A DNA stretch of 64,000 bases. Origin: Nocardioides dongkuii. Its GTDB lineage: Bacteria > Actinomycetota > Actinomycetes > Propionibacteriales > Nocardioidaceae. The position numbers were made by a program, and so were the translations under genes. Shown one piece after another: positions 1-64,000 of the stretch. Every line of letters starts with the position of its first letter. Position 1 is the first letter of the stretch. The notes under the pieces were generated by a model. That model made no database searches and had not been told where the DNA came from. It worked only from the letters and a program-made list of their open reading frames with translations. The stretch lies in contig NZ_CP059903.1 of the NCBI RefSeq assembly GCF_014127485.1, positions 248,001 through 312,000 of the forward strand, in the 5' to 3' direction.

Positions 1-908
1 TGGGTCGGGTCGGTGCCGAACATCGGCGGGTCGTCGGAGTCGATCGTCACCAGCAGGCCGGCGTCGACCATCTCGGCGATCCGGCGGTGGCTGCCGTCGC
101 CGCTGCCGGAGTAGCGGCCGATGTCGCTGCTGACCGGCGTGCAGGTGAAGGGCACCCGCTCCTCGACGCACCGGCGGGTGAGGGCCGGGTCGTCGACGAC
201 GTGGTAGCCGTGGTCGATCCGGCTGCAGCCGAGCTCGTCGAGGAGCACCTCGACGTGGCGGGGCGGCCCGGACTCCGAGTGCGCCGTACGCCGCAGGCCG
301 TGGCGCGCGGCGAGCCGGTAGGCCTCCACGAACCTCCCGGGCGGGCCGTTGACCTCGGCGTAGTCCAGGCCGATGCCGAGCACCTCGTCGGCGCGGTGCT
401 CGACGACCTGCTCGACGAGCTCCACCGCGGCCGCGCCGCTGCGCTCACGGCAGATGCCGACGACGAAGGTGGCCCGGACGCCGGTGTCGGTCTCGGCGTC
501 CCGGGCGCCGGCGAGGACCCCCTCGAGGAGGGTCGGGTACGGCACGCCGGCGTGGCCGGGCGGGCTGAGGTGCACCTCCCGGTAGAGCACCCCGTGGTCG
601 GCGCCGCCCGTGGTGAGCGACTCGTAGGTCACCCGGTGGAAGTCGTCGGGGTCGCGGATCAGGGAGCCCACGACGTCCAGCACGCGGAGGAACTCGCCGA
701 GGTCCTCGTAGCTGTGGTGGTCGTAGAGGTCCTCGGCCGACCGCTCGAGGGGTACGCCGTGCTTCCGGGCGAGCTCGGCGACGGTCTGCGGGGCCACGCT
801 GCCGATCAGGTGGCAGTGCAGGCTGATCTTGGGCAGCGTCGCGACCATGGCGTCGATCGCCGGGTCGGTCGGCACCGGCGTCGACCAGGTGGTGCTGGGC
901 CTCGTCAC
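1..908 (-). CDS. Adenosine deaminase-family protein (C-terminus beyond window)
   Basis: Metal-dependent purine deaminase of the adenosine/AMP deaminase superfamily, expected to act in the cytosol on adenosine or adenine-type substrates. The reading frame is open from a GTG at 908 to the window edge (302 residues seen), so the last part is missing. Visible motifs in order are LHCHLIGS near residue 31 (metal-binding HxH; most family members have LHLHLDGS), TAHSE (catalytic Glu), RIDHGYH (His) and TIDSDDPPMF (the SDDP metal/substrate motif). The minus strand carries AAGGAG four bases before the GTG, which decides the start. It lies 132 bp downstream of the ABC transporter operon on the same strand and fits the purine-salvage setting. 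Substrate specificity cannot be read from the sequence; adenosine or a modified purine nucleoside are both possible. Confidence 0.85.
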   Translation of the reverse strand, partial: MTRPSTTWSTPVPTDPAIDAMVATLPKISLHCHLIGSVAPQTVAELARKHGVPLERSAEDLYDHHSYEDLGEFLRVLDVVGSLIRDPDDFHRVTYESLTTGGADHGVLYREVHLSPPGHAGVPYPTLLEGVLAGARDAETDTGVRATFVVGICRERSGAAAVELVEQVVEHRADEVLGIGLDYAEVNGPPGRFVEAYRLAARHGLRRTAHSESGPPRHVEVLLDELGCSRIDHGYHVVDDPALTRRCVEERVPFTCTPVSSDIGRYSGSGDGSHRRIAEMVDAGLLVTIDSDDPPMFGTDPT

Positions 909-954
909 GGGGCTCCTTCGGGGGGTGGGGCGGACAGGTGGCAGGGGGCGGCCG

Positions 955-1004
955 GGGACGTCATACGAGGTGGTCGCTATCGCCGCCAGGTCGTATGACG
1001 TCCC
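955..1004. repeat. Perfect 14-bp inverted repeat with 22-nt spacer
   Basis: The arms GGGACGTCATACGA (955-968) and TCGTATGACGTCCC (991-1004) are exact reverse complements separated by 22 nt. The repeat sits between the last permease gene and the deaminase gene, all on the minus strand. No T-tract follows on either strand, so a classic intrinsic terminator is not supported. It could be an operator for the deaminase gene or a processing/termination hairpin at the end of the transporter operon. Confidence 0.75.
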
Positions 1005-1040
1005 GGGCGGCGGCGGGCAGCGGGCAGGCGGCGGGGAGCC

Positions 1041-1892
1041 TCAGCCGTCCGTGGCGGACCGCCCGAACCTGCTGAGCACGGCGGCCTCGATGAGCTGGGC
1101 GACGAGGTAGAGCAGCAGCGCGGTGACGGTGACCACGACGACCAGCGCCCAGACACGGGCGTTCTGCGAGCGGCCGGCGGCGGAGACGACGGCGTACCCG
1201 ATGCCCTTGCCGGTGGCCAGCCACTCGGCGAGCAGGGCGCCGGTCAGCGCACCCGGCACCGCGATCCGCACGGAGGCGAACAGCGCCGGCAGCGCCGAGG
1301 GGAAGCCGACCCGGAGCAGCACGGTCGAGGGCGAGCCGCCGTACACGAGCACCAGGTCGCGCATCTGCGGCGAGACCGAGCGCAGCCCGAGGACGATGTT
1401 CACCAGGGCCGGGAAGAGCACGACGATGGCGCTCATGATCGCGACGATCGCGTAGCCGCGGCCGACGAGCAGGATCAGGATCGGGGCGAGCGCGATCAGC
1501 GGGACCGTCTGCAGGACCAGCGCGACCGGCATCACCGCGCCCTCGAGCATCCGGTAGCGGACCACGACCGCGGCGAGCACGATCGCTGTCAGCATCCCCG
1601 TGGCGAAGCCGATCCCGGCGTCGGTGAGGGTCTGCTGGAGGAGCGTCCAGATCTCGGCGCGCAGCTCGGCGGAGTCGTCCTCCCCGAAGAGGGTGGTCCA
1701 CACCTCGGCGGGTGTCTTGCCGACGTACGGCGAGACGTCCCAGACGCGCAGCGCGGCGATCCACAGCAGCACCACCACGGCCAGGACCAGCGCCATCGTC
1801 GCGACCTGGCGGACCACGGCGCGCAGGAAGGAGCCGGCCCGGCCGACGTCGGCGGCCGCGGGGCTCAGCGGGGTCAGCAGCTCGGTGCTCAC
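1041..1892 (-). CDS. ABC transporter permease, NitT/TauT type (second permease)
   Basis: Integral membrane permease of a NitT/TauT-type (SsuC/TauC/ThiX-like) importer, 283 residues. A short cytoplasmic N-terminus leads into a hydrophobic helix (VATMALVLAVVVLLWIAAL), followed by about five more helices. The BPD_transp_1 coupling region with the EAA-like stretch (VYGGSPSTVLLRVGFPSALP) contacts the ATPase. The start is GTG at 1892, overlapping the stop of the upstream permease gene as GTGA, a sign of translational coupling. With the preceding permease, ATPase and lipoprotein genes it forms a four-gene transporter operon. Two different permeases imply a heteromeric pore, unlike the usual single-permease TauABC set. 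The substrate is unknown; its position beside the purine operon suggests a purine-related compound (inference). Confidence 0.9.
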   Translation of the reverse strand: MSTELLTPLSPAAADVGRAGSFLRAVVRQVATMALVLAVVVLLWIAALRVWDVSPYVGKTPAEVWTTLFGEDDSAELRAEIWTLLQQTLTDAGIGFATGMLTAIVLAAVVVRYRMLEGAVMPVALVLQTVPLIALAPILILLVGRGYAIVAIMSAIVVLFPALVNIVLGLRSVSPQMRDLVLVYGGSPSTVLLRVGFPSALPALFASVRIAVPGALTGALLAEWLATGKGIGYAVVSAAGRSQNARVWALVVVVTVTALLLYLVAQLIEAAVLSRFGRSATDG

Positions 1893-2677
1893 GAGGCGGC
1901 TCCCCGCGACCAGGGGGTGACCAGCCGGGCGATCAGCCCGAACAGCGCGTAGCAGCCGCCGGCCAGGAGCGCGCAGCCGATGCCGACGGCCCAGGCCTGC
2001 TCGACGTCGACGTTCTGCTGGGCGATCTTGAGGATCAGGGCGACGCCGCGCTGCACGCCGCCGACGTACTCCCCGAGGATCGCGCCCAGGACCGCCGCCG
2101 GCGCCCCGATCCGCAGCGCCGCCAGGATCGAGGGGAGCGCGGCGACCAGCTGCACGGTGACCAGCTGCCGCAGCCGCCCGCCGCCGTACACGCTGACCAC
2201 GTCGAGGCTGGTGCGGTCCGCGGACCGCAGCCCGAGGACGGTGCCGACGACGGTGGTGAAGAAGACCGAGAGGGCGGCCAGCGCGGTCGCGGTGCCGGAG
2301 CGCTGCCCCTCCTCGGGGTTGCCGATCACGATGAAGAGCACCGGCGCGATGGCGACCAGCGGGACGCAGTAGCTGATCACCGCGACCTGCATGAGCACCG
2401 GCTCGGCGAACGGCAGCAGCAGCACCAGCGAGGCCACGAGCAGCCCGGCGAGGGTGCCGTAGCCGAAGCCCACCGCGGCCTCCTGCAGGGTCATCCCGAA
2501 GTGCAGCGAGTAGAACTCCCAGCCGTCGTCGACGGCCGAGGCGACGACGCCGTCCGGGGTGGGGACGCGGGCGTCGGCGAGCACCGTGACGGCGGCCAGC
2601 CACCACAGCGCCACCAGCCCCACGATGCCCAGCACGCCGGTCCCGAGCGACCGGGCGGTGCCGGCGGGCGTCGACAC
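1889..2677 (-). CDS. ABC transporter permease, NitT/TauT type (first permease)
   Basis: Permease of 262 residues with a hydrophobic helix right after the N-terminus (GIVGLVALWWLAAVTVL) and a typical binding-protein-dependent transport domain. The EAA-like region is VYGGGRLRQLVTVQLVAALP. Conserved stretches such as ILGEYVGGVQRGVALIL resemble SsuC/ThiX-type permeases. The GTG start at 2677 abuts the stop codon of the ATPase gene without a gap, and the gene's own stop overlaps the next permease start by 4 bp, so the genes must be co-transcribed. It is a paralogue of its neighbour at 1041-1892 but clearly divergent, consistent with a heterodimeric channel. Confidence 0.9.
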   Translation of the reverse strand: MSTPAGTARSLGTGVLGIVGLVALWWLAAVTVLADARVPTPDGVVASAVDDGWEFYSLHFGMTLQEAAVGFGYGTLAGLLVASLVLLLPFAEPVLMQVAVISYCVPLVAIAPVLFIVIGNPEEGQRSGTATALAALSVFFTTVVGTVLGLRSADRTSLDVVSVYGGGRLRQLVTVQLVAALPSILAALRIGAPAAVLGAILGEYVGGVQRGVALILKIAQQNVDVEQAWAVGIGCALLAGGCYALFGLIARLVTPWSRGAAS

Positions 2678-3496
2678 TCAGTCCTCCCCGAAGAGCAGCT
2701 CGGAGGCCCGGTCGTGCAGCGCGTGGAACTCCGGGGTGCGCATCAGGTCCGGCGTCCGCGGTCGCGGCAGGTCGACGTCGATGACCTCCTTCACGCGTCC
2801 GGGCCGCGCGCTCATCACCGCGACCTTGTCGGAGAGGAAGATCGCCTCGGAGATGCCGTGCGTGACCATCAGCGTGGTGGCGGGCTTCTCGGTCCAGATC
2901 CGCAGCAGCTCGACGTTCAGGCGCTGGCGGGTCATGTCGTCGAGGGCGCCGAACGGCTCGTCGAGGAGCAGCACGGACGGCCGCACCACCAGCGCACGGG
3001 CGATCGAGACCCGCTGGCGCATGCCGCCGGAGAGCTGGGCGGGCTTCGCGTTCTCGAAGCCCTCGAGCCCGACCAGCCGGACCAGCTCGGCGACCAGGTC
3101 CTCGTCCGGGGTACGGCCCGAGACCTGGAAGGGCAGCCGGATGTTGGAGACCACCGAGCGCCACGGCAGCAGCGCGGAGTCCTGGAAGGCGATCCCCAGC
3201 TCGTGGTCGCGGCGCAGCTCCAACGGGGTGCGGCCCTCGACCAGCGTGGTGCCGGAGGTGGGTTGCTCGAGGCCGGCGAGGATCCGCAGGATCGTGGACT
3301 TCCCGCACCCGGAGGGACCCAGGAGCGTCAGGAAGCTGCCCTTGTCGGTCCAGAGGTTGGCGTCCTCGAGGGCGGTCACCGAGCGGCGGCCGACCCGGAA
3401 GGTCTTGGTGAGGTGGTCGATCCGCACGCCGGTGCCGGTGGAGGCGGTGGCCTCCCCGGCACCGGCGCGCGTCGACGCCTGGGCGAGCTCGGACAT
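2678..3496 (-). CDS. ABC transporter ATP-binding protein, NitT/TauT type
   Basis: Cytosolic ATPase subunit that powers the importer, 272 residues, normal length for the SsuB/TauB family. Walker A is GPSGCGKST near residue 59, the signature is [15 protein letters not shown], Walker B is [13 protein letters not shown], and the switch His lies in [16 protein letters not shown]. The N-terminal roughly 20 residues are Ala/Thr/Gly-rich and probably disordered. ATG start at 3496; the lipoprotein gene ends one base upstream and the first permease begins directly after this stop. Family assignment is secure; the transported substrate is not identifiable from this subunit. Confidence 0.93.
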
Positions 3497-3497
3497 G

Positions 3498-4559
3498 TCA
3501 GGGCAGCTCCGTGAGCTCGGGCTTCTCCTCGAGCAGCTCCTCGAGCAGCGAGAGGTCGAAGAGGTCCTCGGCCTCGATCTCGATGCCGGCGGCCTCGAGG
3601 GTCGCCATGTTCTGCCCGATCAGGTCGTCGGTGATGGTGAACAGGCCGTTGGCCTCGACGTCGGGCGTCACGATCAGGCCGGTCTGCACCTCGGACTGCT
3701 CGACCTCCTTGGCCATGTCGAGCTTGAGGTCCTTGCCGTACTCCTCGACCGCCATCCGCGCGCCCTCCTCGGGATCGGCGAGGGCGTCCTGCCAGCCGCG
3801 GATCTCGGCCTCCAGGAAGGCCTTCACCTTGTCCGGCTCCTCCTCGATCATCCGGTCGGTGGTGATCACCGACTCGGCCACGAAGGGCAGGCCGTTGTCG
3901 GCGAAGGGCAGGTTGGTGACCTCGATCCCCTGCGCCTGGACGGTGATCGACTCGTTGGTCACGTAGGCCAGGAAGCCGTCGACCTCGCCGTCGAGCAGCG
4001 GGGCGGGGTCGTACTCCACCGGCACCTTCTCGACGTCCTCGGGGTCGATGCCGTTGACCTCGAGCAGGGCGTCGAAGAGGGTCTCGTTGCCGCCGGCCTG
4101 GACGCCGATCTTCTTGCCGACCAGGTCCTCCGGCGTGGCGATGTCGCCGCCGTCGGCCAGCGACAGGATCGTGAACGGGTTCTTCTGGAACTTGGTGCCC
4201 ACGATCTTCAGCGGGGCGTCCTCCTCGGCGATGACCTGGGCGGCGGAGACCGCGTTGCTCAGGCCGAAGTCGGCGTCCTCGGTGGCGACGAGGGTCTCGA
4301 TCGCGCCGGGGCCGGGGTCCATCGTCACCGAGCTGAACCCCACCTCCTCGTAGTAGCCCTCGCTGTCGGCGAAGAACTCGCCGGCGAACTCGGCGTTCTT
4401 GATCCAGGACAGCTGCAGGGTCACGGCCCCGAAGTCCGCCTCGCCGGTGCCCTCGGCGCCGGTGTCGGGGTCGCCGTCGTCCGACCCGCAGGCGGAGAGG
4501 GCGAGGACGGCGGTGGCCAGCAGGGCGCCGGCACGCGAGGCGCGCGTGCGTGAGGTCAT
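3498..4559 (-). CDS. Substrate-binding lipoprotein, NMT1/ThiY-like (ABC importer)
   Basis: Extracytoplasmic solute-binding lipoprotein of 353 residues. A twin-Arg-poor signal peptide ends in the lipobox LSAC with the acylated Cys at residue 24, followed by an Asp/Gly-rich linker. The mature part has the NMT1/SsuA/ThiY fold pattern: [20 protein letters not shown] at the start, the [11 protein letters not shown] loop, and the [11 protein letters not shown] segment. Its closest look is to ThiY-type and pyrimidine/purine-precursor binders rather than nitrate or taurine binders. ATG at 4559 is preceded by GGAG with a 7-nt spacer. It is the first gene of the transporter operon, and a GlnR-like double box lies 120-160 bp upstream. 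Import of a nitrogenous purine or its breakdown product is inferred from context only. Confidence 0.88.
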
Positions 4560-4680
4560 GGGAGTGCTCCAGCTTCTGCGGTGGGCTCGACGTCGCGAGC
4601 GCTGAGGGGTGGTCGTCCCGGTACGGCCGGTGGTGTGACGTGAACGTAGGAGCGCGGGATTTCGCGGCCGGACGTTGCAG

Positions 4681-4717
4681 GTTTCGGCGCCGTTACAACG
4701 CTCGTTTCAGGTGTGAC
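4681..4717 (-). promoter_or_regulatory. GlnR-like double box upstream of the transporter operon
   Basis: Read on the minus strand the order is GTCAC-N4-GAAAC-N7-GTAAC-N6-GAAAC. The actinobacterial nitrogen regulator GlnR is known to bind GTnAC-N6-GaAAC pairs. The pair GTAAC-GGCGCC-GAAAC (4681-4696) matches that pattern exactly in sequence and spacing; the second pair matches in sequence with altered spacing. It lies in the 184-bp gap ahead of the binding-protein gene (start 4559) and is oriented with it. GlnR itself is not in the window. Confidence 0.6.
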
Positions 4718-4743
4718 GGGGCCCACTCGTCAGGACGGCCGGG

Positions 4744-5211
4744 TCAGTAGTGCGTGCGGGCTTCGTGACCGAGCCAGGCCTGGAACGGCGCGAACCGGTC
4801 CGCGACCGGCGCCGCGGCGACCGCCATCGGCCAGGTGGCCCGGTCGCGCCCGAGCAGGTCGTAGAACGCGCGGTCGTCGAACCCGCCACGGGCGGCGTCG
4901 TCGCGGTCCGCGGCGTACACGACCCGGTCCAGCCGGGCCCAGAGCGCCGCCGACACGCACAGCGGGCACGGCTCGCAGGAGGTGAACAGGGTGCAGCCGA
5001 CCAGGGAGAAGTCCCGCAGCTCGGCGCAGGCCGCGCGGATCGCCACCACCTCGGCGTGCGCGGTCGGGTCGTGGTCGCGGGTCACCCGGTTGGTGCCGGT
5101 GGCGAGGACGGCGCCGTCGCGGACGACGAGCGCGCCGAACGGCCCGCCGCCGGCGGCGACGTTCTCCACGGCAAGCCGGACGGCGCGGTCGAGCCAGGCC
5201 TGGTCGGTCAT
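4744..5211 (-). CDS. guaD: Guanine deaminase (cytidine-deaminase-fold type)
   Basis: Converts guanine to xanthine plus ammonia in the cytosol, feeding xanthine dehydrogenase. The protein has 155 residues, matching the Bacillus subtilis GuaD type. Zinc and catalytic motifs are PTAHAEVVAIRAA (HAE) and SCEPCPLC (PCxxC). GuaD-specific hallmarks are GGFDDRAFYDLL and the C-terminal tail FQAWLGHEARTHY, whose final aromatic residue in this family closes over the partner active site of the domain-swapped dimer. ATG at 5211 overlaps the stop of the xanthine dehydrogenase gene (ATGA). It is the last gene of the purine operon. A generic nucleoside deaminase is the alternative, but the C-terminal signature argues for guanine. 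Confidence 0.9.
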   Translation of the reverse strand: MTDQAWLDRAVRLAVENVAAGGGPFGALVVRDGAVLATGTNRVTRDHDPTAHAEVVAIRAACAELRDFSLVGCTLFTSCEPCPLCVSAALWARLDRVVYAADRDDAARGGFDDRAFYDLLGRDRATWPMAVAAAPVADRFAPFQAWLGHEARTHY

Positions 5212-7847
5212 GCGTGCTCCTCGCGGGCCAGCCGCCACAGCCGGTCCCGGCTCATCGGCAGCTCGTGGGGGCGTACGCCGAGGGCGTCGCGGACGGCGTT
5301 CGCGACGGCGGGGGCGACCGGGTTGTACGGCGCCTCGCTCATCGACTTGGCGCCGTGCGGTCCGAGCACGTCGTAGGTGTCGGCGAAGAGCACCTCGGTC
5401 GTGGGCAGGTCCCCCATCTGCGGGACCCGGTAGTGCCGGAAGGTGCGGGTGGTCACCTCGCCGTCGACGACCCGCACCTCCTCGTAGAGGGCGCTGCCGT
5501 AGCCCTGCGCCACGCCGCCCTCGACCTGGCCGCGCAGCTGCTCGGGGTGGAGCGGCACCCCGGCGTCGACGGCCTGCACGGAGTGCAGGACGCGGAGCTC
5601 GCCGGTGGCGGGGTCCACGGCGACCCGCACGGCGTGCACGTTGAACGCGACCGACCGCGGGGAGCCGTGGTGCTCGCCGTGCCCGGTGACGACGCCGGTG
5701 GCGCCGGCGTCGAGCTGCTTGCGGAGGTCGCGGGCGGCGGCGAGGACCGCGCCGCCGGCGACCACCGAGCCGGTCGACCCGAAGGCGCCGGTGTCGTACG
5801 CCGCGGCTTCGGTGTCGCCGGAGCGCAGCCGGACGCGCGCGGGGTCGATGCCGAGCTCGCCGGCCACGAGCTGGACGTGGACGGTCGCGGTCCCGTTGCC
5901 GAACTCGGCGGTGCCGACGCCGACCGTGACGGTGTCGTCGTCCTCGCGCGTGACCGTCGCGTCGGCGTGGTGGCCGCGCGGCGGGATCGTGGCGATCATC
6001 GCGGCGGCGAGCCCCTCGCCGACCAGCCAGCCGTCGGGGACGGCGGGGGCGTCCGGGTCGGCCGGGTCGTCCGCGAGCGCCGCCTCGGCGAGGTCCAGGC
6101 ACTGGTCGAGCCCGTAGCTGCCGAAGACCAGGTCGGTGTCCGGGGCGCCGTTGACCACGAAGTCGTCCCCGGGACGGACGACGTTGCGGCGGCGTACCTC
6201 CGCGGGGGTGAGGCCGGCCTCGCGGGCCAGCTCGTCGAGGGCCGACTCGATCGCGAAGGCGACCTGGCCCAGGCCGTAGCCGCGGAACGCGCCCGAGGGC
6301 GGGTTGTGGGTGTAGACCGCCTCGGCGTCGACCCGCTTGCTGGCGCAGCGGTAGAGCGCCACCGACTCGTGGCAGCCGTGGAAGAGGACGCCGGGCGCGT
6401 GGTTGCCGTAGGCGCCGGTGTCGCTGAGGACGTCGAGGCGGATCGCGGTGAGGACGCCGTCGGCGTCGGCGCCCAGCTCGACCTCCACCCGCACCGGGTG
6501 GCGGCCGGGGACGAGCGTGAACTGCTCCTCGCGGGTGAGGTCGAGCTGGACCGGCCGGCGCACGCCCGCCTCCGCCAGCCGCAGCACGGCGAGCGCCACC
6601 ACGTCCTCGACGAGCATCTCCTGCTTGCCGCCGAAGCCGCCGCCGACCCGGCCGGTGGTGACCCGCACCCGGTCGGGGTCCAGCCCCAGCACGTGGGCGA
6701 GCTCGTCGCGGACCAGGAACGGCACCTGGGTGCTGCTGCGGACGACCAGCCGGTCGTCGTCGTCGAGCCAGGCGCGGGCGCCGTGGGTCTCGAGCGCGGC
6801 GTGGTTGACCCGTCCGCTGCGCCAGGTGCCGGCCACCCGGTGGGCGGCCGCGGCCAGGCCGGCGGCGACGTCGCCGACCTCGCCGTGCGTCCGGGCCACC
6901 ACGTTGCGGGCCGGGTCCGCGATCCGGGAGCGCGTCGCCGACTTCTCGCCGTGCACGAGCGGGGCGCCCGGGCGGCGGGCCTCCTCCGGGTCGTGGACGG
7001 CGGGCAGCACGTCGTACTCCACCCGCAGGAGGGCGAGCGCCTCCTCGGCGACGGCGAGGCTCTCGGCGACCACCGCGGCGACCCGCTGCCCCCGGAACCG
7101 GACGACGTCGTCGAGGAGCCGGGTGTCGTCGGGGTCGTCGAGCCGGCTGTCGTGGCGGGCGGTGGAGAACAGCACGTCCGGGGCGTCGCGGTGGGTCAGG
7201 ACGAGGCGGACGCCGGGGAGCGCCTCGGCGCGGCTGGTGTCGAGGGCGGTGATCCGGGCGTGCGCGTGCGGGCTGGTCAGCAGCTTCAGGTGCAGGACGC
7301 CGTCGGTGGGGAGGTCGAGGGTGTACGCCTCGCGCCCGGTGACGATCCGGGGCCCCGCCGGCGCCGGCGTCGAGCAGCCGACGGACCGCCCGTCGCCGCA
7401 GCCGCCCCCGACGTTGGTGCGCCCCGCGAGCGCGTCGCGGATCGACCGGTAGCCGGTGCAGCGGCACAGGTTGCCCTTGAACGCCGCCTCCAGGCCGTCG
7501 GCGGCCACGGTGCCGTCGGGGTCGGCGAGCGCGGTGGCGGTGACGACGTACCCGGCGGTGCAGAAGCCGCACTGGAACCCCTGGGCGTCGAGGAAGCGCT
7601 GCTGCACGGGGGAGGGCGCGTCCGGCGTGCCGAGGCCGTGGGCGGTGGTGACCTCGCACCCGGCCGCCCGGACGGCGGGGTGCACGCAGGAGTGCACCGG
7701 CACCCCGTCGACCAGGACCGTGCAGGCGCCGCAGTCGCCGGCGTCGCAGCCCTTCTTCACCGCCGTGGTGCCGGTCTCGCGCAGCCACGAGCGCAGGCAC
7801 TGCCCGGGGGCGGGCTCGCCGCGCACCGGCGTCCCGTCGACGATCAT
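5208..7847 (-). CDS. Xanthine dehydrogenase: fused [2Fe-2S] and molybdopterin subunits
   Basis: Oxidises hypoxanthine/xanthine to urate; 879 residues. Residues 1 to about 155 form the iron-sulfur part: a ferredoxin-type cluster motif CDAGDCGACTVLVDG, then the alpha-helical [2Fe-2S] domain with CGFC and CRCTGYR. From about residue 180 it is the molybdenum hydroxylase large subunit. It contains GGGFGGKQE, the AFRGYGLGQ loop (usually AFRGFG), and near the C-terminus GAKSMSEAP with the conserved catalytic Glu of the GxGE/SE region. The FAD domain is absent and encoded by the next gene upstream (7844-8617). This FeS-Mo fusion plus separate FAD protein differs from the R. capsulatus split (FeS-FAD / Mo) and from three-gene sets. 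ATG at 7847 overlaps the FAD gene by 4 bp. No XdhC-type cofactor-insertion gene is seen nearby. Confidence 0.9.
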   Translation of the reverse strand: MIVDGTPVRGEPAPGQCLRSWLRETGTTAVKKGCDAGDCGACTVLVDGVPVHSCVHPAVRAAGCEVTTAHGLGTPDAPSPVQQRFLDAQGFQCGFCTAGYVVTATALADPDGTVAADGLEAAFKGNLCRCTGYRSIRDALAGRTNVGGGCGDGRSVGCSTPAPAGPRIVTGREAYTLDLPTDGVLHLKLLTSPHAHARITALDTSRAEALPGVRLVLTHRDAPDVLFSTARHDSRLDDPDDTRLLDDVVRFRGQRVAAVVAESLAVAEEALALLRVEYDVLPAVHDPEEARRPGAPLVHGEKSATRSRIADPARNVVARTHGEVGDVAAGLAAAAHRVAGTWRSGRVNHAALETHGARAWLDDDDRLVVRSSTQVPFLVRDELAHVLGLDPDRVRVTTGRVGGGFGGKQEMLVEDVVALAVLRLAEAGVRRPVQLDLTREEQFTLVPGRHPVRVEVELGADADGVLTAIRLDVLSDTGAYGNHAPGVLFHGCHESVALYRCASKRVDAEAVYTHNPPSGAFRGYGLGQVAFAIESALDELAREAGLTPAEVRRRNVVRPGDDFVVNGAPDTDLVFGSYGLDQCLDLAEAALADDPADPDAPAVPDGWLVGEGLAAAMIATIPPRGHHADATVTREDDDTVTVGVGTAEFGNGTATVHVQLVAGELGIDPARVRLRSGDTEAAAYDTGAFGSTGSVVAGGAVLAAARDLRKQLDAGATGVVTGHGEHHGSPRSVAFNVHAVRVAVDPATGELRVLHSVQAVDAGVPLHPEQLRGQVEGGVAQGYGSALYEEVRVVDGEVTTRTFRHYRVPQMGDLPTTEVLFADTYDVLGPHGAKSMSEAPYNPVAPAVANAVRDALGVRPHELPMSRDRLWRLAREEHA

Positions 7848-8617
7848 GCGGCGGCCCCCCGGAGCTCCGCGACGACCTGGCGGGCGAGCGTGGCGGTCAC
7901 CGACGCGCGCCAGTCGGGGGCGCCGTGCGGGTCGTCGTACCAGCAGTCGACCGCGGCGAGCCCCTCCTCGAGACGCCCCGCGGCGAGCACCACGGGCCGG
8001 GTGGTGGCAGCGGTGACGGTCACCCGGTCGCCGACGCCGATGACCACCGCCGAGGACCGACCGTGCGGCGTGAGCGCGATCCGGCGGAACGCCGTGGGCG
8101 CGGCCAGCGCGTCGAGGGGTACGTCGACCGCGCGCAGCACCTCGCCGGGGGCCAGGGAGGTGTCCCGGACGCCGCGCACCAGCTCGGCGACCGGCTCGCG
8201 CCGCTCCCCGCCGCCGGGGGTCCAGACGACGGCGGTCCCGTCGAGTGCCGCGGCGAGCGAGGTCATCGCGCCGGCCGGCAGCGCCAGCGCGATGTTGCCG
8301 CCGACGGTCGCGGCGTGCTGGATCTTGAACGACATGAGGAAGGCATCGGCGGCCGCCCGGACCAGCGGGGCGAGCCTGCCGAGGAGCGGCGAGGAGACCA
8401 GCTCGGCGACGGTGCAGGTGGCGGCGATGCGCAGGGTCCCCCCGACGACCTCCACCGGAGGCCAGCCCAGCGCGGTCAGGTCGACCAGCCCCGAGGTGCC
8501 GGGCTGGGGCTCGGAGAAGAGCCAGGTGCCGCCGGCGAGGAGCGTCTCGCCGGGGGCCAGCCGGAGCTCGTCGCGGTCGGCGGGGCGCCGGAACGAGCGC
8601 ACCGTGTGCAGGTCCAT
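7844..8617 (-). CDS. Xanthine dehydrogenase FAD-binding subunit
   Basis: FAD subunit of the molybdenum hydroxylase, passing electrons from the FeS clusters to NAD or another acceptor; 257 residues. It shows the PCMH-type FAD-binding motif LLAGGTWLFSE (residues about 25-35; usually AGGTDL) and the second FAD loop IQHAATVGGNIALALPAGAM. A CO-dehydrogenase flavoprotein C-terminal domain follows. ATG at 8617 overlaps the stop of the regulator gene by one base, and its end overlaps the FeS-Mo subunit by 4 bp, so the two XDH proteins are made together. The Asp of AGGTDL is Trp-Leu here, a family variation to note. Confidence 0.9.
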   Translation of the reverse strand: MDLHTVRSFRRPADRDELRLAPGETLLAGGTWLFSEPQPGTSGLVDLTALGWPPVEVVGGTLRIAATCTVAELVSSPLLGRLAPLVRAAADAFLMSFKIQHAATVGGNIALALPAGAMTSLAAALDGTAVVWTPGGGERREPVAELVRGVRDTSLAPGEVLRAVDVPLDALAAPTAFRRIALTPHGRSSAVVIGVGDRVTVTAATTRPVVLAAGRLEEGLAAVDCWYDDPHGAPDWRASVTATLARQVVAELRGAAA

Positions 8618-9423
8618 CACTCCACCTCCCCGAGCGCGGCGTAGGTGCGGCTGATGGCGCTGACCCGGTCCCGGGCGGGCCGGCCGCGGGCCGACAGCAC
8701 GGCGTCGGCGAGCACGCTGACCAGGCTCATCGCCGCGGCGTAGCTGTCGAAGGCCAGGCCGCCCTGGACCGGGCACTCCAGCCACACGCCGGCCCGGCGG
8801 GCCAGCGGCAGGGCGGTCGGGTCGGCGACCAGCACGACGTCCGCGCCGGTCGCGCAGGCGGCGTCGAGGAACTCCGCGAAGCCCTGGGGTCGGCGCCGGA
8901 ACCCGACGACGACCACGGCGTCGCCGGGCCCGAGGTCGGCGAGCTCCTCGCCCAGGACCTGGCCGGGCAGCGGCGCGAGGGTCACCCCCGCCCGGGCCTG
9001 CACCAGCTGCTGGCGCAGGTGCAGGGCGACCGGGTGGCTGTTGCGCCAGCCGACCACCAGCAGCCGGCCGGCTCCGGCGAGCAGGAGCGCGGCGTCCCGG
9101 AGCGCCGCCTGGGAGACGGTGCGCGCGATCGCCTCGCCCTCGACGGCGACGTGCACGGCGAGGTCGGGGCTGCCGTCCACCCGGCGGGGCTCGCCCGCCG
9201 TGCGCAGCGCCCGCAGGTGCTCGCGCACCTCGTCGAAGTCGGCGAAGCCCAGGCTGCGGAACAGCCGGCTCATGGTCGCCTTGCTGACGCCGGCGAGCGT
9301 GGCGAGCTCGGCGGCGCGGTACGTCGCGAGGTCGTCGAGGTGCTCCAGCAGGGTGGCCGCCGCCTTCTGCTCCTGGGGCGACAGGTCGCCGTGCGCATGC
9401 GCGATCCGCTCGTCGATCCTCAC
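8617..9423 (-). CDS. MurR/RpiR-family transcriptional regulator
   Basis: Likely the local regulator of purine breakdown; 268 residues. The N-terminal 75 residues form an RpiR-type helix-turn-helix (LATLAGVSKATMSRLFRSLG). Residues about 125-250 form a SIS (sugar isomerase) domain with the ligand loop LLVVGWRNSHPVALHL and the GDAVVVVGFRRRP segment. The GTG at 9423 overlaps the allantoate amidohydrolase stop (GTGA). RpiR proteins usually sense phosphosugars, but members of this family sit inside ureide and purine operons (for example AllR/PucR analogues are of other families), so a purine intermediate as ligand is an inference. Encoded in the middle of the operon, it would be autoregulated. Confidence 0.87.
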   Translation of the reverse strand: MRIDERIAHAHGDLSPQEQKAAATLLEHLDDLATYRAAELATLAGVSKATMSRLFRSLGFADFDEVREHLRALRTAGEPRRVDGSPDLAVHVAVEGEAIARTVSQAALRDAALLLAGAGRLLVVGWRNSHPVALHLRQQLVQARAGVTLAPLPGQVLGEELADLGPGDAVVVVGFRRRPQGFAEFLDAACATGADVVLVADPTALPLARRAGVWLECPVQGGLAFDSYAAAMSLVSVLADAVLSARGRPARDRVSAISRTYAALGEVE

Positions 9424-10679
9424 GCCGCGCCCCCCGCCGCCCGGGCGTCGACGTCGCGGGCCACGGCCAGCACGGCCTGCTCGAGCGCGGCGATGCCGCG
9501 CGCGACGTCGATCTCGCGGACGTCCTCCGCCGGGTGGTGGCTGATCCCGTCGTGGCAGCGCAGGAAGAGCATGCCGACGTCGGTCACGGCGGCGAGCGCC
9601 ATCGCGTCGTGACCCGCCCGGCTCCACAGGCCCGGCGGCGACGGCTGGCCGGTGCTGCGGATCCCGTCGACCACCGCGCGCTGCAGCCAGGGGGCGCACG
9701 GGGCCGCCGGGGCGGAGTGCGTCTCGACCACCTCCAGCCGGAGGCCGCGGTCGGTGCAGAGGCCGACGGCGGCGGCCTGCATCCGCTCCCACATGGCGTC
9801 GCGCACCGCGTCGTTCGCCGCGCGCAGGTCGAGGGTGAGGTCGACCCGGCCCGGCACCACGTTCACCGCGCCCGGCGAGACCTCCAGCCGCCCGACCGTC
9901 GCGATGCAGCCGTGGTCGCCGGTGGCGCGGGCGAGCCGCTCGATGGCGGTCACCACCTCGCTGGCGCCGACGAGCGCGTCCCGCCGCCGGGAGTACGGCG
10001 TCCCGCCCGCGTGCCGGGCCTCGCCGAGCACGGTCAGGTGGAACCGGCGCGCGCCGGCGATGGTCGTGACGTAGCCGAGGGAGGCGTCGGCGGCCTCCAG
10101 GTGCGGCCCCTGCTCGATGTGCGCCTCGAGGTAGCCGACGAGCTCCTCGGGCCGCCGGGCCGCCCCGCCGACCCGGTCCGGGTCCAGCCCGAAGTCGCGG
10201 AACGCCTGCGCCAGGGTGGTGCCGTCGCGGTCCCGCAGCGCCCACCAGGCGTCGTCCCAGGTGCCGGCCAGCGCCCGGCTGCCGAGCAGCGCGGTGCCGA
10301 ACCGGGCGCCCTCCTCGTCGCCGAAGCCGACCACCTCCAGCGCGAACGGGAGGCCGGCGGTGTCCCGGAGGCGCTCGACGACGGCGAGGGCCATGACCAC
10401 GCCGAGCGGGCCGTCGTACCGCCCGGCGTCGGGGACGGTGTCCAGGTGCGATCCGAGCAGCAGCGCCGGCAGCCCGGGGGTGCGGCCCTCCCGCCGGCCG
10501 CACTGGTTGCCCGCCCCGTCCTGCCACGGCCGCAGGCCGGCCTCCTGCATCCAGTCGGCGACCAGCGCGTTGGCGCGGGCGTGCTCGGGGGTGAGGTGCA
10601 CCCGCTCGAGCGCGTCCGGCCGGCTGCTGAGCGTCGCGAGCTCGGCGCAGCGGGCGAGCGCCCGGGCCTCGGCGCTCAC
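9420..10679 (-). CDS. allC: Allantoate amidohydrolase (M20 family)
   Basis: Hydrolyses allantoate to ureidoglycine, CO2 and ammonia; a dimeric metallo-amidohydrolase of the M20/AllC-UAH-beta-ureidopropionase family, 419 residues. Metal and catalytic positions visible are GSHLDTVPDAGRYDG (His, Asp), FGDEEGARF (Glu-Glu), EAHIEQGPHLE (His) and CHDGISHHPAE (C-terminal His). The dimerisation/substrate segment is ARHAGGTPYSRRRDAL. N-carbamoyl-amino-acid hydrolases share these motifs, but the place between pucG and the XDH genes makes allantoate the likely substrate. GTG start at 10679 overlaps pucG by 4 bp. PucG needs the ureidoglycine this enzyme releases, so their coupling is functional as well as genetic. 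Confidence 0.88.
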   Translation of the reverse strand: MSAEARALARCAELATLSSRPDALERVHLTPEHARANALVADWMQEAGLRPWQDGAGNQCGRREGRTPGLPALLLGSHLDTVPDAGRYDGPLGVVMALAVVERLRDTAGLPFALEVVGFGDEEGARFGTALLGSRALAGTWDDAWWALRDRDGTTLAQAFRDFGLDPDRVGGAARRPEELVGYLEAHIEQGPHLEAADASLGYVTTIAGARRFHLTVLGEARHAGGTPYSRRRDALVGASEVVTAIERLARATGDHGCIATVGRLEVSPGAVNVVPGRVDLTLDLRAANDAVRDAMWERMQAAAVGLCTDRGLRLEVVETHSAPAAPCAPWLQRAVVDGIRSTGQPSPPGLWSRAGHDAMALAAVTDVGMLFLRCHDGISHHPAEDVREIDVARGIAALEQAVLAVARDVDARAAGGAA

Positions 10680-11890
10680 GCGTAGACCTCGCGCGCGGCG
10701 CCGACCCCGCCGCCGGCGGTCAGGGGTACGCCGGCCGCGCGCAGCACCTGCTCGAGCGCGGCCAGGGTGGTGAGGACCGCGTCGCGGCGGGCGTTGTGGC
10801 CCATCGTCCCGATCCGCCAGACCCTGCCGTGCAGGGGGCCGAAGGAGGTGCCGATCTCGATGCCGTAGTCCTCCAGCAGGGCCGCCCGGGCCCGGTCGCC
10901 GTCGACGCCGTCGGGGATCTCGACCGCGACCACGTTGTGCATCTTGTGGGCGACGTCGCCGAAGACCGCGAGCCCGAGCCCGCGGACCCCCTCGAGCATC
11001 GCCCGCCCGTGCCGCTCGTGGCGTGCCACGGCCTCGTCCAGGCCCTCGTCGACGAGCAGCCGGGCGCACTCGCGGGCGCCGTACAGCATCGTGGTGGCCT
11101 CGGTGTGGTGGTTGAGGCGGCGCGGCCCCCAGTAGTCCATGACCTGCGCGAGGTCGAGGTAGTTGCTGGCGATCCGGGTGCCGCGGCCCTGCTCGCCGTC
11201 CGCCCGGATACCGGCCTCGACGTGCTTGCGGGCGTCCACCACGGCGACCGCGCGCGGGGAGAGCGTGATCGGCGCGCTGCCCGACGGCCCGCCGAGGCAC
11301 TTCTGCAGCCCGGCCGTCACGACGTCGAGGCCCCAGGCGTCGGTCTCCAGCAGGTTCCCGCCGAGCGAGGCCGTGGCGTCGACGTAGAGCAGGGCGTCGT
11401 GGCGCCGGCAGATCTCGCCGAGGTCAGCGAGCGGCTGGCACATCGTGGTGGAGGTGTCGCCCTGCACCGTGGCCACGAGCTTGGGCCGCACCGCGGCGAC
11501 CGCCGCCTCGAGCTGCTCCGGCGCGAACACCTCGCCCCACGGCACCTCGACGGTGTGCACCTCGGCCCCGCACCGCTCGGCGATCTCGACCAGCAGGTGC
11601 CCGAACCGCCCGAGCACCGGCACCAGCACCCGGTCGCCGGGCTCGAGCAGCGAGACCAGCGCGGCCTCGATGCCGGCGCGGGACGTGCCGTCGACCAGGA
11701 GGGTCTGCTCGTTGCGGGTGCGGAACACCTCGCGGTAGAGCGCCATCGTCTCGGTCATGTACGCCGTCATCGCGGGGTCGTACTGCCCGACCAGCTGGGC
11801 CGACATCGCCCGCAGGACGCGGGGGTCGGCGTTGACCGGCCCCGGCCCCATCAGCAGCCGCGGCGGCGGGTCGACCTGGGCGGTCCTCAT
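10676..11890 (-). CDS. pucG: (S)-ureidoglycine-glyoxylate aminotransferase
   Basis: PLP enzyme that transfers the amino group of ureidoglycine to glyoxylate, giving oxalurate and glycine; 404 residues. The protein is strikingly like B. subtilis PucG along its length: GPGPVNADPRVLRAMS, QLVGQYDPA (the Gln is typical of PucG rather than alanine-glyoxylate transaminase), DGTSRAGIEAALVSLLEPGD, GRFGHLLVEIAERCGA and RRLNHHTEATTMLYGARE. The PLP lysine lies in TAGLQKCLGGPSG. ATG at 11890 overlaps allantoinase by 4 bp. No ureidoglycine aminohydrolase (AllE) gene is in the operon, so the PucG branch is the only visible outlet for ureidoglycine, and it predicts that oxalurate must be handled. Confidence 0.93.
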   Translation of the reverse strand: MRTAQVDPPPRLLMGPGPVNADPRVLRAMSAQLVGQYDPAMTAYMTETMALYREVFRTRNEQTLLVDGTSRAGIEAALVSLLEPGDRVLVPVLGRFGHLLVEIAERCGAEVHTVEVPWGEVFAPEQLEAAVAAVRPKLVATVQGDTSTTMCQPLADLGEICRRHDALLYVDATASLGGNLLETDAWGLDVVTAGLQKCLGGPSGSAPITLSPRAVAVVDARKHVEAGIRADGEQGRGTRIASNYLDLAQVMDYWGPRRLNHHTEATTMLYGARECARLLVDEGLDEAVARHERHGRAMLEGVRGLGLAVFGDVAHKMHNVVAVEIPDGVDGDRARAALLEDYGIEIGTSFGPLHGRVWRIGTMGHNARRDAVLTTLAALEQVLRAAGVPLTAGGGVGAAREVYA

Positions 11891-13215
11891 CGGTCCCTCG
11901 CGATCGTCCGGCCCCAGCCGTGGTCGGCCTCGAGCCGGCCGCGCAGGAGGGTGTGGGTGACCCGGCCGGCGAGCCGGAGCCCGTCGTACGCCGTCACCGG
12001 GTTGCGGTGGGCGAGCGCCGCGGCGTCCACCGCGGTCACCGCCGCGGGGTCGTGGACGACGAGGTCGGCGTCGGCGCCGACGGCGATCCGGCCCTTGGCG
12101 TGGAGCCCGACGAGGTCGGCGGTGCCGGTGGCCATCCACCGGGCGACGTGCTCGATGCCGACGCCGCGGGCGGCCGCCTCGGCCGCGACGGCGGTGAAGC
12201 CGACCTGCAGGCCGGAGACGCCGCCCCAGGCCTGCTGGAGGTCGCCGCCGCCGCGGGTCTTCTCCTCGACCGTGGCGGGGGAGTGGTCGGAGACGACGAC
12301 GTCGATGACGCCGGCGAGCAGCGCCTGCCAGAGCTCGTCGCGGTTGCCGGCGTCGCGGATCGGCGGGCAGCACTTGAACTGCGGCGCGGCGTCGGGGATG
12401 GAGCCCGCGTCCAGGCACAGGTAGTGCGGGCAGGTCTCGACCGTGACCGGGAGGCCCTCGGCCCGGGCGTCGGCGAGCAGGTCGAGCGCCCGCGCGCTGG
12501 AGAGGTGCAGGACGTGCACCCGCGCGCCGGTCGCGCGGGCCCCGTCGAGGACGCGGCGGATCGCGGCGGTTTCCGCCTCGTCGGGCCGGGAGAGGAGGAA
12601 GTCGGCGTACGCCGGGCTCGGCGGGTGCGGGGCGGCCTCCAGCACGCCGGGGTCCTCGGCGTGGACGACGAGCAGGGCGTCCAGCCGCTCCACCTCGGCG
12701 AGCGCGGCCGCGAACCCGGCGTCGTCGAGCGGCGGGAACTCCTCGACCCCCGACGGCGAGAGGAAGCACTTGAAGCCCAGGACGCCCGCCTCGTGCAGCG
12801 GCTCGAGGTCGGCGAGGTTCCCCGGCACGGCCCCGCCCCAGAACGCGACGTCGACGGCGAGCTGCCCGTCGGCCGCCTCCTGCTTGGCGCGCAGCCCGGC
12901 CACCGTGGTGGTGGGCGGCACGGAGTTGAGCGGCATGTCGACGAGCGTCGTGACGCCGCCGAGGTGCGCGGCGCGGGTGCCGGTCGCGAACCCCTCCCAG
13001 TGCGTGCGGCCGGGCTCGTTGACGTGCACGTGGGTGTCCACCACCCCGGGCAGGACGCACGAGCCGTCCGGCACCTCGAGCACCCGCCCCTCGAGGGGGT
13101 GGTCGAGCGGATGGACGCCGGTGATCCGGCCCTCGGCGACCGTGACGGTGGCGGGCCGCAGCGTCCCGTCGACCAGCACCCGCTGGGCGCGCACCGCCGC
13201 GACCGCGCCGGTCAC
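11887..13215 (-). CDS. allB: Allantoinase
   Basis: Cyclic amidohydrolase opening the allantoin ring to allantoate; 442 residues, usual for AllB. Binuclear zinc motifs are VDTHVHVNEPGRTHWEGF (HxH), the bridging Lys in LGFKCFLS, His in VVHAED, His in LHLSSA and Asp in VVSDHSPAT. The TCPHYL segment is typical of AllB/hydantoinase-type enzymes. The GTG start at 13215 overlaps the uricase stop as GTGA. Dihydropyrimidinase and dihydroorotase are family relatives, but the NEPGRTHWEGF motif plus neighbours favour allantoinase. Confidence 0.93.
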   Translation of the reverse strand: MTGAVAAVRAQRVLVDGTLRPATVTVAEGRITGVHPLDHPLEGRVLEVPDGSCVLPGVVDTHVHVNEPGRTHWEGFATGTRAAHLGGVTTLVDMPLNSVPPTTTVAGLRAKQEAADGQLAVDVAFWGGAVPGNLADLEPLHEAGVLGFKCFLSPSGVEEFPPLDDAGFAAALAEVERLDALLVVHAEDPGVLEAAPHPPSPAYADFLLSRPDEAETAAIRRVLDGARATGARVHVLHLSSARALDLLADARAEGLPVTVETCPHYLCLDAGSIPDAAPQFKCCPPIRDAGNRDELWQALLAGVIDVVVSDHSPATVEEKTRGGGDLQQAWGGVSGLQVGFTAVAAEAAARGVGIEHVARWMATGTADLVGLHAKGRIAVGADADLVVHDPAAVTAVDAAALAHRNPVTAYDGLRLAGRVTHTLLRGRLEADHGWGRTIARDR

Positions 13216-14132
13216 GCGAACCCCGCCACGGTCGCCCAGGCCCGCGGCTCGCGGGCGTCGCCCTCGCGCTCGACGGTCGCCTGGATCAGCCCGTAGGGAC
13301 GGTCCGCGGCGAGGAACACCTCGCCCGGGTTGTCCAGCCCGAACGGCGCCAGGTCGACCAGGAAGTGGTGCTTGTTGGGACAGGACAGCCGGACCTCGGC
13401 GATCCCGGGGAAGGCCTCCAGGACCGCCCGGCCCATCGCGAAGATGGTCTGCTGCAGGGCGAGGGAGTGCAGGTCCGCGAAGGTGGCGAGCAGCAGGTCG
13501 CGCACCGCGGCGTACGTCGCGTCGAAGTCGTCCGGGAGCGCGGCGTACCGCCACCAGGCTGTGACCTCGGTGGCCAGGATCCGGTCGTCGGTCTCCGGGA
13601 GGGTCGTGTAGCGGTCGCGGGGGAAGCCGTGGAACTCCGATCCGGTCGACTTCAGCACCGTGCAGTCCTTGAGCCCGCTGACGACGAAGACCTCGTCGCC
13701 GTCGCGCTGCACCACGGTCGTGCGGGTCTCGCGGCCGGGGCGCACGAAGGAGTGGTCGTGCGGGGCGCCGTCGACGACGATCCGGTCCCAGGCGTGCTGC
13801 TCGGCCTCCCAGCGGCCGCCGCTGACCCACGGGAAGCCGTCGACGAAGTGGTCGGCCAGCCGCAGCAGGAAGGCCTCGGGCGCGCCGACGCCGTGCTCGC
13901 GGGCGAAGGCGTAGACGGTGTTCTTCTGGGTGTCGGTGGCCACCACCTGGCTGTTGTCGCCGTCGGTGTGGCACGCAGCGAAGTCGCCGCGCAGCTGCGA
14001 GGTGACGGTCAGGTCGGTGATCCGGTGCCTTCCCGTGGTCGAGGCTGTCGAGACCCCTCGGTCGACCCGGACCAGGCGGCACTCCGCCTTGCCGTACTGG
14101 TTCTCGCCGAGGACGACGTCGCCGCGCGCCAT
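13212..14132 (-). CDS. Urate oxidase (uricase) with a short repeat-derived insertion
   Basis: Cofactor-free oxidase converting urate and O2 to 5-hydroxyisourate and H2O2; 306 residues as two T-fold domains. Recognisable uricase motifs are LGENQYGKAE (catalytic Lys), ATDTQKNTVYAFAREHG (the Thr-Lys-Asn active-site segment), LKDCTVLKSTGSEFHGF (Phe stacking on urate), and LSCPNKHHFLVDL near the C-terminus. Between RLVRVDR and HRITDLTV there are about nine extra residues, GVSTASTTG. They are encoded by a GGTCTCGAC...CTCGACCAC palindromic repeat (14035-14055) that has been accommodated in frame. This is a surface beta-hairpin region in known uricases, so activity may be retained (inference). ATG at 14132 overlaps the uraH stop by one base. 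Confidence 0.93.
   Translation of the reverse strand: MARGDVVLGENQYGKAECRLVRVDRGVSTASTTGRHRITDLTVTSQLRGDFAACHTDGDNSQVVATDTQKNTVYAFAREHGVGAPEAFLLRLADHFVDGFPWVSGGRWEAEQHAWDRIVVDGAPHDHSFVRPGRETRTTVVQRDGDEVFVVSGLKDCTVLKSTGSEFHGFPRDRYTTLPETDDRILATEVTAWWRYAALPDDFDATYAAVRDLLLATFADLHSLALQQTIFAMGRAVLEAFPGIAEVRLSCPNKHHFLVDLAPFGLDNPGEVFLAADRPYGLIQATVEREGDAREPRAWATVAGFA
14035..14055. repeat. Short dispersed palindromic element inside uricase
   Basis: The plus strand reads GTGGTCGAG then GCT then GTCGAGACC. Both ends match the outer ends of the larger element at 59928-59983 in the rhamnose operon. Inside uricase it is in frame and adds about nine residues at the point where homologues run directly from RVxR to HxI. 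Confidence 0.65.
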
Positions 14133-14428
14133 CAGCTGCCCTTGTACGTCGTGTAGGCGAACGGGCTGAGCAGCAGCGCCACGTGGTGGTGCGGCTCGGT
14201 CGCGTCGACGGTGAAGTCGACGCGGACCACGGGGTGGAAGGCGGTGGCCGTGGCGAACGTCAGCGCGTGGTGCCCGCCGGGGAGGTCGGTGTCGAAGCGC
14301 GCCCGACCGTCGGCGTCGGTGACGCCGCGCGCCAGCTCGGCGCCGGCACCGTCGGCGAGGACGACCTCGATCCCGGCCGCCGGGGCGCCGGCGGCGGCGT
14401 CGAGGACGTGGGTGGACAGGGTGGTCAC
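14132..14428 (-). CDS. uraH: 5-hydroxyisourate hydrolase
   Basis: Transthyretin-like enzyme hydrolysing 5-hydroxyisourate to OHCU; 98 residues, slightly shorter than the usual 105-115. The N-terminal signature LSTHVLDAAAG (catalytic His), the central ARFDTDLPGGHHAL, HPVVRVDFTV with HHHVALLLSPFAYTTY, and the C-terminal tetrapeptide YKGS (family YRGS) are all present. GTG at 14428 overlaps uraD as GTGA and the stop overlaps uricase. Order uraD-uraH-uricase is a compact urate-to-allantoin module. Confidence 0.93.
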   Translation of the reverse strand: MTTLSTHVLDAAAGAPAAGIEVVLADGAGAELARGVTDADGRARFDTDLPGGHHALTFATATAFHPVVRVDFTVDATEPHHHVALLLSPFAYTTYKGS

Positions 14429-14916
14429 GCGAAGAGCCCCCTCAGCCGCAGCGCGGCGATCTCGGCGAGCTCGCCGCGGGTGACCCCGAGCTCGGTGGTC
14501 GGGTCGTTCCCGAGGCGCTGCTCGAGCCGGGCGAGCACCTCCTCGGCGCTGCGTCCGGCGGCCCGGATGAGGAACACCCGCCCGAACCGCTCCTCGTACG
14601 CCGCGTTGCCGGCCGCGATCCGCTGTTGCAGGTCCGCCTCGGTCGAGACGCCGGACTGCTCGCGCGCCGACATGGCGGCGCTCGCGCCGGTGCCGGCGTG
14701 CCGCTCGCCGATCCGCGGGTGGTCGGCCAGGGCCAGCTCGACCTCGTCGTCGGTCCACGCCGCCGCCAGCCGCTCGGCGTGCGCGACCAGGGCGTCGACG
14801 TCGGGGTAGGGCCGGCCGGCGACGAGCGCGTCGACCCAGGACGGGATGTCGGCGCAGGGCCGGACCAGGTCGGCCGCCGCGGCCTGGTCCATCGCGTTGA
14901 GCTGCTCGATCCGCAC
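14425..14916 (-). CDS. uraD: OHCU decarboxylase
   Basis: Decarboxylates 2-oxo-4-hydroxy-4-carboxy-5-ureidoimidazoline to (S)-allantoin; 163 residues. The catalytic His sits in LADHPRIGE, with the REQSGV and FGRVFLIRAAGRS segments that line the active site. Two GTG codons are possible: 14922 would leave no space after the GGAAGGAG ribosome site (14922-14929), whereas GTG at 14916 gives a 5-nt spacer and is preferred. It is separated from the upstream amidase gene by about 75 bp containing a GlnR-like box, so a second promoter may start here and drive the rest of the purine operon. Confidence 0.9.
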   Translation of the reverse strand: MRIEQLNAMDQAAAADLVRPCADIPSWVDALVAGRPYPDVDALVAHAERLAAAWTDDEVELALADHPRIGERHAGTGASAAMSAREQSGVSTEADLQQRIAAGNAAYEERFGRVFLIRAAGRSAEEVLARLEQRLGNDPTTELGVTRGELAEIAALRLRGLFA

Positions 14917-14978
14917 GTCCACTCCTTCCGGGAGCGGTTGAAACTGTCATTGCCGGATGTCGGCGGATCGAAACCGGG

Positions 14979-14994
14979 ATTTCGGTGGCGTTAC
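14979..14994 (-). promoter_or_regulatory. GlnR-like box upstream of uraD
   Basis: On the minus strand the sequence is GTAAC-GCCACC-GAAAT, one base off the GTnAC-N6-GaAAC GlnR pattern with exact spacing. It lies 62-78 bp upstream of the chosen uraD start, pointing toward uraD, and overlaps the last codons of the amidase gene. Confidence 0.5.
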
Positions 14995-16508
14995 GGTCGC
15001 GGCGCCTGCGTTTCAGCCGCGAGCCGGAGCAGGTCCTGGTCGCGCCCGGCGGCCGCGACCAGGCAGGCGCCGGCGGGCAGCCCGCCCGCCTGCACCGGCA
15101 TGGTGACGGCGGGGAGCCCCGCGAGCCCGGCCAGGCAGGTGAGGCGCAGCGTGGCCTCGCGGGTCGCCGCGACGTCGTCACCGACGCGCGGCGCCACCGA
15201 GGACGCCGCGGGGAGCAGCAGCACCCGTCTCCCGACCAACGACCGCACCGCGGCCCGCGCCCCGCGCGCGACGGCCCGGGCCGCGTCGGCCTGCCCGTCG
15301 GTGACCGTGCGGGCGTGCTCGAACCGGCCGCGCACGTCGGGTCCGAGCACGTCCAGCCGGCCCTCGAGCCAGGCGCCGTGCGACTGCCAGGCCTCCCAGG
15401 CCTGCACGGTCCGGAACGCGTCCAGCCAGCGGTCCAGGTCGCCGAGCGGCCACTGCTCCACGGTGGCCCGGCGGCCGCCCGGGACCGCCGTGCGGACCGC
15501 GGCCGCGACCGCCGGCTCGGCCAGGCGGAGCAGCTGGGGGACCAGCACGACCTCGTCGGTGCCGGCCCGGTCCTCGTCGGCCGGGGGCAGCAGCACCTCG
15601 CCGACGGCGGCGAGCGTCGCGGCGTCCCGGGCCAGCCACCCGACCGCGTCGTACGACGGCGCGAGCGGCACCAGCCCGTCGACCGGCACCGCGCTGTGGG
15701 TGGTCCGGATCCCGAAGAGCCCCTGGTACGCCGCCGGCACCCGGATCGAGCCGCCGGTGTCGGTGCCGAGCCCGATCGTCGCGTGCCCGAGGGACACCGC
15801 CGTCGCGGAACCGGAGGACGAGCCGCCGGGGAGCCGGTACGGCGCGCGCGGGTTCGGCGGGGTGCCCGTGTGGTGGTTGGCGCCGGCCAGCGACCAGGCG
15901 AGCTCGTCGGTGCGGGCGATCCCGCGGACGTCGGCCCCGGCCTCGAGCAGCCGGGCCACCGCGTGCGCGTGCTCGCCGGCGGTCGGCGAGGTGGCCAGCC
16001 AGGCGGGGTTGCCGGCCCCGGTGCGGTGGCCGGCGACGGCGTACAGGTCCTTGACGGCGACGCTCTGCCCGGCGAGCGGGCCGTCGCCGCTCCCGGGGAC
16101 GAGCGGGTCGCCGACGACCCGCCAGACGCGGGTGTCGAGCGCGGGGGCGGGGACGGAGACGTGGGCGGCGGTGACCTGCCAGCCGTCCGGGCCGCGGGCC
16201 CACAGCTGGGTCTGCTGGCCGCGGCCGCCGCGCTCGAGCTCGGTGACGGCGACGACGAGCGCGTGGTCCTCGTCGATGGTCTGCACGTGGGTCTGCACCA
16301 GGCGCCGCCGGGGGGCGCCGCCGCGGCTCCCGCGGAACGCGCTGATCGCCTCGTGGCCGACCAGCAGGCCCTGGGCGTCGCCGCGCAGGGTGGTCGGGCC
16401 GGGGGCGAAGAGCCGGTCCAGGGCCGGGACGTCGTCCTCCATCAGCGCGCGCTCGTAGTCCCGGAACGCCTCGACGAGACCGGCGGGGACGGGAGTCGGG
16501 GCGCTCAC
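14991..16508 (-). CDS. AtzH/HpxZ-like domain fused to AtzE/HpxY-type amidase
   Basis: Amidase-signature hydrolase of 505 residues with an extra N-terminal domain. Residues 1 to about 120 look like an AtzH/SnoaL-like (DUF3225, HpxZ-type) fold: LVEAFRDYERALMEDD, TTLRGDAQGLLVGHEAISAF, then QTIDEDHALVVAVTELER. From about residue 145 comes the amidase-signature domain: catalytic Lys in SVAVKDLYAVAG, the GGSSSGSA loop, and the cis-Ser/nucleophile region GLGTDTGGSIRVPAAYQG. In Klebsiella the hpxWXYZ oxalurate genes encode these two families as separate proteins. Here they are fused and lie in the same operon as pucG, which makes oxalurate. Oxalurate hydrolysis is therefore the leading hypothesis; another carbamoyl or biuret-like amide is possible. 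GTG at 16508 overlaps the upstream gene by 4 bp. Confidence 0.85.
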   Translation of the reverse strand: MSAPTPVPAGLVEAFRDYERALMEDDVPALDRLFAPGPTTLRGDAQGLLVGHEAISAFRGSRGGAPRRRLVQTHVQTIDEDHALVVAVTELERGGRGQQTQLWARGPDGWQVTAAHVSVPAPALDTRVWRVVGDPLVPGSGDGPLAGQSVAVKDLYAVAGHRTGAGNPAWLATSPTAGEHAHAVARLLEAGADVRGIARTDELAWSLAGANHHTGTPPNPRAPYRLPGGSSSGSATAVSLGHATIGLGTDTGGSIRVPAAYQGLFGIRTTHSAVPVDGLVPLAPSYDAVGWLARDAATLAAVGEVLLPPADEDRAGTDEVVLVPQLLRLAEPAVAAAVRTAVPGGRRATVEQWPLGDLDRWLDAFRTVQAWEAWQSHGAWLEGRLDVLGPDVRGRFEHARTVTDGQADAARAVARGARAAVRSLVGRRVLLLPAASSVAPRVGDDVAATREATLRLTCLAGLAGLPAVTMPVQAGGLPAGACLVAAAGRDQDLLRLAAETQAPRP

Positions 16509-17587
16509 CGGGCGCTCCCTGGGCTCGCGGGGAAGTCCGACTTCCGGATCCGGGCGTGCACGCCCTTCACCACGTCGACCACCTGGGAGATCTCGAAGTC
16601 GGTCGCGGCGCTGAGGTAGGCGTACGCGAGCCGGCGGTCCATGCCGTACGCCGCGCCCAGCAGCGCGATCGCGGCGCGGACGCAGTTCTGGACCGCCACG
16701 TCGAGGTCGGGGTCCATCCCGGTCGGCACCAGGTGCTCGGCGGTCTCTGCGAGCGGCCCGGCGAGCTCGCCGAACCGGCGTACCGCCTCCTCGCGGGGGA
16801 CGACGTCGAGGCGCACCGTCGCCCGCAGCGGCGCCTCCATCGCGGTCAGCGAGACCTCCCCGTTCCCCTGCGCGAAGTGCGGGTCGCCGACGTACGCCAG
16901 GGCGCCGGGGACCTGGACGGGGAGGTAGAGCGTGGCGCCGACGGTGAGCAGGTTGATGTCGACGTTGCCGCCGTGCGGCCCGGGCGGCACCGAGTGCGGC
17001 CGCTCGCCGCCCGGCACGGCCACGCCCATGATGCCGAGGAACGGCGCGAGCGGGAACGCCACCGTCGGCTCGGCGTCCGGGCGCAGGGGAAGGAGCCCGG
17101 ACGCGCCGTCGTCGCTGACGCGGGCGAAGACCGAGAAGCAGGGCGCGGCGTCGAGCGGGTACTCGCCGGGCAGCGCGCCGCGGCCGTGCCGGTTGGAGAT
17201 CACGCCGTACGGCACGCGGGGCAGGGTCTCCACGACGGTCATCGCGAGCAGGTCGCCCGGCTCGGCGCCCGCGACGCGCACCGGGCGGGAGACGACGTGC
17301 GGGCCGTCGACGCCGAAGACCCGCGGCAGGTCGCTCGCCGCCACCGCCACGGCGTCCTCGAGCACGTCGTGCACGCCGTGCTCGCCGAAGTAGCGGCGCG
17401 GGTCGCGGCCCTGGTCCTCGAGGATCCCCTCGTGGCTGACGGTGTCGAAGGTGACCTCGGTCCCCGGGTCGACGGTGAGCACCGGGTCGTCCGCCGCGCA
17501 CGGCAGCCGGCCCCACAGGACGTGCTCGGGGCTCGCCGGGAGGTAGGTCGAGGACCGGATCGGGCCGACGCCGGGCTGCAGGATCAC
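16505..17587 (-). CDS. Acetamidase/formamidase family protein
   Basis: Metal-dependent amidase of the FmdA/AmdA family releasing ammonia from small amides; 360 residues from the chosen start. Family features include DPGTEVTFDTVSHEG, GPHVVSRPVRVAGAEPGDLLAMTVVE, GIMGVAVPGGE, PGPHGGNVDINLLTVGATLYLPV, ALAYVGDPHFAQGNGEVS and the C-terminal YLSAATDFEISQVVD. The frame stays open upstream to 17683, but that would overlap the divergent methyltransferase gene. GTG at 17587 starts the conserved region and stands 7 bp after a TACGGT -10-like box, suggesting a leaderless transcript. In this operon a natural substrate such as formamide, oxamate or another amide from ureide breakdown is plausible but unproven. 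Confidence 0.85.
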   Translation of the reverse strand: MILQPGVGPIRSSTYLPASPEHVLWGRLPCAADDPVLTVDPGTEVTFDTVSHEGILEDQGRDPRRYFGEHGVHDVLEDAVAVAASDLPRVFGVDGPHVVSRPVRVAGAEPGDLLAMTVVETLPRVPYGVISNRHGRGALPGEYPLDAAPCFSVFARVSDDGASGLLPLRPDAEPTVAFPLAPFLGIMGVAVPGGERPHSVPPGPHGGNVDINLLTVGATLYLPVQVPGALAYVGDPHFAQGNGEVSLTAMEAPLRATVRLDVVPREEAVRRFGELAGPLAETAEHLVPTGMDPDLDVAVQNCVRAAIALLGAAYGMDRRLAYAYLSAATDFEISQVVDVVKGVHARIRKSDFPASPGSAR

Positions 17588-17594
17588 GTCGAGG

Positions 17595-17626
17595 ACCGTA
17601 CGGACGCCGTGTTTCGGCTGTGTTCC
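17595..17626 (-). promoter_or_regulatory. Candidate promoter with GlnR-like box for the formamidase operon
   Basis: On the minus strand, GGAAC-ACAGCC-GAAAC (17626 down to 17611) resembles GTnAC-N6-GaAAC with one mismatch. It is followed by TACGGT (17600-17595), a TANNNT -10 box 7 nt before the GTG start. The box would sit around -24 to -39 if the transcript is leaderless, closer than usual for an activator, so this is the weakest of the three boxes. Confidence 0.4.
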
Positions 17627-17675
17627 AGCGCGACTAGGGTCTTCGGGTCGACGACCGAGGACCGGGAGGCACCAC

Positions 17676-18296
17676 GTGACCACGCGGTGGGAGCGGATCG
17701 CCCGCGCACAGGCCGGGCGCGACTACGCCACGACGTACGCCGAGCGGTTCCGGAGTCTGGCGGCTGACGGGCAGGACGTGCACGGCGAGGCGGCCCTGGT
17801 CGCGCGGCTGGTCGACCCGCCGGCACGGGTCCTGGACGCGGGCTGCGGCACCGGGCGGATCGCCGTGCACCTCGACGGGCTGGGGTACGCCGTCACCGGC
17901 GTCGACGTCGACCCGGCGATGCTCGCCGTGGCCCGCGCCGAGGCGCCCGGGCTCGACCTGCGCGAGGCGGACCTGGCGACCCTCGACCTCGGCGGCGCCT
18001 TCGACCTGGTGCTGCTGGCCGGCAACATCGTGCCGCTGCTCGAGCCGGGCACCCTCGGCCCGGTGTGCGAGCGGCTCGCGGCCCACACCGCCCCCGACGG
18101 CGTGGTGGTCTGCGGCTTCGGCCTGGACGCCGACCACCTGCCGGGCGACTGCCCGGTGACGCCGGTCGCCGACCTCGACGCCGCGATGGCCGCCGCCGGG
18201 CTGGTGCCGGTCGCGCGGTACGGCACCTGGGACGGCGACCCCTTCGACGAGGCCGCCGGCTACGTCGTGACCGTGCACGGCAGGAGCGCCCGATGA
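17676..18296 (+). CDS. Class I SAM-dependent methyltransferase
   Basis: Rossmann-fold methyltransferase of 206 residues. Motif I is VLDAGCGTGRIAVHL (residues about 50-65), motif II ends in VDVDPAML, and the motif IV region is FDLVLLAGNIVPLL. The small size and lack of extra domains fit the Methyltransf_25 group; the substrate is unknown. GTG at 17676 has GGGAGG six bases upstream. It is divergent from the purine operon and overlaps the sirtuin gene by 4 bp (ATGA), so the two are co-translated. Confidence 0.85.
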   Translation: MTTRWERIARAQAGRDYATTYAERFRSLAADGQDVHGEAALVARLVDPPARVLDAGCGTGRIAVHLDGLGYAVTGVDVDPAMLAVARAEAPGLDLREADLATLDLGGAFDLVLLAGNIVPLLEPGTLGPVCERLAAHTAPDGVVVCGFGLDADHLPGDCPVTPVADLDAAMAAAGLVPVARYGTWDGDPFDEAAGYVVTVHGRSAR

Positions 18297-18985
18297 GGGT
18301 GGTGGTGCTGACCGGCGCCGGGATCTCGGCAGAGAGCGGGGTGCCGACGTTCCGCGACTCCGACGGGCTCTGGGAGGGGCACCGGGTCGAGGACGTCGCG
18401 ACGCCGGAGGGGTACGAGCTCAGCCCCTCGCGGGTGCACGCCTTCTACGACGCGCGCCGCGCGGCGCTGGCCGCCGTCGTACCGAACCCGGCGCACCACG
18501 CGCTCGCGCGCCTCGAGACGGCCCTCGGCGACGACCTGCTCGTGGTGACCCAGAACATCGACGACCTGCACGAGCGTGCCGGCCTGACCCGCGTCCTGCA
18601 CATGCACGGCGAGCTGCTGTCCGCGCTGTGCCGCGGCTGCGGCGGGCGGGTCCGCTGGCCCGACCCGCTCTCCGACCTGCCGCCCTGCCCCCGCTGCGGC
18701 GTGTGCGAGCTGCGTCCCGACGTCGTGTGGTTCGGCGAGGTGCCCTACGAGATGGACCGCATCCACGACGCCCTCAGCACCTGCGACCTCTTCGTCTCCG
18801 TCGGCACCTCGGGGGCGGTCTACCCCGCCGCCGGGTTCGTGCAGGCCGCCCGCGCGTACGGCGCCCGCACCCTCGAGCTCAACCTGGTCCCCTCCGAGGG
18901 GACCGACTGGTTCCACGAGGCCCGCCACGGCCCCGCCTCCGTCCTCGTCCCCGCCTGGGTGGACGAGCTCGGCCTGCCGGGGTAG
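18293..18985 (+). CDS. cobB: NAD-dependent protein deacylase, sirtuin class III
   Basis: Removes acyl groups from lysines using NAD; 230 residues. Motifs: GAGISAESGVPTFRDSDGLW, TQNIDDLHERAG, catalytic His in HMHGEL, zinc cysteines CRGC...CPRCGVC, RPDVVWFGE and GTSGAVYPAAGF. In HAFYDARR the Tyr-x-x-Arg pair matches the Tyr/Arg that bind succinyl and malonyl groups in SIRT5 and CobB, so desuccinylase activity is expected (family knowledge). ATG at 18293. Its TAG stop is the first three bases of the hairpin repeat that follows. Confidence 0.92.
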   Translation: MRVVVLTGAGISAESGVPTFRDSDGLWEGHRVEDVATPEGYELSPSRVHAFYDARRAALAAVVPNPAHHALARLETALGDDLLVVTQNIDDLHERAGLTRVLHMHGELLSALCRGCGGRVRWPDPLSDLPPCPRCGVCELRPDVVWFGEVPYEMDRIHDALSTCDLFVSVGTSGAVYPAAGFVQAARAYGARTLELNLVPSEGTDWFHEARHGPASVLVPAWVDELGLPG

Positions 18986-19119
18986 TCCGACACACCTGTG
19001 TCGTGAAAGCGGCCTTGAACAGCACGTGTGTGTCGGAGTATCCCGCCGGGCCGGGATAGTCCGGCACGTTCCTGCTGCGATCGGCCCTCGGTGACGACCG
19101 GAGCGTGCCGGACTACCTC
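18979..19119. repeat. Bipartite hairpin element between convergent genes (single copy)
   Basis: Two adjacent imperfect hairpins. The first has arms around TAGTCCGACACAC (18983 on) and GTGTGTCGGAGTA (19027-19039); the second has TAGTCCGGCACG (19057 on) and CGTGCCGGACTA (19104-19115). The element lies exactly between the sirtuin gene (+) and the TetR gene (-). Its two outer ends supply the TAG stop codon of both genes. It is the same family as the array at 49.9-50.4 kb. A bidirectional terminator or REP/BIME-like mobile repeat would fit. Confidence 0.8.
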
Positions 19120-19874
19120 GCGAGCCGGGCGCGGATGAGGGCCTCGAGGCGGGGGAAGTCGTCCTGCACGCCGATGACGGGGGCGTAGCCGCGGACGACG
19201 TCGACGAACATCTCGCCGCTCTCGATGATGCGGGGGTCCATGTGACCGAAGACCTCGAGCGCGACCACGCCGTACAGGCGGGTCCAGCCCTGCATGAAGA
19301 CCCAGACCAGGCCGCGGTGCTCGCGGGGGATGGTGTCGGTCTCGGCGGGGATGAGCGGGTCGAGCACCGCTTCCAGGACGGGCGGCGGCAGGTCGTCGAG
19401 CGCCGGCAGCGGGTGCTGGTTGGACTCCCACAGCCGCCGCAGCTGGCCGGTGAACAGGTGGCCGGAGGTCGCGACCGTCAGCAGCTCGCGCCGGGTGCAG
19501 CCCGCGTCGGCGATCGGGTTGGCGAAGACCAGGCCGAACTCGCGTGGTGAGGCGAGCGCCCACTGCCGGAACTCGGTGACGGAGACGCACAGCCGGCCCG
19601 CGTGGTCGTCCTCGGGCAGCTCGTCGGCGGCCGCAGCGAAGACCGCCGTCGCCGCCTTGTCGATCTCGAAGGCGACCAGGTCGACGAGCTCCTGGTAGCT
19701 CGCGACGTAGCGGTAGAGCGCCGGCGCGGTCATCCCCATCCGGCCCGCCACCGCCCGCAGGGACAGCTCCGCCCCGTCGGCCAGCAGGGCCCGGGACGCG
19801 CGCACGATCTCGTCGTACGTCGCCTCCCGCTGCCGCTCCCGCCGCGTCGGCTCCTGCGTCGTCCCCACGGGCAC
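19113..19874 (-). CDS. TetR-family transcriptional regulator
   Basis: Probable repressor of the divergent MMPL transporter; 253 residues. The N-terminal helix-turn-helix is LSLRAVAGRMGMTAPALYRYV within a standard TetR domain (residues about 20-70), followed by a TetR_C_13-like ligand-binding domain of about 170 residues. GTG at 19874 or at 19868 could start it; the latter has AGAGG with a 5-nt spacer. A 125-bp AT-richer region with inverted repeats separates it from the MMPL gene. Confidence 0.9.
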   Translation of the reverse strand: MPVGTTQEPTRRERQREATYDEIVRASRALLADGAELSLRAVAGRMGMTAPALYRYVASYQELVDLVAFEIDKAATAVFAAAADELPEDDHAGRLCVSVTEFRQWALASPREFGLVFANPIADAGCTRRELLTVATSGHLFTGQLRRLWESNQHPLPALDDLPPPVLEAVLDPLIPAETDTIPREHRGLVWVFMQGWTRLYGVVALEVFGHMDPRIIESGEMFVDVVRGYAPVIGVQDDFPRLEALIRARLAR

Positions 19875-19914
19875 CTCTTCCGCTCAGCCGGACCGGGCGG
19901 TCCGAGGAAAACCG

Positions 19915-19960
19915 TTGACGAACAAAGTTTACACCGTTTACCGTTAACGGCGTTCACTTT
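19915..19960. promoter_or_regulatory. Candidate divergent promoter and TetR operator
   Basis: A TTGACG -35-like box (19915-19920) is followed 17 bp later by TTACCG. The imperfect inverted repeat AAAGTTTACACCG (19924-19936) / CGGCGTTCACTTT (19948-19960) surrounds the palindrome CCGTTAACGG (19941-19950). The region is much more AT-rich than its surroundings and overlaps the putative promoters of both the TetR and the MMPL gene, which is typical for an autoregulated TetR operator. Confidence 0.55.
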
Positions 19961-19999
19961 ACTGAGGCATGTTCACCAGACGCGGAAGAGGCAACGACC

Positions 20000-22183
20000 A
20001 TGATCGATCGATGGGGCACCTTCCTGGCCCGCAGGGCGCTGGCCGTCCTGCTCGCCGGGCTCGCCGTGGCGGTCGCCGCCGGAGCGTACGGGCTCGGGGT
20101 CTTCGACTCCCTGTCGCAGGGCGGGTTCGACGACCCCGACTCGGAGAGCTCGCGCGAGCTGGTCGCCGAGCAGGACGCCTTCGGCAACCAGTCGGTCGAC
20201 GTCGTGGCGATCTACTCCAGCGCCGACCTCACCGCCGACGATCCGGAGTTCCGGGCCGCGGTCGAGGGGGTCGTTTCCGGGATCCCGGACGGCGTCGTGT
20301 CGTCGGTGGTGCCCTACTACGACGCCGAGCGGCCCGGCCTGGTCAGCGCCGACGGGCACGCCGCGCAGGTGCAGATCTCGCTGGCGGGCCGGACGCAGGG
20401 CGACTTCCTCGAGAGCTACGACGAGCTCAGCCCGGCGCTCGACGCCGAGGGGCTCGAGACCGACCTGGCCGGCAGCTACGCGGTCTTCACCGACGTCAAC
20501 GAGATCACCTCCGAGGACCTCAAGCGCGCCGAGCTGATCTCGATGCCGGTCGTGCTGCTGCTCGCGCTGCTGATCTTCGGCAGCCTGGTCGCGGCCAGCA
20601 TGCCGGTCCTCGTCGGCGCCCTGGCCATGGTCGGCGCGCTCGCCGTCGTGCGGCTGCTCACCCACGTCACCGACGTCTCGGTGTTCTCGGTCAACGTCAT
20701 CTCGCTGCTGGGCATCGGCCTGGCGATCGACTACGCGCTGTTCGTGATCAGCCGGTTCCGCGAGGAGCTCGCCGCGCTGCCGGCCGACCACCCCGACGCC
20801 GCCGCGATCGCGATCCGCCGCACGATGACCACCGCGGGCCGCACGGTGCTGTTCTCGGGCCTCACCGTCGCCGCGGCGATGTCGAGCCTGCTGATCTTCC
20901 CCCAGGCCTTCCTCAAGAGCATGGGGTACGGCGGGATCGCGGCCGTGCTGGTCGCGATGCTGGCGGCGCTCACCGTCCTGCCCGCCGCGCTGCGGCTGCT
21001 CGGTCGCCGGGTCGACGCCGGCCGGCTCCCGTGGCGCCGGCACCGTGCGGTCGCGACCGACGACGTGCACGGCCGCTGGGCGCGCCTGGCCCGCGGCGTG
21101 ATGCGCCGGCCGGTCGCGGTCATCGCGGTGACGGTCGTGGTGCTGCTCGCGGTCGCCTCCCCGTTCCTCGGCGCCCGCTGGGGCAGCGTCGACCACCGCG
21201 TCCTGCCCGAGGACGCGCCCGCGCACGCCGCGTCTGACAAGCTCGCCGAGGAGTTCGGTCCCGAGCAGTCGACGGCCAGCCTGCTGCTGCGGGGCGCCGA
21301 CGAGCAGGAGGTCGCGGCGTACGTCCGCGAGGTCGAGCAGACCGACGGCGTCCTGGGCGTGCAGCCGGTCGCCCGCGACGGCGACGCCACCCTGCTGCGC
21401 GCCGCGTGGGAGGGCAACGGGCAGACCGAGGCCTCGCAGGACCTGGTCACCCAGCTGCGCGAGATCGAGCCGGCCTCGGGCACCGTGCTGGTCGGCGGCC
21501 AGACCGCCGCGACCGTCGACCTCGTCGACTCGGTGGGCAGCCACCTGCCATGGATGGGCCTGATCGTGGTCGGGGTGATGCTGGTGCTGCTCTTCCTGGC
21601 GTTCGGCTCGCTGGTGCTGCCGGTCAAGGCGGTGCTGATGAACCTCTTCTCGATCACCGCGTCCTTCGGCGTGGTCACCTGGATCTTCAGCGACGGCCAC
21701 CTCTCCGGCCTGCTCGGCTTCACCCCGCAGGGGTTCCTCGACGCGACCAACCCGATCCTGATGCTGGCGATCCTCTTCGGCCTCTCCATGGACTACGAGG
21801 TGTTCCTGCTCTCGCGGGTCCGCGAGCAGTGGGACCGGACCGGCGACAACGACCTCGCCGTCGCGACCGGCGTGCAGAAGACCGGCCGGATCATCACCAG
21901 CGCCGCGCTGCTGCTGGCCGTGGTGATCGGCGCGTTCGGGACCAGCGGAATCGTGTTCATGAAGATGCTCGGCATCGGCATGCTGGTCGCGCTGCTCATC
22001 GACGCCACCATCGTCCGCGCGCTGCTCGTGCCGGCCACGATGAAGCTGCTCGGCGACTGGAACTGGTACGCCCCCGGTCCCCTCCGTCGCTGGTGGGACC
22101 GGCACGGCTTCCGCGAGGGCGCGGAGCCGGTCGCACCGGTGCCGCACGACCCCGTGGCCGGGACGTCGACCTCTGTAGGCTGA
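20000..22183 (+). CDS. MMPL-family (RND) transporter
   Basis: Proton-driven membrane transporter of 727 residues with the 1+5+1+5 helix layout of MmpL/YdfJ proteins. Helix 1 is ALAVLLAGLAVAVAAGAYGLG; a periplasmic loop of about 140 residues precedes helices 2-6, and a second loop precedes helices 7-12. The Asp-Tyr relay pairs are visible in GIGLAIDYALFVISRF and FGLSMDYEVFLLSRV. ATG at 20000 follows GGAAGAGG. It is divergent from a TetR gene and followed 24 bp later by a lipoprotein of the LppX/LprG type, so lipid or drug export is the likely job; the substrate is unknown. Confidence 0.92.
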   Translation: MIDRWGTFLARRALAVLLAGLAVAVAAGAYGLGVFDSLSQGGFDDPDSESSRELVAEQDAFGNQSVDVVAIYSSADLTADDPEFRAAVEGVVSGIPDGVVSSVVPYYDAERPGLVSADGHAAQVQISLAGRTQGDFLESYDELSPALDAEGLETDLAGSYAVFTDVNEITSEDLKRAELISMPVVLLLALLIFGSLVAASMPVLVGALAMVGALAVVRLLTHVTDVSVFSVNVISLLGIGLAIDYALFVISRFREELAALPADHPDAAAIAIRRTMTTAGRTVLFSGLTVAAAMSSLLIFPQAFLKSMGYGGIAAVLVAMLAALTVLPAALRLLGRRVDAGRLPWRRHRAVATDDVHGRWARLARGVMRRPVAVIAVTVVVLLAVASPFLGARWGSVDHRVLPEDAPAHAASDKLAEEFGPEQSTASLLLRGADEQEVAAYVREVEQTDGVLGVQPVARDGDATLLRAAWEGNGQTEASQDLVTQLREIEPASGTVLVGGQTAATVDLVDSVGSHLPWMGLIVVGVMLVLLFLAFGSLVLPVKAVLMNLFSITASFGVVTWIFSDGHLSGLLGFTPQGFLDATNPILMLAILFGLSMDYEVFLLSRVREQWDRTGDNDLAVATGVQKTGRIITSAALLLAVVIGAFGTSGIVFMKMLGIGMLVALLIDATIVRALLVPATMKLLGDWNWYAPGPLRRWWDRHGFREGAEPVAPVPHDPVAGTSTSVG

Positions 22184-22207
22184 GGCGGTCGATACTAAGG
22201 AGACCTG

Positions 22208-22951
22208 ATGAAGAGCACGATCCTGGCCGCCGGCGTCCTGGGCGCCGCGGCTCTGCTGACCGGCTGCGGCGGCGACGACGACGGGGACAACGGAAACAAG
22301 GGAGGCAGCGACGCCAGCTCCTTCACCGACCAGTCCGCGGTCGACATCGTCACGGAGGCGAAGGACGCGATGGGCACGCTCGAGTCGGTGAAGGTGTCCG
22401 GCTCGATCGACACCGACGGCGAGGAGGTCGCGCTCGACCTGGCGATGAACACCGAGGGCACCTGCGAGGGCAGCGTCTCGATCGACGGCGCCAACCTCGA
22501 GCTGCTCGGCGTCGACGGCACCACCTGGTTCAAGCCCGACGAGGCGTTCTGGCGCCAGCAGGCCGGCGAGCAGGCCGAGATGGTGATGAAGACGGTCGGC
22601 GACCGGTGGGTCGTCGTCCCCGCCGGCGAGGGCGGGTTCTCCGAGCTCTGCGACCTCGACTCGCTGCTCGACCAGATGCTCTCGGACAGCGACGAGGACG
22701 AGGACAGCTACGAGAAGGGCGACGTCGAGGACGTCGACGGCACCGAGGCGATCGCGATCACCAACGTCGACGCCGAGGACGGCGACAGCATCGGGTACGT
22801 CGCGGTCGAGGGCGAGCACTACCTGCTGAAGATGGAGCAGAAGGACACCGACGAGCCCGGCTCGATCACCTTCTCCGACTTCGACGCCGAGCTCGCGGTC
22901 GAGCCGCCGGCCGACGACGAGGTCTTCGACCTCGAGCAGATGGCCGGCTGA
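22208..22951 (+). CDS. LppX/LprG-like lipoprotein
   Basis: Secreted lipoprotein of 247 residues with lipobox LLTGC (Cys20) and an acidic Gly/Asp-rich linker. The mature domain resembles LppX_LprAFG: an amphipathic N-terminal helix (AVDIVTEAKDAMGTLESVKVSG) and alternating strands forming a half-barrel that in LprG and LppX holds acyl lipids. AAGGAG stands 5 nt before ATG 22208. Its position straight after the MMPL gene mirrors mycobacterial transporter-lipoprotein pairs, so a role in handing lipids or lipophilic compounds to or from the transporter is inferred. Confidence 0.8.
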   Translation: MKSTILAAGVLGAAALLTGCGGDDDGDNGNKGGSDASSFTDQSAVDIVTEAKDAMGTLESVKVSGSIDTDGEEVALDLAMNTEGTCEGSVSIDGANLELLGVDGTTWFKPDEAFWRQQAGEQAEMVMKTVGDRWVVVPAGEGGFSELCDLDSLLDQMLSDSDEDEDSYEKGDVEDVDGTEAIAITNVDAEDGDSIGYVAVEGEHYLLKMEQKDTDEPGSITFSDFDAELAVEPPADDEVFDLEQMAG

Positions 22952-22996
22952 CCCGCAGCACCCCCGCACCACACCCGCGTACGACGAGGGCGGGGC

Positions 22997-23332
22997 TCAC
23001 GGCCGCAGCACGTAGCGGCCGCGGGCCCCGCCCTTTGCCACGAGCCGGTGCGCCTCGGCGGCCTCGGCCAGCGGCAGCTCGCCGGCCACGCGCGCCGGCA
23101 GCTCCCCGGACGCGGTCCGGGCGAGCAGGCCCGCCGTCCGCGCCCCGTCCGGCACGACGCTGACCGCGCGCACCGTCACCCCGCGCTCGGCCGCCGGCGG
23201 GGCGGAGGGCTGGACGCCGACGAACAGGCCGCCGTCGCGCACCAGCGCCACGCCCGCCTCCTGGAGCACGGCGCCGTCGGCGACCGCGTCCCAGCCGCGC
23301 TCGGCCGCGGTCACCAGGTCGGCCCCGAGGCC
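22997..23332 (-). pseudogene. Truncated zinc-type/quinone oxidoreductase (C-terminal remnant)
   Basis: The last roughly 110 codons of a medium-chain dehydrogenase/quinone oxidoreductase: GADLVTAAERGWDAVADGAVL matches the cofactor-domain strand, and the C-terminus LPLAEAAEAHRLVAKGGARGRYVLRP is the typical family ending. The GroES domain and the Gly-rich NADP motif are missing. Homology stops at about 23332, precisely where the GAGTTGGGC palindrome cluster begins. The frame runs on through the repeats to 23422, but those residues look like translated repeat. It is on the same strand as the treXYZ operon but beyond its hairpins. Confidence 0.65.
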
Positions 23333-23336
23333 GCGC

Positions 23337-23448
23337 GAGTTGGGCCTTCCTCCCGCTCGAGTTGGGCGTTCCTTACGCGCCGTACGTGAGGAAGGCCCAA
23401 CTGGAGGGTGAGTTCGGCCCAACTCAACGGTGAGTTCGGCCCAACTCG
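23337..23448. repeat. Cluster of GAGTTGGGC / GCCCAACTC palindromes
   Basis: An imperfect hairpin pairs GAGTTGGGCGTTCCTTACG (from 23360) with the segment ending in GGAAGGCCCAACT (to 23402). A further GAGTTGGGCCTTCCTC copy precedes it at 23337. Two direct copies of GGTGAGTTCGGCCCAACTC follow, each internally palindromic. The cluster lies 22 bp downstream of treZ and abuts the truncated oxidoreductase. It may end treXYZ transcription, and may also mark a deletion junction. Confidence 0.7.
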
Positions 23449-23470
23449 ACGGGTGGGTGGGTGGCGGGGC

Positions 23471-25209
<1,739 letters not shown>

Positions 25210-25210
<1 letters not shown>

Positions 25211-27576
25211 CAGCTCTCCTTCACGAGCAGGGCGACGGGGTAGCCGTCGAGCAGGTCGGCCAGCCGGGTGGAGGCGGGCCGGTCGGCGATCACGTCGCGC
25301 CAGCGGCCCGGGGGCAGCTCGAGCTCGGTGTCGCCCCAGCCGCCGCGCCGGGCGAGCCCGCCGGGCAGTCGGGTGACCACGGCGATCGCGCCGCCGCGGT
25401 CGTAGGCGACGACGTGGTCGGCGGCCGCGCCGCGCGCCGTGACCGGCGCGTAGGAGCCGAACAGCTCCGGCCGGTCCCGGCGCGCGGTCAGCGCCGCGTG
25501 GGTGACCCGCAGCTTGGCGGTGCCGGGGTCGTCGAGGGCGGTGCCCAGCGGCGACCACTCGGCGGCGGTGAGCGCCGCGGCGCGGGCGTCGAAGTCGACC
25601 GGCCGGCGGTTGTCGGGGTCGACGAGGGACTGCTCCCACAGCTCGCTGCCCTGGTAGACGTCGGGGACGCCGGGCAGCGTGGTCGCGAGCAGCTTGGCGG
25701 CGAGGGCGTTGACCCAGCCGGGGCCGACCACGTGGGGGAGGAACTCCTCGATCGCCGCGCGGACGTCGTCACGGTCGAACGCCGCGTCGACGGCCCCGTG
25801 CACGGCGGCCTCGTACGCCTCGTCGGGGTCGGTCCAGGTGGTGCGGTCGCCGGCCTCGCGCATCGCCTTCTCGGCGTACCCGTGCAGGCGGTCGCGCAGG
25901 GCGGGGTCCTCCGGCAGCCAGGCGCCGATGACGGCCTGCCAGAGCAGCGCGGCGAAGCCCGGGTCGGGCAGCGGCACCAGCTCCAGCAGCCGGTCGAGCG
26001 TGCGCTCCCAGTGGTCCGGGACCTCCGCGAACGCCGTGATCCGCGCCCGCACGTCCTCGCCGCGCTTGGTGTCGTGGGTCGAGAGCGTGATCATCGCGTG
26101 CGGCCAGTCGACCTGCCGCTGGGCCATCAGTGCGTGCAGTTCGTCGACGGGGAGCGAGAACTCGCTCGGGTCGCCCCCGACCTCGTTGAGCGAGGTCAGC
26201 CGCGAGTAGCGGTAGAACGCGCAGTCCTCCACGCCCTTGGCCATCACCATGCCGCTCGTCTGCTGGAACCGGCGGGCCGGCGCGGCCCACGCGTCGCTGA
26301 GCACCGGCAGCAGGATGTCGAAGGTCGCCGCCAGGTCGGGTCGCTCGCGCCGGGCCGCCTCGAACGCCTGGTCCAGGTGCTCGCGCCCCTCGGGCAGGTA
26401 GGAGCGGTAGACCGGGAAGCAGGCGAGCAGCTCGGCGATCGCGTCGACCACCTTCTCGACCGTGGACGCGGCGCGGTCGACGTCGGACGGCAGGACCCGG
26501 CGTACCTCGCGAGTGATCCGCCGGGCCTCGCTGTTGAGGATCCCGTCGGCCACCTCGCGCTTGGTGCCGTGGATCATCCGCGCCCAGTCGACGCGCTCGC
26601 CGCGCAGCCGGGTCTCGAGGTCGGTGAGCGGCTCCTCCGCGGCCGGGTCGGTGAGCACCCGGTCGATGTGCGCGAGCACGTCGTACCCGGTGGTGCCGGC
26701 GGTGGCCCAGGACGACGGCAGCTCCTCGCCGGGCTCCAGGATCTTCTCCACCAGGACGTAGGCGCCGCCGGTGAGGTCGGCCAGCTCGTCGAGGTAGCGC
26801 TTGGGGTCGCGCAGCCCGTCGGGGTGGTCCACGCGGAGCCCGTCGACGAGTCCCTCGTCGAACCAGCGGCGGATCTCGATGTGGGACTCCGCGAAGACCT
26901 CGGGGTCCTCGACGCGCAGCGCGGCGAGGCTGTTGACCGCGAAGAAGCGGCGGTAGTTCAGGCCCTCGTCGGCGACCTGCCAGTGCACGAGCTCGTAGTG
27001 CTGGCGGGCGTGCACGTCCTGGGCGTCGTCGCCCTCGGTCCAGGTTCCGGGCGCCACCGGGTAGTGGTGGTCGTGGTAGAGCAGCTCGGCGCCGTCGTCG
27101 GTGTCGACGACCCGGAGGTGGCCGATCGAGCCGTCGTCGGCGACGTCGTCGTCGCCGACCACCGGGATCCGGATCCGGCCGTCGCCGACCGCCCACTCGA
27201 TGTCGAACGCGGTGGCGTGCTCGGACTCGCGGCCGAGCTTGAGCACGTCCCACCACCAGGGGTCCTCGGACGGCGTCGCGACGCCGACGTGGTTGGGCAC
27301 GATGTCGACCAGGACGCCCATCCCGAGGCGGCGGGCCTCGCCGGACAGCGCCGCCAGGCCCTCCTCGCCGCCGCGGGAGGGATCGATGTGGTCGTGCGCG
27401 ACCACGTCGTACCCGTGGGTGCTGCCCGGCTCCGCGGCCAGCAGCGGCGACAGGTAGACCCAGTCGACGCCGAGCTCGTGGAGGTACGGCAGCCGCCGCG
27501 CCGCCTCGAAGAGGTCGAAGTCCTCGGTGATCTGCAACCGGTAGGTGCTGACCGGCACCCGCTGCTGGTCCGCCAT
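25210..27576 (-). CDS. treY: Malto-oligosyltrehalose synthase
   Basis: GH13_26 transglucosylase converting the reducing end of maltodextrins to a trehalose unit; 788 residues. Signature regions: [20 protein letters not shown] at the start, [11 protein letters not shown], nucleophile Asp in [12 protein letters not shown], acid Glu in [14 protein letters not shown], the [15 protein letters not shown] motif and [15 protein letters not shown] at 27576 follows the treX stop by 3 bp. Works with TreZ downstream to make trehalose from glycogen-type glucans. Confidence 0.95.
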
Positions 27577-27579
27577 GCC

Positions 27580-29805
27580 TCAGGCCCGCCGGGCCTGCAT
27601 GGCGACCGAGGCGGCCACGGAGTGGTCGATCTCGGCCTCGGCCTCCCGGTGCTCGCGGAGCACCACCAGGCTGCGGCTGGTGAGCGTGAACGTGCCCTCG
27701 GCGTCGTACGAGCCGTCGGCGTCGGCGTCGCCGCCGGTGTCGATGACCACGTCCCAGCCGGCCGCGAACTCCAGCGGGGGCAGGGTGACCTCCGCGTCGC
27801 CGTCGGCGTTGAAGTAGATCAGGAAGTGGTCGTCGGTGATCCGCTGGCCGCGCTCGTCCTTGCCGGCGATGCCGTTGCCGTTGAGGAACATGCCGATGGC
27901 CTGCTCGCCGCCGTCCCACTCGTCGTCGCCCATCGGGCGGCCGTCGAGGTGCAGCCAGACGATGTCGTCGACCTTCTCGCCGTAGCTGCCGCGGACCTGC
28001 TCGCCGGTGAAGAACCGCTTGCGGCGGAACGTCGGGTGCTCGGCGCGCAGCCGGGCGACCGCGGCGGTGAACTCCACCAACGGCTGGTCGGCGCGGTCCC
28101 AGTGCACCCAGCTCAGCTCGGAGTCCTGGGCGTAGGTGTTGTTGTTGCCCTGCTGGGTGCGGCCCATCTCGTCGCCGTGCAGCAGCATCGGGGTGCCCTG
28201 GCTGAGCAGCAGCGTCGCGATGAAGTTGCGCTGCTCGCGGGCGCGGAAGGCGAGCACCTCCGGGTCGTCGGTCGGTCCCTCGACGCCGTGGTTCCAGGAC
28301 CGGTTGTGGCTCTCGCCGTCGTTGTTGTCCTCGCCGTTGGCCTCGTTGTGCTTCTCGTTGTAGGCGACCAGGTCGTGCAGCGTGAAGCCGTCGTGGGCGG
28401 TGACGAAGTTGATGCTCGCGAACGGACGGCGTCCCGAGCGCTCGTAGAGGTCCGAGGAGCCGGCGATCCGGGAGGCGAACTCGCCGAGCGCGGGCTCGCC
28501 GCGCCAGAAGTCGCGGACGGTGTCGCGGTACTTGCCGTTCCACTCCGTCCACTGCGGCGGGAAGCCGCCGACCTGGTAGCCGCCGGGCCCGACGTCCCAG
28601 GGCTCCGCGATCAGCTTGACCTGGCTGACCACCGGGTCCTGCTGCACGAGCTCGAAGAACGTCGCCAGCCGGTCGACGTCGTAGAACTCGCGGGCCAGCG
28701 CCGAGGCGAGGTCGAAGCGGAAGCCGTCGACGTGCATCTCGGTGACCCAGTAGCGCAGCGAGTCCATGATCAGCTGCAGCGAGTGCGGGTGCCGGACGTT
28801 GAGGGTGTTGCCGGTGCCGGTGTAGTCCATGTAGTACCGCTCGTCGTCCTCGACCAGGCGGTAGTAGGCCTCGTTGTCGATGCCCTTGAAGCTCAGCGTC
28901 GGCCCGAGGTGGTTGCCCTCCGCGGTGTGGTTGTAGACCACGTCGAGGATCACCTCGATGCCGGCGGCGTGCATGGCCTTGACCATCGCCTTGAACTCCT
29001 GGACCTGCTGGCCGAGGCCCTGCGCGGCGCGGGTCGCGGTGCTGTAGTCCTCGTGGGGCGCGAAGAACCCGAGGGTGTTGTAGCCCCAGTAGTTGCGCAG
29101 CCCCTTCTCGAGCAGGGTGTTGTCCTGCACGAACTGGTGGACCGGCATCAGCTCGATCGCGGTGATGCCCAGCTTCTGCAGGTGCGCGGTGATCGCGGGG
29201 TGCGCGAGCCCGGCGTAGGTGCCGCGGAGCTCCTCGGGGACCTCGGGGTGCAGCTGGGTCAGGCCCTTGACGTGGGCCTCGTAGATGACCGAGTCGTTGA
29301 AGGGGACGTTGAGTCGGCGGTCGCCCTCCCAGTCGAAGAACGGGTTGATCACCACGCCGTACGTCATGTGCGGCGCGGAGTCCTCGTCGTTGCGCGAGTC
29401 CTCGTCGCCGAAGGTGTAGGAGAACAGGCTCGGGTGCCAGTCGATCTCACCGCTGGTGGCCTTGGCGTAGGGGTCGAGCAGCAGCTTGTTGGGGTTGCAG
29501 CGCAGCCCCTGCTCGGGGTCCCACGGCCCGTGCACGCGGTAGCCGTAGCGCTGGCCGGGCTGCACCTGCGGCAGGTAGCAGTGCCAGACGAAGGCGTCGA
29601 CCTCGGTGAGCTCGATGCGGCTCTCGACGTCGTCGGCGTCGAAGAGGCAGAGCTCGACCCGGTCGGCGACCTCGCTGAAGAGCGCGAAGTTCGTGCCGGA
29701 GCCGTCGTACGTCGCGCCGAGGGGGTAGGCCTGGCCGGGCCAGACCTCCAGCGCGGTCTCGACAGCAGCGTCACCGAGGGTCGAGTTCGCGGTTTGATCG
29801 TTCAA
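27580..29805 (-). CDS. treX: Glycogen debranching enzyme (isoamylase type)
   Basis: GH13_11 alpha-1,6-glucosidase that debranches glycogen for TreY; 741 residues. An N-terminal CBM48 (YPLGATYDGSGTNFALFSE) is followed by a barrel with nucleophile Asp in HVDGFRFDLASAL, acid Glu in LIAEPWDVG and Asp in FVTAHDGFTLHDLV. Isoamylase hallmarks are VYNHTAEGNHLGPTLSFKG and LLSQGTPMLLHGDE. The best start is TTG at 29805, six bases after GGAAGG and just before the conserved N-terminus; the frame stays open further upstream to 29871. First gene of treXYZ, giving a complete glycogen-to-trehalose route. Confidence 0.93.
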   Translation of the reverse strand: MNDQTANSTLGDAAVETALEVWPGQAYPLGATYDGSGTNFALFSEVADRVELCLFDADDVESRIELTEVDAFVWHCYLPQVQPGQRYGYRVHGPWDPEQGLRCNPNKLLLDPYAKATSGEIDWHPSLFSYTFGDEDSRNDEDSAPHMTYGVVINPFFDWEGDRRLNVPFNDSVIYEAHVKGLTQLHPEVPEELRGTYAGLAHPAITAHLQKLGITAIELMPVHQFVQDNTLLEKGLRNYWGYNTLGFFAPHEDYSTATRAAQGLGQQVQEFKAMVKAMHAAGIEVILDVVYNHTAEGNHLGPTLSFKGIDNEAYYRLVEDDERYYMDYTGTGNTLNVRHPHSLQLIMDSLRYWVTEMHVDGFRFDLASALAREFYDVDRLATFFELVQQDPVVSQVKLIAEPWDVGPGGYQVGGFPPQWTEWNGKYRDTVRDFWRGEPALGEFASRIAGSSDLYERSGRRPFASINFVTAHDGFTLHDLVAYNEKHNEANGEDNNDGESHNRSWNHGVEGPTDDPEVLAFRAREQRNFIATLLLSQGTPMLLHGDEMGRTQQGNNNTYAQDSELSWVHWDRADQPLVEFTAAVARLRAEHPTFRRKRFFTGEQVRGSYGEKVDDIVWLHLDGRPMGDDEWDGGEQAIGMFLNGNGIAGKDERGQRITDDHFLIYFNADGDAEVTLPPLEFAAGWDVVIDTGGDADADGSYDAEGTFTLTSRSLVVLREHREAEAEIDHSVAASVAMQARRA

Positions 29806-29884
29806 AGCACACCTTCCAGAACGGGCCGATCCCGAACTCGACGTGTACCCACGCCGCGGAGATGTCACCACTGTTGACGCCGGA

Positions 29885-31966
29885 TCAGGGCGTGAGGTTG
29901 ATCATCCTCGACACCTCGGGGGTGACCCGCCGGGCCCAGGCCATGCTGACGTGGTCGGCGTTGCCGTAGACCATCAGCCCGCCGGCCACGACCGGGCACC
30001 GGGCGTCCTGGCAGGCCAGGCCGGGCAGGTCGAGGTACGGGACCCCGAGGCCCTCCGCCACGCGCCGGACGACCGCGTTGCCGGTGACCACCCGCTCGAC
30101 CTCGGGGGTCGTGCAGGTCGCCATCGTCGCGTCGGGGTCGGTGAGGCAGGCGATCGGGTCGGTGGTCAGCGGGCTGACGTCGCCGAGCACGCGCAGGTCG
30201 TCGGTGAGCGGGCGGAGCGCGCGCAGCGTCGTGGCCACGCCGGTCTCCCAGGCGGGGACCCGGTCCTCGCCGCGGGCGCTGGTGTTGCCCTGCAGGGAGC
30301 GCCCGCCGACCAGCAGCACGTCGGGGTGCAGGCTCTCGAGCCGCTCGGCCGCCCAGGCCCGGAACTCGGTGCACTCGGTGTACTCGCGGCTCATGTCGGG
30401 GGTGCGCAGGGCCACGTCGTACGGCGTGCAGCCGAACTTCACCAGCGGGACCACCCGGTAGCCGAGCTTCCGGCCGATCCGGTCGATCGCCGGGAGCCAC
30501 TGGCCGGCGTGGGAGTCCCCGAGCACCACGATCGTCCGGTCCGCCTCGGGGTCGCCCACCGGGCAGGTCTCGACGGCCGTCTCGTCCGGTCCCGCGTTGC
30601 ACCGGTAGCGGCGGTGCCACAGGTCCTTCGCGAGGTCGTCGACCTGGTCGGCCGAGGTGAGCGGGAACGCGACGGGCGAGGCGGCGTCGGCCCGCTCCAG
30701 GGAGTCCCGCAGCTGGTCGGCGACCGGGACGTCGTTGTCGCGCAGCGCGAGGTAGACGCTGTTGTCGCCGAGGCGCTCCTCGACCCGGTGGGTGGCGACG
30801 GAGCTGGCGGCCACGGTGCCCGAGACGACCACGCCGAGCGCGACCGGCCAGAGCACGAGGCTGCGCCACCGGCGGCCGGTGAGCCAGCGCTGGCGGCGTA
30901 CCGGGTCCTCGACGAGGTGGTAGCTGGCGATCGACAGCAGGAGCGCGACCACCACGAACCCCGCCGTCCGCAGGGCACCCCCGCCGCCCACGACCTCGGG
31001 GCCGAGGACCAGCACCGGCCAGTGCCACAGGTAGAAGGAGTACGACAGGTCGCCCAGCCAGGTCAGCGGCCGGAGCGTGAGCAGCCGGGCGGCGCCCACG
31101 GCCTCGGACCCGGTGCCGGCGGCGAGCACCGCCACCGTTCCCAGCACCGGCAGCAGTGCGTGGTGGCCGGGGATCGGGGTGCGGGCGTCGAAGGTCACCA
31201 GCGCCGTCGCGATCGCGAGCAGGCCGGCGGCCGCCAGCACCCGGCGCGCGACCGGGCCCAGGGCCGCCGCCCGCGCGGCGGTCAGGGCGAGCAGCACGCC
31301 CGCGCCGAGCTCCCAGGCGCGGGTCACGGAGGAGAAGTACGCCGCGGTCGCCTCCCGGCCGGTCAGCACCACCGACCACGCCAACGACGCGGCCACCAGC
31401 AGCGCGACCGCCGCGGCGACCAGCGGCCAGGGGGAGGCGTGCCGCGACCGGCGGCGCGCGAGCGCGAGGAGGCCCACCAGCAGGAGCGGCCAGACCAGGT
31501 AGAACTGCTCCTCGACCGCCAGCGACCAGTAGTGCTGGACGGGCGAGGGCGGCAGCCCCTCCGCGAAGTAGTCGGTGCCGAGGTCGGCGAAGTGCACGTT
31601 GGCCAGGAACCCCGCGGCCCAGAGGGTGTCGCTCGTGACCTGGTCGACCCGGCCGTACGCCAGGGCGCCGGCCGCGACCGCGAGCACCGCCAGCAGGACG
31701 AGGGTGGCCGCCGGGAGGATCCGGCGGGCCCGCCGCGCGTAGAAGCCGAGCAGGCCGACCCGGCCGGTGCGGTCCGCCTCGCGGATCATCAGCCCGGTGA
31801 TCAGGAACCCGGAGACCACGAAGAACACGTCGACGCCGACGTAGCCGCCCGCGAGGAGGTCGACGCCGGCGTGGTCGAGCACGACGGCCAGCACGGCGAC
31901 CGCGCGCAGGCCCTGGATGTCGCGGCGTACGCCGGTGTGGCCCGGGGCGGCGGCGCCTGACGTCAT
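29885..31966 (-). CDS. Acyltransferase 3 / SGNH-domain O-acyltransferase (OafA/YrhL-like)
   Basis: Membrane enzyme that O-acylates cell-surface glycans; about 693 residues. Ten or eleven helices of the AT3 domain (starting DIQGLRAVAVLAVVLDHAGV with the conserved catalytic His) occupy residues 15-380. The motifs FFVVSGFLITGLM, FYARRARRILPAA and YWSLAVEEQFYLVWP are typical. After one more helix comes an extracytoplasmic SGNH-like domain with the nucleophile block VVLGDSHAGQWLPA, the LLVGGRSLQ block and the final NADHVSMAWA carrying the Asp-His pair. ATG at 31966 is used; an upstream GTG at 31978 is possible. No glycan cluster surrounds it, so the acceptor is unknown. Confidence 0.88.
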   Translation of the reverse strand: MTSGAAAPGHTGVRRDIQGLRAVAVLAVVLDHAGVDLLAGGYVGVDVFFVVSGFLITGLMIREADRTGRVGLLGFYARRARRILPAATLVLLAVLAVAAGALAYGRVDQVTSDTLWAAGFLANVHFADLGTDYFAEGLPPSPVQHYWSLAVEEQFYLVWPLLLVGLLALARRRSRHASPWPLVAAAVALLVAASLAWSVVLTGREATAAYFSSVTRAWELGAGVLLALTAARAAALGPVARRVLAAAGLLAIATALVTFDARTPIPGHHALLPVLGTVAVLAAGTGSEAVGAARLLTLRPLTWLGDLSYSFYLWHWPVLVLGPEVVGGGGALRTAGFVVVALLLSIASYHLVEDPVRRQRWLTGRRWRSLVLWPVALGVVVSGTVAASSVATHRVEERLGDNSVYLALRDNDVPVADQLRDSLERADAASPVAFPLTSADQVDDLAKDLWHRRYRCNAGPDETAVETCPVGDPEADRTIVVLGDSHAGQWLPAIDRIGRKLGYRVVPLVKFGCTPYDVALRTPDMSREYTECTEFRAWAAERLESLHPDVLLVGGRSLQGNTSARGEDRVPAWETGVATTLRALRPLTDDLRVLGDVSPLTTDPIACLTDPDATMATCTTPEVERVVTGNAVVRRVAEGLGVPYLDLPGLACQDARCPVVAGGLMVYGNADHVSMAWARRVTPEVSRMINLTP

Positions 31967-32022
31967 GGGGTGCACCACATCCGACTGGGGAATGAGCGGG
32001 AGCGAGACTAGTGTCCCGGCGC

Positions 32023-33471
32023 GTGGACGTCAGCCGAATCCGACGCGCCGATGTCGGGCTGCGCAGCGAGCGCGGCCCGGTCCTGCTGTCGGTGATGCTG
32101 AGCATCGGGCTGGTCGCGATCGACTCCACGATCCTCGCCACCGCCGTCCCGGCGATCGTCGACGACCTCGGCGGGTTCACCCGGTTCCCGTGGCTGTTCT
32201 CGGTCTACCTGCTGGCCCAGGCCGTCTCGGTCCCGCTCTACTCCAAGCTCGCCGACCAGCTCGGCCGCAAGCCCGTGATGCTGCTGGGCATCGGGCTGTT
32301 CCTGCTGGGGTCCCTGCTGTGCGGGCTCGCGTGGGGGATGACGTCGCTGATCGTCTTCCGCGCGGTGCAGGGCCTCGGTGCCGGCGCCGTGCAGCCGATG
32401 GGCATGACGATCGTGGGCGACCTCTACTCGATGGCCGAGCGCGCGCAGGTGCAGGGCTACGTCGCCAGCGTGTGGGCGATCTCCGCGGTCGTCGGCCCGA
32501 CCCTCGGCGGACTCTTCGCCGACCACCTCTCCTGGCGCTGGATCTTCTTCGTCAACCTGCCGCTGGGCCTCGCCGCGGCGTGGATGCTGGTCCGGCGGTT
32601 CGAGGAGCGGGTCGAGCGGCGCCGGCACACCATCGACGTCGCGGGCTCGGTGCTGCTGGCCGGGGGCGGCGTGCTGCTCCTGCTCGCGCTGCTCGAGGGC
32701 GGGGTGCACTGGGCGTGGACCTCCACCACCAGCGTGGCGCTCCTGGGCGGCGCGGCGGTGCTGCTCGCGGCGTTCGTGCTGGTCGAGCGGCGGGCCGCCG
32801 AGCCGGTGCTGCCGCTGTGGGTCTTCACCCACCGCGTCCTGGTCGCGGCGATGCTCGCCTCGCTCGTGGTCGGGGTGCTGATGATGGGGCTCTCGTCGTA
32901 CGTCCCGCTGTTCGCGCAGGAGGTCCTCGGCCGCGGCGCCCTGGTCTCCGGGCTGGCGCTCGCGGCGATGACGCTGGGCTGGCCGATCGCCGCCGCGACC
33001 TCGGGGCGGCTGTACCTCTCCGTCGGCTTCCGCACCACGATGGTCCTCGGCGGCGTGATCGGGCTCGGCGGCGCGGCGCTGCTCGTCGGCCTCGACCAGG
33101 ACAGCTCGATCCTGCGGCTGGCGCTGCCGTGCTTCGTGATGGGCATCGGGTTCGGGTACGTCGCGAGCCCGTCGGTCGTGGCGGCCCAGTCGTCGGTCAC
33201 CTGGGAGCACCGGGGCGTGGCGACCGGCGCGGTGATGTTCGCGCGGTCGGTCGGCAGCGCGGTCGGGGTCGCGGCGTTCGGGGCGATCGCCAACGCGGTG
33301 GTCGCCGACCGGGTGGGCGCCGGCGTACCGGACCTGGAGCGGCTGACGCCCGACGTCCTCGAGCCCGCCATTCACGCGGTCTTCGTGGGGTCCGCCCTGG
33401 CGGCGCTGGCGCTGCTGGTCGTGGGGTTCCTCATGCCCCGGAGGGTTCAGGAACCGGTTACCGACGAGTAG
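32023..33471 (+). CDS. MFS transporter, DHA2 family (14 helices)
   Basis: Proton-coupled efflux pump of about 482 residues. The drug:H+ antiporter-2 signature is clear: SIGLVAIDSTILATAVPAI (motif D1), LADQLGRKPVMLLG (motif A), FRAVQGLGAGAVQPM (motif B) and ISAVVGPTLGGLFADHLSWR (motif C, antiporter). GTG at 32023 lies 8 bp after TAGTGT, suggesting a leaderless start; an in-frame GTG at 32011 is the alternative. It is divergent from the acyltransferase gene with only about 50 bp between them. Substrate unknown. Confidence 0.88.
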   Translation: MDVSRIRRADVGLRSERGPVLLSVMLSIGLVAIDSTILATAVPAIVDDLGGFTRFPWLFSVYLLAQAVSVPLYSKLADQLGRKPVMLLGIGLFLLGSLLCGLAWGMTSLIVFRAVQGLGAGAVQPMGMTIVGDLYSMAERAQVQGYVASVWAISAVVGPTLGGLFADHLSWRWIFFVNLPLGLAAAWMLVRRFEERVERRRHTIDVAGSVLLAGGGVLLLLALLEGGVHWAWTSTTSVALLGGAAVLLAAFVLVERRAAEPVLPLWVFTHRVLVAAMLASLVVGVLMMGLSSYVPLFAQEVLGRGALVSGLALAAMTLGWPIAAATSGRLYLSVGFRTTMVLGGVIGLGGAALLVGLDQDSSILRLALPCFVMGIGFGYVASPSVVAAQSSVTWEHRGVATGAVMFARSVGSAVGVAAFGAIANAVVADRVGAGVPDLERLTPDVLEPAIHAVFVGSALAALALLVVGFLMPRRVQEPVTDE

Positions 33472-33474
33472 GAT
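33469..33474 (+). promoter_or_regulatory. -10 box TAGGAT for a leaderless start
   Basis: TAGGAT ends 7 bp before the ATG of the acyl-CoA dehydrogenase gene (33482), and no ribosome site precedes that ATG. The TAG of this box is also the stop codon of the MFS gene. Confidence 0.5.
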
Positions 33475-33481
33475 CGCCGCC

Positions 33482-34627
33482 ATGAAGCGTGAGATCTACG
33501 ACGAGGACCATGAGGCGTTCCGGAGCTCGGTCCGGGAGTTCCTGGAGCGGTCGGTCATCCCGCACGTCGAGCAGCACGCCGCCGACAAGGCGCTGCCGCG
33601 CGAGTTCTGGCTGGAGGCCGGGCGCCAGGGCTTCCTCGGCCTGGAGATCCCCGAGGAGCACGGCGGCTCGGAGGCGGGCGACTACCGCTTCAACGCGGTG
33701 CTGATGGAGGAGCTCAACCACGTCAACGCGGCGCTCGGGTCGTGCGTCGGCATCCACGCCGACATCACCGCGCCGTACATCGTCGAGCTCGGCACCGACG
33801 AGCAGCGGAAGAAGTGGCTCCCCGGCGTGGCCGCGGGCGAGCTGCTGCTCGCGATCGGCATGACCGAGCCGTCCGGCGGCTCCGACCTCGCCGCGCTGAA
33901 GACCACCGCCGTCCGCGACGGCGACGAGTGGGTCGTCAACGGGTCGAAGACGTTCATCACCAACGGCTACTCCGCGGACCTCGTGCTCACCGCGGTGCGC
34001 ACCTCGCCGGAGAAGAAGGCCCGCGGCATCACCCTGTTCGCGATCCCGTCGACGGCCGAGGGCTTCAGCCGCGGCCGCAAGCTGGACAAGGTCGGCCAGG
34101 ACGAGTCCGACACCGCCGAGCTCTTCTTCGAGAACGTCCGGCTGACCGACGCCGACATCGTCGGCGAGCTCGACGGCGGCTTCATCCACATGATGCAGAA
34201 GCTGCCGCAGGAGCGGCTCGGCTGCGCGATCTCCAACCTCGCGCACGCCCGGCAGATCCTGGTCGAGACGCTGCAGTACACCAAGGACCGCAAGGCCTTC
34301 GGCGCCGGCATCGGCTCCTTCCAGCACAACAAGTTCCTGCTCGCCGAGATGTTCACCCAGGTCGACGTCACCCAGGCCTACGTCGACCAGTGCGTCGTCG
34401 CGCACAGCAAGGGCGAGCTCACCTCCACCGACGCCGCCAAGGCCAAGTGGTGGACCTCGCAGGTGCAGAACGAGATCCTCGACCACTGCGTCCAGCTGCA
34501 CGGCGGCTACGGCTTCATGAACGAGTACCGCGTCGCCCGCGCCTGGCGCGACGCTCGCGTCTCGAAGATCTGGGCCGGCTCCAACGAGATCATGAAGGAG
34601 CTCATCGGCCGCGACCTCGGCCTGTAG
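33482..34627 (+). CDS. Acyl-CoA dehydrogenase
   Basis: FAD flavoenzyme oxidising acyl-CoA to enoyl-CoA; 381 residues, standard length. The three-domain ACAD pattern is visible: N-terminal helices, the FAD-binding segment AIGMTEPSGGSDLAAL with WVVNGSKTFITNG, and the C-terminal DRKAFGAGIGSFQHNKF and QLHGGYGFMNEY. The region SKIWAGSNEIMKELIGRDL corresponds to the family segment carrying the catalytic Glu in many members. Similarity is to the long-chain/FadE group; chain length cannot be read from sequence. It probably starts as a leaderless mRNA and ends before a strong palindrome. Confidence 0.92.
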   Translation: MKREIYDEDHEAFRSSVREFLERSVIPHVEQHAADKALPREFWLEAGRQGFLGLEIPEEHGGSEAGDYRFNAVLMEELNHVNAALGSCVGIHADITAPYIVELGTDEQRKKWLPGVAAGELLLAIGMTEPSGGSDLAALKTTAVRDGDEWVVNGSKTFITNGYSADLVLTAVRTSPEKKARGITLFAIPSTAEGFSRGRKLDKVGQDESDTAELFFENVRLTDADIVGELDGGFIHMMQKLPQERLGCAISNLAHARQILVETLQYTKDRKAFGAGIGSFQHNKFLLAEMFTQVDVTQAYVDQCVVAHSKGELTSTDAAKAKWWTSQVQNEILDHCVQLHGGYGFMNEYRVARAWRDARVSKIWAGSNEIMKELIGRDLGL

Positions 34628-34649
34628 ACGCCGAGCCGGCGTGAGTTGA

Positions 34650-34685
34650 CCGCCGAGTCGGCGCACATGTGCGCCGACTCGGCGG
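34650..34685. repeat. 36-bp perfect palindrome
   Basis: The half CCGCCGAGTCGGCGCACA (34650-34667) is followed without spacer by its exact reverse complement. A smaller stem ACGCCG/CGGCGT precedes it right after the acyl-CoA dehydrogenase stop. The position between two plus-strand genes suggests a terminator-like or repeat-derived hairpin; no T-tract follows. Confidence 0.8.
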
Positions 34686-34774
34686 GGTTCTCCACAGGTC
34701 TGCGGCCCGGTGCCCGACTCCGTCCCGCGCCGGTTCGCCTTGTGCGAGCGGCGGGGAGTGGGAGCATCGAAGCC

Positions 34775-35521
34775 ATGAGCGACCTGCCTGGCCCGGACGG
34801 CGTCGAGCTGACGCCGAGGCCGCACGACGCCGAGCCGCACGCGGGCGAGGGGCTGAACAGCCGGCTCAACTGGCTGCGGGCAGGCGTGCTCGGCGCCAAC
34901 GACGGCATCGTCTCGACCGCCGGCCTGGTGATGGGCGTCGCGGGCGCGACGGCCGACCGCGGCCCGATCCTGGTCGCGGGCGTCGCCGGGCTCGCGGCGG
35001 GCGCGTTGAGCATGGCGGCGGGGGAGTACGTCTCGGTCAGCACCCAGCGCGACTCCGAGCTCGCGCTGCTCGAGAAGGAGCGACGCGAGCTCGACGACGA
35101 CCCGGTCGACGAGCTGCAGGAGCTCGCCGCGCTGTACGTCGACAAGGGCCTCACCGACGACCTCGCCCTGCAGGTCGCCGAGCAGCTGACCGAGCGCGAC
35201 GCCCTCGGCGCGCACGCGGAGGCCGAGCTCGGCATCGACCCCGACGACATCACCAACCCGTGGGAGGCGGCGTTCGCCTCGATGCTCGCGTTCACCATCG
35301 GCGCGCTGCTGCCGCTGCTGACGATCACCCTCGTCGTCGCCGACGCCCGGGTGCCGGTGACGGTCGCCTCGGTCACCGTCGCCCTCGCGCTCACCGGCTG
35401 GGCGAGCGCCCGGTTCGGCTACGGGCCCTCGGGCCGCGCCGTGGTCCGGAACGTCGCGGGCGGGCTGTTCGCCATGGGCGTCACCTACGCCATCGGGTCC
35501 ATGCTCGGCACCCACGTCTGA
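34775..35521 (+). CDS. VIT1/CCC1 transporter family protein
   Basis: Membrane protein of 248 residues in the Fe2+/Mn2+ vacuolar-transporter-like family. The first helix region LRAGVLGANDGIVSTAGLVMGVAGA and the following GALSMAAGEYVSVSTQRDSE are the family signature. A charged cytoplasmic helical domain (about residues 90-150) with many Glu/Asp follows, then three more helices (MLAFTIGALLPLLTITLVV and later). Divalent metal export, probably Mn or Fe, is expected from the family. ATG at 34775 has GGGAG upstream. The next gene starts 6 bp after its stop. Confidence 0.88.
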   Translation: MSDLPGPDGVELTPRPHDAEPHAGEGLNSRLNWLRAGVLGANDGIVSTAGLVMGVAGATADRGPILVAGVAGLAAGALSMAAGEYVSVSTQRDSELALLEKERRELDDDPVDELQELAALYVDKGLTDDLALQVAEQLTERDALGAHAEAELGIDPDDITNPWEAAFASMLAFTIGALLPLLTITLVVADARVPVTVASVTVALALTGWASARFGYGPSGRAVVRNVAGGLFAMGVTYAIGSMLGTHV

Positions 35522-35527
35522 GGCGCG

Positions 35528-36094
35528 GTGCGGATGTTCGCGGCCGTCGTGCCGCCCGACCACGTCGTCGAGGACCTCGACGAGTTCCTGGAGGTACGCC
35601 GCGACGCGGCGCCGTTCCGCTGGGCCGGCGCCGAGCAGCTGCACCTCACGCTCGCGTTCCTCGCCTCGGTCCCGGACCGGGCACTCGACGACCTCGTCGA
35701 GCGACTCGGCCGCGCTGCGGCGCGGCGTACCCCCTTCGCGGCGCGCGTCGCCGGCGGCGGCGCCTTCCCGAACGCGGCGCGGGCGCGCGTGCTGTGGGCG
35801 GGGCTGGACCTCGACGAGGCGTCCGGCACCGAGCTCGACCGGCTCGCCACCGGTGCCCGCGCGGCGGCCGCGAAGGCGGGCATCGAGGTGGACGGGCAGC
35901 GGTTCCGCCCGCACCTCACCGTCGCCCGCCTCGGCCGGCCGGCGGAGGTCAGCAACTGGGTCCGGCTCCTCGACGCGTACGCCGGCCCGCCGTGGACCGT
36001 CGACCGGCTGGCGCTGGTCGCGTCGTACCTCGGTGAGGGCCCGCGCGGCCGGCCGCGGTACGAGGTCGTGGAGGAGCTCCCGTTCGGCCCGTGA
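35528..36094 (+). CDS. thpR: RNA 2',3'-cyclic phosphodiesterase
   Basis: 2H phosphoesterase of 188 residues that opens 2',3'-cyclic phosphates on RNA (LigT/ThpR family). Both catalytic HxTx motifs are present: HLTLAF near residue 38 and HLTVAR near residue 128, with the N-terminal MRMFAAVVPPD strand. GTG at 35528, close behind the VIT-family gene, suggests co-transcription. KptA at 50.4 kb is the other RNA-end enzyme in the window, but they are not linked. Confidence 0.9.
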   Translation: MRMFAAVVPPDHVVEDLDEFLEVRRDAAPFRWAGAEQLHLTLAFLASVPDRALDDLVERLGRAAARRTPFAARVAGGGAFPNAARARVLWAGLDLDEASGTELDRLATGARAAAAKAGIEVDGQRFRPHLTVARLGRPAEVSNWVRLLDAYAGPPWTVDRLALVASYLGEGPRGRPRYEVVEELPFGP

Positions 36095-36124
36095 GCGCCG
36101 CGGCGCCGCCGGCACCGCGGTCGG

Positions 36125-36598
36125 TCAGGACTTCTTGGCCTTCGTGGCCTTCCGGGGTCGCGGGCGGACGACGAGGACCGGGCACGGCGCGTAGTGCTGC
36201 ACCCGCTGTGCGGTGCTGCCGATGAGCACGCTCTCGCTGATCCCCCTGCCGCCCGCGGCGACCACCACCAGCCCGGCGTCGTACTGCTTGGCGGCCTTGA
36301 TGATCTCGTTGGCGGGGGAGCCGGAGCGCACCCGCTGGTGCACCTTGGGCCCCCACCCGTCGAACTCGGCGGCGATGGTCGCGACGGCGTTCTCGGCTGC
36401 CTCCCGGAAGGACAGCGAGTCCCAGGACGCCTTGTGCTCGCTCTCGGAGAGCTCGTCGGCGAAGGCCACGGCGGCCAGCGGGCGGATGACCGCCACCACC
36501 GAGATGTCGCTGATGGCGTTGGGGTCGGCGAAGGACTTCAGGTGGCGCGCGGCAGCCAGGGACTGCTTGGAGCCGTCGGTGGCGACGATGACGTGCAT
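36125..36598 (-). CDS. Universal stress protein (UspA family)
   Basis: Single Usp domain of 157 residues. The N-terminal strand and loop MHVIVATDGSKQSLAAARHL carries the ATP-site Asp. The ATP-binding motif is VVVAAGGRGISESVLIGSTAQRV in the usual G-2x-G-9x-G-(S/T) pattern, so ATP binding is likely. The C-terminus is Lys/Arg-rich. Its ATG shares a base with the stop of the upstream APC permease, so both are translated together. It may regulate the transporter, as other Usp proteins linked to APC or Trk genes are thought to do (inference). Confidence 0.9.
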   Translation of the reverse strand: MHVIVATDGSKQSLAAARHLKSFADPNAISDISVVAVIRPLAAVAFADELSESEHKASWDSLSFREAAENAVATIAAEFDGWGPKVHQRVRSGSPANEIIKAAKQYDAGLVVVAAGGRGISESVLIGSTAQRVQHYAPCPVLVVRPRPRKATKAKKS

Positions 36599-38019
36599 CA
36601 GCGGTCTCCTGACCGGTCGGAGGTGGTGGCGGACCCGGACTTGCTGCCGAAGAGCTTTTCCGCGACGTACAGGGCCCCGCCGATGGCGAGCAGCGCTGCG
36701 CACCAGATCAGCGAGCCCGGGTCGTCGTAGATGACGTAGTAGAGGATCGCGAGGTTGCCGACCAGCCCGACGAGGAGCAGGGGCGTGTTGGCCCGGAACG
36801 CCCGCTCGTCCTCGTCGCGGCCGCGCAGCTTCAGGCAGGTCACGATGACGAGCGCGTAGATCGCGAGCAGGAACACCACCGTCACGAGGGCGAGCCGCTC
36901 GACCACGTCGAGGTCCCCGCCCGCCTCGGTGATCAACGTCCCGGTGACGAGCAGGCCGCCCACCACCAGCCCGCTGAAGAGCAGCCCGACCCAGGGGCTG
37001 CGCCGCGTCGGGTGGATCTTGGCGAACACGCCCGGGACGACGTCCTCCCGAGCCATGCCGTAGAGGATGCGCGGCTGCGTGACCAGCGTGACCAGGGTGG
37101 TGTTGGTGATCGCGACGAGGGCGATGATCGTGAAGATGGTGGTCATCACGTCGGTGGAGAACGGCAGGATGCCCTGCTCGACGACCTCGAGCAGGGCCAC
37201 CTCGGAGTCCGCGAGCTGGTCGGTGGGCACCGTCAGCGCCGCCGCCATGGAGACCAGCACGTACACGAAGCCGGCCACGACCATGCCGCCGATGAGCGAG
37301 CGCGGGAAGGCCTTGTACGGGTCGATGGTCTCCTCGGCCACGTTGGCGGTGTTCTCGAAGCCGGTCATGGCGAAGAAGGAGAGCGCCACGCCGGCGAGGA
37401 CCGCCATCACCGGGCTGCCGGAGACGCTGATGTCGGTGAGCGTCCCGAAGTCGGCCTTGCCCTGGCCGACGTAGTAGATCGCGATGATGATCACGATGAG
37501 CAGGCCGCTGAGCTCGACGAAGGTCATCAGCATGTTCATCACCACCGACTCGGTGATGCCGATGTAGTTGATCAGCACCAGGACGGCGACGAAGACGAGT
37601 GACACCAGCAGCGCGGGCGGCCCGGCCCACACCTCGGCGAAGTACGACGCGAAGCCGGCCGCGAGCGAGCCGCTGGCCGCGAAGCTGGCGGCGAGGAACG
37701 ACACGGTGATCAAGAAGGTGAGCGCCTTGTTGCCGAACGCCTTCTGGACGTAGAGCGAGGATCCGGCGGCCTGCGGGTACTTCGTCACCAGCTCGGCGTA
37801 CGCCGACCCCGTGATCGCCGCGACCGAGACCCCGACGGCGAACGCGATCCAGAACGCCCCGCCCACCGCGGCGGCGACGAGGCCGATGAGGACGTAGATC
37901 CCCGACCCCAGCACGTCGCCCAGGGTGTAGAAGAAGAGCTGCCCAGCGGTGATGGACCGTTTGAGGCCGCCACCCTCGTCAGCCAGGTCGTCGTCGGCGG
38001 TCGGAGCGCTGTGGACCAC
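36598..38019 (-). CDS. APC-family amino acid permease
   Basis: Twelve-helix amino-acid/polyamine/organocation permease, 473 residues. Helix 1 has the unwound motif GDVLGSGIYVLIG, and the first helices show YAELVTKYPQAAGSSLYVQKAFG. The conserved FFAMTGFENTANVAEETIDP segment (helix 6 and loop) is typical of CAT/YfnA-like carriers. GTG at 38019 has GAGG seven bases upstream; a longer open frame up to 38127 lacks conservation. Overlaps the UspA gene. Substrate probably a cationic or neutral amino acid; not determinable. Confidence 0.88.
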   Translation of the reverse strand: MVHSAPTADDDLADEGGGLKRSITAGQLFFYTLGDVLGSGIYVLIGLVAAAVGGAFWIAFAVGVSVAAITGSAYAELVTKYPQAAGSSLYVQKAFGNKALTFLITVSFLAASFAASGSLAAGFASYFAEVWAGPPALLVSLVFVAVLVLINYIGITESVVMNMLMTFVELSGLLIVIIIAIYYVGQGKADFGTLTDISVSGSPVMAVLAGVALSFFAMTGFENTANVAEETIDPYKAFPRSLIGGMVVAGFVYVLVSMAAALTVPTDQLADSEVALLEVVEQGILPFSTDVMTTIFTIIALVAITNTTLVTLVTQPRILYGMAREDVVPGVFAKIHPTRRSPWVGLLFSGLVVGGLLVTGTLITEAGGDLDVVERLALVTVVFLLAIYALVIVTCLKLRGRDEDERAFRANTPLLLVGLVGNLAILYYVIYDDPGSLIWCAALLAIGGALYVAEKLFGSKSGSATTSDRSGDR

Positions 38020-38080
38020 GGCTGGACCTCGAATCGAAGAGGGTGTGGTGGGACGACCCCACCCCTTCCCGGCTCCGTTG

Positions 38081-38221
38081 TCAATGAATCCCGGTCGGGG
38101 AGATCGTGCGGGACGGCTGTGCGGCATCCGGGACGTGGGCGTCTCCGGGGTGCTCGCGCCGTGGCCGGGCGCCGAACGCGGCCGCCCCCAGCAGGCACAG
38201 ACCGGCGAGCGCGGTGAGCAC
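38081..38221 (-). CDS. Possible 46-residue membrane peptide
   Basis: A GTG three bases after the stop of the next upstream gene opens a 46-codon frame. It begins with one hydrophobic stretch (VLTALAGLCLLGAAAFGA) followed by a basic, polar tail. Translational coupling with the membrane protein gene at 38225-38794 would explain the absence of its own ribosome site. It could equally be a chance frame. No family is recognised. Confidence 0.35.
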   Translation of the reverse strand: MLTALAGLCLLGAAAFGARPRREHPGDAHVPDAAQPSRTISPTGIH

Positions 38222-38224
38222 GCC

Positions 38225-38794
38225 TCAGGCCGCCTCCCACCACGGGCGCGCGTCGTACGGGCCGATCGCGTAGGAGGTGAGCGCGATGAACGGCGTGGCC
38301 AGGAACAGCCAGATCGCCGCGGCCAGCGCCCAGCCGCGGGCGGCGACGGCGAACCGGCCCAGCAGGACCGTCGGCACCAGGAACCACACGTACCCGACCA
38401 GGTAGGGGGCGAACGGTTCGACGACGTCGCCGCTGAGCCCGGAGCGCAGGGTGGCGACGCCCACCGCCGCCGTCGCCAGCACCACGCCGACCAGCGCCGT
38501 CGCCGAGAAGACGCCGGGTCGGCGGCCGGTGAGGGCCCACGGCAGGGCTACGAACGCGAGGGCGAGGACCAGCAGCGACCACCCGGCCAGCTCCGCGGCG
38601 TTCCCCACCGGCTCCCACGGGCCAGTGGGGACCACGAAGTCGTAGAGGTGGTCCTGGCGCACCGAGCACGGCCCGCTGTCGCCGTCGCCCCACGAGCAGG
38701 CGCCGGCCCAGCGCTGCCACGACGCCGCGAACATCAGCGCGCCGGACGTGCCCAGGAGCAGTCCGACACCGACTCTCAACACCCGCAGCACCAT
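38225..38794 (-). CDS. Hypothetical membrane protein
   Basis: Protein of 189 residues with about five predicted helices: VGVGLLLGTSGALMFAA, AGWSLLVLALAFVALPW, ATALVGVVLATAAVGVA, YLVGYVWFLVPTVLLG and GWALAAAIWLFLATPFIAL. The first extracytoplasmic loop has two Cys (GACSW, GPCSV) that could form a disulfide. ATG at 38794 is preceded by GGGGGG with a 5-nt spacer. No family is recognised; the pattern is an actinobacterial orphan membrane protein. Confidence 0.7.
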   Translation of the reverse strand: MVLRVLRVGVGLLLGTSGALMFAASWQRWAGACSWGDGDSGPCSVRQDHLYDFVVPTGPWEPVGNAAELAGWSLLVLALAFVALPWALTGRRPGVFSATALVGVVLATAAVGVATLRSGLSGDVVEPFAPYLVGYVWFLVPTVLLGRFAVAARGWALAAAIWLFLATPFIALTSYAIGPYDARPWWEAA

Positions 38795-38880
38795 GGTCGC
38801 CCCCCGTCCTCGGAGCCCTAGTGTGCGGCGGCGTGTCGATCCTGGGAAGGGTGCGGCACGGGGCCGCTGGACGACCGTGC

Positions 38881-39048
38881 TCAGGTGCCGTAGCCGAGGA
38901 ACCCGAAGACGGCCAGGATGACGCCGCCGACGAGCATCACGGGGACCGACCCGAACCCGAAGAGCCCGATCAGGATGGTGGCGAAGCCGACCCAGGCCAA
39001 GGTCTTGAACGTCGACTCCCAGTCGTGCTTCTGGTCTGCCTCAGCCAT
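38881..39048 (-). CDS. Small membrane protein, 55 residues
   Basis: A short polar N-terminus (MAEADQKHDWESTFKTLAW) leads into two hydrophobic Gly-rich segments, VGFATILIGLFGFG and VMLVGGVILAVFGFLGYG, ending at once. A strong GAGGGGG site stands 3 nt before the ATG. Coding character, ribosome site and clean hydrophobic hairpin argue for a real gene. Function unknown; it looks like the small two-helix proteins often missed in annotation. Confidence 0.7.
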   Translation of the reverse strand: MAEADQKHDWESTFKTLAWVGFATILIGLFGFGSVPVMLVGGVILAVFGFLGYGT

Positions 39049-39243
39049 GATCCCCCTCGGTCGTCCCGTCCCCCTGTGGTCGGGCTCACGGATCCTATGC
39101 CGCGGGCAGGTCGGAGACGATCGGCGTCGAGGCCCGCGTGGACCGGCTGCGCGCCAACCTCACCGACTTCCTGGCGAGGATCTGCGCGCGGGTGTGAGCG
39201 GCGGCTCCGCGCCGGTGAAGCACGGGTCCGGGCGCGCGCCGCG

Positions 39244-39249
39244 TAGATT
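39244..39249 (+). promoter_or_regulatory. -10 box TAGATT for a leaderless start
   Basis: TAGATT ends 6 bp before the GTG of prfC (39256). No ribosome site precedes that GTG, so the mRNA probably begins at or next to it. Confidence 0.5.
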
Positions 39250-39255
39250 CGTGCG

Positions 39256-40821
39256 GTGCCCGACACCCGCCCCCGCCGTACCTTCGCCGTCATCAGCCAC
39301 CCCGACGCGGGCAAGTCGACCCTGACCGAGGCGCTCGCGCTGCACGCCCGGGCGATCACCGAGGCCGGCGCGGTGCACGGCAAGGGCGACCGCCGGGCCA
39401 CGGTGTCGGACTGGATGGCGATGGAGAAGGCGCGCGGGATCTCGATCACCTCGGCAGCGCTGCAGTTCGTCTACCGCGACCACGTGATCAACCTGGTCGA
39501 CACCCCGGGCCACAGCGACTTCTCCGAGGACACCTACCGGGTGCTGTCCGCGGTCGACTCCGCGGTGATGCTGGTCGACGCCGGCAAGGGCCTGGAGCCG
39601 CAGACGCTCAAGCTCTTCCGGGTCTGCGCGCTGCGCGGCATCCCGGTGATCACGGTGATCAACAAGTGGGACCGCCCCGGCCTCTCCGCGCTGGAGCTGA
39701 TGGACCTGATCCAGGAGAAGATCAAGCTCCGTCCCACGCCGCTGACCTGGCCGGTCGGCGAGGCCGGCGACTTCCGCGGCGTCCTGGACCGCCGTACGGG
39801 CGAGTTCGTGAAGTACACCCGCACGGCCGGCGGGGCCACGCGGGCCCCGGAGAAGCGGCTCGGTCCCGACGAGGTGGACGAGAACGACGCCCGGGTGTGG
39901 GCGGACGCGGTCGAGGAGCACGAGCTGCTCGGCCTCGACGACGCCGACCACGACCAGAAGCGCTTCCTCGCCGGGGAGACGACGCCGGTCATGTTCGCCT
40001 CGGCCCTGCAGAACTTCGGCGTCGCGCAACTCCTGGACCTGCTGCTGGACCTGGCCCCCGGACCCAACCCGACCCCGGGGGTCGACGGCTCCGTCCGCCG
40101 GCCCGACGACGAGTTCAGCGCGTTCGTCTTCAAGGTGCAGTCCGGGATGAACGCCGCCCACCGCGACCGCCTCGCCTACGCGCGGGTGGTCTCCGGGACG
40201 TTCGAGCGGGGGATGGTGGTCACCCACGCCGGCACCGGTCGGCCGTTCGCGACGAAGTTCGCCCAGACGGTCTTCGGGCGCGAGACGACGTCGGTCGAGA
40301 ACGCCGAGCCCGGCGACATCATCGGGCTGGTCAACGCCAACGCGCTGCGCGTCGGGGACACCGTGTACGTCGGCGACCCGATCGAGTTCCCGCCCGTGCC
40401 GACCTTCGCGCCCGAGCACTTCGTGACCGCCAGCGCCGGCGACATCGGTCGCTACAAGCAGTTCCGCCGCGGCATCGAGCAGCTCGACCAGGAGGGCGTC
40501 GTCCAGGTGCTCCGCTCCGACCTGCGCGGCGACCAGAACCCCGTCCTCGCCGCGGTCGGCCCGATGCAGTTCGAGGTGGTCGAGGACCGGATGACCAACG
40601 AGTTCAACGCGCCGATCCGCTTCAGCCGGCTCGACTACCAGGTGGCCCGCCGTACCGACGCCGCCGGCGCCGCGGCGCTGTCCGGGATCCGGGGCGTCGA
40701 GGTGCTGCAGCGCAGCGACGGCACCCACCTGGCGCTCTTCGTCGACCAGTGGCGCGCCAAGGTCACCGCGCGCGACAACCCCGACGTGATGCTCGAGGCG
40801 CTGCCGGCCGGCGGCAGCTGA
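39256..40821 (+). CDS. prfC: Peptide chain release factor 3
   Basis: Translational GTPase recycling RF1/RF2; 521 residues. G-domain motifs are SHPDAGKSTLTE (G1), the ARGISITSAALQF switch (G2), DTPGHSDFSEDTYR (G3) and NKWDRP (G4). Domains II-III follow, with FVFKVQSGMNAAHRDR typical of RF3 rather than EF-G, and no domain IV. GTG at 39256 is 6 bp after TAGATT. The preceding 207 bp (39049-39255) show no convincing gene. Confidence 0.95.
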   Translation: MPDTRPRRTFAVISHPDAGKSTLTEALALHARAITEAGAVHGKGDRRATVSDWMAMEKARGISITSAALQFVYRDHVINLVDTPGHSDFSEDTYRVLSAVDSAVMLVDAGKGLEPQTLKLFRVCALRGIPVITVINKWDRPGLSALELMDLIQEKIKLRPTPLTWPVGEAGDFRGVLDRRTGEFVKYTRTAGGATRAPEKRLGPDEVDENDARVWADAVEEHELLGLDDADHDQKRFLAGETTPVMFASALQNFGVAQLLDLLLDLAPGPNPTPGVDGSVRRPDDEFSAFVFKVQSGMNAAHRDRLAYARVVSGTFERGMVVTHAGTGRPFATKFAQTVFGRETTSVENAEPGDIIGLVNANALRVGDTVYVGDPIEFPPVPTFAPEHFVTASAGDIGRYKQFRRGIEQLDQEGVVQVLRSDLRGDQNPVLAAVGPMQFEVVEDRMTNEFNAPIRFSRLDYQVARRTDAAGAAALSGIRGVEVLQRSDGTHLALFVDQWRAKVTARDNPDVMLEALPAGGS

Positions 40822-40825
40822 CCTC

Positions 40826-41830
40826 GTGACGGTGGAGCTCCGAGCCCTGCGCCTCGGGGACCGCGCGGTCCTGGGCGAGGTGTACGCCGTGGAGTGCGCG
40901 GCGACCCGGCACGCCCGGGACGGGTGGGTGCCGCTCGACGAGTCCGCCCGGGTCGCGGCGTGGCAGGCCGACACCGGGTGGTCGCACCACCTCGTGGGCG
41001 CCGTCGAGGACGGAGCGCTGATCGGCTTCGCGGTCGGCTCGACCGGCCACGACACCCCGGACACCTGCTGGGTGGACGCCTGCGTCCTCCCGCGCGCCCA
41101 GCGGCGAGGCGTCGGGACCCGGCTGGTCCGGGCCGCGGAGCAGGGGAGCCCGGCCGCCGTGACCCGGTTCGTCGCGAGCGCGTACCTCCCGACGGCGACA
41201 GCGACCGAGGAGCTCGCCCGGAGGTTCGCGGAGCCCCTCGGCTACGCCCGGGCCAGCACCGAGACGGTGGTGGAGCTGGACCTGGCCGCCGCCGACCTGC
41301 CGGCCCGCCGGCCACCCGACGGCGTCACGGTGGCGACCTACCTCGACGGCGTCCCCGACCACCTCCGCGCCCAGGTCGGCGTGCTCAAGGGGCTGGTGGA
41401 CGCGGAGGCGCCGAGCGGCGACCTGGGCTGGGAGCCCACGCCGGTCTCCGAGGAGGACTACCTGGACGAGATCGCCCTGTGGCGGCGCCAGGGCCGCACC
41501 GCGATCGAGTCGGTCGCGGTCACCGCGGACGGAGCCGTCGCCGCCTGGACCTGCCTGGTCGTCGGCGCCGACCCCGACCGGCCGGCCCACGTCGAGGGGA
41601 CCCTCGTCCTCGCGCAGCACCGCGGGGCCGGCCTGGGCCGGGCGGTCAAGGTCGCCTCCCTCCTCGCCGCCCGCGAGCACGGCCGCGAGCACGGCGGCGC
41701 GACGCGGGTGCGGACGAGCAGCGACGACCAGAACGTCTGGATGCGCGCGATCAACGACGAGCTCGGCTTCGTGCCGGTGGAGTCCGAGGTCGTGCTGCAG
41801 AGGGCTTGCGCGGAACCCGGCGAACCCTAG
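40826..41830 (+). CDS. Tandem GNAT-family N-acetyltransferase
   Basis: Protein of 334 residues with two GNAT folds. The first (about 1-150) has VLPRAQRRGVGTRLVRAAE as its acetyl-CoA P-loop; the second (about 165-330) has LVLAQHRGAGLGRAVKVASL. Two-domain GNATs of this form occur in actinobacteria near drug or peptide genes, but here there is no informative context. GTG at 40826, 4 bp after prfC, suggests read-through expression. Acceptor unknown. Confidence 0.8.
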   Translation: MTVELRALRLGDRAVLGEVYAVECAATRHARDGWVPLDESARVAAWQADTGWSHHLVGAVEDGALIGFAVGSTGHDTPDTCWVDACVLPRAQRRGVGTRLVRAAEQGSPAAVTRFVASAYLPTATATEELARRFAEPLGYARASTETVVELDLAAADLPARRPPDGVTVATYLDGVPDHLRAQVGVLKGLVDAEAPSGDLGWEPTPVSEEDYLDEIALWRRQGRTAIESVAVTADGAVAAWTCLVVGADPDRPAHVEGTLVLAQHRGAGLGRAVKVASLLAAREHGREHGGATRVRTSSDDQNVWMRAINDELGFVPVESEVVLQRACAEPGEP

Positions 41831-41833
41831 GGT
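41828..41833 (+). promoter_or_regulatory. -10 box TAGGGT for a leaderless start
   Basis: TAGGGT ends 6 bp before the ATG of the VOC-family gene (41840). Its TAG is also the stop codon of the upstream acetyltransferase gene, as seen again at 33469. Confidence 0.45.
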
Positions 41834-41839
41834 GGGGCG

Positions 41840-42274
41840 ATGGCGTCCGTGCGGCAGTTCCAGGTGACCTTCGACTGCGCGGACCCCGAGCGGGTCGCCC
41901 GCTTCTGGTGCGAGGTGCTCGGGTACGTCGTGCCGCCGCCCCCGGAGGGGTTCGCGACGTGGGCCGACTTCGACCGGGCGCTGCCCGCCGAGCGCCAGGG
42001 CTCGGCGTTCGCGTGCGTCGACCCCCACGGGGTGGGACCGCGGCTGTTCTTCCAGCGGGTCCCGGAGGGCAAGGTGGTCAAGAACCGGCTGCACCTCGAC
42101 GTCCGCACCGGCGCCGGCCTCACCGGTGAGGAGCGGCTCGCCGTGCTGGAGGCCGAGTGCGCCCGGCTCGTGGCGCTCGGCGCCGTACGCGTGCGGCTGC
42201 TGCCCGCCGACGAGGTGAACGAGTCCTGCATCGTGATGCAGGACGTCGAGGGCAACGAGTTCTGCCTCGACTGA
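41840..42274 (+). CDS. VOC (glyoxalase/bleomycin-resistance) family protein
   Basis: Single-unit vicinal-oxygen-chelate protein of 144 residues. It shows the starting strand FQVTFDCADPERVARFWCEVLGY, the central RLFFQRVPEGKVVKNRLHLDV and the closing VMQDVEGNEFCLD. His in NRLHLD and Glu in GNEFC are candidate metal ligands. This is the Glyoxalase_6-type group common in actinobacteria; substrate unknown. Convergent with the next gene, 13 bp apart. Confidence 0.82.
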   Translation: MASVRQFQVTFDCADPERVARFWCEVLGYVVPPPPEGFATWADFDRALPAERQGSAFACVDPHGVGPRLFFQRVPEGKVVKNRLHLDVRTGAGLTGEERLAVLEAECARLVALGAVRVRLLPADEVNESCIVMQDVEGNEFCLD

Positions 42275-42287
42275 CGCCCGCCCGAGG

Positions 42288-42590
42288 TCAGCCCTGCTCG
42301 CGCCGCTCGTGCAGCCGCTGCTGGGCGGCCGCCAGGTACGCCAGGCAGGGCGCCTCCGCGTCCGGGTGCTTCTCGTGCAGGTGGAAGGTCCAGCGGTCCA
42401 TCGCGGCGAGGTAGCCGTTGTCGCCGCCCGGGCGGTACGCCGACCAGGCCTTGCTGCCGCGCGCGACGCACTCGGTGCAGCTGACCTTGTAGACCAGCTG
42501 GTCCTGCTCGTCGACCTCGATCTTCACCTTCGCCAGGGGCCCGGCCTCTGCGGCGGCCTTGCGCTCGCGGGCCGATCGGCTCGCCGTCAT
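42288..42590 (-). CDS. Hypothetical protein, 100 residues
   Basis: Basic N-terminus, then KVKIEVDEQDQLVYKVSC with a CxxC pair (SCTECVARG) and a His-rich tail region (WTFHLHEKHPDAEAPC). The two Cys plus HLHEKH could bind zinc, like a short C2H2-type or zinc-ribbon fold (inference). AGGAG stands 5 nt before ATG 42590. The protein follows the membrane protein gene at 42625-43614 on the same strand with a 34-bp gap. Confidence 0.65.
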   Translation of the reverse strand: MTASRSARERKAAAEAGPLAKVKIEVDEQDQLVYKVSCTECVARGSKAWSAYRPGGDNGYLAAMDRWTFHLHEKHPDAEAPCLAYLAAAQQRLHERREQG

Positions 42591-42624
42591 GTCGTCTCCT
42601 GGGTCGTGGGCTGGGGGTCGAACG

Positions 42625-43614
42625 CTACGTGCCCGCGGTGCCGGCCTTCGTGTCGGCCGGTGTCGGGGCGCCGTCGTACCAGCGGTCGATGGTCTGCGCG
42701 ACCCAGAAGACCGCAAGCCCGAGGATCATCCACGCCTCCAGCAGCAGGATGACGTGGTCCGGGAATACCGCGCGCGACAGGAGGACGACCAGGCCGGCGC
42801 CGAGCGTCATCGCGGCGGCGAGCCACCAGTAGAACCTCGCCCATCCCCGGCTCGGTGGACCGCCCCGCTCGCCGTTCCGCTTCTGGAACCCGATGGCGAT
42901 GACGGCCGCGACGACGCAGACGAACAGCAGGATGGCCGACCACATGTGCGCGTGGTCGTAGAGCCAGGTCCGGCCGTCCTCGAGGAAGAGCGCGACCCCG
43001 AACAGCCAGAGCGCGGACGCGGCACCGAACGGGAGCCAGTAGGCGTAGGGGTGGTCCACCACCAGTGCCTCGTGCGTCCTGCGGTGGGCGAGGAGCCCGC
43101 GCACCAGGACGGCGAGGAGCACCAGGCCGATCACGACCAGGTAGGCGAGCATGTTGTTGTCGATCGCGCTGCGCCCGGCGGTCTCGACGATGGCGACCTC
43201 CTGGCGGTCGGAGGTGACGGTCGCGCCGCTGGAAGTCTCGAGGGCGCACTTCCTGGTGTCCGCCGTCTCGGTGGTGGGCACGAACGCCACCACCGGGGCC
43301 AGCATCCCGGCGAGGTTGAGCCAGCCGTCCTCGGCAGGGGACTTGCCCCACAGCACGATCATGACGAGCCCGATCGCGACCAGCGCACCGACGAAGAAGG
43401 ACCGCGCGTCGGTGAAGTAGTAGGCGCTGATGGAGCCCTGGACACACCCGGTCTCCGCGATCTCGATGACCAGCGAGGTCGTCAGCGCGGCGATGACCGC
43501 CAGGACGGAGAACCTGAGGAACCGGTAGGTGCGCAGCGCCATGCCCGGCACCGGCCGCCCGGGAGGCGGCGGTGGCGCTTCGGCCGCTCTGCGCGTGTGG
43601 GTCGACGTGCTCAT
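42625..43614 (-). CDS. Hypothetical multi-pass membrane protein
   Basis: Protein of 329 residues with about eight predicted helices. A Pro-rich cytoplasmic N-terminus (EAPPPPPGRPVPG) is followed by LRFSVLAVIAALTTSLVIEI. Between helices 3 and 4 is an extracytoplasmic loop of about 40 residues with Cys (TADTRKCALETSS). Later helices include MLAYLVVIGLVLLAVLVRGL and WSAILLFVCVVAAVIAIGF. GGAGG stands 4 nt before ATG 43614. No family recognised. Confidence 0.7.
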   Translation of the reverse strand: MSTSTHTRRAAEAPPPPPGRPVPGMALRTYRFLRFSVLAVIAALTTSLVIEIAETGCVQGSISAYYFTDARSFFVGALVAIGLVMIVLWGKSPAEDGWLNLAGMLAPVVAFVPTTETADTRKCALETSSGATVTSDRQEVAIVETAGRSAIDNNMLAYLVVIGLVLLAVLVRGLLAHRRTHEALVVDHPYAYWLPFGAASALWLFGVALFLEDGRTWLYDHAHMWSAILLFVCVVAAVIAIGFQKRNGERGGPPSRGWARFYWWLAAAMTLGAGLVVLLSRAVFPDHVILLLEAWMILGLAVFWVAQTIDRWYDGAPTPADTKAGTAGT

Positions 43615-43752
43615 GCTGCCTCCTCGGCGAGTCCCCACCCACCTCGAGTGTGGGCCGCGTCCGCGGCGCGCGCGATAGCCCGCCCGTGCCATGCGGCGGC
43701 ACCGTCCGGGCTGGCCCGCGCGCGGTGCTCCCGACGGCCTGGTCTCGTGGAC

Positions 43753-43758
43753 TAGGTT
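43753..43758 (+). promoter_or_regulatory. -10 box TAGGTT for a leaderless start
   Basis: TAGGTT ends 7 bp before the GTG of pntAA (43766), the spacing expected when transcription begins at the start codon. Confidence 0.5.
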
Positions 43759-43765
43759 CGCGGAG

Positions 43766-44893
43766 GTGAGGATCGCAGTCGTCAGGGAGACCCGGGAGGG
43801 CGAGGCGCGGGTCGCGCTCGTGCCCGAGCTCGTCGGCCGCCTCACCGCGCTGGGGTACGACGTCGACCTCGAGCCCGGCGCGGGCCGCCGGGCGCTGATC
43901 ACCGACGAGGAGTACGTCGACGCCGGGGCCGGCATCGACGACGAGGCGGTCGCGAACGCCGACGTGGTGCTCTCCGTCCAGCCGCTCGCGCCGGACGCCG
44001 TACGCCGGCTGCGGGTGGGCGCCGCCACGATCTCGTTCCTCCCGACCGCGCAGGAGCTCTCGCTCGTCGCCGACCTGCGCGATGTCGGCGCCACGGCGTT
44101 CGCGATGGAGCTGGTGCCGCGCATCTCGCGCGCCCAGGCGATGGACGCGCTGTCCTCGCAGGCGCTGGTCGCGGGCTACCGCTGCGCCGTGGTCGCCGCC
44201 GGCATGCTGCGCCGCTTCTTCCCGCTGAACATGACCGCGGCCGGCACCGTCCCGCCGGCCGAGGTGGTGGTGCTCGGCGCGGGCGTCGCCGGCCTCCAGG
44301 CGATCGCGACCGCCCGCCGGCTCGGCGCCGTCGTCAAGGCGTACGACGTCCGCCCGGCCGCCGCGGAGGAGATTCGCTCGATGGGCGCCCAGGCGATCGA
44401 CCTCGAGCTGCCGGCCCTCGAGGGCGCCGGCGGCTACGCCCGCGAGATGACCCAGGAGCGCGCGGCCCGCCAGATGGAGCTGCTCGCGCCGTACGTCGCG
44501 GCGGCCGACGCGCTGATCACCACCGCCGCCGTCCCCGGCCGCACGGCGCCGCTGCTGGTCAGCGCGGCGATGGTCGAGGCGATGCGGCCCGGGTCGGTGG
44601 TCGTCGACCTCGCTGCCGAGAGCGGCGGCAACGTCGAGGGCGTCGTCGCCGGCGAGGTGGTCCGGATCGGCAACGCGCAGGTCTGGGGCGGCCGCAACGT
44701 CGCCGCGCAGATGCCCGGCCCGGCGTCGCGGCTCTACGCCCAGAACGTCGTCAACCTGGTCGCGCTGATGACCGCCGACGGCGTCTTCGCCCCCGACCTC
44801 GACGACGAGATCGTCGCCGGCTCCTGCGTCACCCGCGGCCGCCGGATCCTGCACGAGCCCACCCGTCTCCTGGTCGAAGGGCCGGTCCCATGA
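43766..44893 (+). CDS. pntAA: NAD(P) transhydrogenase subunit alpha part 1
   Basis: Soluble NAD(H)-binding domain (dI) of proton-translocating transhydrogenase, 375 residues. It opens with the alanine dehydrogenase/PNT N-terminal domain (RIAVVRETREGEARVALVPE) and continues with the NAD-binding motif VVLGAGVAGLQAIATARRLGA and VKAYDVRPAAAEEI. The mobile loop region is GYAREMTQERAARQ. GTG at 43766 directly follows a -10-like box and lacks a spaced ribosome site. Its stop overlaps pntAB as ATGA. The three-gene split form is usual in actinobacteria. Confidence 0.94.
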   Translation: MRIAVVRETREGEARVALVPELVGRLTALGYDVDLEPGAGRRALITDEEYVDAGAGIDDEAVANADVVLSVQPLAPDAVRRLRVGAATISFLPTAQELSLVADLRDVGATAFAMELVPRISRAQAMDALSSQALVAGYRCAVVAAGMLRRFFPLNMTAAGTVPPAEVVVLGAGVAGLQAIATARRLGAVVKAYDVRPAAAEEIRSMGAQAIDLELPALEGAGGYAREMTQERAARQMELLAPYVAAADALITTAAVPGRTAPLLVSAAMVEAMRPGSVVVDLAAESGGNVEGVVAGEVVRIGNAQVWGGRNVAAQMPGPASRLYAQNVVNLVALMTADGVFAPDLDDEIVAGSCVTRGRRILHEPTRLLVEGPVP

Positions 44894-45183
44894 GCGAGCC
44901 CGTCGTCTGGCTCACGATCTTCCTGCTCAGCGTCTTCGTCGGCGTCGAGGTGATCGCCAAGGTCTCCTCGACGCTGCACACCCCGCTGATGTCGGGGGCG
45001 AACGCGATCCACGGGGTGATCCTGCTCGGCGCCGTCATCGTCACCGGCAGCACCGAGGGCACCCTCGCGCTGGTGGTCGGGCTGGTCGCGATCGTGCTGG
45101 CCGCGATCAACATGGTGGGCGGCTTCGTCGTCACCGACCGGATGCTCCAGATGTTCACGCGCCGGCGCGGGGGCCGCTCGTGA
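44890..45183 (+). CDS. pntAB: NAD(P) transhydrogenase subunit alpha part 2
   Basis: Membrane part of the alpha subunit (start of dII), 97 residues with three helices: VVWLTIFLLSVFVGVEVIAKV, then SGANAIHGVILLGAVIV, then LALVVGLVAIVLAAINMVGG. SGANAIHG carries the conserved membrane His-containing segment, and NMVGGFVVTDRML is the classic PntAB ending. Overlaps both neighbours by 4 bp. Confidence 0.95.
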   Translation: MSEPVVWLTIFLLSVFVGVEVIAKVSSTLHTPLMSGANAIHGVILLGAVIVTGSTEGTLALVVGLVAIVLAAINMVGGFVVTDRMLQMFTRRRGGRS

Positions 45184-46553
45184 TCCCCACCTGGGCCCAG
45201 CTGGTCTACCTCGCCTGCGCCGTCTGCTTCATCCTCGCGCTCAAGGGCCTCGCCGGGCCGCGCACCGCCCGGGTCGGCAACCTCGTCGGCGCGGGGGCCG
45301 CGGTCGTCGCGGTCGCCGTACCGTTCTTCTACCTCGAGCTCGACCACCTGGTGCCCATCCTGGCCGCGATCGCCGTCGGCTCGGCGGTCGGCGTGCTCGG
45401 GGCGCGGCGCGTGCAGATGACCCAGATGCCGCAGATGGTGGCGCTGTTCAACGGCGTCGGCGGCGGCGCGGCCGCGCTCGTCGCGCTGCTCGAGCTCGAC
45501 CACATGGGCGCGCTGACGCCCGAGTTCGACGTCGTGGCGACGGCGTTCACGATCGTGGTCGGCGCGGTCTCGTTCTCCGGCTCGGTGGTCACCTTCGCCA
45601 AGCTCCAGGAGCTGATGACCTCCCGTCCGGTGCTCTTCCCGGGGCTGCCGGTCGTCTTCGGCCTCGGGCTGCTCACCGCGGTGGCGCTCGGCGTCGTCGT
45701 GGTCACCGATCCCGCGGTCCCGCTGGGCGTGGTGCTGGCCGTCGTCGGCCTGGTCGTCGGCGTCCTGCTGGTGCTGCCGGTGGGCGGCGCCGACGTCCCG
45801 ATCGTCATCTCGCTGCTCAACGCGTTCACCGGCCTCACGGTCGCGGCCGGCGGCTACGTGCTCGGCAACGTCGTCCTGCTCGTCGCCGGCACCCTGGTCG
45901 GCGCCTCCGGCACCTTCCTCACCCTGCTGATGGCCCGCGCGATGGGCCGCTCGGTGGCCAACATCCTCTTCGGCGCCCTGCGCGGCGGCTCCACCCTCGG
46001 GGCCGGGAAGGCCTCCGACCGGCCGGTGCGCAGCGCGACGCCCGAGGACGTGGCGATCCTGCTCGGGTACGCCGAGCGCGTGATCATCGTGCCCGGCTAC
46101 GGGCTCGCGGTCGCCCAGGCCCAGCACACGCTGCGCGAGCTCGTCGACGTGCTCCTCGCGCGCGGCGCCCGGGTCGACTACGCCATCCACCCGGTCGCCG
46201 GCCGGATGCCGGGCCACATGAACGTGCTGCTCGCCGAGGCGCAGGTGCCCTACGAGCAGCTGGTCGAGATGGACGACATCAACCCCGAGTTCAAGCACAC
46301 CGACGTGGTGCTGGTCGTCGGCGCGAACGACGTCGTCAACCCGGCCGCCAAGACCAGCCCCGGCGCCCCGATCTACGGCATGCCGATCCTGGACGTCGAC
46401 GAGGCCCGCCAGGTGGTGTTCCTCAAGCGGTCGATGCGACCCGGCTTCGCGGGCATCGAGAACGAGCTGCTCTTCGACCCGCGCACCACGCTGCTCTTCG
46501 GCGACGCCAAGGACACGCTGTCCAAGGTGCTCAGCGCGGTCAAGGCGCTCTGA
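45180..46553 (+). CDS. pntB: NAD(P) transhydrogenase subunit beta
   Basis: Remaining membrane helices (dII) plus the NADP(H)-binding domain dIII; 457 residues. The membrane part runs to about residue 260, and dIII shows VIIVPGYGLAVAQAQHTLREL, YAIHPVAGRMPGHMNVLLAEA and VVLVVGANDVVNPAAKT. The KRSMRPGFAGIENELLF segment is the NADP lid. Uses the proton gradient to make NADPH from NADH. GTG start at 45180 overlaps pntAB. Converges on upp with a 13-bp gap. Confidence 0.95.
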   Translation: MIPTWAQLVYLACAVCFILALKGLAGPRTARVGNLVGAGAAVVAVAVPFFYLELDHLVPILAAIAVGSAVGVLGARRVQMTQMPQMVALFNGVGGGAAALVALLELDHMGALTPEFDVVATAFTIVVGAVSFSGSVVTFAKLQELMTSRPVLFPGLPVVFGLGLLTAVALGVVVVTDPAVPLGVVLAVVGLVVGVLLVLPVGGADVPIVISLLNAFTGLTVAAGGYVLGNVVLLVAGTLVGASGTFLTLLMARAMGRSVANILFGALRGGSTLGAGKASDRPVRSATPEDVAILLGYAERVIIVPGYGLAVAQAQHTLRELVDVLLARGARVDYAIHPVAGRMPGHMNVLLAEAQVPYEQLVEMDDINPEFKHTDVVLVVGANDVVNPAAKTSPGAPIYGMPILDVDEARQVVFLKRSMRPGFAGIENELLFDPRTTLLFGDAKDTLSKVLSAVKAL

Positions 46554-46566
46554 GCGCGGCGGTGCG

Positions 46567-47208
46567 TCAGCCGGCGATGCCGTACAGCCGGTCGCCGGCG
46601 TCGCCGAGCCCGGGCACGATGTAGCCCTTCTCGTCGAGCCGCTCGTCCATCGCCGCCGTGACGACGGTGACCGGGACGCCGAGGCCCTCGAGCTCCTTCT
46701 CCAGCCGCGCGCACCCCTCGGGCGCGACCAGCAGGCAGATGGCGGTGATGTGGTCGGCGCCGCGATCGGTGAGGAACCGGATCGCGGCGGCGAGCGTGCC
46801 GCCGGTCGCGAGCATCGGGTCGAGCACGTAGCACTGGCGGCCGGACAGGTCGTCGGGCAGCCGCTCGGCGTACGTCGCGGCCTCGAGCGTCTCCTCGTTG
46901 CGCACCATCCCGAGGAACCCGACCTCGGCGGTCGGCAGCAGCCGCATCATCCCGTCGAGCATGCCGAGCCCGGCGCGCAGGATGGGGACGACCAGCGGCT
47001 TCGGCGTCGTCAGCCGGACCCCGGTCGCGGGGGAGACGGGGGTGTTGATGTCGACGGGGTCGACCCGGACGTCGCGCGTGGCCTCGTAGGCCAGCAGCGT
47101 CACCAGCTCGTCGGTGAGGCTGCGGAAGGTGGGCGAGTCGGTCCGCACGTCGCGCAGCGTGGTGAGCTTGTGGGAGACGAGCGGGTGGTCCACGACGTGG
47201 GTGCGCAT
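46567..47208 (-). CDS. upp: Uracil phosphoribosyltransferase
   Basis: Forms UMP from uracil and PRPP; 213 residues. The PRPP motif is [16 protein letters not shown]; uracil-binding C-terminal residues lie in [17 protein letters not shown]. Other family marks are [13 protein letters not shown] and [13 protein letters not shown] at 47208 stands 7 bp after TAGGGT (47221-47216) with no ribosome site, so a leaderless mRNA is likely. Confidence 0.95.
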
Positions 47209-47215
47209 GGGGCGA

Positions 47216-47221
47216 ACCCTA
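47216..47221 (-). promoter_or_regulatory. -10 box TAGGGT for a leaderless upp mRNA
   Basis: On the minus strand TAGGGT is followed by 7 nt and then the upp ATG. The layout equals that seen before pntAA and the acyl-CoA dehydrogenase gene. Confidence 0.5.
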
Positions 47222-47328
47222 GTCGCTGCGGCGCCGTCCACGGCCGGGAAGGGGGTTGGCCCCACGACGGAGACCTGAGACCCTGGAAGGGCACCCGGCC
47301 GGGTGCTCTCGGATCGGGAGGTGGTCAG

Positions 47329-47814
47329 GTGATCGACCAGTTCGACGCTGTCGACTTCGCTCTCGCCGCCTACCGGGACCAGGGCGAGTGGACCGTCCAG
47401 GAGCTCACCCGCCACCACCTCGTCGACGTCGAGACCCTCGGCGACGCGCTGCGCCGGCTGCCCGGCGACCACGGCGCGGTCGGGCTGGTCGCGATGGACG
47501 AGGACTTCTTCATCCTGGTCCGGGTCTCCGGGCCCAGCACCCGGGTGCTGCTCTCCGACATCACCGCCGCCGACGAGTGGGACCTCGCCGCCTCGGCCGT
47601 CGAGTACCTCGGCCTGCTGCTCCCCGAGGACGACGACGAGCAGGTGCCGGCCGGCGACCTCGAGCTGCTCGCCGACCTCGGCATGCACGCCACGGACCTC
47701 GGCGTCCTGCTCGACGACTTCGACCTCTACCCCGACGAGATGCTGTCCGACATCGCCCGGAGGCTCGGCTTCGGCGAGCTGTTCGACGACGCCGTCGGCC
47801 TCACCTCCGCCTGA
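47329..47814 (+). CDS. tRNA adenosine deaminase-associated protein
   Basis: Acidic protein of 161 residues that in actinobacteria lies directly ahead of tadA. The pattern [51 protein letters not shown] and the [20 protein letters not shown] stretch matches that family. GTG at 47329 has GGGAGG seven bases upstream. Biochemical role unknown; linkage suggests assistance of the wobble deaminase or of tRNA handling. Confidence 0.85.
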
Positions 47815-47832
47815 GGGCGGGCGACCGACCCC

Positions 47833-48300
47833 GTGCTCCACGACCGCTGGCGCGAGCCGATGCTGGCCGCGCTCACCGAGGCCCGGTCCGCGCTCGCGAC
47901 CGGCGACGTACCGATCGGTGCGGTCGTCGTCGACGACACCGGCGCCGTGCTCGGCGCCGGCCGCAACGTGCGGGAGGCCGAGGCCGACCCGACCGGGCAT
48001 GCGGAGGTCGTCGCCCTCCGGGCCGCCGCGCGCGCCCGCGGGGAGTGGCGGCTCGCCGGCTGCACGCTGGTGGTGACCCTGGAACCGTGCACGATGTGCG
48101 CCGGCGCCGCGGTGCTCGCCCGGGTGGACCGCGTCGTCTTCGGGGCGTACGACGCCAAGGCCGGCGCCGCCGGCAGCCTCTGGGACGTGGTGCGCGACCG
48201 ACGCCTCAACCACCGCCCGGAGGTCGTCGCCGGGCTGCTCGCGGGGGAGTCGACGGCGCTGCTCGAGGAGTTCTTCATCGCCCATCGGGGTGAGGTGTGA
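47833..48300 (+). CDS. tadA: tRNA-specific adenosine deaminase
   Basis: Deaminates A34 of tRNA-Arg(ACG) to inosine; 155 residues. The zinc/catalytic motifs are [13 protein letters not shown] and [10 protein letters not shown], and the C-terminal helix [11 protein letters not shown] is typical of Tad[14 protein letters not shown] and [19 protein letters not shown] distinguish it from guanine deaminase. GTG at 47833 follows the associated protein gene by 18 bp. Confidence 0.93.
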
Positions 48301-48330
48301 CCCGCGGACGGCCGATCCCCGAGATTGGTG

Positions 48331-48359
48331 CTGACCGGGCTTTTCCTCGGGGGCACAAT
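48331..48359 (+). promoter_or_regulatory. Promoter of the secreted repeat protein gene
   Basis: CTGACC (48331-48336) and CACAAT (48354-48359) are separated by exactly 17 bp, a sigma-70-type arrangement. The GTG start of the gene (48366) is 7 bp beyond the -10 box, implying a leaderless mRNA. Confidence 0.55.
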
Positions 48360-48365
48360 GGTCGA

Positions 48366-49874
48366 GTGCGGTCGAGGATCCTAGGACGAGCGACCGGCGC
48401 GCTCGCGGCCACGGTGCTGTCGGCCGCCGCTCTCGCTGCTGCGCCCGCGCAGGCGGCCGACGGCAGCGTCGTCGTCCGCGGCACCGGCCTCCCCGAGCCG
48501 CTGACCGCCCAGCTCTCGCTCACCGGCTGCGCCACCCTGCACGGCGTGACCCCCGAGAGCCCCCAGCCGTACGTCGGCCTCGGGCCGGGCGCCGCCCCCG
48601 CCGGAGCCCGCAGCCTCGGGTTCGACCTCGCGGGCGGCAACGCCGCGGGGCCGCTCTTCATGGTCGGCTCGGTGCGCCGCACGACGACCGCCGAGATCGC
48701 CGTGCACGCCGATGCCGGCTCGACGGGCGTCGCGTACGCCGGCTACCAGGAGCCCGCCGACGCCGGGACCCCCCGGGTCTGGCTCGGCCGCGCCGACCTG
48801 GTCGCCGCCGGCGGCTGGCAGCGGTACGACGCGACCCGGCTCTCCTACCGCTGGACCAAGCACGACCTCGGCACTGGTGCCGTGCTCCAGGCCGGCCCCT
48901 CCGCTCCGATGCGCGTGAAGCCGTTCAGCGCGAGCCGGGGCGGCGACGGCGCCGGCCTCTACTCGCTCGGGTTCGGCTGCGACGGCCGGCCGTTCTCCCT
49001 CGACGCCCTGCGGATCGGCGGCGCCGACGGCGTCCGCACCTACGACCTCGAGGGGCTCGCCACGACCACCTCGATCACCGGCGACCGGGCCGTCCCCGCC
49101 GACGGGACCGCCCGGCTGACCGGCGCCGTCCGCGACCACACCGGGAGCCGGGTCCCCCGGTCCACCCTGGTGCTCGAGGGCCGCGAGGCCGGCACATCGG
49201 CCTGGGAGGTCGTCGAGGTCGTCGACGCCGCTGCCGCCGACCCCGTCGTGAAGGTCAACCCGGCGCGGACCACGACGTACCGCTTCCGGTTCGTCGACCG
49301 GCCCCTCGCCGAGGGCAGCACCTCGGCGCAGCACATAGTCACCGTCGGGCGCGCCGGGACGCCCCCTGCGGCGCCGGCGGAGGCCTCGCCGTCCGCTGAG
49401 CCGTCGCCGTCCGCGGAGCCGTCCGCCGACCCCTCGCCGTCAGCCAAGCCGTCTCCGTCCGCCAAGCCCTCGCCGTCCGCGGAGCCGACCCCGTCCGCGG
49501 AGCCGACCCCGTCCGCGGAGCCGACCCCGTCCGCGGAGCCGTCGCCGACTGCGGACCCGACCCCGTCCGCCAAGCCCTCGCCGTCCGCCACGCCTCCGAT
49601 GACGCCGGCGATCACGGCCCGGATCGAGACCGCCGGGGAGGCCCCGGTCGTGACCGGCACCGTCAGCCCCGCCGTCCCGGACGCCGTCCTCCTCCTGGGC
49701 CGTCCCGGCGCGGCGGACCCTGCGCTCGCGAGCGCCGAGATCGGCCCCGACGGCGCCTTCACGCTCGCCGTCCCGGCCGGGACGTTCGGCGACCTCGTGG
49801 TCCGCCTGGACGCCGCCCCCGGCCGGATCGCCGCGATTTCCGACCTGCTGTACGTCGAGCAGCCCGGCTCCTGA
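48366..49874 (+). CDS. Secreted protein with Pro/Ser/Ala/Glu repeat stalk
   Basis: Exported protein of 502 residues, function not recognised. The signal peptide ends [10 protein letters not shown] globular region follows (about 30-330) rich in beta strands; part of it ([21 protein letters not shown] to [13 protein letters not shown]) looks like an Ig-like fold. Residues about 340-410 form a low-complexity stalk of [12 protein letters not shown] and SPSAKP hexamers encoded by 18-bp repeats. A last beta-rich domain of about 90 residues ([20 protein letters not shown] on) ends [11 protein letters not shown]. No LPXTG motif or C-terminal helix is seen, so it should be released or held non-covalently. 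The last ~35 bp of the gene are copied twice in the downstream tandem array. Confidence 0.75.
49381..49595 (+). repeat. 18-bp coding minisatellite (hexapeptide repeat)
   Basis: About eleven imperfect 18-bp units encode [18 protein letters not shown]. At least three consecutive copies of CCGTCCGCGGAGCCGACC near 49490-49545 are identical, suggesting recent slippage. Such tracts change length easily between strains. Confidence 0.8.
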
Positions 49875-50420
49875 GTCGCGCTTTTTCGGGTAGTCCGACA
49901 TACCTGTGCTGTTTGCGGGCTCGGGAACGACAAGAGTGTGTCGGACTATCCCGCCAGTCCCGGCAGGGATAGTCCGGCACGTTCCGGTCGTGATCGGGCG
50001 TCCTCGGCAACCGAAACGTGCCGGACTATCTCTCCGACCTTGCTGTCCGTCGCGCAGCTCGGCTGCTGAGTCGCGCATTTTTGGGGTAGTCCGACACACC
50101 TGTGCTGTTTGCGGGCTCGGGAACGACAAGAGTGTGTCGGCTATCCCGCCAGCCCCTGGCAGGGATAGTCCGGCACCTTCCGGTCGTGATCGGGCGTCCT
50201 CGGCAACCGAAACGTGCCGGACTATCTCTCCGACCTGCTGTATGTCGAGCAGCCCGGCTGCTGAGTCGCGCTTTTTCGGGTAGTCCGACACACCTGTGCT
50301 GTTTGCAGGCTCGGGAACGACAAGAGTGTGTCGGACTATCCCGCCAGCCCCCGCAGGGATAGTCCGGCACGTTCCGGTCGTGATCGGGCGCCCTCGGCAA
50401 CCGAAACGTGCCGGACTATC
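49839..50420. repeat. Three tandem ~195-bp units carrying the bipartite hairpin element
   Basis: Units begin at TCCGACCTGCTG or a variant at 49839, 50033 and 50229 (periods 194 and 196). Each unit has (i) the last codons of the secreted-protein gene, (ii) GAGTCGCGC then a T-run, (iii) a hairpin with TAGTCCGACA/TGTCGGACTA arms, and (iv) a hairpin with GATAGTCCGGCACGTT and its near-exact complement around a 22-nt loop. Unit 2 has lost two bases in the first hairpin arm and has drifted in its tail. This explains the whole gene-free stretch 49875-50415. The last hairpin supplies the TAG stop of kptA. Confidence 0.85.
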
Positions 50421-50961
50421 CCGGGGTGAGGAACTCCGGCGGCACGCGGTCGGCGAGCCAGACGCCGTTGGCGGTCCGCCAGAACCGGTGGCCGGCGCGG
50501 GCCATGCCGGCCGCGTCGACCTCGAGGACGACCGGCTCGCCGCGGCGGGCGCCCACGCGACGGGCCGTGGCGGCGTCGGGGGAGAGGTGCACGTGGTGCC
50601 GCTGCTGGCGGCCGAGCCCCTCGGCGAGGATCGCGGCGACGACCCGCTGAGTGGTCCCGTGGAACAGCACCGCGGGCGGCTCGGCCGGGGCGAGCCCGAG
50701 CTCTACGGGGACGCTGTGCCCCTGCCGCGCCCGGATCCGGTCGCCGGCGCGGTCCCACTCGAAGCGCTGCTTGTCGTTCGTCCGCACCACCCGGTCGAGG
50801 TCCTCGCGGGTGACGCTGCGGCCGTGCTGGCCCAGCGCGGCGAGCAGCGCCGCCACCTCGACCCAGCCCCGCGGGTCGAGCTCCAGCCCCACGGACCCCG
50901 GCCGGTGCCGGAGCACCAGCGAGAGGTGCTTCGAGAGCCGTACGTCGTCCCGGTCGGCCAC
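50416..50961 (-). CDS. kptA: RNA 2'-phosphotransferase
   Basis: KptA/Tpt1-family enzyme of 181 residues that moves a 2'-phosphate from RNA to NAD or acts as an ADP-ribosyltransferase. Motifs: LSKHLSLVLRHRP at the N-terminus, TNDKQRFEW, LFHGTTQRVV, HHVHLSPDAATARRVGARRG and VVLEVDAAGM. GTG at 50961 has GGGAG seven bases upstream. The stop codon TAG is formed by the hairpin repeat (GGGATAGTCCGGCACG on this strand). Bacteria lack the tRNA splicing that yields the classic substrate, so the role is open. Confidence 0.92.
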   Translation of the reverse strand: MADRDDVRLSKHLSLVLRHRPGSVGLELDPRGWVEVAALLAALGQHGRSVTREDLDRVVRTNDKQRFEWDRAGDRIRARQGHSVPVELGLAPAEPPAVLFHGTTQRVVAAILAEGLGRQQRHHVHLSPDAATARRVGARRGEPVVLEVDAAGMARAGHRFWRTANGVWLADRVPPEFLTPG

Positions 50962-50981
50962 CCTGTCGCTCCCGTCCCCGG

Positions 50982-51893
50982 TCAGCGCAGACCGGACTCG
51001 ATCTCGGCCAGCGCCGTGGCGAGGTCGACCTGCGGCGTCCAGCCCCAGGCGCGGGCGCGGTCGGCGAGGAGCTCGCCGGTCCACGCCGGGGCGTCGTCCC
51101 AGACCGGCTCCACGCCCAGCGCCCGGGTCACCGTCTCCTGGTAGTCGCGCACGGTCGCGCAGCCGCCCACGACGTTGACGGCGGTGCAGGCGCCGGCGAC
51201 CGGCCCGGTCGCGGCGTCGGCCGCGGTGGCGATCCGGCCGGAGGCCACGTCCGCCGCGATCGCGGCGAGGTCGTCGACGTGCACCCAGGCGAACGTCTGG
51301 TGGGGTACGGCGTGCCGCGCCCGCTCGTCCTCGCGCATCGCCGCGGGCCGCAGCGTGTTCCACACCGAGCTCTCGCCCGCGCCGAGGATCGCGGGCGGCC
51401 GGAGCAGCACCCGGGTCGGCCCGTCCACCGCGTCCAGGGCGAGGTCGACGTCCCGCTTCGTGACCGGGTAGTCGCCGGCGTCGTCGGCCACCAGCGGCGA
51501 GGACTCGTCCACGTCGCCGACCCCGGGCGAGCGGTCGTAGACGGCCGCGGTCGAGACGTGGACCAGCCGCTCGAGGCCCGCATCGGCGGCGGCGCGCGCG
51601 AACCTCAGCGTGTCCTCGACCCCGATCCGCTGCTGGGCGTCCCGGTCGCTGCCCATCGGGTGCACGGTGGTGACGGCGGCGCTCGCCCCCGCGAGCACCT
51701 CGGCCGCGAACGCCGGGTCGCCGAAGTCGCCGACCCGCTCCTCGACGCCGGGGAGCGCCGGCGCCGCGCCCGCACGGCGTACGACGGCCCGGACGGTGGC
51801 GCCGCGCTCGACCAGCGCGGCGCAGACCCGGGACCCGACCAGGCCGTTGGCCCCGGTCACGACGACGACGGACGAGGTGCTCGACTCACTCAT
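50982..51893 (-). CDS. NAD-dependent epimerase/dehydratase (extended SDR)
   Basis: Extended short-chain dehydrogenase of 303 residues. The NAD(P) motif is TGANGLVGSRV (TGxxGxxG); the catalytic Tyr-x-x-x-Lys occurs as DYPVTKRDVD after STAAVYD. FAWVHVDDLA and the C-terminal substrate region are typical of 3-beta-HSD/NAD-epimerase-like enzymes. ATG at 51893. Substrate unknown; it lies 20 bp upstream of kptA on the same strand and diverges from lhgO. Confidence 0.85.
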   Translation of the reverse strand: MSESSTSSVVVVTGANGLVGSRVCAALVERGATVRAVVRRAGAAPALPGVEERVGDFGDPAFAAEVLAGASAAVTTVHPMGSDRDAQQRIGVEDTLRFARAAADAGLERLVHVSTAAVYDRSPGVGDVDESSPLVADDAGDYPVTKRDVDLALDAVDGPTRVLLRPPAILGAGESSVWNTLRPAAMREDERARHAVPHQTFAWVHVDDLAAIAADVASGRIATAADAATGPVAGACTAVNVVGGCATVRDYQETVTRALGVEPVWDDAPAWTGELLADRARAWGWTPQVDLATALAEIESGLR

Positions 51894-51935
51894 GCCGCCA
51901 CCTTGGCACGGCGCTCCACACGCCTGAGTGCGAGC

Positions 51936-53138
51936 ATGGCCCGCATGGCGGAACGCACCATCGGCGTGGTCGGCGGCGGGATCGTCGGCCTCGCGGTGGC
52001 CCGCGAGCTCACGGAGCGCCACCCGGGCACGCGGGTCGTCGTCCTCGAGAAGGAGGACCGGCTCGGCGCCCACCAGACCGCGAGCAACTCCGGCGTCGTG
52101 CACGCGGGCATCTACTACGCGCCGGGCAGCCTCAAGGCCGAGCTGTGCACGCGCGGCCGGCTGCTGCTGCGGGAGTACTGCCGCGAGCGCGGCCTGCCGT
52201 ACGACGAGTGCGGCAAGCTCGTGGTCGCGATCGACCCCGCGGAGCTCCCCCGGCTCGACGCGCTCGAGGCGAACGCGCGCGCCAACGGCGTCCCGGGGCT
52301 GCGCCGGGTGGCGGGCCGTGACCTCACCGACGTCGAGCCGCACGCGGCCGGCCTGGTCGCCCTGCACTCACCGGCGACCGCCATCACCGACTTCCCGACG
52401 GTCGCGGCGGCGTTCGGGGCGGACGTCGAGCGCGCGGGCGGCGAGGTGCGGCTCGCCACCACCGTCACCGGCGTACGCCGGGGGGTGGGCGCGGTCGAGG
52501 TCGCCACCGACCGCGGGCCCCACCGCTTCGACCGGCTGGTCGTGTGCGCGGGGCTGCACGCCGACCGGGTCTCCCGCCTCGCCGACGGCGTCGACGGGCC
52601 GCGGATCGTGCCGTTCCGCGGCGAGTACCTCGCGGTGTCCGCCGCCAAGCGCGACCTGGTGCGCGGGATGGTCTACCCGGTGCCGGACCCGCGCTTCCCG
52701 TTCCTCGGCGTGCACTTCACCCGGCGGGTCTCCGGCTACCTGGAGGTCGGCCCGAACGCCGTGCTGGGGCTGCGGCGGGAGGGCTACCGGCGCCGCGACG
52801 TCAGCCTCGCCGACGTCCGCAGCATGGTCACCTGGCCCGGGTTCTGGCGGATGGCGCGGCAGCACTGGCGCACCGGGGTGGGCGAGGTCCGCGGCAGCCT
52901 GTCCACCCGGGCGTACCTGGCGGCGGCGAGCCGGTACGTGCCCGAGATCGGCCCGGCGGACGTCGTCCGGTCCCGCGCCGGTGTCCGCGCGCAGGCCGTG
53001 GACCGGGACGGCTCGATGGTCGACGACTTCCGGATCGAGGGTGCCGACGGGATCACCACGGTCCGCAACGCGCCGTCCCCGGCCGCGACCTCGAGCCTGG
53101 CGATCGCCCAGCACGTGGTCGACCGGATGGGGCTCTGA
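51936..53138 (+). CDS. lhgO: L-2-hydroxyglutarate oxidase/dehydrogenase
   Basis: FAD-dependent DAO-family enzyme oxidising L-2-hydroxyglutarate to 2-oxoglutarate; 400 residues from ATG 51936 (or 397 from ATG 51945). The dinucleotide motif is GVVGGGIVGLAVARELTER, then HQTASNSGVVHAGIYYAPGS, the strong LhgO signature. GPRIVPFRGEYL and FPFLGVHFTRRVSG follow, and the C-terminal NAPSPAATSSLAIA closes the FAD site. It probably repairs this side product of central metabolism or serves in a glutarate route; no partner genes are nearby. Confidence 0.92.
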   Translation: MARMAERTIGVVGGGIVGLAVARELTERHPGTRVVVLEKEDRLGAHQTASNSGVVHAGIYYAPGSLKAELCTRGRLLLREYCRERGLPYDECGKLVVAIDPAELPRLDALEANARANGVPGLRRVAGRDLTDVEPHAAGLVALHSPATAITDFPTVAAAFGADVERAGGEVRLATTVTGVRRGVGAVEVATDRGPHRFDRLVVCAGLHADRVSRLADGVDGPRIVPFRGEYLAVSAAKRDLVRGMVYPVPDPRFPFLGVHFTRRVSGYLEVGPNAVLGLRREGYRRRDVSLADVRSMVTWPGFWRMARQHWRTGVGEVRGSLSTRAYLAAASRYVPEIGPADVVRSRAGVRAQAVDRDGSMVDDFRIEGADGITTVRNAPSPAATSSLAIAQHVVDRMGL

Positions 53139-53226
53139 GCCGGTTTCCGCGAAGGTCGGTCCGCGGGACGCCGATGTGGGTACCGTGCAGGTGACCTCGA
53201 CAGGCCGCACGGGCCGGGCAGGATGC

Positions 53227-53865
53227 ATGAGCTCTCTCTCCGCCCCGCCACGTCCCCGCCTGCTCACCATCGTCCGCCGCACCGCCGCGAGCCTGCTCGT
53301 CGCCTGCGTCGTCCCGGCGGTCCTCTTCTGCACCGTGATGCTCACCCTCGGCGTCTGGCCCGCGATCATCGCGGCGCTGGCGTGGTCCTACGGCGCCATC
53401 GGCTGGCGTGCGGTGACCGGCCGGCGTGCCTCCGGGCTGCTGATCCTCACCGCGGTCGTGATGACCGGCCGGACCGTGGTCGCGCTGCTCGCGGACAGCA
53501 CCTACCTGTACTTCCTCCAGCCGATCATCAGCGACGGCGTGGTCGCCGGGGCGTTCCTGCTCTCGCTCGCCACCGCCCGCCCGCTGGTCGCCCGGCTCGC
53601 CGGCGACTTCTACCCGATGGACCGCGAGCTGCACCTGCGCCCGCCGATCCGCCGGCTCTTCTGGCGGCTCACCGTGATGTGGGCGGTGCTCTGCCTGGGC
53701 AAGGCCGGCATGGCGCTGTGGATGCTGGAGTCGACGATGCCGGTCGAGACGTTCGTGGTCATCCGCGACGCCGCCCTGCTGGCGCTCAACGTGCTCGCCG
53801 TCGGCGCCACCATCGCGTACGCCGCGCGGGTCGCCCGCAGCGAGGGCCTGCTCGCGCACGCCTGA
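53227..53865 (+). CDS. VC0807-like membrane protein
   Basis: Six-helix membrane protein of 212 residues resembling the VC0807/DUF3159-like group. Helices include ASLLVACVVPAVLFCTVML, GVWPAIIAALAWSYGAIGW, GVVAGAFLLSLATARPLVARL and WRLTVMWAVLCLGKAGMAL; the motif ARLAGDFYPMD is typical of the group. ATG at 53227. Function unknown. Convergent with the LacI regulator gene; the 26-bp gap holds a 13-bp direct duplication of CGGCGACGGACCT. Confidence 0.75.
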   Translation: MSSLSAPPRPRLLTIVRRTAASLLVACVVPAVLFCTVMLTLGVWPAIIAALAWSYGAIGWRAVTGRRASGLLILTAVVMTGRTVVALLADSTYLYFLQPIISDGVVAGAFLLSLATARPLVARLAGDFYPMDRELHLRPPIRRLFWRLTVMWAVLCLGKAGMALWMLESTMPVETFVVIRDAALLALNVLAVGATIAYAARVARSEGLLAHA

Positions 53866-53891
53866 GCGGCGACGGACCTCGGCGACGGACC

Positions 53892-54914
53892 TCAGAGCGT
53901 CGAGGCGCGCGCGACCAGCTCGGGCGTGAACAGCACCTGCTGGTGCTCGTGGTCGGGGTTGGACGCCTCGTCGAGGACCAGCCGCGCCGCGGTGCTCCCG
54001 AGCTCCTGCCGGGGCTGGCGCACCGAGGAGAGCGGCACCCCGGCCGCGCCGGCGAACTCGATGTCGTCGTACCCGACGATCGCGAGCTCCTCGGGGACGC
54101 GCACGCCGGACCCGATCGCGTGCTGCAGGAGCCCCAGGGCGAGCAGGTCGTTGGCGCAGAACGCCGCGGTGGGTCGCCGCCGCTGGGGGAGCCCGGCCAG
54201 TCGCTGACCGGCCTCGCGGCCCTCGTTCACGACCAGCGCGCTGGTCGGGACCACCACCAGGTCCTCCTCGGGCAGCCCGCTGGCGGCCCAGGCGGCTCGG
54301 GCGCCCTCGAGGCGCTCGCGCACCTGGCCGAGCGTGGTGGGTCCGCCGATGAACGCGACCCGGGTGTGGCCGCGGTCGAGCAGGTGCTCGACGGCGAGCC
54401 GGCCGCCGAGGAAGTCGTCCACGGCGACCGAGCAGAACGACTGGTCGTCGCCGATCCGGTCGACGATGACCAGCGGGGTGCCGTGGCGGCGTACCTCGCG
54501 GAGCACCTCGGAGTCGGGGTCGACCGGCGTGATCAGGATGCCCTGCACCCGCTGCTGCTGCAGCAGGACCAGGTGCGCCCGCTCGCGGGCGGGCCCGTTC
54601 CCGCTGTTGCAGAGCAGGAGGGAGAGGTCGACGTCCGCGGCCGCCGACTCGATCCCCTGGGCGACGTCGGTGAAGAACGGGTTGCCGGCGTCGAGCATGA
54701 CGTAGGCGAGCGTCCGGCTGGTGCCCGAGCGCAGCTGGCGGGCGGACTCGTTGCGGACGAAACCGAGCTCCGCCATCGCGTCCAGCACGCGGGTGCGGGT
54801 CGCGGTGCTGACCCGGGCAGGGCGGTTCAGCACGTTGGAGACGGTGCCGAGCGAGACGCCGGCGGCCGCAGCAACGTCCTTGACCGAGGCCGAACGGCCC
54901 TGCTGCACCACCAC
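53892..54914 (-). CDS. LacI-family regulator of the rhamnose operon
   Basis: Repressor of 340 residues. The HTH is SVKDVAAAAGVSLGTVSNVLN with the hinge helix NESARQLRSG; a periplasmic-binding-like effector domain follows, opening TLAYVMLDAGNPFFTDV and containing PTAAFCANDLLALGLL and VGYDDIEFA. GTG at 54914 has AGGGGG six bases upstream. Divergent transcription from the rhamnose ABC and catabolic genes, with LacI-type operators between, makes L-rhamnose or a derivative the expected inducer. Confidence 0.9.
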   Translation of the reverse strand: MVVQQGRSASVKDVAAAAGVSLGTVSNVLNRPARVSTATRTRVLDAMAELGFVRNESARQLRSGTSRTLAYVMLDAGNPFFTDVAQGIESAAADVDLSLLLCNSGNGPARERAHLVLLQQQRVQGILITPVDPDSEVLREVRRHGTPLVIVDRIGDDQSFCSVAVDDFLGGRLAVEHLLDRGHTRVAFIGGPTTLGQVRERLEGARAAWAASGLPEEDLVVVPTSALVVNEGREAGQRLAGLPQRRRPTAAFCANDLLALGLLQHAIGSGVRVPEELAIVGYDDIEFAGAAGVPLSSVRQPRQELGSTAARLVLDEASNPDHEHQQVLFTPELVARASTL

Positions 54915-54937
54915 GCGTGACCCCCTTCGGCCCTGAT

Positions 54938-54948
54938 TGAAACGTTCA
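54938..54948. promoter_or_regulatory. Candidate LacI operator near the regulator gene
   Basis: TGAAACGTTCA lies 24 bp upstream of the regulator start codon. It resembles the better palindrome at 55058-55069, which fits autoregulation. Confidence 0.45.
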
Positions 54949-55016
54949 GGCAGCCTAGCCCTGCCACGTGTCCGGGGGGCGGCTTAGAGATTTCCTACCA
55001 ATTTCGGCACACCGTC

Positions 55017-55069
55017 TTGACGTTGTGACAGCAGTCACCTACCGTCCCCTTAGTTTGTGAAACCTTTCA
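55017..55069 (+). promoter_or_regulatory. Rhamnose operon promoter with CRP-like site and LacI operator
   Basis: TTGACG (55017-55022) and TACCGT (55040-55045) are 17 bp apart. Within the spacer is TGTGA-CAGCAG-TCACC (55024-55039), nine of ten positions of the CRP/GlxR consensus TGTGA-N6-TCACA. Just after the expected start lies TGAAACCTTTCA (55058-55069), a LacI-type palindrome. A CRP-family protein bound here would overlap RNA polymerase, suggesting repression or a different true -10. Confidence 0.55.
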
Positions 55070-55085
55070 ATGCAGGGAGTCAGGA

Positions 55086-56618
55086 ATGCCGGAGGCGCAG
55101 CAGGACGGCCCAGTCCTCGAGCTCGCGGACGTCACCAAGTCCTTCGGGGCGGTCGCCGCGCTCCGGTCGGGCAGCATCGTCGTCCACCCCGGCTCGATCC
55201 ACGCCCTGATCGGGGAGAACGGCGCCGGCAAGTCGACGCTGGTCAAGATCGTCTCCGGCGTGCACCGCCGCGACGGCGGCACCTTCCGGTTCCAGGGCCG
55301 CGACGTCGACTTCGGGTCCACCGCGGAGTCCAAGAGCGCCGGCATCGCGGTGATCTACCAGGAGCCGACGCTCTTCCCGGACCTCTCGGTCACCGAGAAC
55401 ATCTTCATGGGTCGCCAGCCCCTCGGCGCCGGGCGACGCATCGACCGCGCGCGGATGCACGCCGAGGCCGAGGGACTCTTCTCCCGGCTGGGCGTGCAGA
55501 TCGACCCGCGCCGCCCGGCGCGCGGCCTCTCGATCGCCGACCAGCAGATCATCGAGATCGCCAAGGCCATCTCGCTGGACGCGGCGCTGCTGATCATGGA
55601 CGAGCCCACGGCAGCGCTCAGCGGCGTCGAGGTGGAGCGGCTCTTCGCGGTCGCCCGCAGCCTGCGCGACGAGGGCCGGGGCCTGGTCTTCATCTCCCAC
55701 CGCTTCGACGAGGTCTTCGACCTCTGCGACACCGTCACCGTGATGCGCGACGGCTCCTACGTCTCGACGCAGCAGATCGCCGACACGACGGTCGACCGGC
55801 TGGTCTCCGAGATGGTCGGCCGCGAGGTCGCCGAGCTGTTCCCGAAGACCCCCGCCCCGATCGGCGAGGTCGTCCTCGACGTCCAGGGCCTGGCCTCGAC
55901 CGGGGTCTTCCGCGACGTCTCCTTCCAGGTGCGCGCCGGCGAGATCGTCGGCCTCGCGGGCCTGGTCGGCGCCGGCCGCTCCGAGATCGCCCGCGCCGTC
56001 TTCGGTGTGGACCGGTACGACGCCGGCCGCGTCGAGCTGCTCGGCAAGCAGGTGCCGCCGCGCAACCCGCGGGCCGCGATCCGGGCCGGCATCGCCTTCG
56101 TCCCCGAGGACCGCCGCAAGCAGGGCCTGGTCACCGAGTCCTCCGTCGCCCGCAACGTCGCCGGCGTGATCCGGAGCGGCCTGACGACGATGGGCGTGCT
56201 CACCGCCGGCGCCGAGAACCGCGCCGCCGGCCCGTGGGCCGGGCGGCTCGAGGTCAAGACCAACGCCCTCGACATGCACGCCACCACGATGAGCGGCGGC
56301 AACCAGCAGAAGGTCGTCATCGCCAAGTGGCTGGCCACCGAGCCGAAGCTGCTGATCATCGACGAGCCCACCCGCGGCATCGACGTCGGCACCAAGGCGG
56401 AGGTGCACCGGCTGCTCTCCGAGCTGGCCGGCCAGGGCCTGGCGATCCTGATGATCTCCTCCGAGCTGCCCGAGGTCCTCGGCATGGCCGACCGCGTGCT
56501 GGTCGTCTGCGAGGGGCGGATCACCGCCGAGCTGGACCGCGACGAGGCGACAGCGGAGAACGTCATGTTCGCGGCCACGAACACCGTGACCCACACCGGT
56601 ACGGAGGTCCCGGCATGA
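55086..56618 (+). CDS. Rhamnose ABC transporter, duplicated ATP-binding protein
   Basis: RbsA/RhaT-type ATPase with two nucleotide-binding domains, 510 residues. Domain 1 has IGENGAGKSTLVKIVSG, RGLSIADQQIIEIAKAIS and LLIMDEPTAALSG. Domain 2 has the degenerate Walker A GLVGAGRSEIARAVFG, MSGGNQQKVVIAKWLA and LLIIDEPTRGIDVG. This asymmetry is normal for carbohydrate uptake family 2. ATG at 55086 follows a GGGAGT site. Overlaps the first permease gene as ATGA. Rhamnose specificity comes from the downstream genes. Confidence 0.93.
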   Translation: MPEAQQDGPVLELADVTKSFGAVAALRSGSIVVHPGSIHALIGENGAGKSTLVKIVSGVHRRDGGTFRFQGRDVDFGSTAESKSAGIAVIYQEPTLFPDLSVTENIFMGRQPLGAGRRIDRARMHAEAEGLFSRLGVQIDPRRPARGLSIADQQIIEIAKAISLDAALLIMDEPTAALSGVEVERLFAVARSLRDEGRGLVFISHRFDEVFDLCDTVTVMRDGSYVSTQQIADTTVDRLVSEMVGREVAELFPKTPAPIGEVVLDVQGLASTGVFRDVSFQVRAGEIVGLAGLVGAGRSEIARAVFGVDRYDAGRVELLGKQVPPRNPRAAIRAGIAFVPEDRRKQGLVTESSVARNVAGVIRSGLTTMGVLTAGAENRAAGPWAGRLEVKTNALDMHATTMSGGNQQKVVIAKWLATEPKLLIIDEPTRGIDVGTKAEVHRLLSELAGQGLAILMISSELPEVLGMADRVLVVCEGRITAELDRDEATAENVMFAATNTVTHTGTEVPA

Positions 56619-57730
56619 GCACCACCCCCTCGGCCACGAGCCTCAGCCGCCCGAGCGACGCGTCGCCGACGGCGCGCGTCCTCCGCGACGTGCTGCGCTC
56701 CCGCGAGCTGGCGGTCGCGGTCGTCCTGGTGCTGCTCATCGCGGTCACGACCGCCAAGAGCAGCTCGTTCCTCTTCGGCTCCACCGGCTGGCGCGACCTG
56801 CTGCTGACCCCCTCGATGCTCGTCCTGCTCGCCGTCGGGCAGACCGCGGTGATCATCACCCGCAACGTCGACCTGTCGGTCGGCTCGACGATGGGGCTGA
56901 CGGCGTACCTCACCGGCCGGCTGTTCATCGACCAGCCGGGCCTCCCGATCATCGTCGTGGTCCTCGCCGGCATCGCGATGGGCGCCGCGCTCGGGGTCAT
57001 CAACGGCGTGCTGGTGGCCTGGGGCCGGGTCCCCGCCCTGGTGATCACCCTGGGCACCATGTACATCTACCGCGGCGCCTTCCTGACCTGGGCCGGCAGC
57101 GACCGGATCAACGCGGGCGACATGCCCCGCGCGTTCCGCGACCTCGGCACCGACTCGATCCTCGGCATCCCGGTGCTGACCATCGTCGCGCTCGTGGTGC
57201 TCGCCCTGGTCGGCTACTACCTGCGCACCGCCCGCGGCGGCCGCGAGCTGTACGCGATCGGGTCCGACCCGGACGCCGCGGGGCTCTACGGCCTCTCGGT
57301 CAACCGCCGGATCATGTTCGCCTTCGTGCTCAGCGGCGCCCTCGCCGGCCTCGCCGGCGTCGTCTCCGCGGCCCGGTTCGGCACCGTGAGCTCGACCGTC
57401 GGCTCGGGCATCGAGCTGGAGGCCGTCGGCGCCGCGGTCATCGGCGGCGTGGCGATCTTCGGCGGCAGCGGCACCGTCTGGGGCGCGGCCCTGGGCGCCT
57501 TCCTGCTGGTCACGATCAACCGCTCGCTCCCCGTCCTCGGGATCTCCGACTTCTGGCAGCAGGCGGTCGTCGGGCTGCTCATCGTCGGGGCGATCGTCCT
57601 GGACCGCGTGCTCGTGAACCGCCAGGAGCGCGCGCTCATCGCCGCCCGCGAGCACGGGCCCGACGCCGGGCCACCGGTCCCCGCCACGTCCGGCAGCGCC
57701 GGCAGCGACTCCCAGGAGGTCGTCCGATGA
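56615..57730 (+). CDS. Rhamnose ABC transporter permease 1
   Basis: Sugar permease of the RbsC/CUT2 family, 371 residues with about ten helices. VGQTAVIITRNVDLSVGSTMGL is the family signature, with GRVPALVITLGTMYIYRG and the EAA-like AIGSDPDAAGLYGLSVNRR. A polar C-terminal tail of about 40 residues is extra. One of two different permeases in the operon (RhaP/RhaQ-like pair). Confidence 0.92.
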   Translation: MSTTPSATSLSRPSDASPTARVLRDVLRSRELAVAVVLVLLIAVTTAKSSSFLFGSTGWRDLLLTPSMLVLLAVGQTAVIITRNVDLSVGSTMGLTAYLTGRLFIDQPGLPIIVVVLAGIAMGAALGVINGVLVAWGRVPALVITLGTMYIYRGAFLTWAGSDRINAGDMPRAFRDLGTDSILGIPVLTIVALVVLALVGYYLRTARGGRELYAIGSDPDAAGLYGLSVNRRIMFAFVLSGALAGLAGVVSAARFGTVSSTVGSGIELEAVGAAVIGGVAIFGGSGTVWGAALGAFLLVTINRSLPVLGISDFWQQAVVGLLIVGAIVLDRVLVNRQERALIAAREHGPDAGPPVPATSGSAGSDSQEVVR

Positions 57731-58821
57731 GCACCCTGACGCAGACGCCGGACTCCGGGGCGCGCGAGCAGCGCAGCTACCCGTCGTACTCGCGCCCGTT
57801 CTGGCAGCGCGTCGTGCTCAGCCGCGAGTTCGCAGTGATCGCGCTGCTCATCGCCGCGATCGTCTACTCCCGCTCCGAGGTCGACTACTTCGACGGCCCG
57901 CAGACGATGTACTACCTGTTCCGCGACTCGGCCTCGATCCTGCTGCTGGCCCTCCCGATGACCGCGATCATCATCACCGGCGAGATCGACCTGTCGGTCG
58001 CCAGCACCGTCGGCCTCACCAGCGTCGCCTTCGGCATGCTGCACGCGGACGCCGGTCTCTCCATCGGGCTCGCGGCGCTGGTCGCCGTCCTGATCGGCGC
58101 GGTCTGCGGCGCGTTCAACGGCTTCCTGGTGGCGTACGTCGGGCTGCCCTCGATCGCGGTGACCATCGGCACCCTGGCGCTGTACCGCGGCATCGCGGCC
58201 GGTCTGCTCGGCACCGAGTCGCGCACCGACTTCCCGGAGAGCTGGACCGACCTCGCCAAGGAGCGGATCGTCGAGGACCAGCCCTACCCGATGATCCTGA
58301 TCCCGTTCCTGGTGCTGGCGATCGCCTTCGGCCTGCTGCTGCACTTCTCCTCGTTCGGGCGCGGGATCTACGAGATCGGCCTGAACGACGAGGCCGCGCG
58401 CTTCACCGGCGTGGACGTGGCCCGCACCAAGGCGGTGCTGTTCGTCCTCGCGGGCGCCGTGGCCGGCTTCGTCGGCATCTACACGACGCTGGTCACCGGC
58501 GTGGCCCGGGCCGAGAACTCGGTCGGCCTGGAGCTCCAGGTGATCGCCGCGGTGCTGCTCGGCGGCGTCTCGATCTTCGGTGGCCGCGGCGCCCTCCCCG
58601 GCGTGATCGCCGGCGTGCTGCTGATCGGCGTCATCCAGCGGGCGATGCTCCTGAACGGCGAGACGGTCAACATCATCAACATCGTCATCGGAAGCCTCCT
58701 GGTGCTCTCCGTGATGTCCACAAGTCTTCTCGCACTGGCCCACCGCGCGGTGGCCGCGAGCAAGGGGGCGCGCTCCTCGGGCCGCACCTCGGACAGCGCC
58801 GGCAAGCGGTCGCTGAGCTGA
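57727..58821 (+). CDS. Rhamnose ABC transporter permease 2
   Basis: Second CUT2 permease, 364 residues, paralogous to its neighbour: LPMTAIIITGEIDLSVASTVGL, VGLPSIAVTIGTLALYRG and EIGLNDEAARFTGVDVARTK. An Arg/Ser-rich cytoplasmic tail follows the last helix. Overlaps permease 1 by 4 bp. Two permeases with one duplicated ATPase is the typical rhamnose/AI-2 type importer. Confidence 0.92.
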   Translation: MSTLTQTPDSGAREQRSYPSYSRPFWQRVVLSREFAVIALLIAAIVYSRSEVDYFDGPQTMYYLFRDSASILLLALPMTAIIITGEIDLSVASTVGLTSVAFGMLHADAGLSIGLAALVAVLIGAVCGAFNGFLVAYVGLPSIAVTIGTLALYRGIAAGLLGTESRTDFPESWTDLAKERIVEDQPYPMILIPFLVLAIAFGLLLHFSSFGRGIYEIGLNDEAARFTGVDVARTKAVLFVLAGAVAGFVGIYTTLVTGVARAENSVGLELQVIAAVLLGGVSIFGGRGALPGVIAGVLLIGVIQRAMLLNGETVNIINIVIGSLLVLSVMSTSLLALAHRAVAASKGARSSGRTSDSAGKRSLS

Positions 58822-58840
58822 ATCCGGCATCTCGCCGGAT
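58822..58840 (+). other. Small hairpin before the binding-protein gene
   Basis: ATCCGGC-ATCTC-GCCGGAT forms a 7-bp perfect stem directly after the permease stop and 20 bp before the binding-protein start. Hairpins here often stabilise the 5' end of binding-protein mRNA. Confidence 0.45.
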
Positions 58841-58860
58841 GGAATCGAAAGGTAAGAACA

Positions 58861-59898
58861 ATGAAGCTCCAGAATCGACGACTCGCGAGCCTCGCGGCTC
58901 TCACGCTGGTCGCCAGCTTGGCCATGAGCGCTTGCGGTAGCGACGACGAGGGTGACTCCGAGGGCGGCAACGGCGGCGGCGGCGAGAGCAGCGCCTCCGT
59001 CACGTTCATCCCCAAGAACCTCGGCAACCCCTACTTCGACACCAGCAACGCCGGTGGCGAGGAGGCCATCGAGGAGTTCGGTGGCAGCTACGAGGAGGTC
59101 GGCCCGGCCGAGGCCTCCCCCGACGGCCAGGTGCAGTACATCAACACCGCGACCCAGCAGGGCCGCAACGCCCTGGTGATCTCCGCCAACGACCCCGACG
59201 CGCTGTGCGACGCGATCGAGGAGGCGCGCGGCGCCGACATCAAGGTCGTCACCTACGACGCCGACACCAACCCCGACTGCCGCGACATGTTCATCTCGCA
59301 GGCCGACGCCGAGGGCATCGCCCAGGCGCAGGTCGACCTGATCACCGAGCAGATCGGTGACGAGGGCGAGATCGCGTTCCTCTCGGCCGCGGCGAACGCG
59401 ACCAACCAGAACGAGTGGATCGCCCTCATGGAGGACGAGCTCGAGGCCAACCACCCGAACGTGACCGTGGTCGACACCGTCTACGGCGACGACGACGACC
59501 AGACCTCGTTCGACCGCACCGCGGCGCTCCTGCAGTCCCACCCGGACCTCAAGGGCATCGTCTCCCCGACCACGGTCGGCATCGCGGCCGCGGCTCGCTA
59601 CCTCTCGACCTCGGACGCGAAGGGCAAGGTCATGCTGACCGGCCTGGGCACCCCGAACCAGATGCGTGAGTACGTCAAGGACGGCACCGTCGAGGCGTTC
59701 GCGCTGTGGAACCCGGCCGACCTGGGCTACCTGGCGGCGTACACCGCCAAGGCGCTGGTCGACGGCGAGATCGAGGGCGAGGGCGACTCCTTCGAGGCCG
59801 GCAAGCTCGGCGACTACACCGTCGGCGCCGACAACACCGTGCTCCTCGGTGACCCGTTCGTCTTCAACGCGGACAACATCGACGAGTTCGACTTCTGA
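58861..59898 (+). CDS. rhaS: Rhamnose-binding lipoprotein
   Basis: Periplasmic-binding-type lipoprotein, 345 residues; lipobox MSAC with Cys25, followed by an acidic Gly/Ser linker. The fold is peripla_BP_4: VTFIPKNLGNPYFDTSNAGG, ALVISANDPDALCDAIEEAR, VVTYDADTNPDCRDMFISQ, and TGLGTPNQMREYVKDGTVEAF. These match the RhaS rhamnose binder family. AAAGG precedes ATG 58861. Not to be confused with the E. coli RhaS regulator, which has the same symbol. Confidence 0.9.
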   Translation: MKLQNRRLASLAALTLVASLAMSACGSDDEGDSEGGNGGGGESSASVTFIPKNLGNPYFDTSNAGGEEAIEEFGGSYEEVGPAEASPDGQVQYINTATQQGRNALVISANDPDALCDAIEEARGADIKVVTYDADTNPDCRDMFISQADAEGIAQAQVDLITEQIGDEGEIAFLSAAANATNQNEWIALMEDELEANHPNVTVVDTVYGDDDDQTSFDRTAALLQSHPDLKGIVSPTTVGIAAAARYLSTSDAKGKVMLTGLGTPNQMREYVKDGTVEAFALWNPADLGYLAAYTAKALVDGEIEGEGDSFEAGKLGDYTVGADNTVLLGDPFVFNADNIDEFDF

Positions 59899-59927
59899 TC
59901 GAGGACGCGTCAGCGGACTCGATGACG

Positions 59928-59983
59928 GTGGTCGAGCAAGCCGTGCGACTGAGGAACGAAGTCGCAACCGGCGTGTCGAGACC
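59928..59983. repeat. Dispersed palindromic repeat (GTGGTCGAG...GTCGAGACC)
   Basis: The outer arms GTGGTCGAG and GTCGAGACC flank an inner stem GTGCGACT/AAGTCGCA. The ends match the short copy inside uricase. The element lies in the 206-bp gap between rhaS and rhaM, 30 bp after rhaS. It opens a spurious upstream extension of the rhaM frame. Confidence 0.75.
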
Positions 59984-60043
59984 CGGTGAGCCGAGAGGCC
60001 ACCTGCACCGCCGAGTCAGCAGCCAGACCGCACCACCGCACCG

Positions 60044-60074
60044 CCCGGCCGGCCCCTCCGCGGGGCCGGCCGGG
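60044..60074 (+). terminator. Perfect 13-bp GC hairpin (attenuator candidate)
   Basis: CCCGGCCGGCCCC and its exact complement surround a 5-nt loop, 31 bp before the rhaM start. No U-tract follows. Placed after the binding-protein gene, it could reduce read-through so that rhaS is made in excess over the enzymes. Confidence 0.5.
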
Positions 60075-60104
60075 TCCCCCCACCACGCCGAGAGGCAGGA
60101 ACCG

Positions 60105-60461
60105 TTGCAGCGCGTCTGCTTCCAGCTCCAGGTCCGCCCCGACCGGATGGCGGAGTACAAGGAACGCCACGCCGCCGTGTGGCCCGACATGCTCGCCGCC
60201 CTCCACGACACCGGGTGGCACAACTACTCGCTGTTCCTCCGCGAGGACGGCCTGCTGATCGGCTACCTCGAGACTCCCGACCTCGCCGCCGCCCAGGCGG
60301 GCATGGCCGCCACCGAGGTCAACGCCCGCTGGCAGGCCGAGATGGGTGAGTTCTTCGTCGAGCTCGACGGCGTACCGCCCGACCAGGGCTTCCTCGTCCT
60401 CGAGGAGGTCTTCCACCTCGAGGACCAGCTCGACCACCACCACGCACGAGAAGCGAAGTGA
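60105..60461 (+). CDS. rhaM: L-rhamnose mutarotase
   Basis: Interconverts rhamnose anomers; 118 residues. The family pattern is complete: QRVCFQLQVRPDRMAEYKERH, AAVWPDMLAALHDTGWHNYSLFL (catalytic His and the Trp-containing loop) and WQAEMGEFF. The start is TTG at 60105, with AGG five nt before it; the frame stays open back to 59922, but that part is translated repeat. The gene stops 1 bp before rhaI begins. Confidence 0.9.
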   Translation: MQRVCFQLQVRPDRMAEYKERHAAVWPDMLAALHDTGWHNYSLFLREDGLLIGYLETPDLAAAQAGMAATEVNARWQAEMGEFFVELDGVPPDQGFLVLEEVFHLEDQLDHHHAREAK

Positions 60462-60462
60462 C

Positions 60463-61641
60463 ATGACGACGTTCAGCCAGATCGCGCCCCAGCTCGAGGG
60501 CCAGGCCATCGAGCTGCCCTCCTGGGCGTTCGGCAACTCCGGCACCCGGTTCAAGGTGTTCGGGACCCCGGGCACCCCCCGCTCGGTCGAGGAGAAGATC
60601 TCCGACGCCGCGACCGTGCACCGGTTCACCGGCCTCGCACCGAAGGTCGCCCTGCACATCCCGTGGGACCGCGTCGAGGACTACGCCGCGCTCCGCGCGT
60701 ACGCCGAGCAGCAGGGCGTGGCGCTGGGCACCATCAACTCCAACACCTTCCAGGACGACGCCTACAAGTTCGGCTCCCTGACCCACGTGGACCCGAAGGT
60801 CCGCCAGAAGGCGATCGACCACCACTACGAGTGCATCGACGTCATGGGCGCGACCGGCTCCCGCGACCTGAAGATCTGGCTCGCCGACGGGTCCAACTAC
60901 CCCGGCCAGGCCGACCTCCGCGGCCGCCAGGACCGCCTGCACGAGTCGCTCGCCGCGATCTACGAGCGGATCGGCGAGGACCAGCGCCTCGTGCTCGAGT
61001 ACAAGTTCTTCGAGCCGGCCTTCTACCACACCGACGTCCCGGACTGGGGCACGTCGTACGCCCAGGTGAGCGCCCTCGGCGACCGGGCGACGGTCTGCCT
61101 GGACACCGGCCACCACGCGCCCGGCACCAACATCGAGTTCATCGTCATGCAGCTGCTGCGGCTCGGGAAGCTCGGCTCGTTCGACTTCAACTCGCGCTTC
61201 TACGCCGACGACGACCTGATCGTCGGCGCGGCCGACCCGTTCCAGTTGTTCCGGATCATGTTCGAGGTGATCCGCGGCGGCGGCTACGGTCCCGCCGCCG
61301 AGTCCGGGCACAGCGACGTCGCGTTCATGCTCGACCAGTGCCACAACGTCGAGGACAAGATCCCCGGCCAGATCCGCTCGGTCCTCAACGTGCAGGAGAT
61401 GACCGCCCGCGCGCTGCTCGTCGACCGGGAGGCGCTCACCGTCGCGCAGGAGGCCGGCGACGTCCTCGGCGCGCACGAGGTCCTCATGGACGCCTACCAG
61501 ACCGACGTCCGCGCCGACCTCGCCGCGTGGCGCGAGGAGCGCGGCCTGCCCGCCAGCCCGATGAAGGCGTACGCCGCGTCCGGCTACCAGCAGGAGATCG
61601 AGGGGTCCCGCGTCGGCGGGACCCAGCTCTCCTGGACCTGA
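60463..61641 (+). CDS. rhaI: L-rhamnose isomerase (Pseudomonas/actinobacterial type)
   Basis: Converts L-rhamnose to L-rhamnulose in a TIM barrel with two metals; 392 residues. Motifs: PKVALHIPWDRVEDY, LKIWLADGSNYPGQADLRGRQ, LEYKFFEPAFYHTD (Glu), VCLDTGHHAPGTNIEFIV and FDFNSRFYADDDLIVG (Asp pair). This is the RhaI type, not the E. coli RhaA type. ATG at 60463. Confidence 0.92.
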   Translation: MTTFSQIAPQLEGQAIELPSWAFGNSGTRFKVFGTPGTPRSVEEKISDAATVHRFTGLAPKVALHIPWDRVEDYAALRAYAEQQGVALGTINSNTFQDDAYKFGSLTHVDPKVRQKAIDHHYECIDVMGATGSRDLKIWLADGSNYPGQADLRGRQDRLHESLAAIYERIGEDQRLVLEYKFFEPAFYHTDVPDWGTSYAQVSALGDRATVCLDTGHHAPGTNIEFIVMQLLRLGKLGSFDFNSRFYADDDLIVGAADPFQLFRIMFEVIRGGGYGPAAESGHSDVAFMLDQCHNVEDKIPGQIRSVLNVQEMTARALLVDREALTVAQEAGDVLGAHEVLMDAYQTDVRADLAAWREERGLPASPMKAYAASGYQQEIEGSRVGGTQLSWT

Positions 61642-61698
61642 GGTCCCGGGCACCCGCCCGCACCTCGACACCGTATGAACCACCCTCCGGAAGGAACC

Positions 61699-63735
61699 AT
61701 GACGAACCCCGCTGCGGCCGAGCTGATCGCCCGGTCCAACCGCCTCGGCGCCGACCCCAAGAACACCAACTACGCGGGCGGCAACACCTCGGCGAAGGGC
61801 ACCGAGACCGACCCGGTCACCGGTGAGCCCGTCGAGCTGCTCTGGGTCAAGGGCTCGGGCGGCGACCTCGGCACCCTGAAGGAGTCCGGCCTGGCCGTGC
61901 TGCGGCTGGACCGGATGCGCGCGCTCGTCGACGTCTACCCGGGCATCGAGCGCGAGGACGAGATGGTCGCCGCGTTCGACTACTGCCTGCACGGCAAGGG
62001 CGGCGCCGCGCCGTCGATCGACACCGCCATGCACGGGCTCGTCGACGCCGCGCACGTCGACCACCTGCACCCCGACTCCGGCATCGCCATCGCCACCGCG
62101 AAGGACGGCGAGCAGCTGACCGCCACGATCTTCGGCGACCGGGTCGTCTGGGTGCCGTGGCGCCGTCCGGGCTTCCAGCTCGGCCTCGACATCGCCGCGA
62201 TCAAGGAGCAGAACCCGCAGGCGATCGGCTGCATCCTCGGCGGCCACGGCATCACCGCGTGGGGCGACACCTCCGAGGAGGCCGAGGCCAACTCGCTGTG
62301 GATCATCGACACCGCCGCGGCGTACATCGCCGAGCACAGCAAGGCCGAGCCGTTCGGCCCCGCCCTCGAGGGGTACGCCGCGCTGCCGGAGGCCGAGCGT
62401 CGCGCCAAGGCCGCGGCCCTGGCCCCGACCATCCGCGGGATCGCGAGCCAGGACCGCCCGATGGTCGGCCACTTCGCCGACCACGACGTGGTCCTCGACT
62501 TCCTCGCGAGCAGCGAGCACCCCCGCCTGGCCGAGCTGGGCACCTCCTGCCCCGACCACTTCCTGCGCACCAAGGTCAAGCCGATGGTCCTGGACCTGCC
62601 GGCGAGCGCCTCGGTCGAGGAGAGCATCGCCCGCCTCAAGGAGCTCGCGGTGTCCTACCGCGAGGACTACCAGGGCTACTACGACCGCAACGCGACCCCC
62701 GACTCGCCCGCGATCCGCGGCGCGGACCCGCTGATCGTGCTGGTGCCCGGCGTCGGCATGTTCAGCTTCGGCAAGGACAAGCAGACCGCCCGCGTGGCCG
62801 GCGAGTTCTACACCAACGCCATCAACGTCATGCGCGGCGCGGAGGGTCTCTCGACCTACGCCCCGATCGACGAGGCCGAGAAGTTCCGCATCGAGTACTG
62901 GGCGCTGGAGGAGGCCAAGCTCCAGCGGATGCCGAAGCCCAAGCCGCTCGCCACCCGGATCGCGCTGGTCACCGGCGCCGCCGGCGGCATCGGCAAGGCC
63001 ACCGCGAAGCGGCTCGCCGCCGAGGGTGCCTGCGTCGTCGTCGCCGACCTCGACCTCGAGAAGGCGCAGGCCGCCGCCGCCGAGATCGGTGGCCCGGACG
63101 TCGCCATCGGCGTCGCTGCCGACGTGTCGAAGGAGGACGCCGTCCAGGCCATGGTCGACGCGGCCGTGCTCGCCTTCGGCGGGGTCGACCTGGTCGTCAA
63201 CAACGCGGGCCTCTCGCTCTCCAAGTCGCTCCTCGAGACCACCGAGGCCGACTGGGACCTGCAGCACAACGTGATGGCCAAGGGGTCCTTCCTGGTCTCC
63301 AAGGCGGCCGCCAAGGTGCTGATCGAGCAGGAGATGGGCGGCGACATCATCTACATCTCCTCGAAGAACTCCGTCTTCGCGGGCCCGAACAACATCGCCT
63401 ACTCGGCGACCAAGGCCGACCAGGCCCACCAGGTCCGGCTGCTGGCCGCGGAGCTCGGCGCCCACGGCGTCAAGGTCAACGGCGTGAACCCCGACGGCGT
63501 CGTCGCGGGCTCGGGCATCTTCGCCAGCGGCTGGGGCGCCAACCGCGCCGCGGTCTACGGCGTGGAGGAGAAGGACCTCGGCAAGTTCTACGCGCAGCGC
63601 ACCATCCTCAAGCGCGAGGTGCTGCCGGAGAACATCGCCAACGCCGTCTTCGTGCTCTGCGGGCCCGACATGAGCCACACCACGGGTCTGCACGTGCCCG
63701 TCGACGCGGGCGTCGCCGCAGCCTTCCTGCGATGA
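61699..63735 (+). CDS. rhaD: Bifunctional rhamnulose-1-phosphate aldolase / lactaldehyde dehydrogenase-type SDR
   Basis: Two-domain enzyme of 678 residues. The N-terminal class II aldolase/adducin domain (about 1-400) has the zinc His cluster in HVDHLHPDSGIAIA and GGHGITAWG. The C-terminal SDR domain (about 420-678) has VTGAAGGIGKATAKRL, VNNAGLSLS, the catalytic Ser region ISSKNS and Tyr-Lys in IAYSATKAD. It splits rhamnulose-1-phosphate into DHAP and lactaldehyde, and the SDR part probably oxidises or reduces lactaldehyde (family knowledge). AAGGA precedes ATG 61699. Overlaps rhaB as ATGA. Confidence 0.93.
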   Translation: MTNPAAAELIARSNRLGADPKNTNYAGGNTSAKGTETDPVTGEPVELLWVKGSGGDLGTLKESGLAVLRLDRMRALVDVYPGIEREDEMVAAFDYCLHGKGGAAPSIDTAMHGLVDAAHVDHLHPDSGIAIATAKDGEQLTATIFGDRVVWVPWRRPGFQLGLDIAAIKEQNPQAIGCILGGHGITAWGDTSEEAEANSLWIIDTAAAYIAEHSKAEPFGPALEGYAALPEAERRAKAAALAPTIRGIASQDRPMVGHFADHDVVLDFLASSEHPRLAELGTSCPDHFLRTKVKPMVLDLPASASVEESIARLKELAVSYREDYQGYYDRNATPDSPAIRGADPLIVLVPGVGMFSFGKDKQTARVAGEFYTNAINVMRGAEGLSTYAPIDEAEKFRIEYWALEEAKLQRMPKPKPLATRIALVTGAAGGIGKATAKRLAAEGACVVVADLDLEKAQAAAAEIGGPDVAIGVAADVSKEDAVQAMVDAAVLAFGGVDLVVNNAGLSLSKSLLETTEADWDLQHNVMAKGSFLVSKAAAKVLIEQEMGGDIIYISSKNSVFAGPNNIAYSATKADQAHQVRLLAAELGAHGVKVNGVNPDGVVAGSGIFASGWGANRAAVYGVEEKDLGKFYAQRTILKREVLPENIANAVFVLCGPDMSHTTGLHVPVDAGVAAAFLR

Positions 63736-64000
63736 TCGCCGGCTCCGCCCGGTCGGTCCGGGTCGCCGCCGTCGACCTCGGGGCGACGAGCGGCCGGATC
63801 ATGGCCGGCCGGGTCGGGCCGCGCTCGCTGCACCTGGAGGAGATGCACAGATTCCCCAACGGCGGCGTCGAGGCGAACGGCTCGCTGTTCTGGGACGTGC
63901 TCGGCATCCACCGCGAGGTCCTGGCGGGGGTCCGTGAGGTCGCCCGCACGGGGCCGCTGCACGGCATCGGCATCGACTCGTGGGCGGTCGACTACGGCCT
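63732..64000 (+). CDS. rhaB: Rhamnulokinase (N-terminal part, cut by window end)
   Basis: FGGY-family kinase phosphorylating L-rhamnulose; only about 89 residues are in the window. VAAVDLGATSGRIMAGRV is the ATP/sugar-binding start; RFPNGG, FWDVLGIHREVLAGV and GIGIDSWAVDYG are RhaB signatures. ATG at 63732 overlaps the rhaD stop, confirming one operon. Confidence 0.92.
   Translation, partial: MIAGSARSVRVAAVDLGATSGRIMAGRVGPRSLHLEEMHRFPNGGVEANGSLFWDVLGIHREVLAGVREVARTGPLHGIGIDSWAVDYG

Follow-up and report, generated by a model that had tools for sequence, protein, structure and literature searches.

The closest described counterpart of the locus considered here is the Klebsiella hpx oxalurate branch, which we take to be HpxJ-HpxWXYZ. 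An excerpt of one report places an enterobacterial cluster, ggt-atzG-atzE-atzH, near a transaminase and an allantoate amidohydrolase (PMC6219798), and an excerpt of another states that the E. coli AllFGH oxamate transcarbamylase also makes oxamate from oxalurate (PMC11326118). No report of an AtzH-amidase fusion occurring with PucG was found in searches of an open-licence library.

In the window, the whole analysed stretch of 64,000 nucleotides of Nocardioides dongkuii DNA, such a fusion and a gene of the FmdA family sit in a minus-strand uricase-to-PucG operon. The host is a soil actinobacterium. The features are as follows, with profile scores in bits:

5208-7847, minus strand: molybdenum hydroxylase that combines the Fe-S and Mo parts on a single chain, a probable xanthine dehydrogenase (PF01799, PF01315, PF02738 and PF20256, taken from a longer frame; XdhA and XdhC score highest among NCBIfam models, both below their cut-offs)
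7844-8617, minus strand: FAD subunit of a molybdenum hydroxylase, a probable xanthine dehydrogenase (PF00941, 61.8)
8617-9420, minus strand: RpiR-family regulator (PF01418 and PF01380)
9420-10667, minus strand: allantoate amidohydrolase, M20 family (NF006775, 520.7; cut-off 479)
10676-11890, minus strand: PucG, ureidoglycine-glyoxylate aminotransferase, proposed oxalurate source
11887-13215, minus strand: allantoinase AllB (TIGR03178, 534.9; cut-off 357.85)
13212-14132, minus strand: uricase (TIGR03383, 364.7; cut-off 168.4)
14132-14425, minus strand: 5-hydroxyisourate hydrolase (PF00576, 77.6, cut-off 25.3; TIGR02962, 78.2, short of the 87.45 required)
14425-14916, minus strand: OHCU decarboxylase, UraD (TIGR03180, 176.5; cut-off 139.4)
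14991-16508, minus strand: fusion of AtzH-like domain and PRK08310-like amidase (PF11533 and PF01425), proposed oxalurate amidohydrolase and N-carboxyoxamate decarboxylase
15027-16085, minus strand: amidase-signature domain of the fusion (PF01425; triad Lys153, Ser230, Ser254)
16152-16490, minus strand: AtzH-like domain of the fusion (whole-genome profile match, genome coordinates 264152-264490)
16505-17587, minus strand: FmdA/AmdA-family amidase, 360 aa (PF03069, 102.2; cut-off 27), proposed oxamate amidohydrolase

The fusion reads as a single open frame of 505 aa with a GTG start that holds both domains. The first-pass annotation had placed an AtzH-like domain at its N-terminus (about residues 1-120), and the Pfam search recovers it at residues 8-119 (PF11533, 91.7 bits against a cut-off of 27, E 4e-26); the HpxZ equivalog NF033625 scores 81.9 bits, below its cut-off of 135. 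AtzH chains are not among the structure matches listed for the fusion, a list filled by the amidase domain, so the AtzH assignment rests on sequence. The remainder belongs to the amidase signature family, since it passes the PF01425 profile (residues 142-494, 165.5 bits, cut-off 27) and has an intact Lys-Ser-Ser triad, which we assigned from the amidase-signature pattern. The triad is kept in 139 of 141 amidase loci of the relatives sample, a sample that includes the best 80 of 593 relatives and is biased to close ones. The further claim that this amidase is AtzE/HpxY-like did not hold at subfamily level: it scores 155.7 bits with TIGR02715 (cut-off 425.75) and 168.2 with NF006631 (cut-off 461). 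By its profile scores the amidase half is instead PRK08310-like, falling 1.3 bits short of that NCBIfam equivalog (NF006169, 389.7 against 391); among seven relatives, five pass the same model (415.8-484.7) and two fall under it (351.2 and 341.2). PRK08310 is labelled only 'amidase' in NCBIfam and is a group without a named function; we came across no measured activity for its members in a literature searched under other terms. The AF2 model of the fusion (pLDDT 92.6) has as its top fold match 6c62/6c6g, presumably AtzE, which shares first place with other structures (Z 47.2 over 380 residues, rmsd 2.2). Its amidase fold also resembles those of malonamidase E2 and allophanate hydrolase.

The stop of the FmdA-family gene overlaps the fusion start by 4 bases. 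This overlap, together with gaps of less than 90 bases to UraD and to the divergent upstream gene, leaves no space next to the pair for a gene encoding AtzG/HpxX. A canonical FmdA formamidase is rejected for the partner, which scores 68.1 bits with the equivalog NF045496 against a cut-off of 500. The placement of both genes in the pucG operon, as first annotated, is borne out, and so is the identity of PucG itself, whose best solved relatives are 3nnk (ureidoglycine-glyoxylate aminotransferase, 632 bits) and 3isl (PucG, 440), the best alanine-glyoxylate aminotransferase reaching 298. The stated absence of AllE likewise stands, as none scores over the cut-off in the window's genome (best cupin 22 bits against 200).

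We propose that the FmdA-fusion pair carries out the final steps of a uric-acid pathway that runs through oxalurate. In it, PucG would convert ureidoglycine and glyoxylate into oxalurate and glycine, after which the amidase domain of the fusion would hydrolyse the terminal ureido amide of oxalurate, giving ammonia and N-carboxylated oxamate. The AtzH-like domain would then speed CO2 loss from this unstable carbamate to leave oxamate, much as AtzH is thought to speed CO2 loss from 1,3-dicarboxyurea, and FmdA would convert oxamate into oxalate and ammonia, an unrelated protein thus taking on the role of HpxW. The domains, the conserved catalytic and pocket residues, the operon, the co-occurrence and the replacement by HpxW-like and split HpxZ forms in other organisms are observed directly. 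We infer the substrates, the bond cut first and the order of the steps, and give the whole route, from PucG through the fusion to FmdA and from oxalurate to oxalate and ammonia, a probability of about 0.7.

Linkage to PucG extends well beyond the window. Of the 197 Nocardioidaceae genomes, 44 have AtzH-like domains and 43 have PucG; 34 have both, 9 PucG only, 10 AtzH only and 144 neither (Fisher p 4.7e-21, relatedness not corrected). Six of the nine PucG-only genomes have the same amidase without AtzH, four in the operon and two as an FmdA-amidase pair elsewhere, and the amidase is present in 40 of the 43 PucG genomes. The fusion was expected to occur mostly with pucG and without allE, and it does: the examined flank contains PucG at 31 of the 46 fused loci that come from G-numbered genomes, the window included, and at 49 of the 66 fused loci with names, and AllE exceeds its cut-off in only one of 60 PucG genomes (all 43 from Nocardioidaceae, G511 and G538, plus 15 chosen from the 54 named loci linked to PucG). 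The locus tallies for the PucG flank and for upstream FmdA are not freed of six repeats that are also counted as genomes (L100, L106, L110, L140, L147 and L150); L075 and L076, which gave no amidase match, are in no tally. A chance placement beside PucG is ruled out by the genome co-occurrence, the flank counts and the linkage through rearranged operons.

FmdA, the fusion and PucG remain together across many gene orders. In the relatives sample FmdA accompanies 72 of 81 PucG-linked AtzH-bearing loci, in 21 of 25 gene-order strings (some differing only where the stretch ends). Of the 89 AtzH-bearing loci that have FmdA, 84 carry it as the immediate upstream neighbour in the same orientation, with the six genomes counted twice. 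PucG-linked FmdA and fusion range over Nocardioides, Blastococcus, Microbacterium, Curtobacterium, Demequina, Psychromicrobium and Millisia. FmdA was not found at 1e-20 in two PucG-and-fusion genomes (G182 and G152) among the 26 of 197 genomes searched, and a search of FmdA-less genomes turned up no close relative of HpxW, the actinobacterial matches reaching only 27-36% identity. Three PucG genomes (G049, G064 and G070) gave no close match to the amidase, to FmdA or to HpxW, so another oxalurate route besides this pair probably exists.

The pair also occurs in Streptomyces, Pseudonocardia and Amycolatopsis genomes where PucG was not found, and only 7 of 27 genomes without PucG in the flank have a clear PucG elsewhere; PucG may therefore not be the sole source of the pair's substrate. 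These copies, some of which have creatininase, isochorismatase or NMT1-type genes nearby, and the closeness of the amidase fold to malonamidase E2 and allophanate hydrolase would suit a pair whose main substrate is some other small ureido or dicarboxylic amide and which sits within purine operons to scavenge nitrogen in general. Such a role is improbable, as it sits poorly with the tight PucG link across rearranged operons and with the HpxZ- and HpxW-like partners in other phyla. The scanned neighbours of the PucG-less copies point to no single alternative pathway.

The pocket of the AtzH-like domain bears on its proposed decarboxylase step. Alignment to 6bjt/6d63 makes fusion Tyr18 (16455-16457) and Arg42 (16383-16385) the equivalents of AtzH Tyr22 and Arg46, both named as required for catalysis in the abstract of a paper that later leaves the role of Arg46 open (PMC6219798). 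In the relatives sample, the equivalents of AtzH Tyr22, Arg46, Arg63, Arg66 and Arg73 are kept in 75/75 PucG-linked and 17/17 FmdA-linked domains, and all seven tested pocket residues in 65/75 PucG-linked, 17/17 FmdA-linked and 7/15 solo domains. These counts omit the six repeats, the partial L165, and L109, which was dropped as a repeat of G152 and is really a close relative from a different genome. Pocket residues drift in solo copies only, the Gln106 position excepted, a further point against general nitrogen scavenging. Across 74 PucG-linked fusions of the same sample, six of the seven tested positions are among the 17 invariant of 110 (hypergeometric p 3.7e-5). Judged by this conservation, the pocket of the fusions is under strong constraint, which argues against a non-catalytic solubility or dimerisation module that replaces the AtzG/HpxX subunit. 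That reading, which concerns one step only and overlaps with the others, draws on the lack of space for an AtzG/HpxX gene and on the absence of the domain from some lineages; the same lineages suggest that the amidase has no need of the domain, and we regard the reading as doubtful. Several PucG-linked lineages keep the amidase without an AtzH domain, and these amidases nest among fused ones in a quick tree, which was built without identical sequences, L165 and L057 and has 41 open branches among its 130 inner ones. The domain as an essential part is thereby ruled out; on the evidence of this tree it is dispensable.

Exchange of partners bears on the last step of the proposed route. In two gammaproteobacteria, Marinimicrobium and Cellvibrio, the same amidase accompanies PucG, AllC and, in place of FmdA, an HpxW-like hydrolase that has 5hft as its best solved relative. 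The structure search labels 5hft only as gamma-glutamyltranspeptidase; we take it to be Klebsiella HpxW. This replacement supports oxamate as the FmdA substrate. FmdA and a GGT-family hydrolase (at least 150 bits) share a stretch in none of the 141 loci of the relatives sample; the GGT-family gene of Rhizobium locus L186, closer to 2nlz than to 5hft, was not counted as HpxW-like. On plasmids (31 records matched, seven loci examined, one of them without annotation), those of Caballeronia, Azospirillum and Roseomonas (3/7) have the amidase adjoining a gene of its own for HpxZ, annotated as hpxZ, a Rhodococcus plasmid has the fused form with FmdA in a stretch without PucG (1/7), and two annotated loci have the amidase with neither hpxZ nor PucG (2/7).

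Oxalurate could instead be cut at the inner, oxalyl amide to yield oxalate and urea, with FmdA in another role and the AtzH domain structural. A urease alpha gene in the window's own genome is compatible with urea release there, and the AtzH-less amidases that keep their operon place imply that decarboxylation is not strictly needed. Urease exceeds its cut-off in only 17 of the 60 PucG genomes, however, which counts against urea-forming cleavage; such a cut also leaves the frequent FmdA partner and its HpxW-like replacement unexplained and fits poorly with the constrained AtzH pocket. We consider it quite improbable.

Reading the two genes as the missing oxalurate branch after PucG, as first annotated, thus stands in part: the PucG linkage and the support for FmdA acting on oxamate uphold it, and the amidase type, the dispensable AtzH part and the pairs without PucG correct it. 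More tentatively, and at somewhat less than even odds, the fusion could be one bifunctional enzyme in which the carbamate is handed from the amidase site to the AtzH site, and the whole widespread PRK08310 group, exchanging partners of the FmdA, HpxW and HpxZ types, could represent a second oxalurate pathway, so far unrecognised, that spans actinobacteria and parts of proteobacteria and Bacillota. The proposed route offers a testable end for the PucG branch of actinobacterial uric-acid breakdown and likely substrates for the PRK08310 amidases and a divergent FmdA group, and the fused, split and missing forms make a natural series for asking what AtzH/HpxZ proteins do.

Compared with Klebsiella hpx, the logic is alike, in that a PucG/HpxJ-type aminotransferase feeds an amidase, an AtzH/HpxZ-type protein and an oxamate hydrolase; here, however, the amidase resembles PRK08310 and its gene leaves no space for AtzG/HpxX alongside, the HpxZ part is fused or missing, and an FmdA-family protein replaces HpxW. 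Pseudomonas ADP AtzE-AtzG-AtzH, which converts 1-carboxybiuret to allophanate, likewise passes an amidase product to the AtzH decarboxylase, as proposed here; unlike that system, the fusion scores far under the AtzE subfamily cut-off, and scanning the operon proteins with profiles gave no cyanuric acid hydrolase. Whereas E. coli AllFGH transfers the carbamoyl group to phosphate with other proteins, hydrolysis is proposed here. Lastly, the partner shares the Pfam family PF03069 with FmdA formamidase and AmdA acetamidase, and differs from FmdA formamidase in its low equivalog score and in oxamate as its proposed substrate.

The minus-strand operon of the window opens with two genes that overlap by four bases:

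16505-17587, minus strand: FmdA, first gene of the operon
14991-16508, minus strand: AtzH-amidase fusion, second gene, directly after FmdA

These are followed on the same strand by genes for UraD, HIU hydrolase, uricase, allantoinase, PucG, allantoate amidohydrolase and an RpiR regulator; the genes next after the regulator probably encode xanthine dehydrogenase. Judged by sequence, PucG is a clear ureidoglycine-glyoxylate aminotransferase (closest solved relatives 3nnk, 632 bits, and 3isl, 440; next 298), and a profile search found no AllE over the cut-off in the window's genome, in agreement with the first-pass annotation, which had seen no AllE-type alternative; oxalurate is thus the expected product. 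Further downstream, after the xanthine dehydrogenase genes, window 1889-4559 encodes the binding protein, ATPase and permease of an NMT1/THI5-type ABC transporter, which may import purines or ureides. At window 14035-14057 the uricase gene contains about 6 additional in-frame residues: of 65 uricases aligned, 54 show a gap of at least 6 at this position, and a neighbour (L036) shares the stretch. It resembles a mobile or repeat-type insertion, but its 23-base pattern is found a single time in the window.

The fusion comprises 505 residues, with an AtzH-like domain at 8-119, which bears out the N-terminal domain proposed earlier, and an amidase domain at 142-494 (Pfam). According to the abstract of PMC6219798, catalysis by AtzH requires Tyr22 and Arg46, but further on the text leaves undecided what Arg46 does. 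Their equivalents in the fusion, aligned with the AtzH structures 6bjt and 6d63 and the structural-genomics relatives 2rcd and 2owp, are Tyr18 and Arg42; AtzH Arg63, Arg66, Arg73, Gln106 and Gln108 are likewise present, and Arg96 and Phe94 have no clear counterpart in this alignment. The amidase part contains a Lys-Ser-Ser triad, which we take to be catalytic from the amidase-signature pattern. In the AlphaFold model (mean pLDDT 92.6, pTM 0.81), the amidase fold best matches 6c62, presumably AtzE (Z 47.2), tied with 2dc0 (46.7) and malonamidase E2 (46.5). AtzE was rejected as its subfamily because the profile score is far off; the nearest profile is PRK08310, whose cut-off the amidase misses by 1.3 bits, and the AtzE/HpxY-like identity first given to the amidase was dropped.

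The coupling of the fusion to pucG, also claimed at first pass, recurs across relatives. Among the best 80 of 593 named relatives, 66 loci encode a fused AtzH-amidase, and the fetched flanks contain PucG at 49 of these and FmdA at 54; in a second, partly overlapping set (the window and further genomes), 46 of 54 loci are fused, 31 of them with PucG and 33 with FmdA. FmdA is present in 72 of 81 PucG-linked AtzH-bearing loci and absent from nine, including Rothia and Cellulomonas; of the 89 AtzH-bearing loci with FmdA, 84 carry it immediately upstream in the same orientation. The 81 loci yield 25 gene-order strings, some differing merely by where the stretch ends; the commonest (29/81) is FmdA-fusion-UraD-HIU-uricase-AllB-PucG-AllC-RpiR, and AllB-FmdA-fusion-PucG-AllC is among the other recurring orders. 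Twenty-seven genomes lack PucG in the flank: seven have a clear PucG (at least 53% identity) elsewhere, two a 42% match, and 18 none elsewhere in the genome either.

Likewise, a survey of 197 Nocardioidaceae genomes found the AtzH-like domain in 44 and PucG (E 1e-100 or better) in 43. Compared by hand, the two lists give 34 genomes with both, 9 with PucG only, 10 with AtzH only and 144 with neither (Fisher p 4.7e-21, related genomes not being independent), the co-occurrence anticipated at first pass. Four PucG-only genomes (G006, G103, G132, G155) keep the same amidase in the operon slot with no AtzH domain, two (G166, G186) an FmdA-amidase pair elsewhere, and in three (G049, G064, G070) no close amidase was found. 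Across the phylum, 8 of 396 sampled genomes, the window's included, pass the AtzH cut-off; four of the five strong fusions have PucG nearby, two in rearranged order (L092 and L093, which the tree groups with Microbacterium), and no PucG was found in the genome of the fifth (G483).

Five solo fusions in the window's genus (L070, L071, L072, L073, L074) have no FmdA or PucG nearby; all lack one or more pocket arginines, and L071-L074 have lost the Arg46 equivalent. The amidase triad of the L068 fusion (same genome as L147) reads Gln-Ala-Gly, and this amidase is probably inactive. At L069 (about 8679-10260), inside a PucG operon, one reading frame encodes the AtzH half and another the amidase half, reflecting a split gene, a decayed gene or a sequence error. 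Where PucG is missing from the context, creatininase-family genes close to the amidase (L133, L136, L178, L183) may mark another substrate source. L118, titled Planococcus sp. APC 4015, falls within Microbacterium-type rows by gene order and tree position, and its organism name may be wrong.

A quick tree puts rows that lack AtzH inside groups of fused rows at three or more points (G006 with G166 and G186, support 99; G132 with G155, 99; Bifidobacterium with Nesterenkonia, 93), so loss of the domain appears likelier than late gain. Equivalents of Tyr22, Arg46, Arg63, Arg66 and Arg73 occur in 75/75 PucG-linked domains, and all seven pocket residues in 65/75, in 17/17 FmdA-linked domains without PucG and in 7/15 solo copies; six of the seven are among the 17 invariant positions of 110 (74 fusions; p 3.7e-5). 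A domain constrained when present yet losable would fit a catalysed step that also runs spontaneously, e.g., carbamate decarboxylation.

In Marinimicrobium (L179), the operon reads amidase (no AtzH)-GGT family-TauE-PucG-AllC, and in Cellvibrio (L176) the order is again amidase, GGT family, PucG and AllC. Both GGT-family proteins best match 5hft, which we take to be Klebsiella HpxW; that of Cellvibrio scores 245 bits to one 5hft chain versus 240 to 2nlz. FmdA and a GGT-family hydrolase (150 bits or more) share a stretch in none of 141 loci. HpxW converts oxamate to oxalate and ammonia, as cited in a passage of PMC5270733. With a 5hft-like protein in FmdA's place and this oxamate activity, FmdA and the HpxW-like protein therefore appear to fill one slot. 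Three loci of one genus (L080, L081, L082) have PucG operons without PRK08310-like amidase or FmdA, and a GGT-family gene beside allantoinase, distantly related (~27% identity) to that of Marinimicrobium. In Alicyclobacillus (L174), an FmdA-family gene at 11197-12213 (143 bits, below the 150-bit line) directly follows an AtzH-less amidase, and PucG (53% identity) lies elsewhere in the genome. Additionally, the amidase has a separate gene annotated hpxZ as its neighbour on plasmids of Azospirillum, Caballeronia and Roseomonas, the first two with xanthine dehydrogenase-type genes nearby. The split form is independent evidence linking the amidase to HpxZ, although annotated Variovorax and Rhizobium plasmid loci, with the amidase and no hpxZ, count against the link.

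Under the proposed mechanism, the amidase would cut oxalurate at its ureido end, giving ammonia and N-carboxyoxamate; decarboxylation would yield oxamate, from which FmdA would release oxalate and a second ammonia. A cut at the inner amide would give urea instead, and the window's genome does carry a urease over the cut-off, but so do only 17 of 60 PucG genomes in all; AllE passes its cut-off in one of the 60, Microbacterium barkeri. The fusion beside PucG is real, and the oxalurate-degrading role of the pair, a putative activity, is well supported by context. Compared with the known hpx-type oxalurate branch, the window operon has one fused part, and proteins that are unrelated or distantly related stand in for two.
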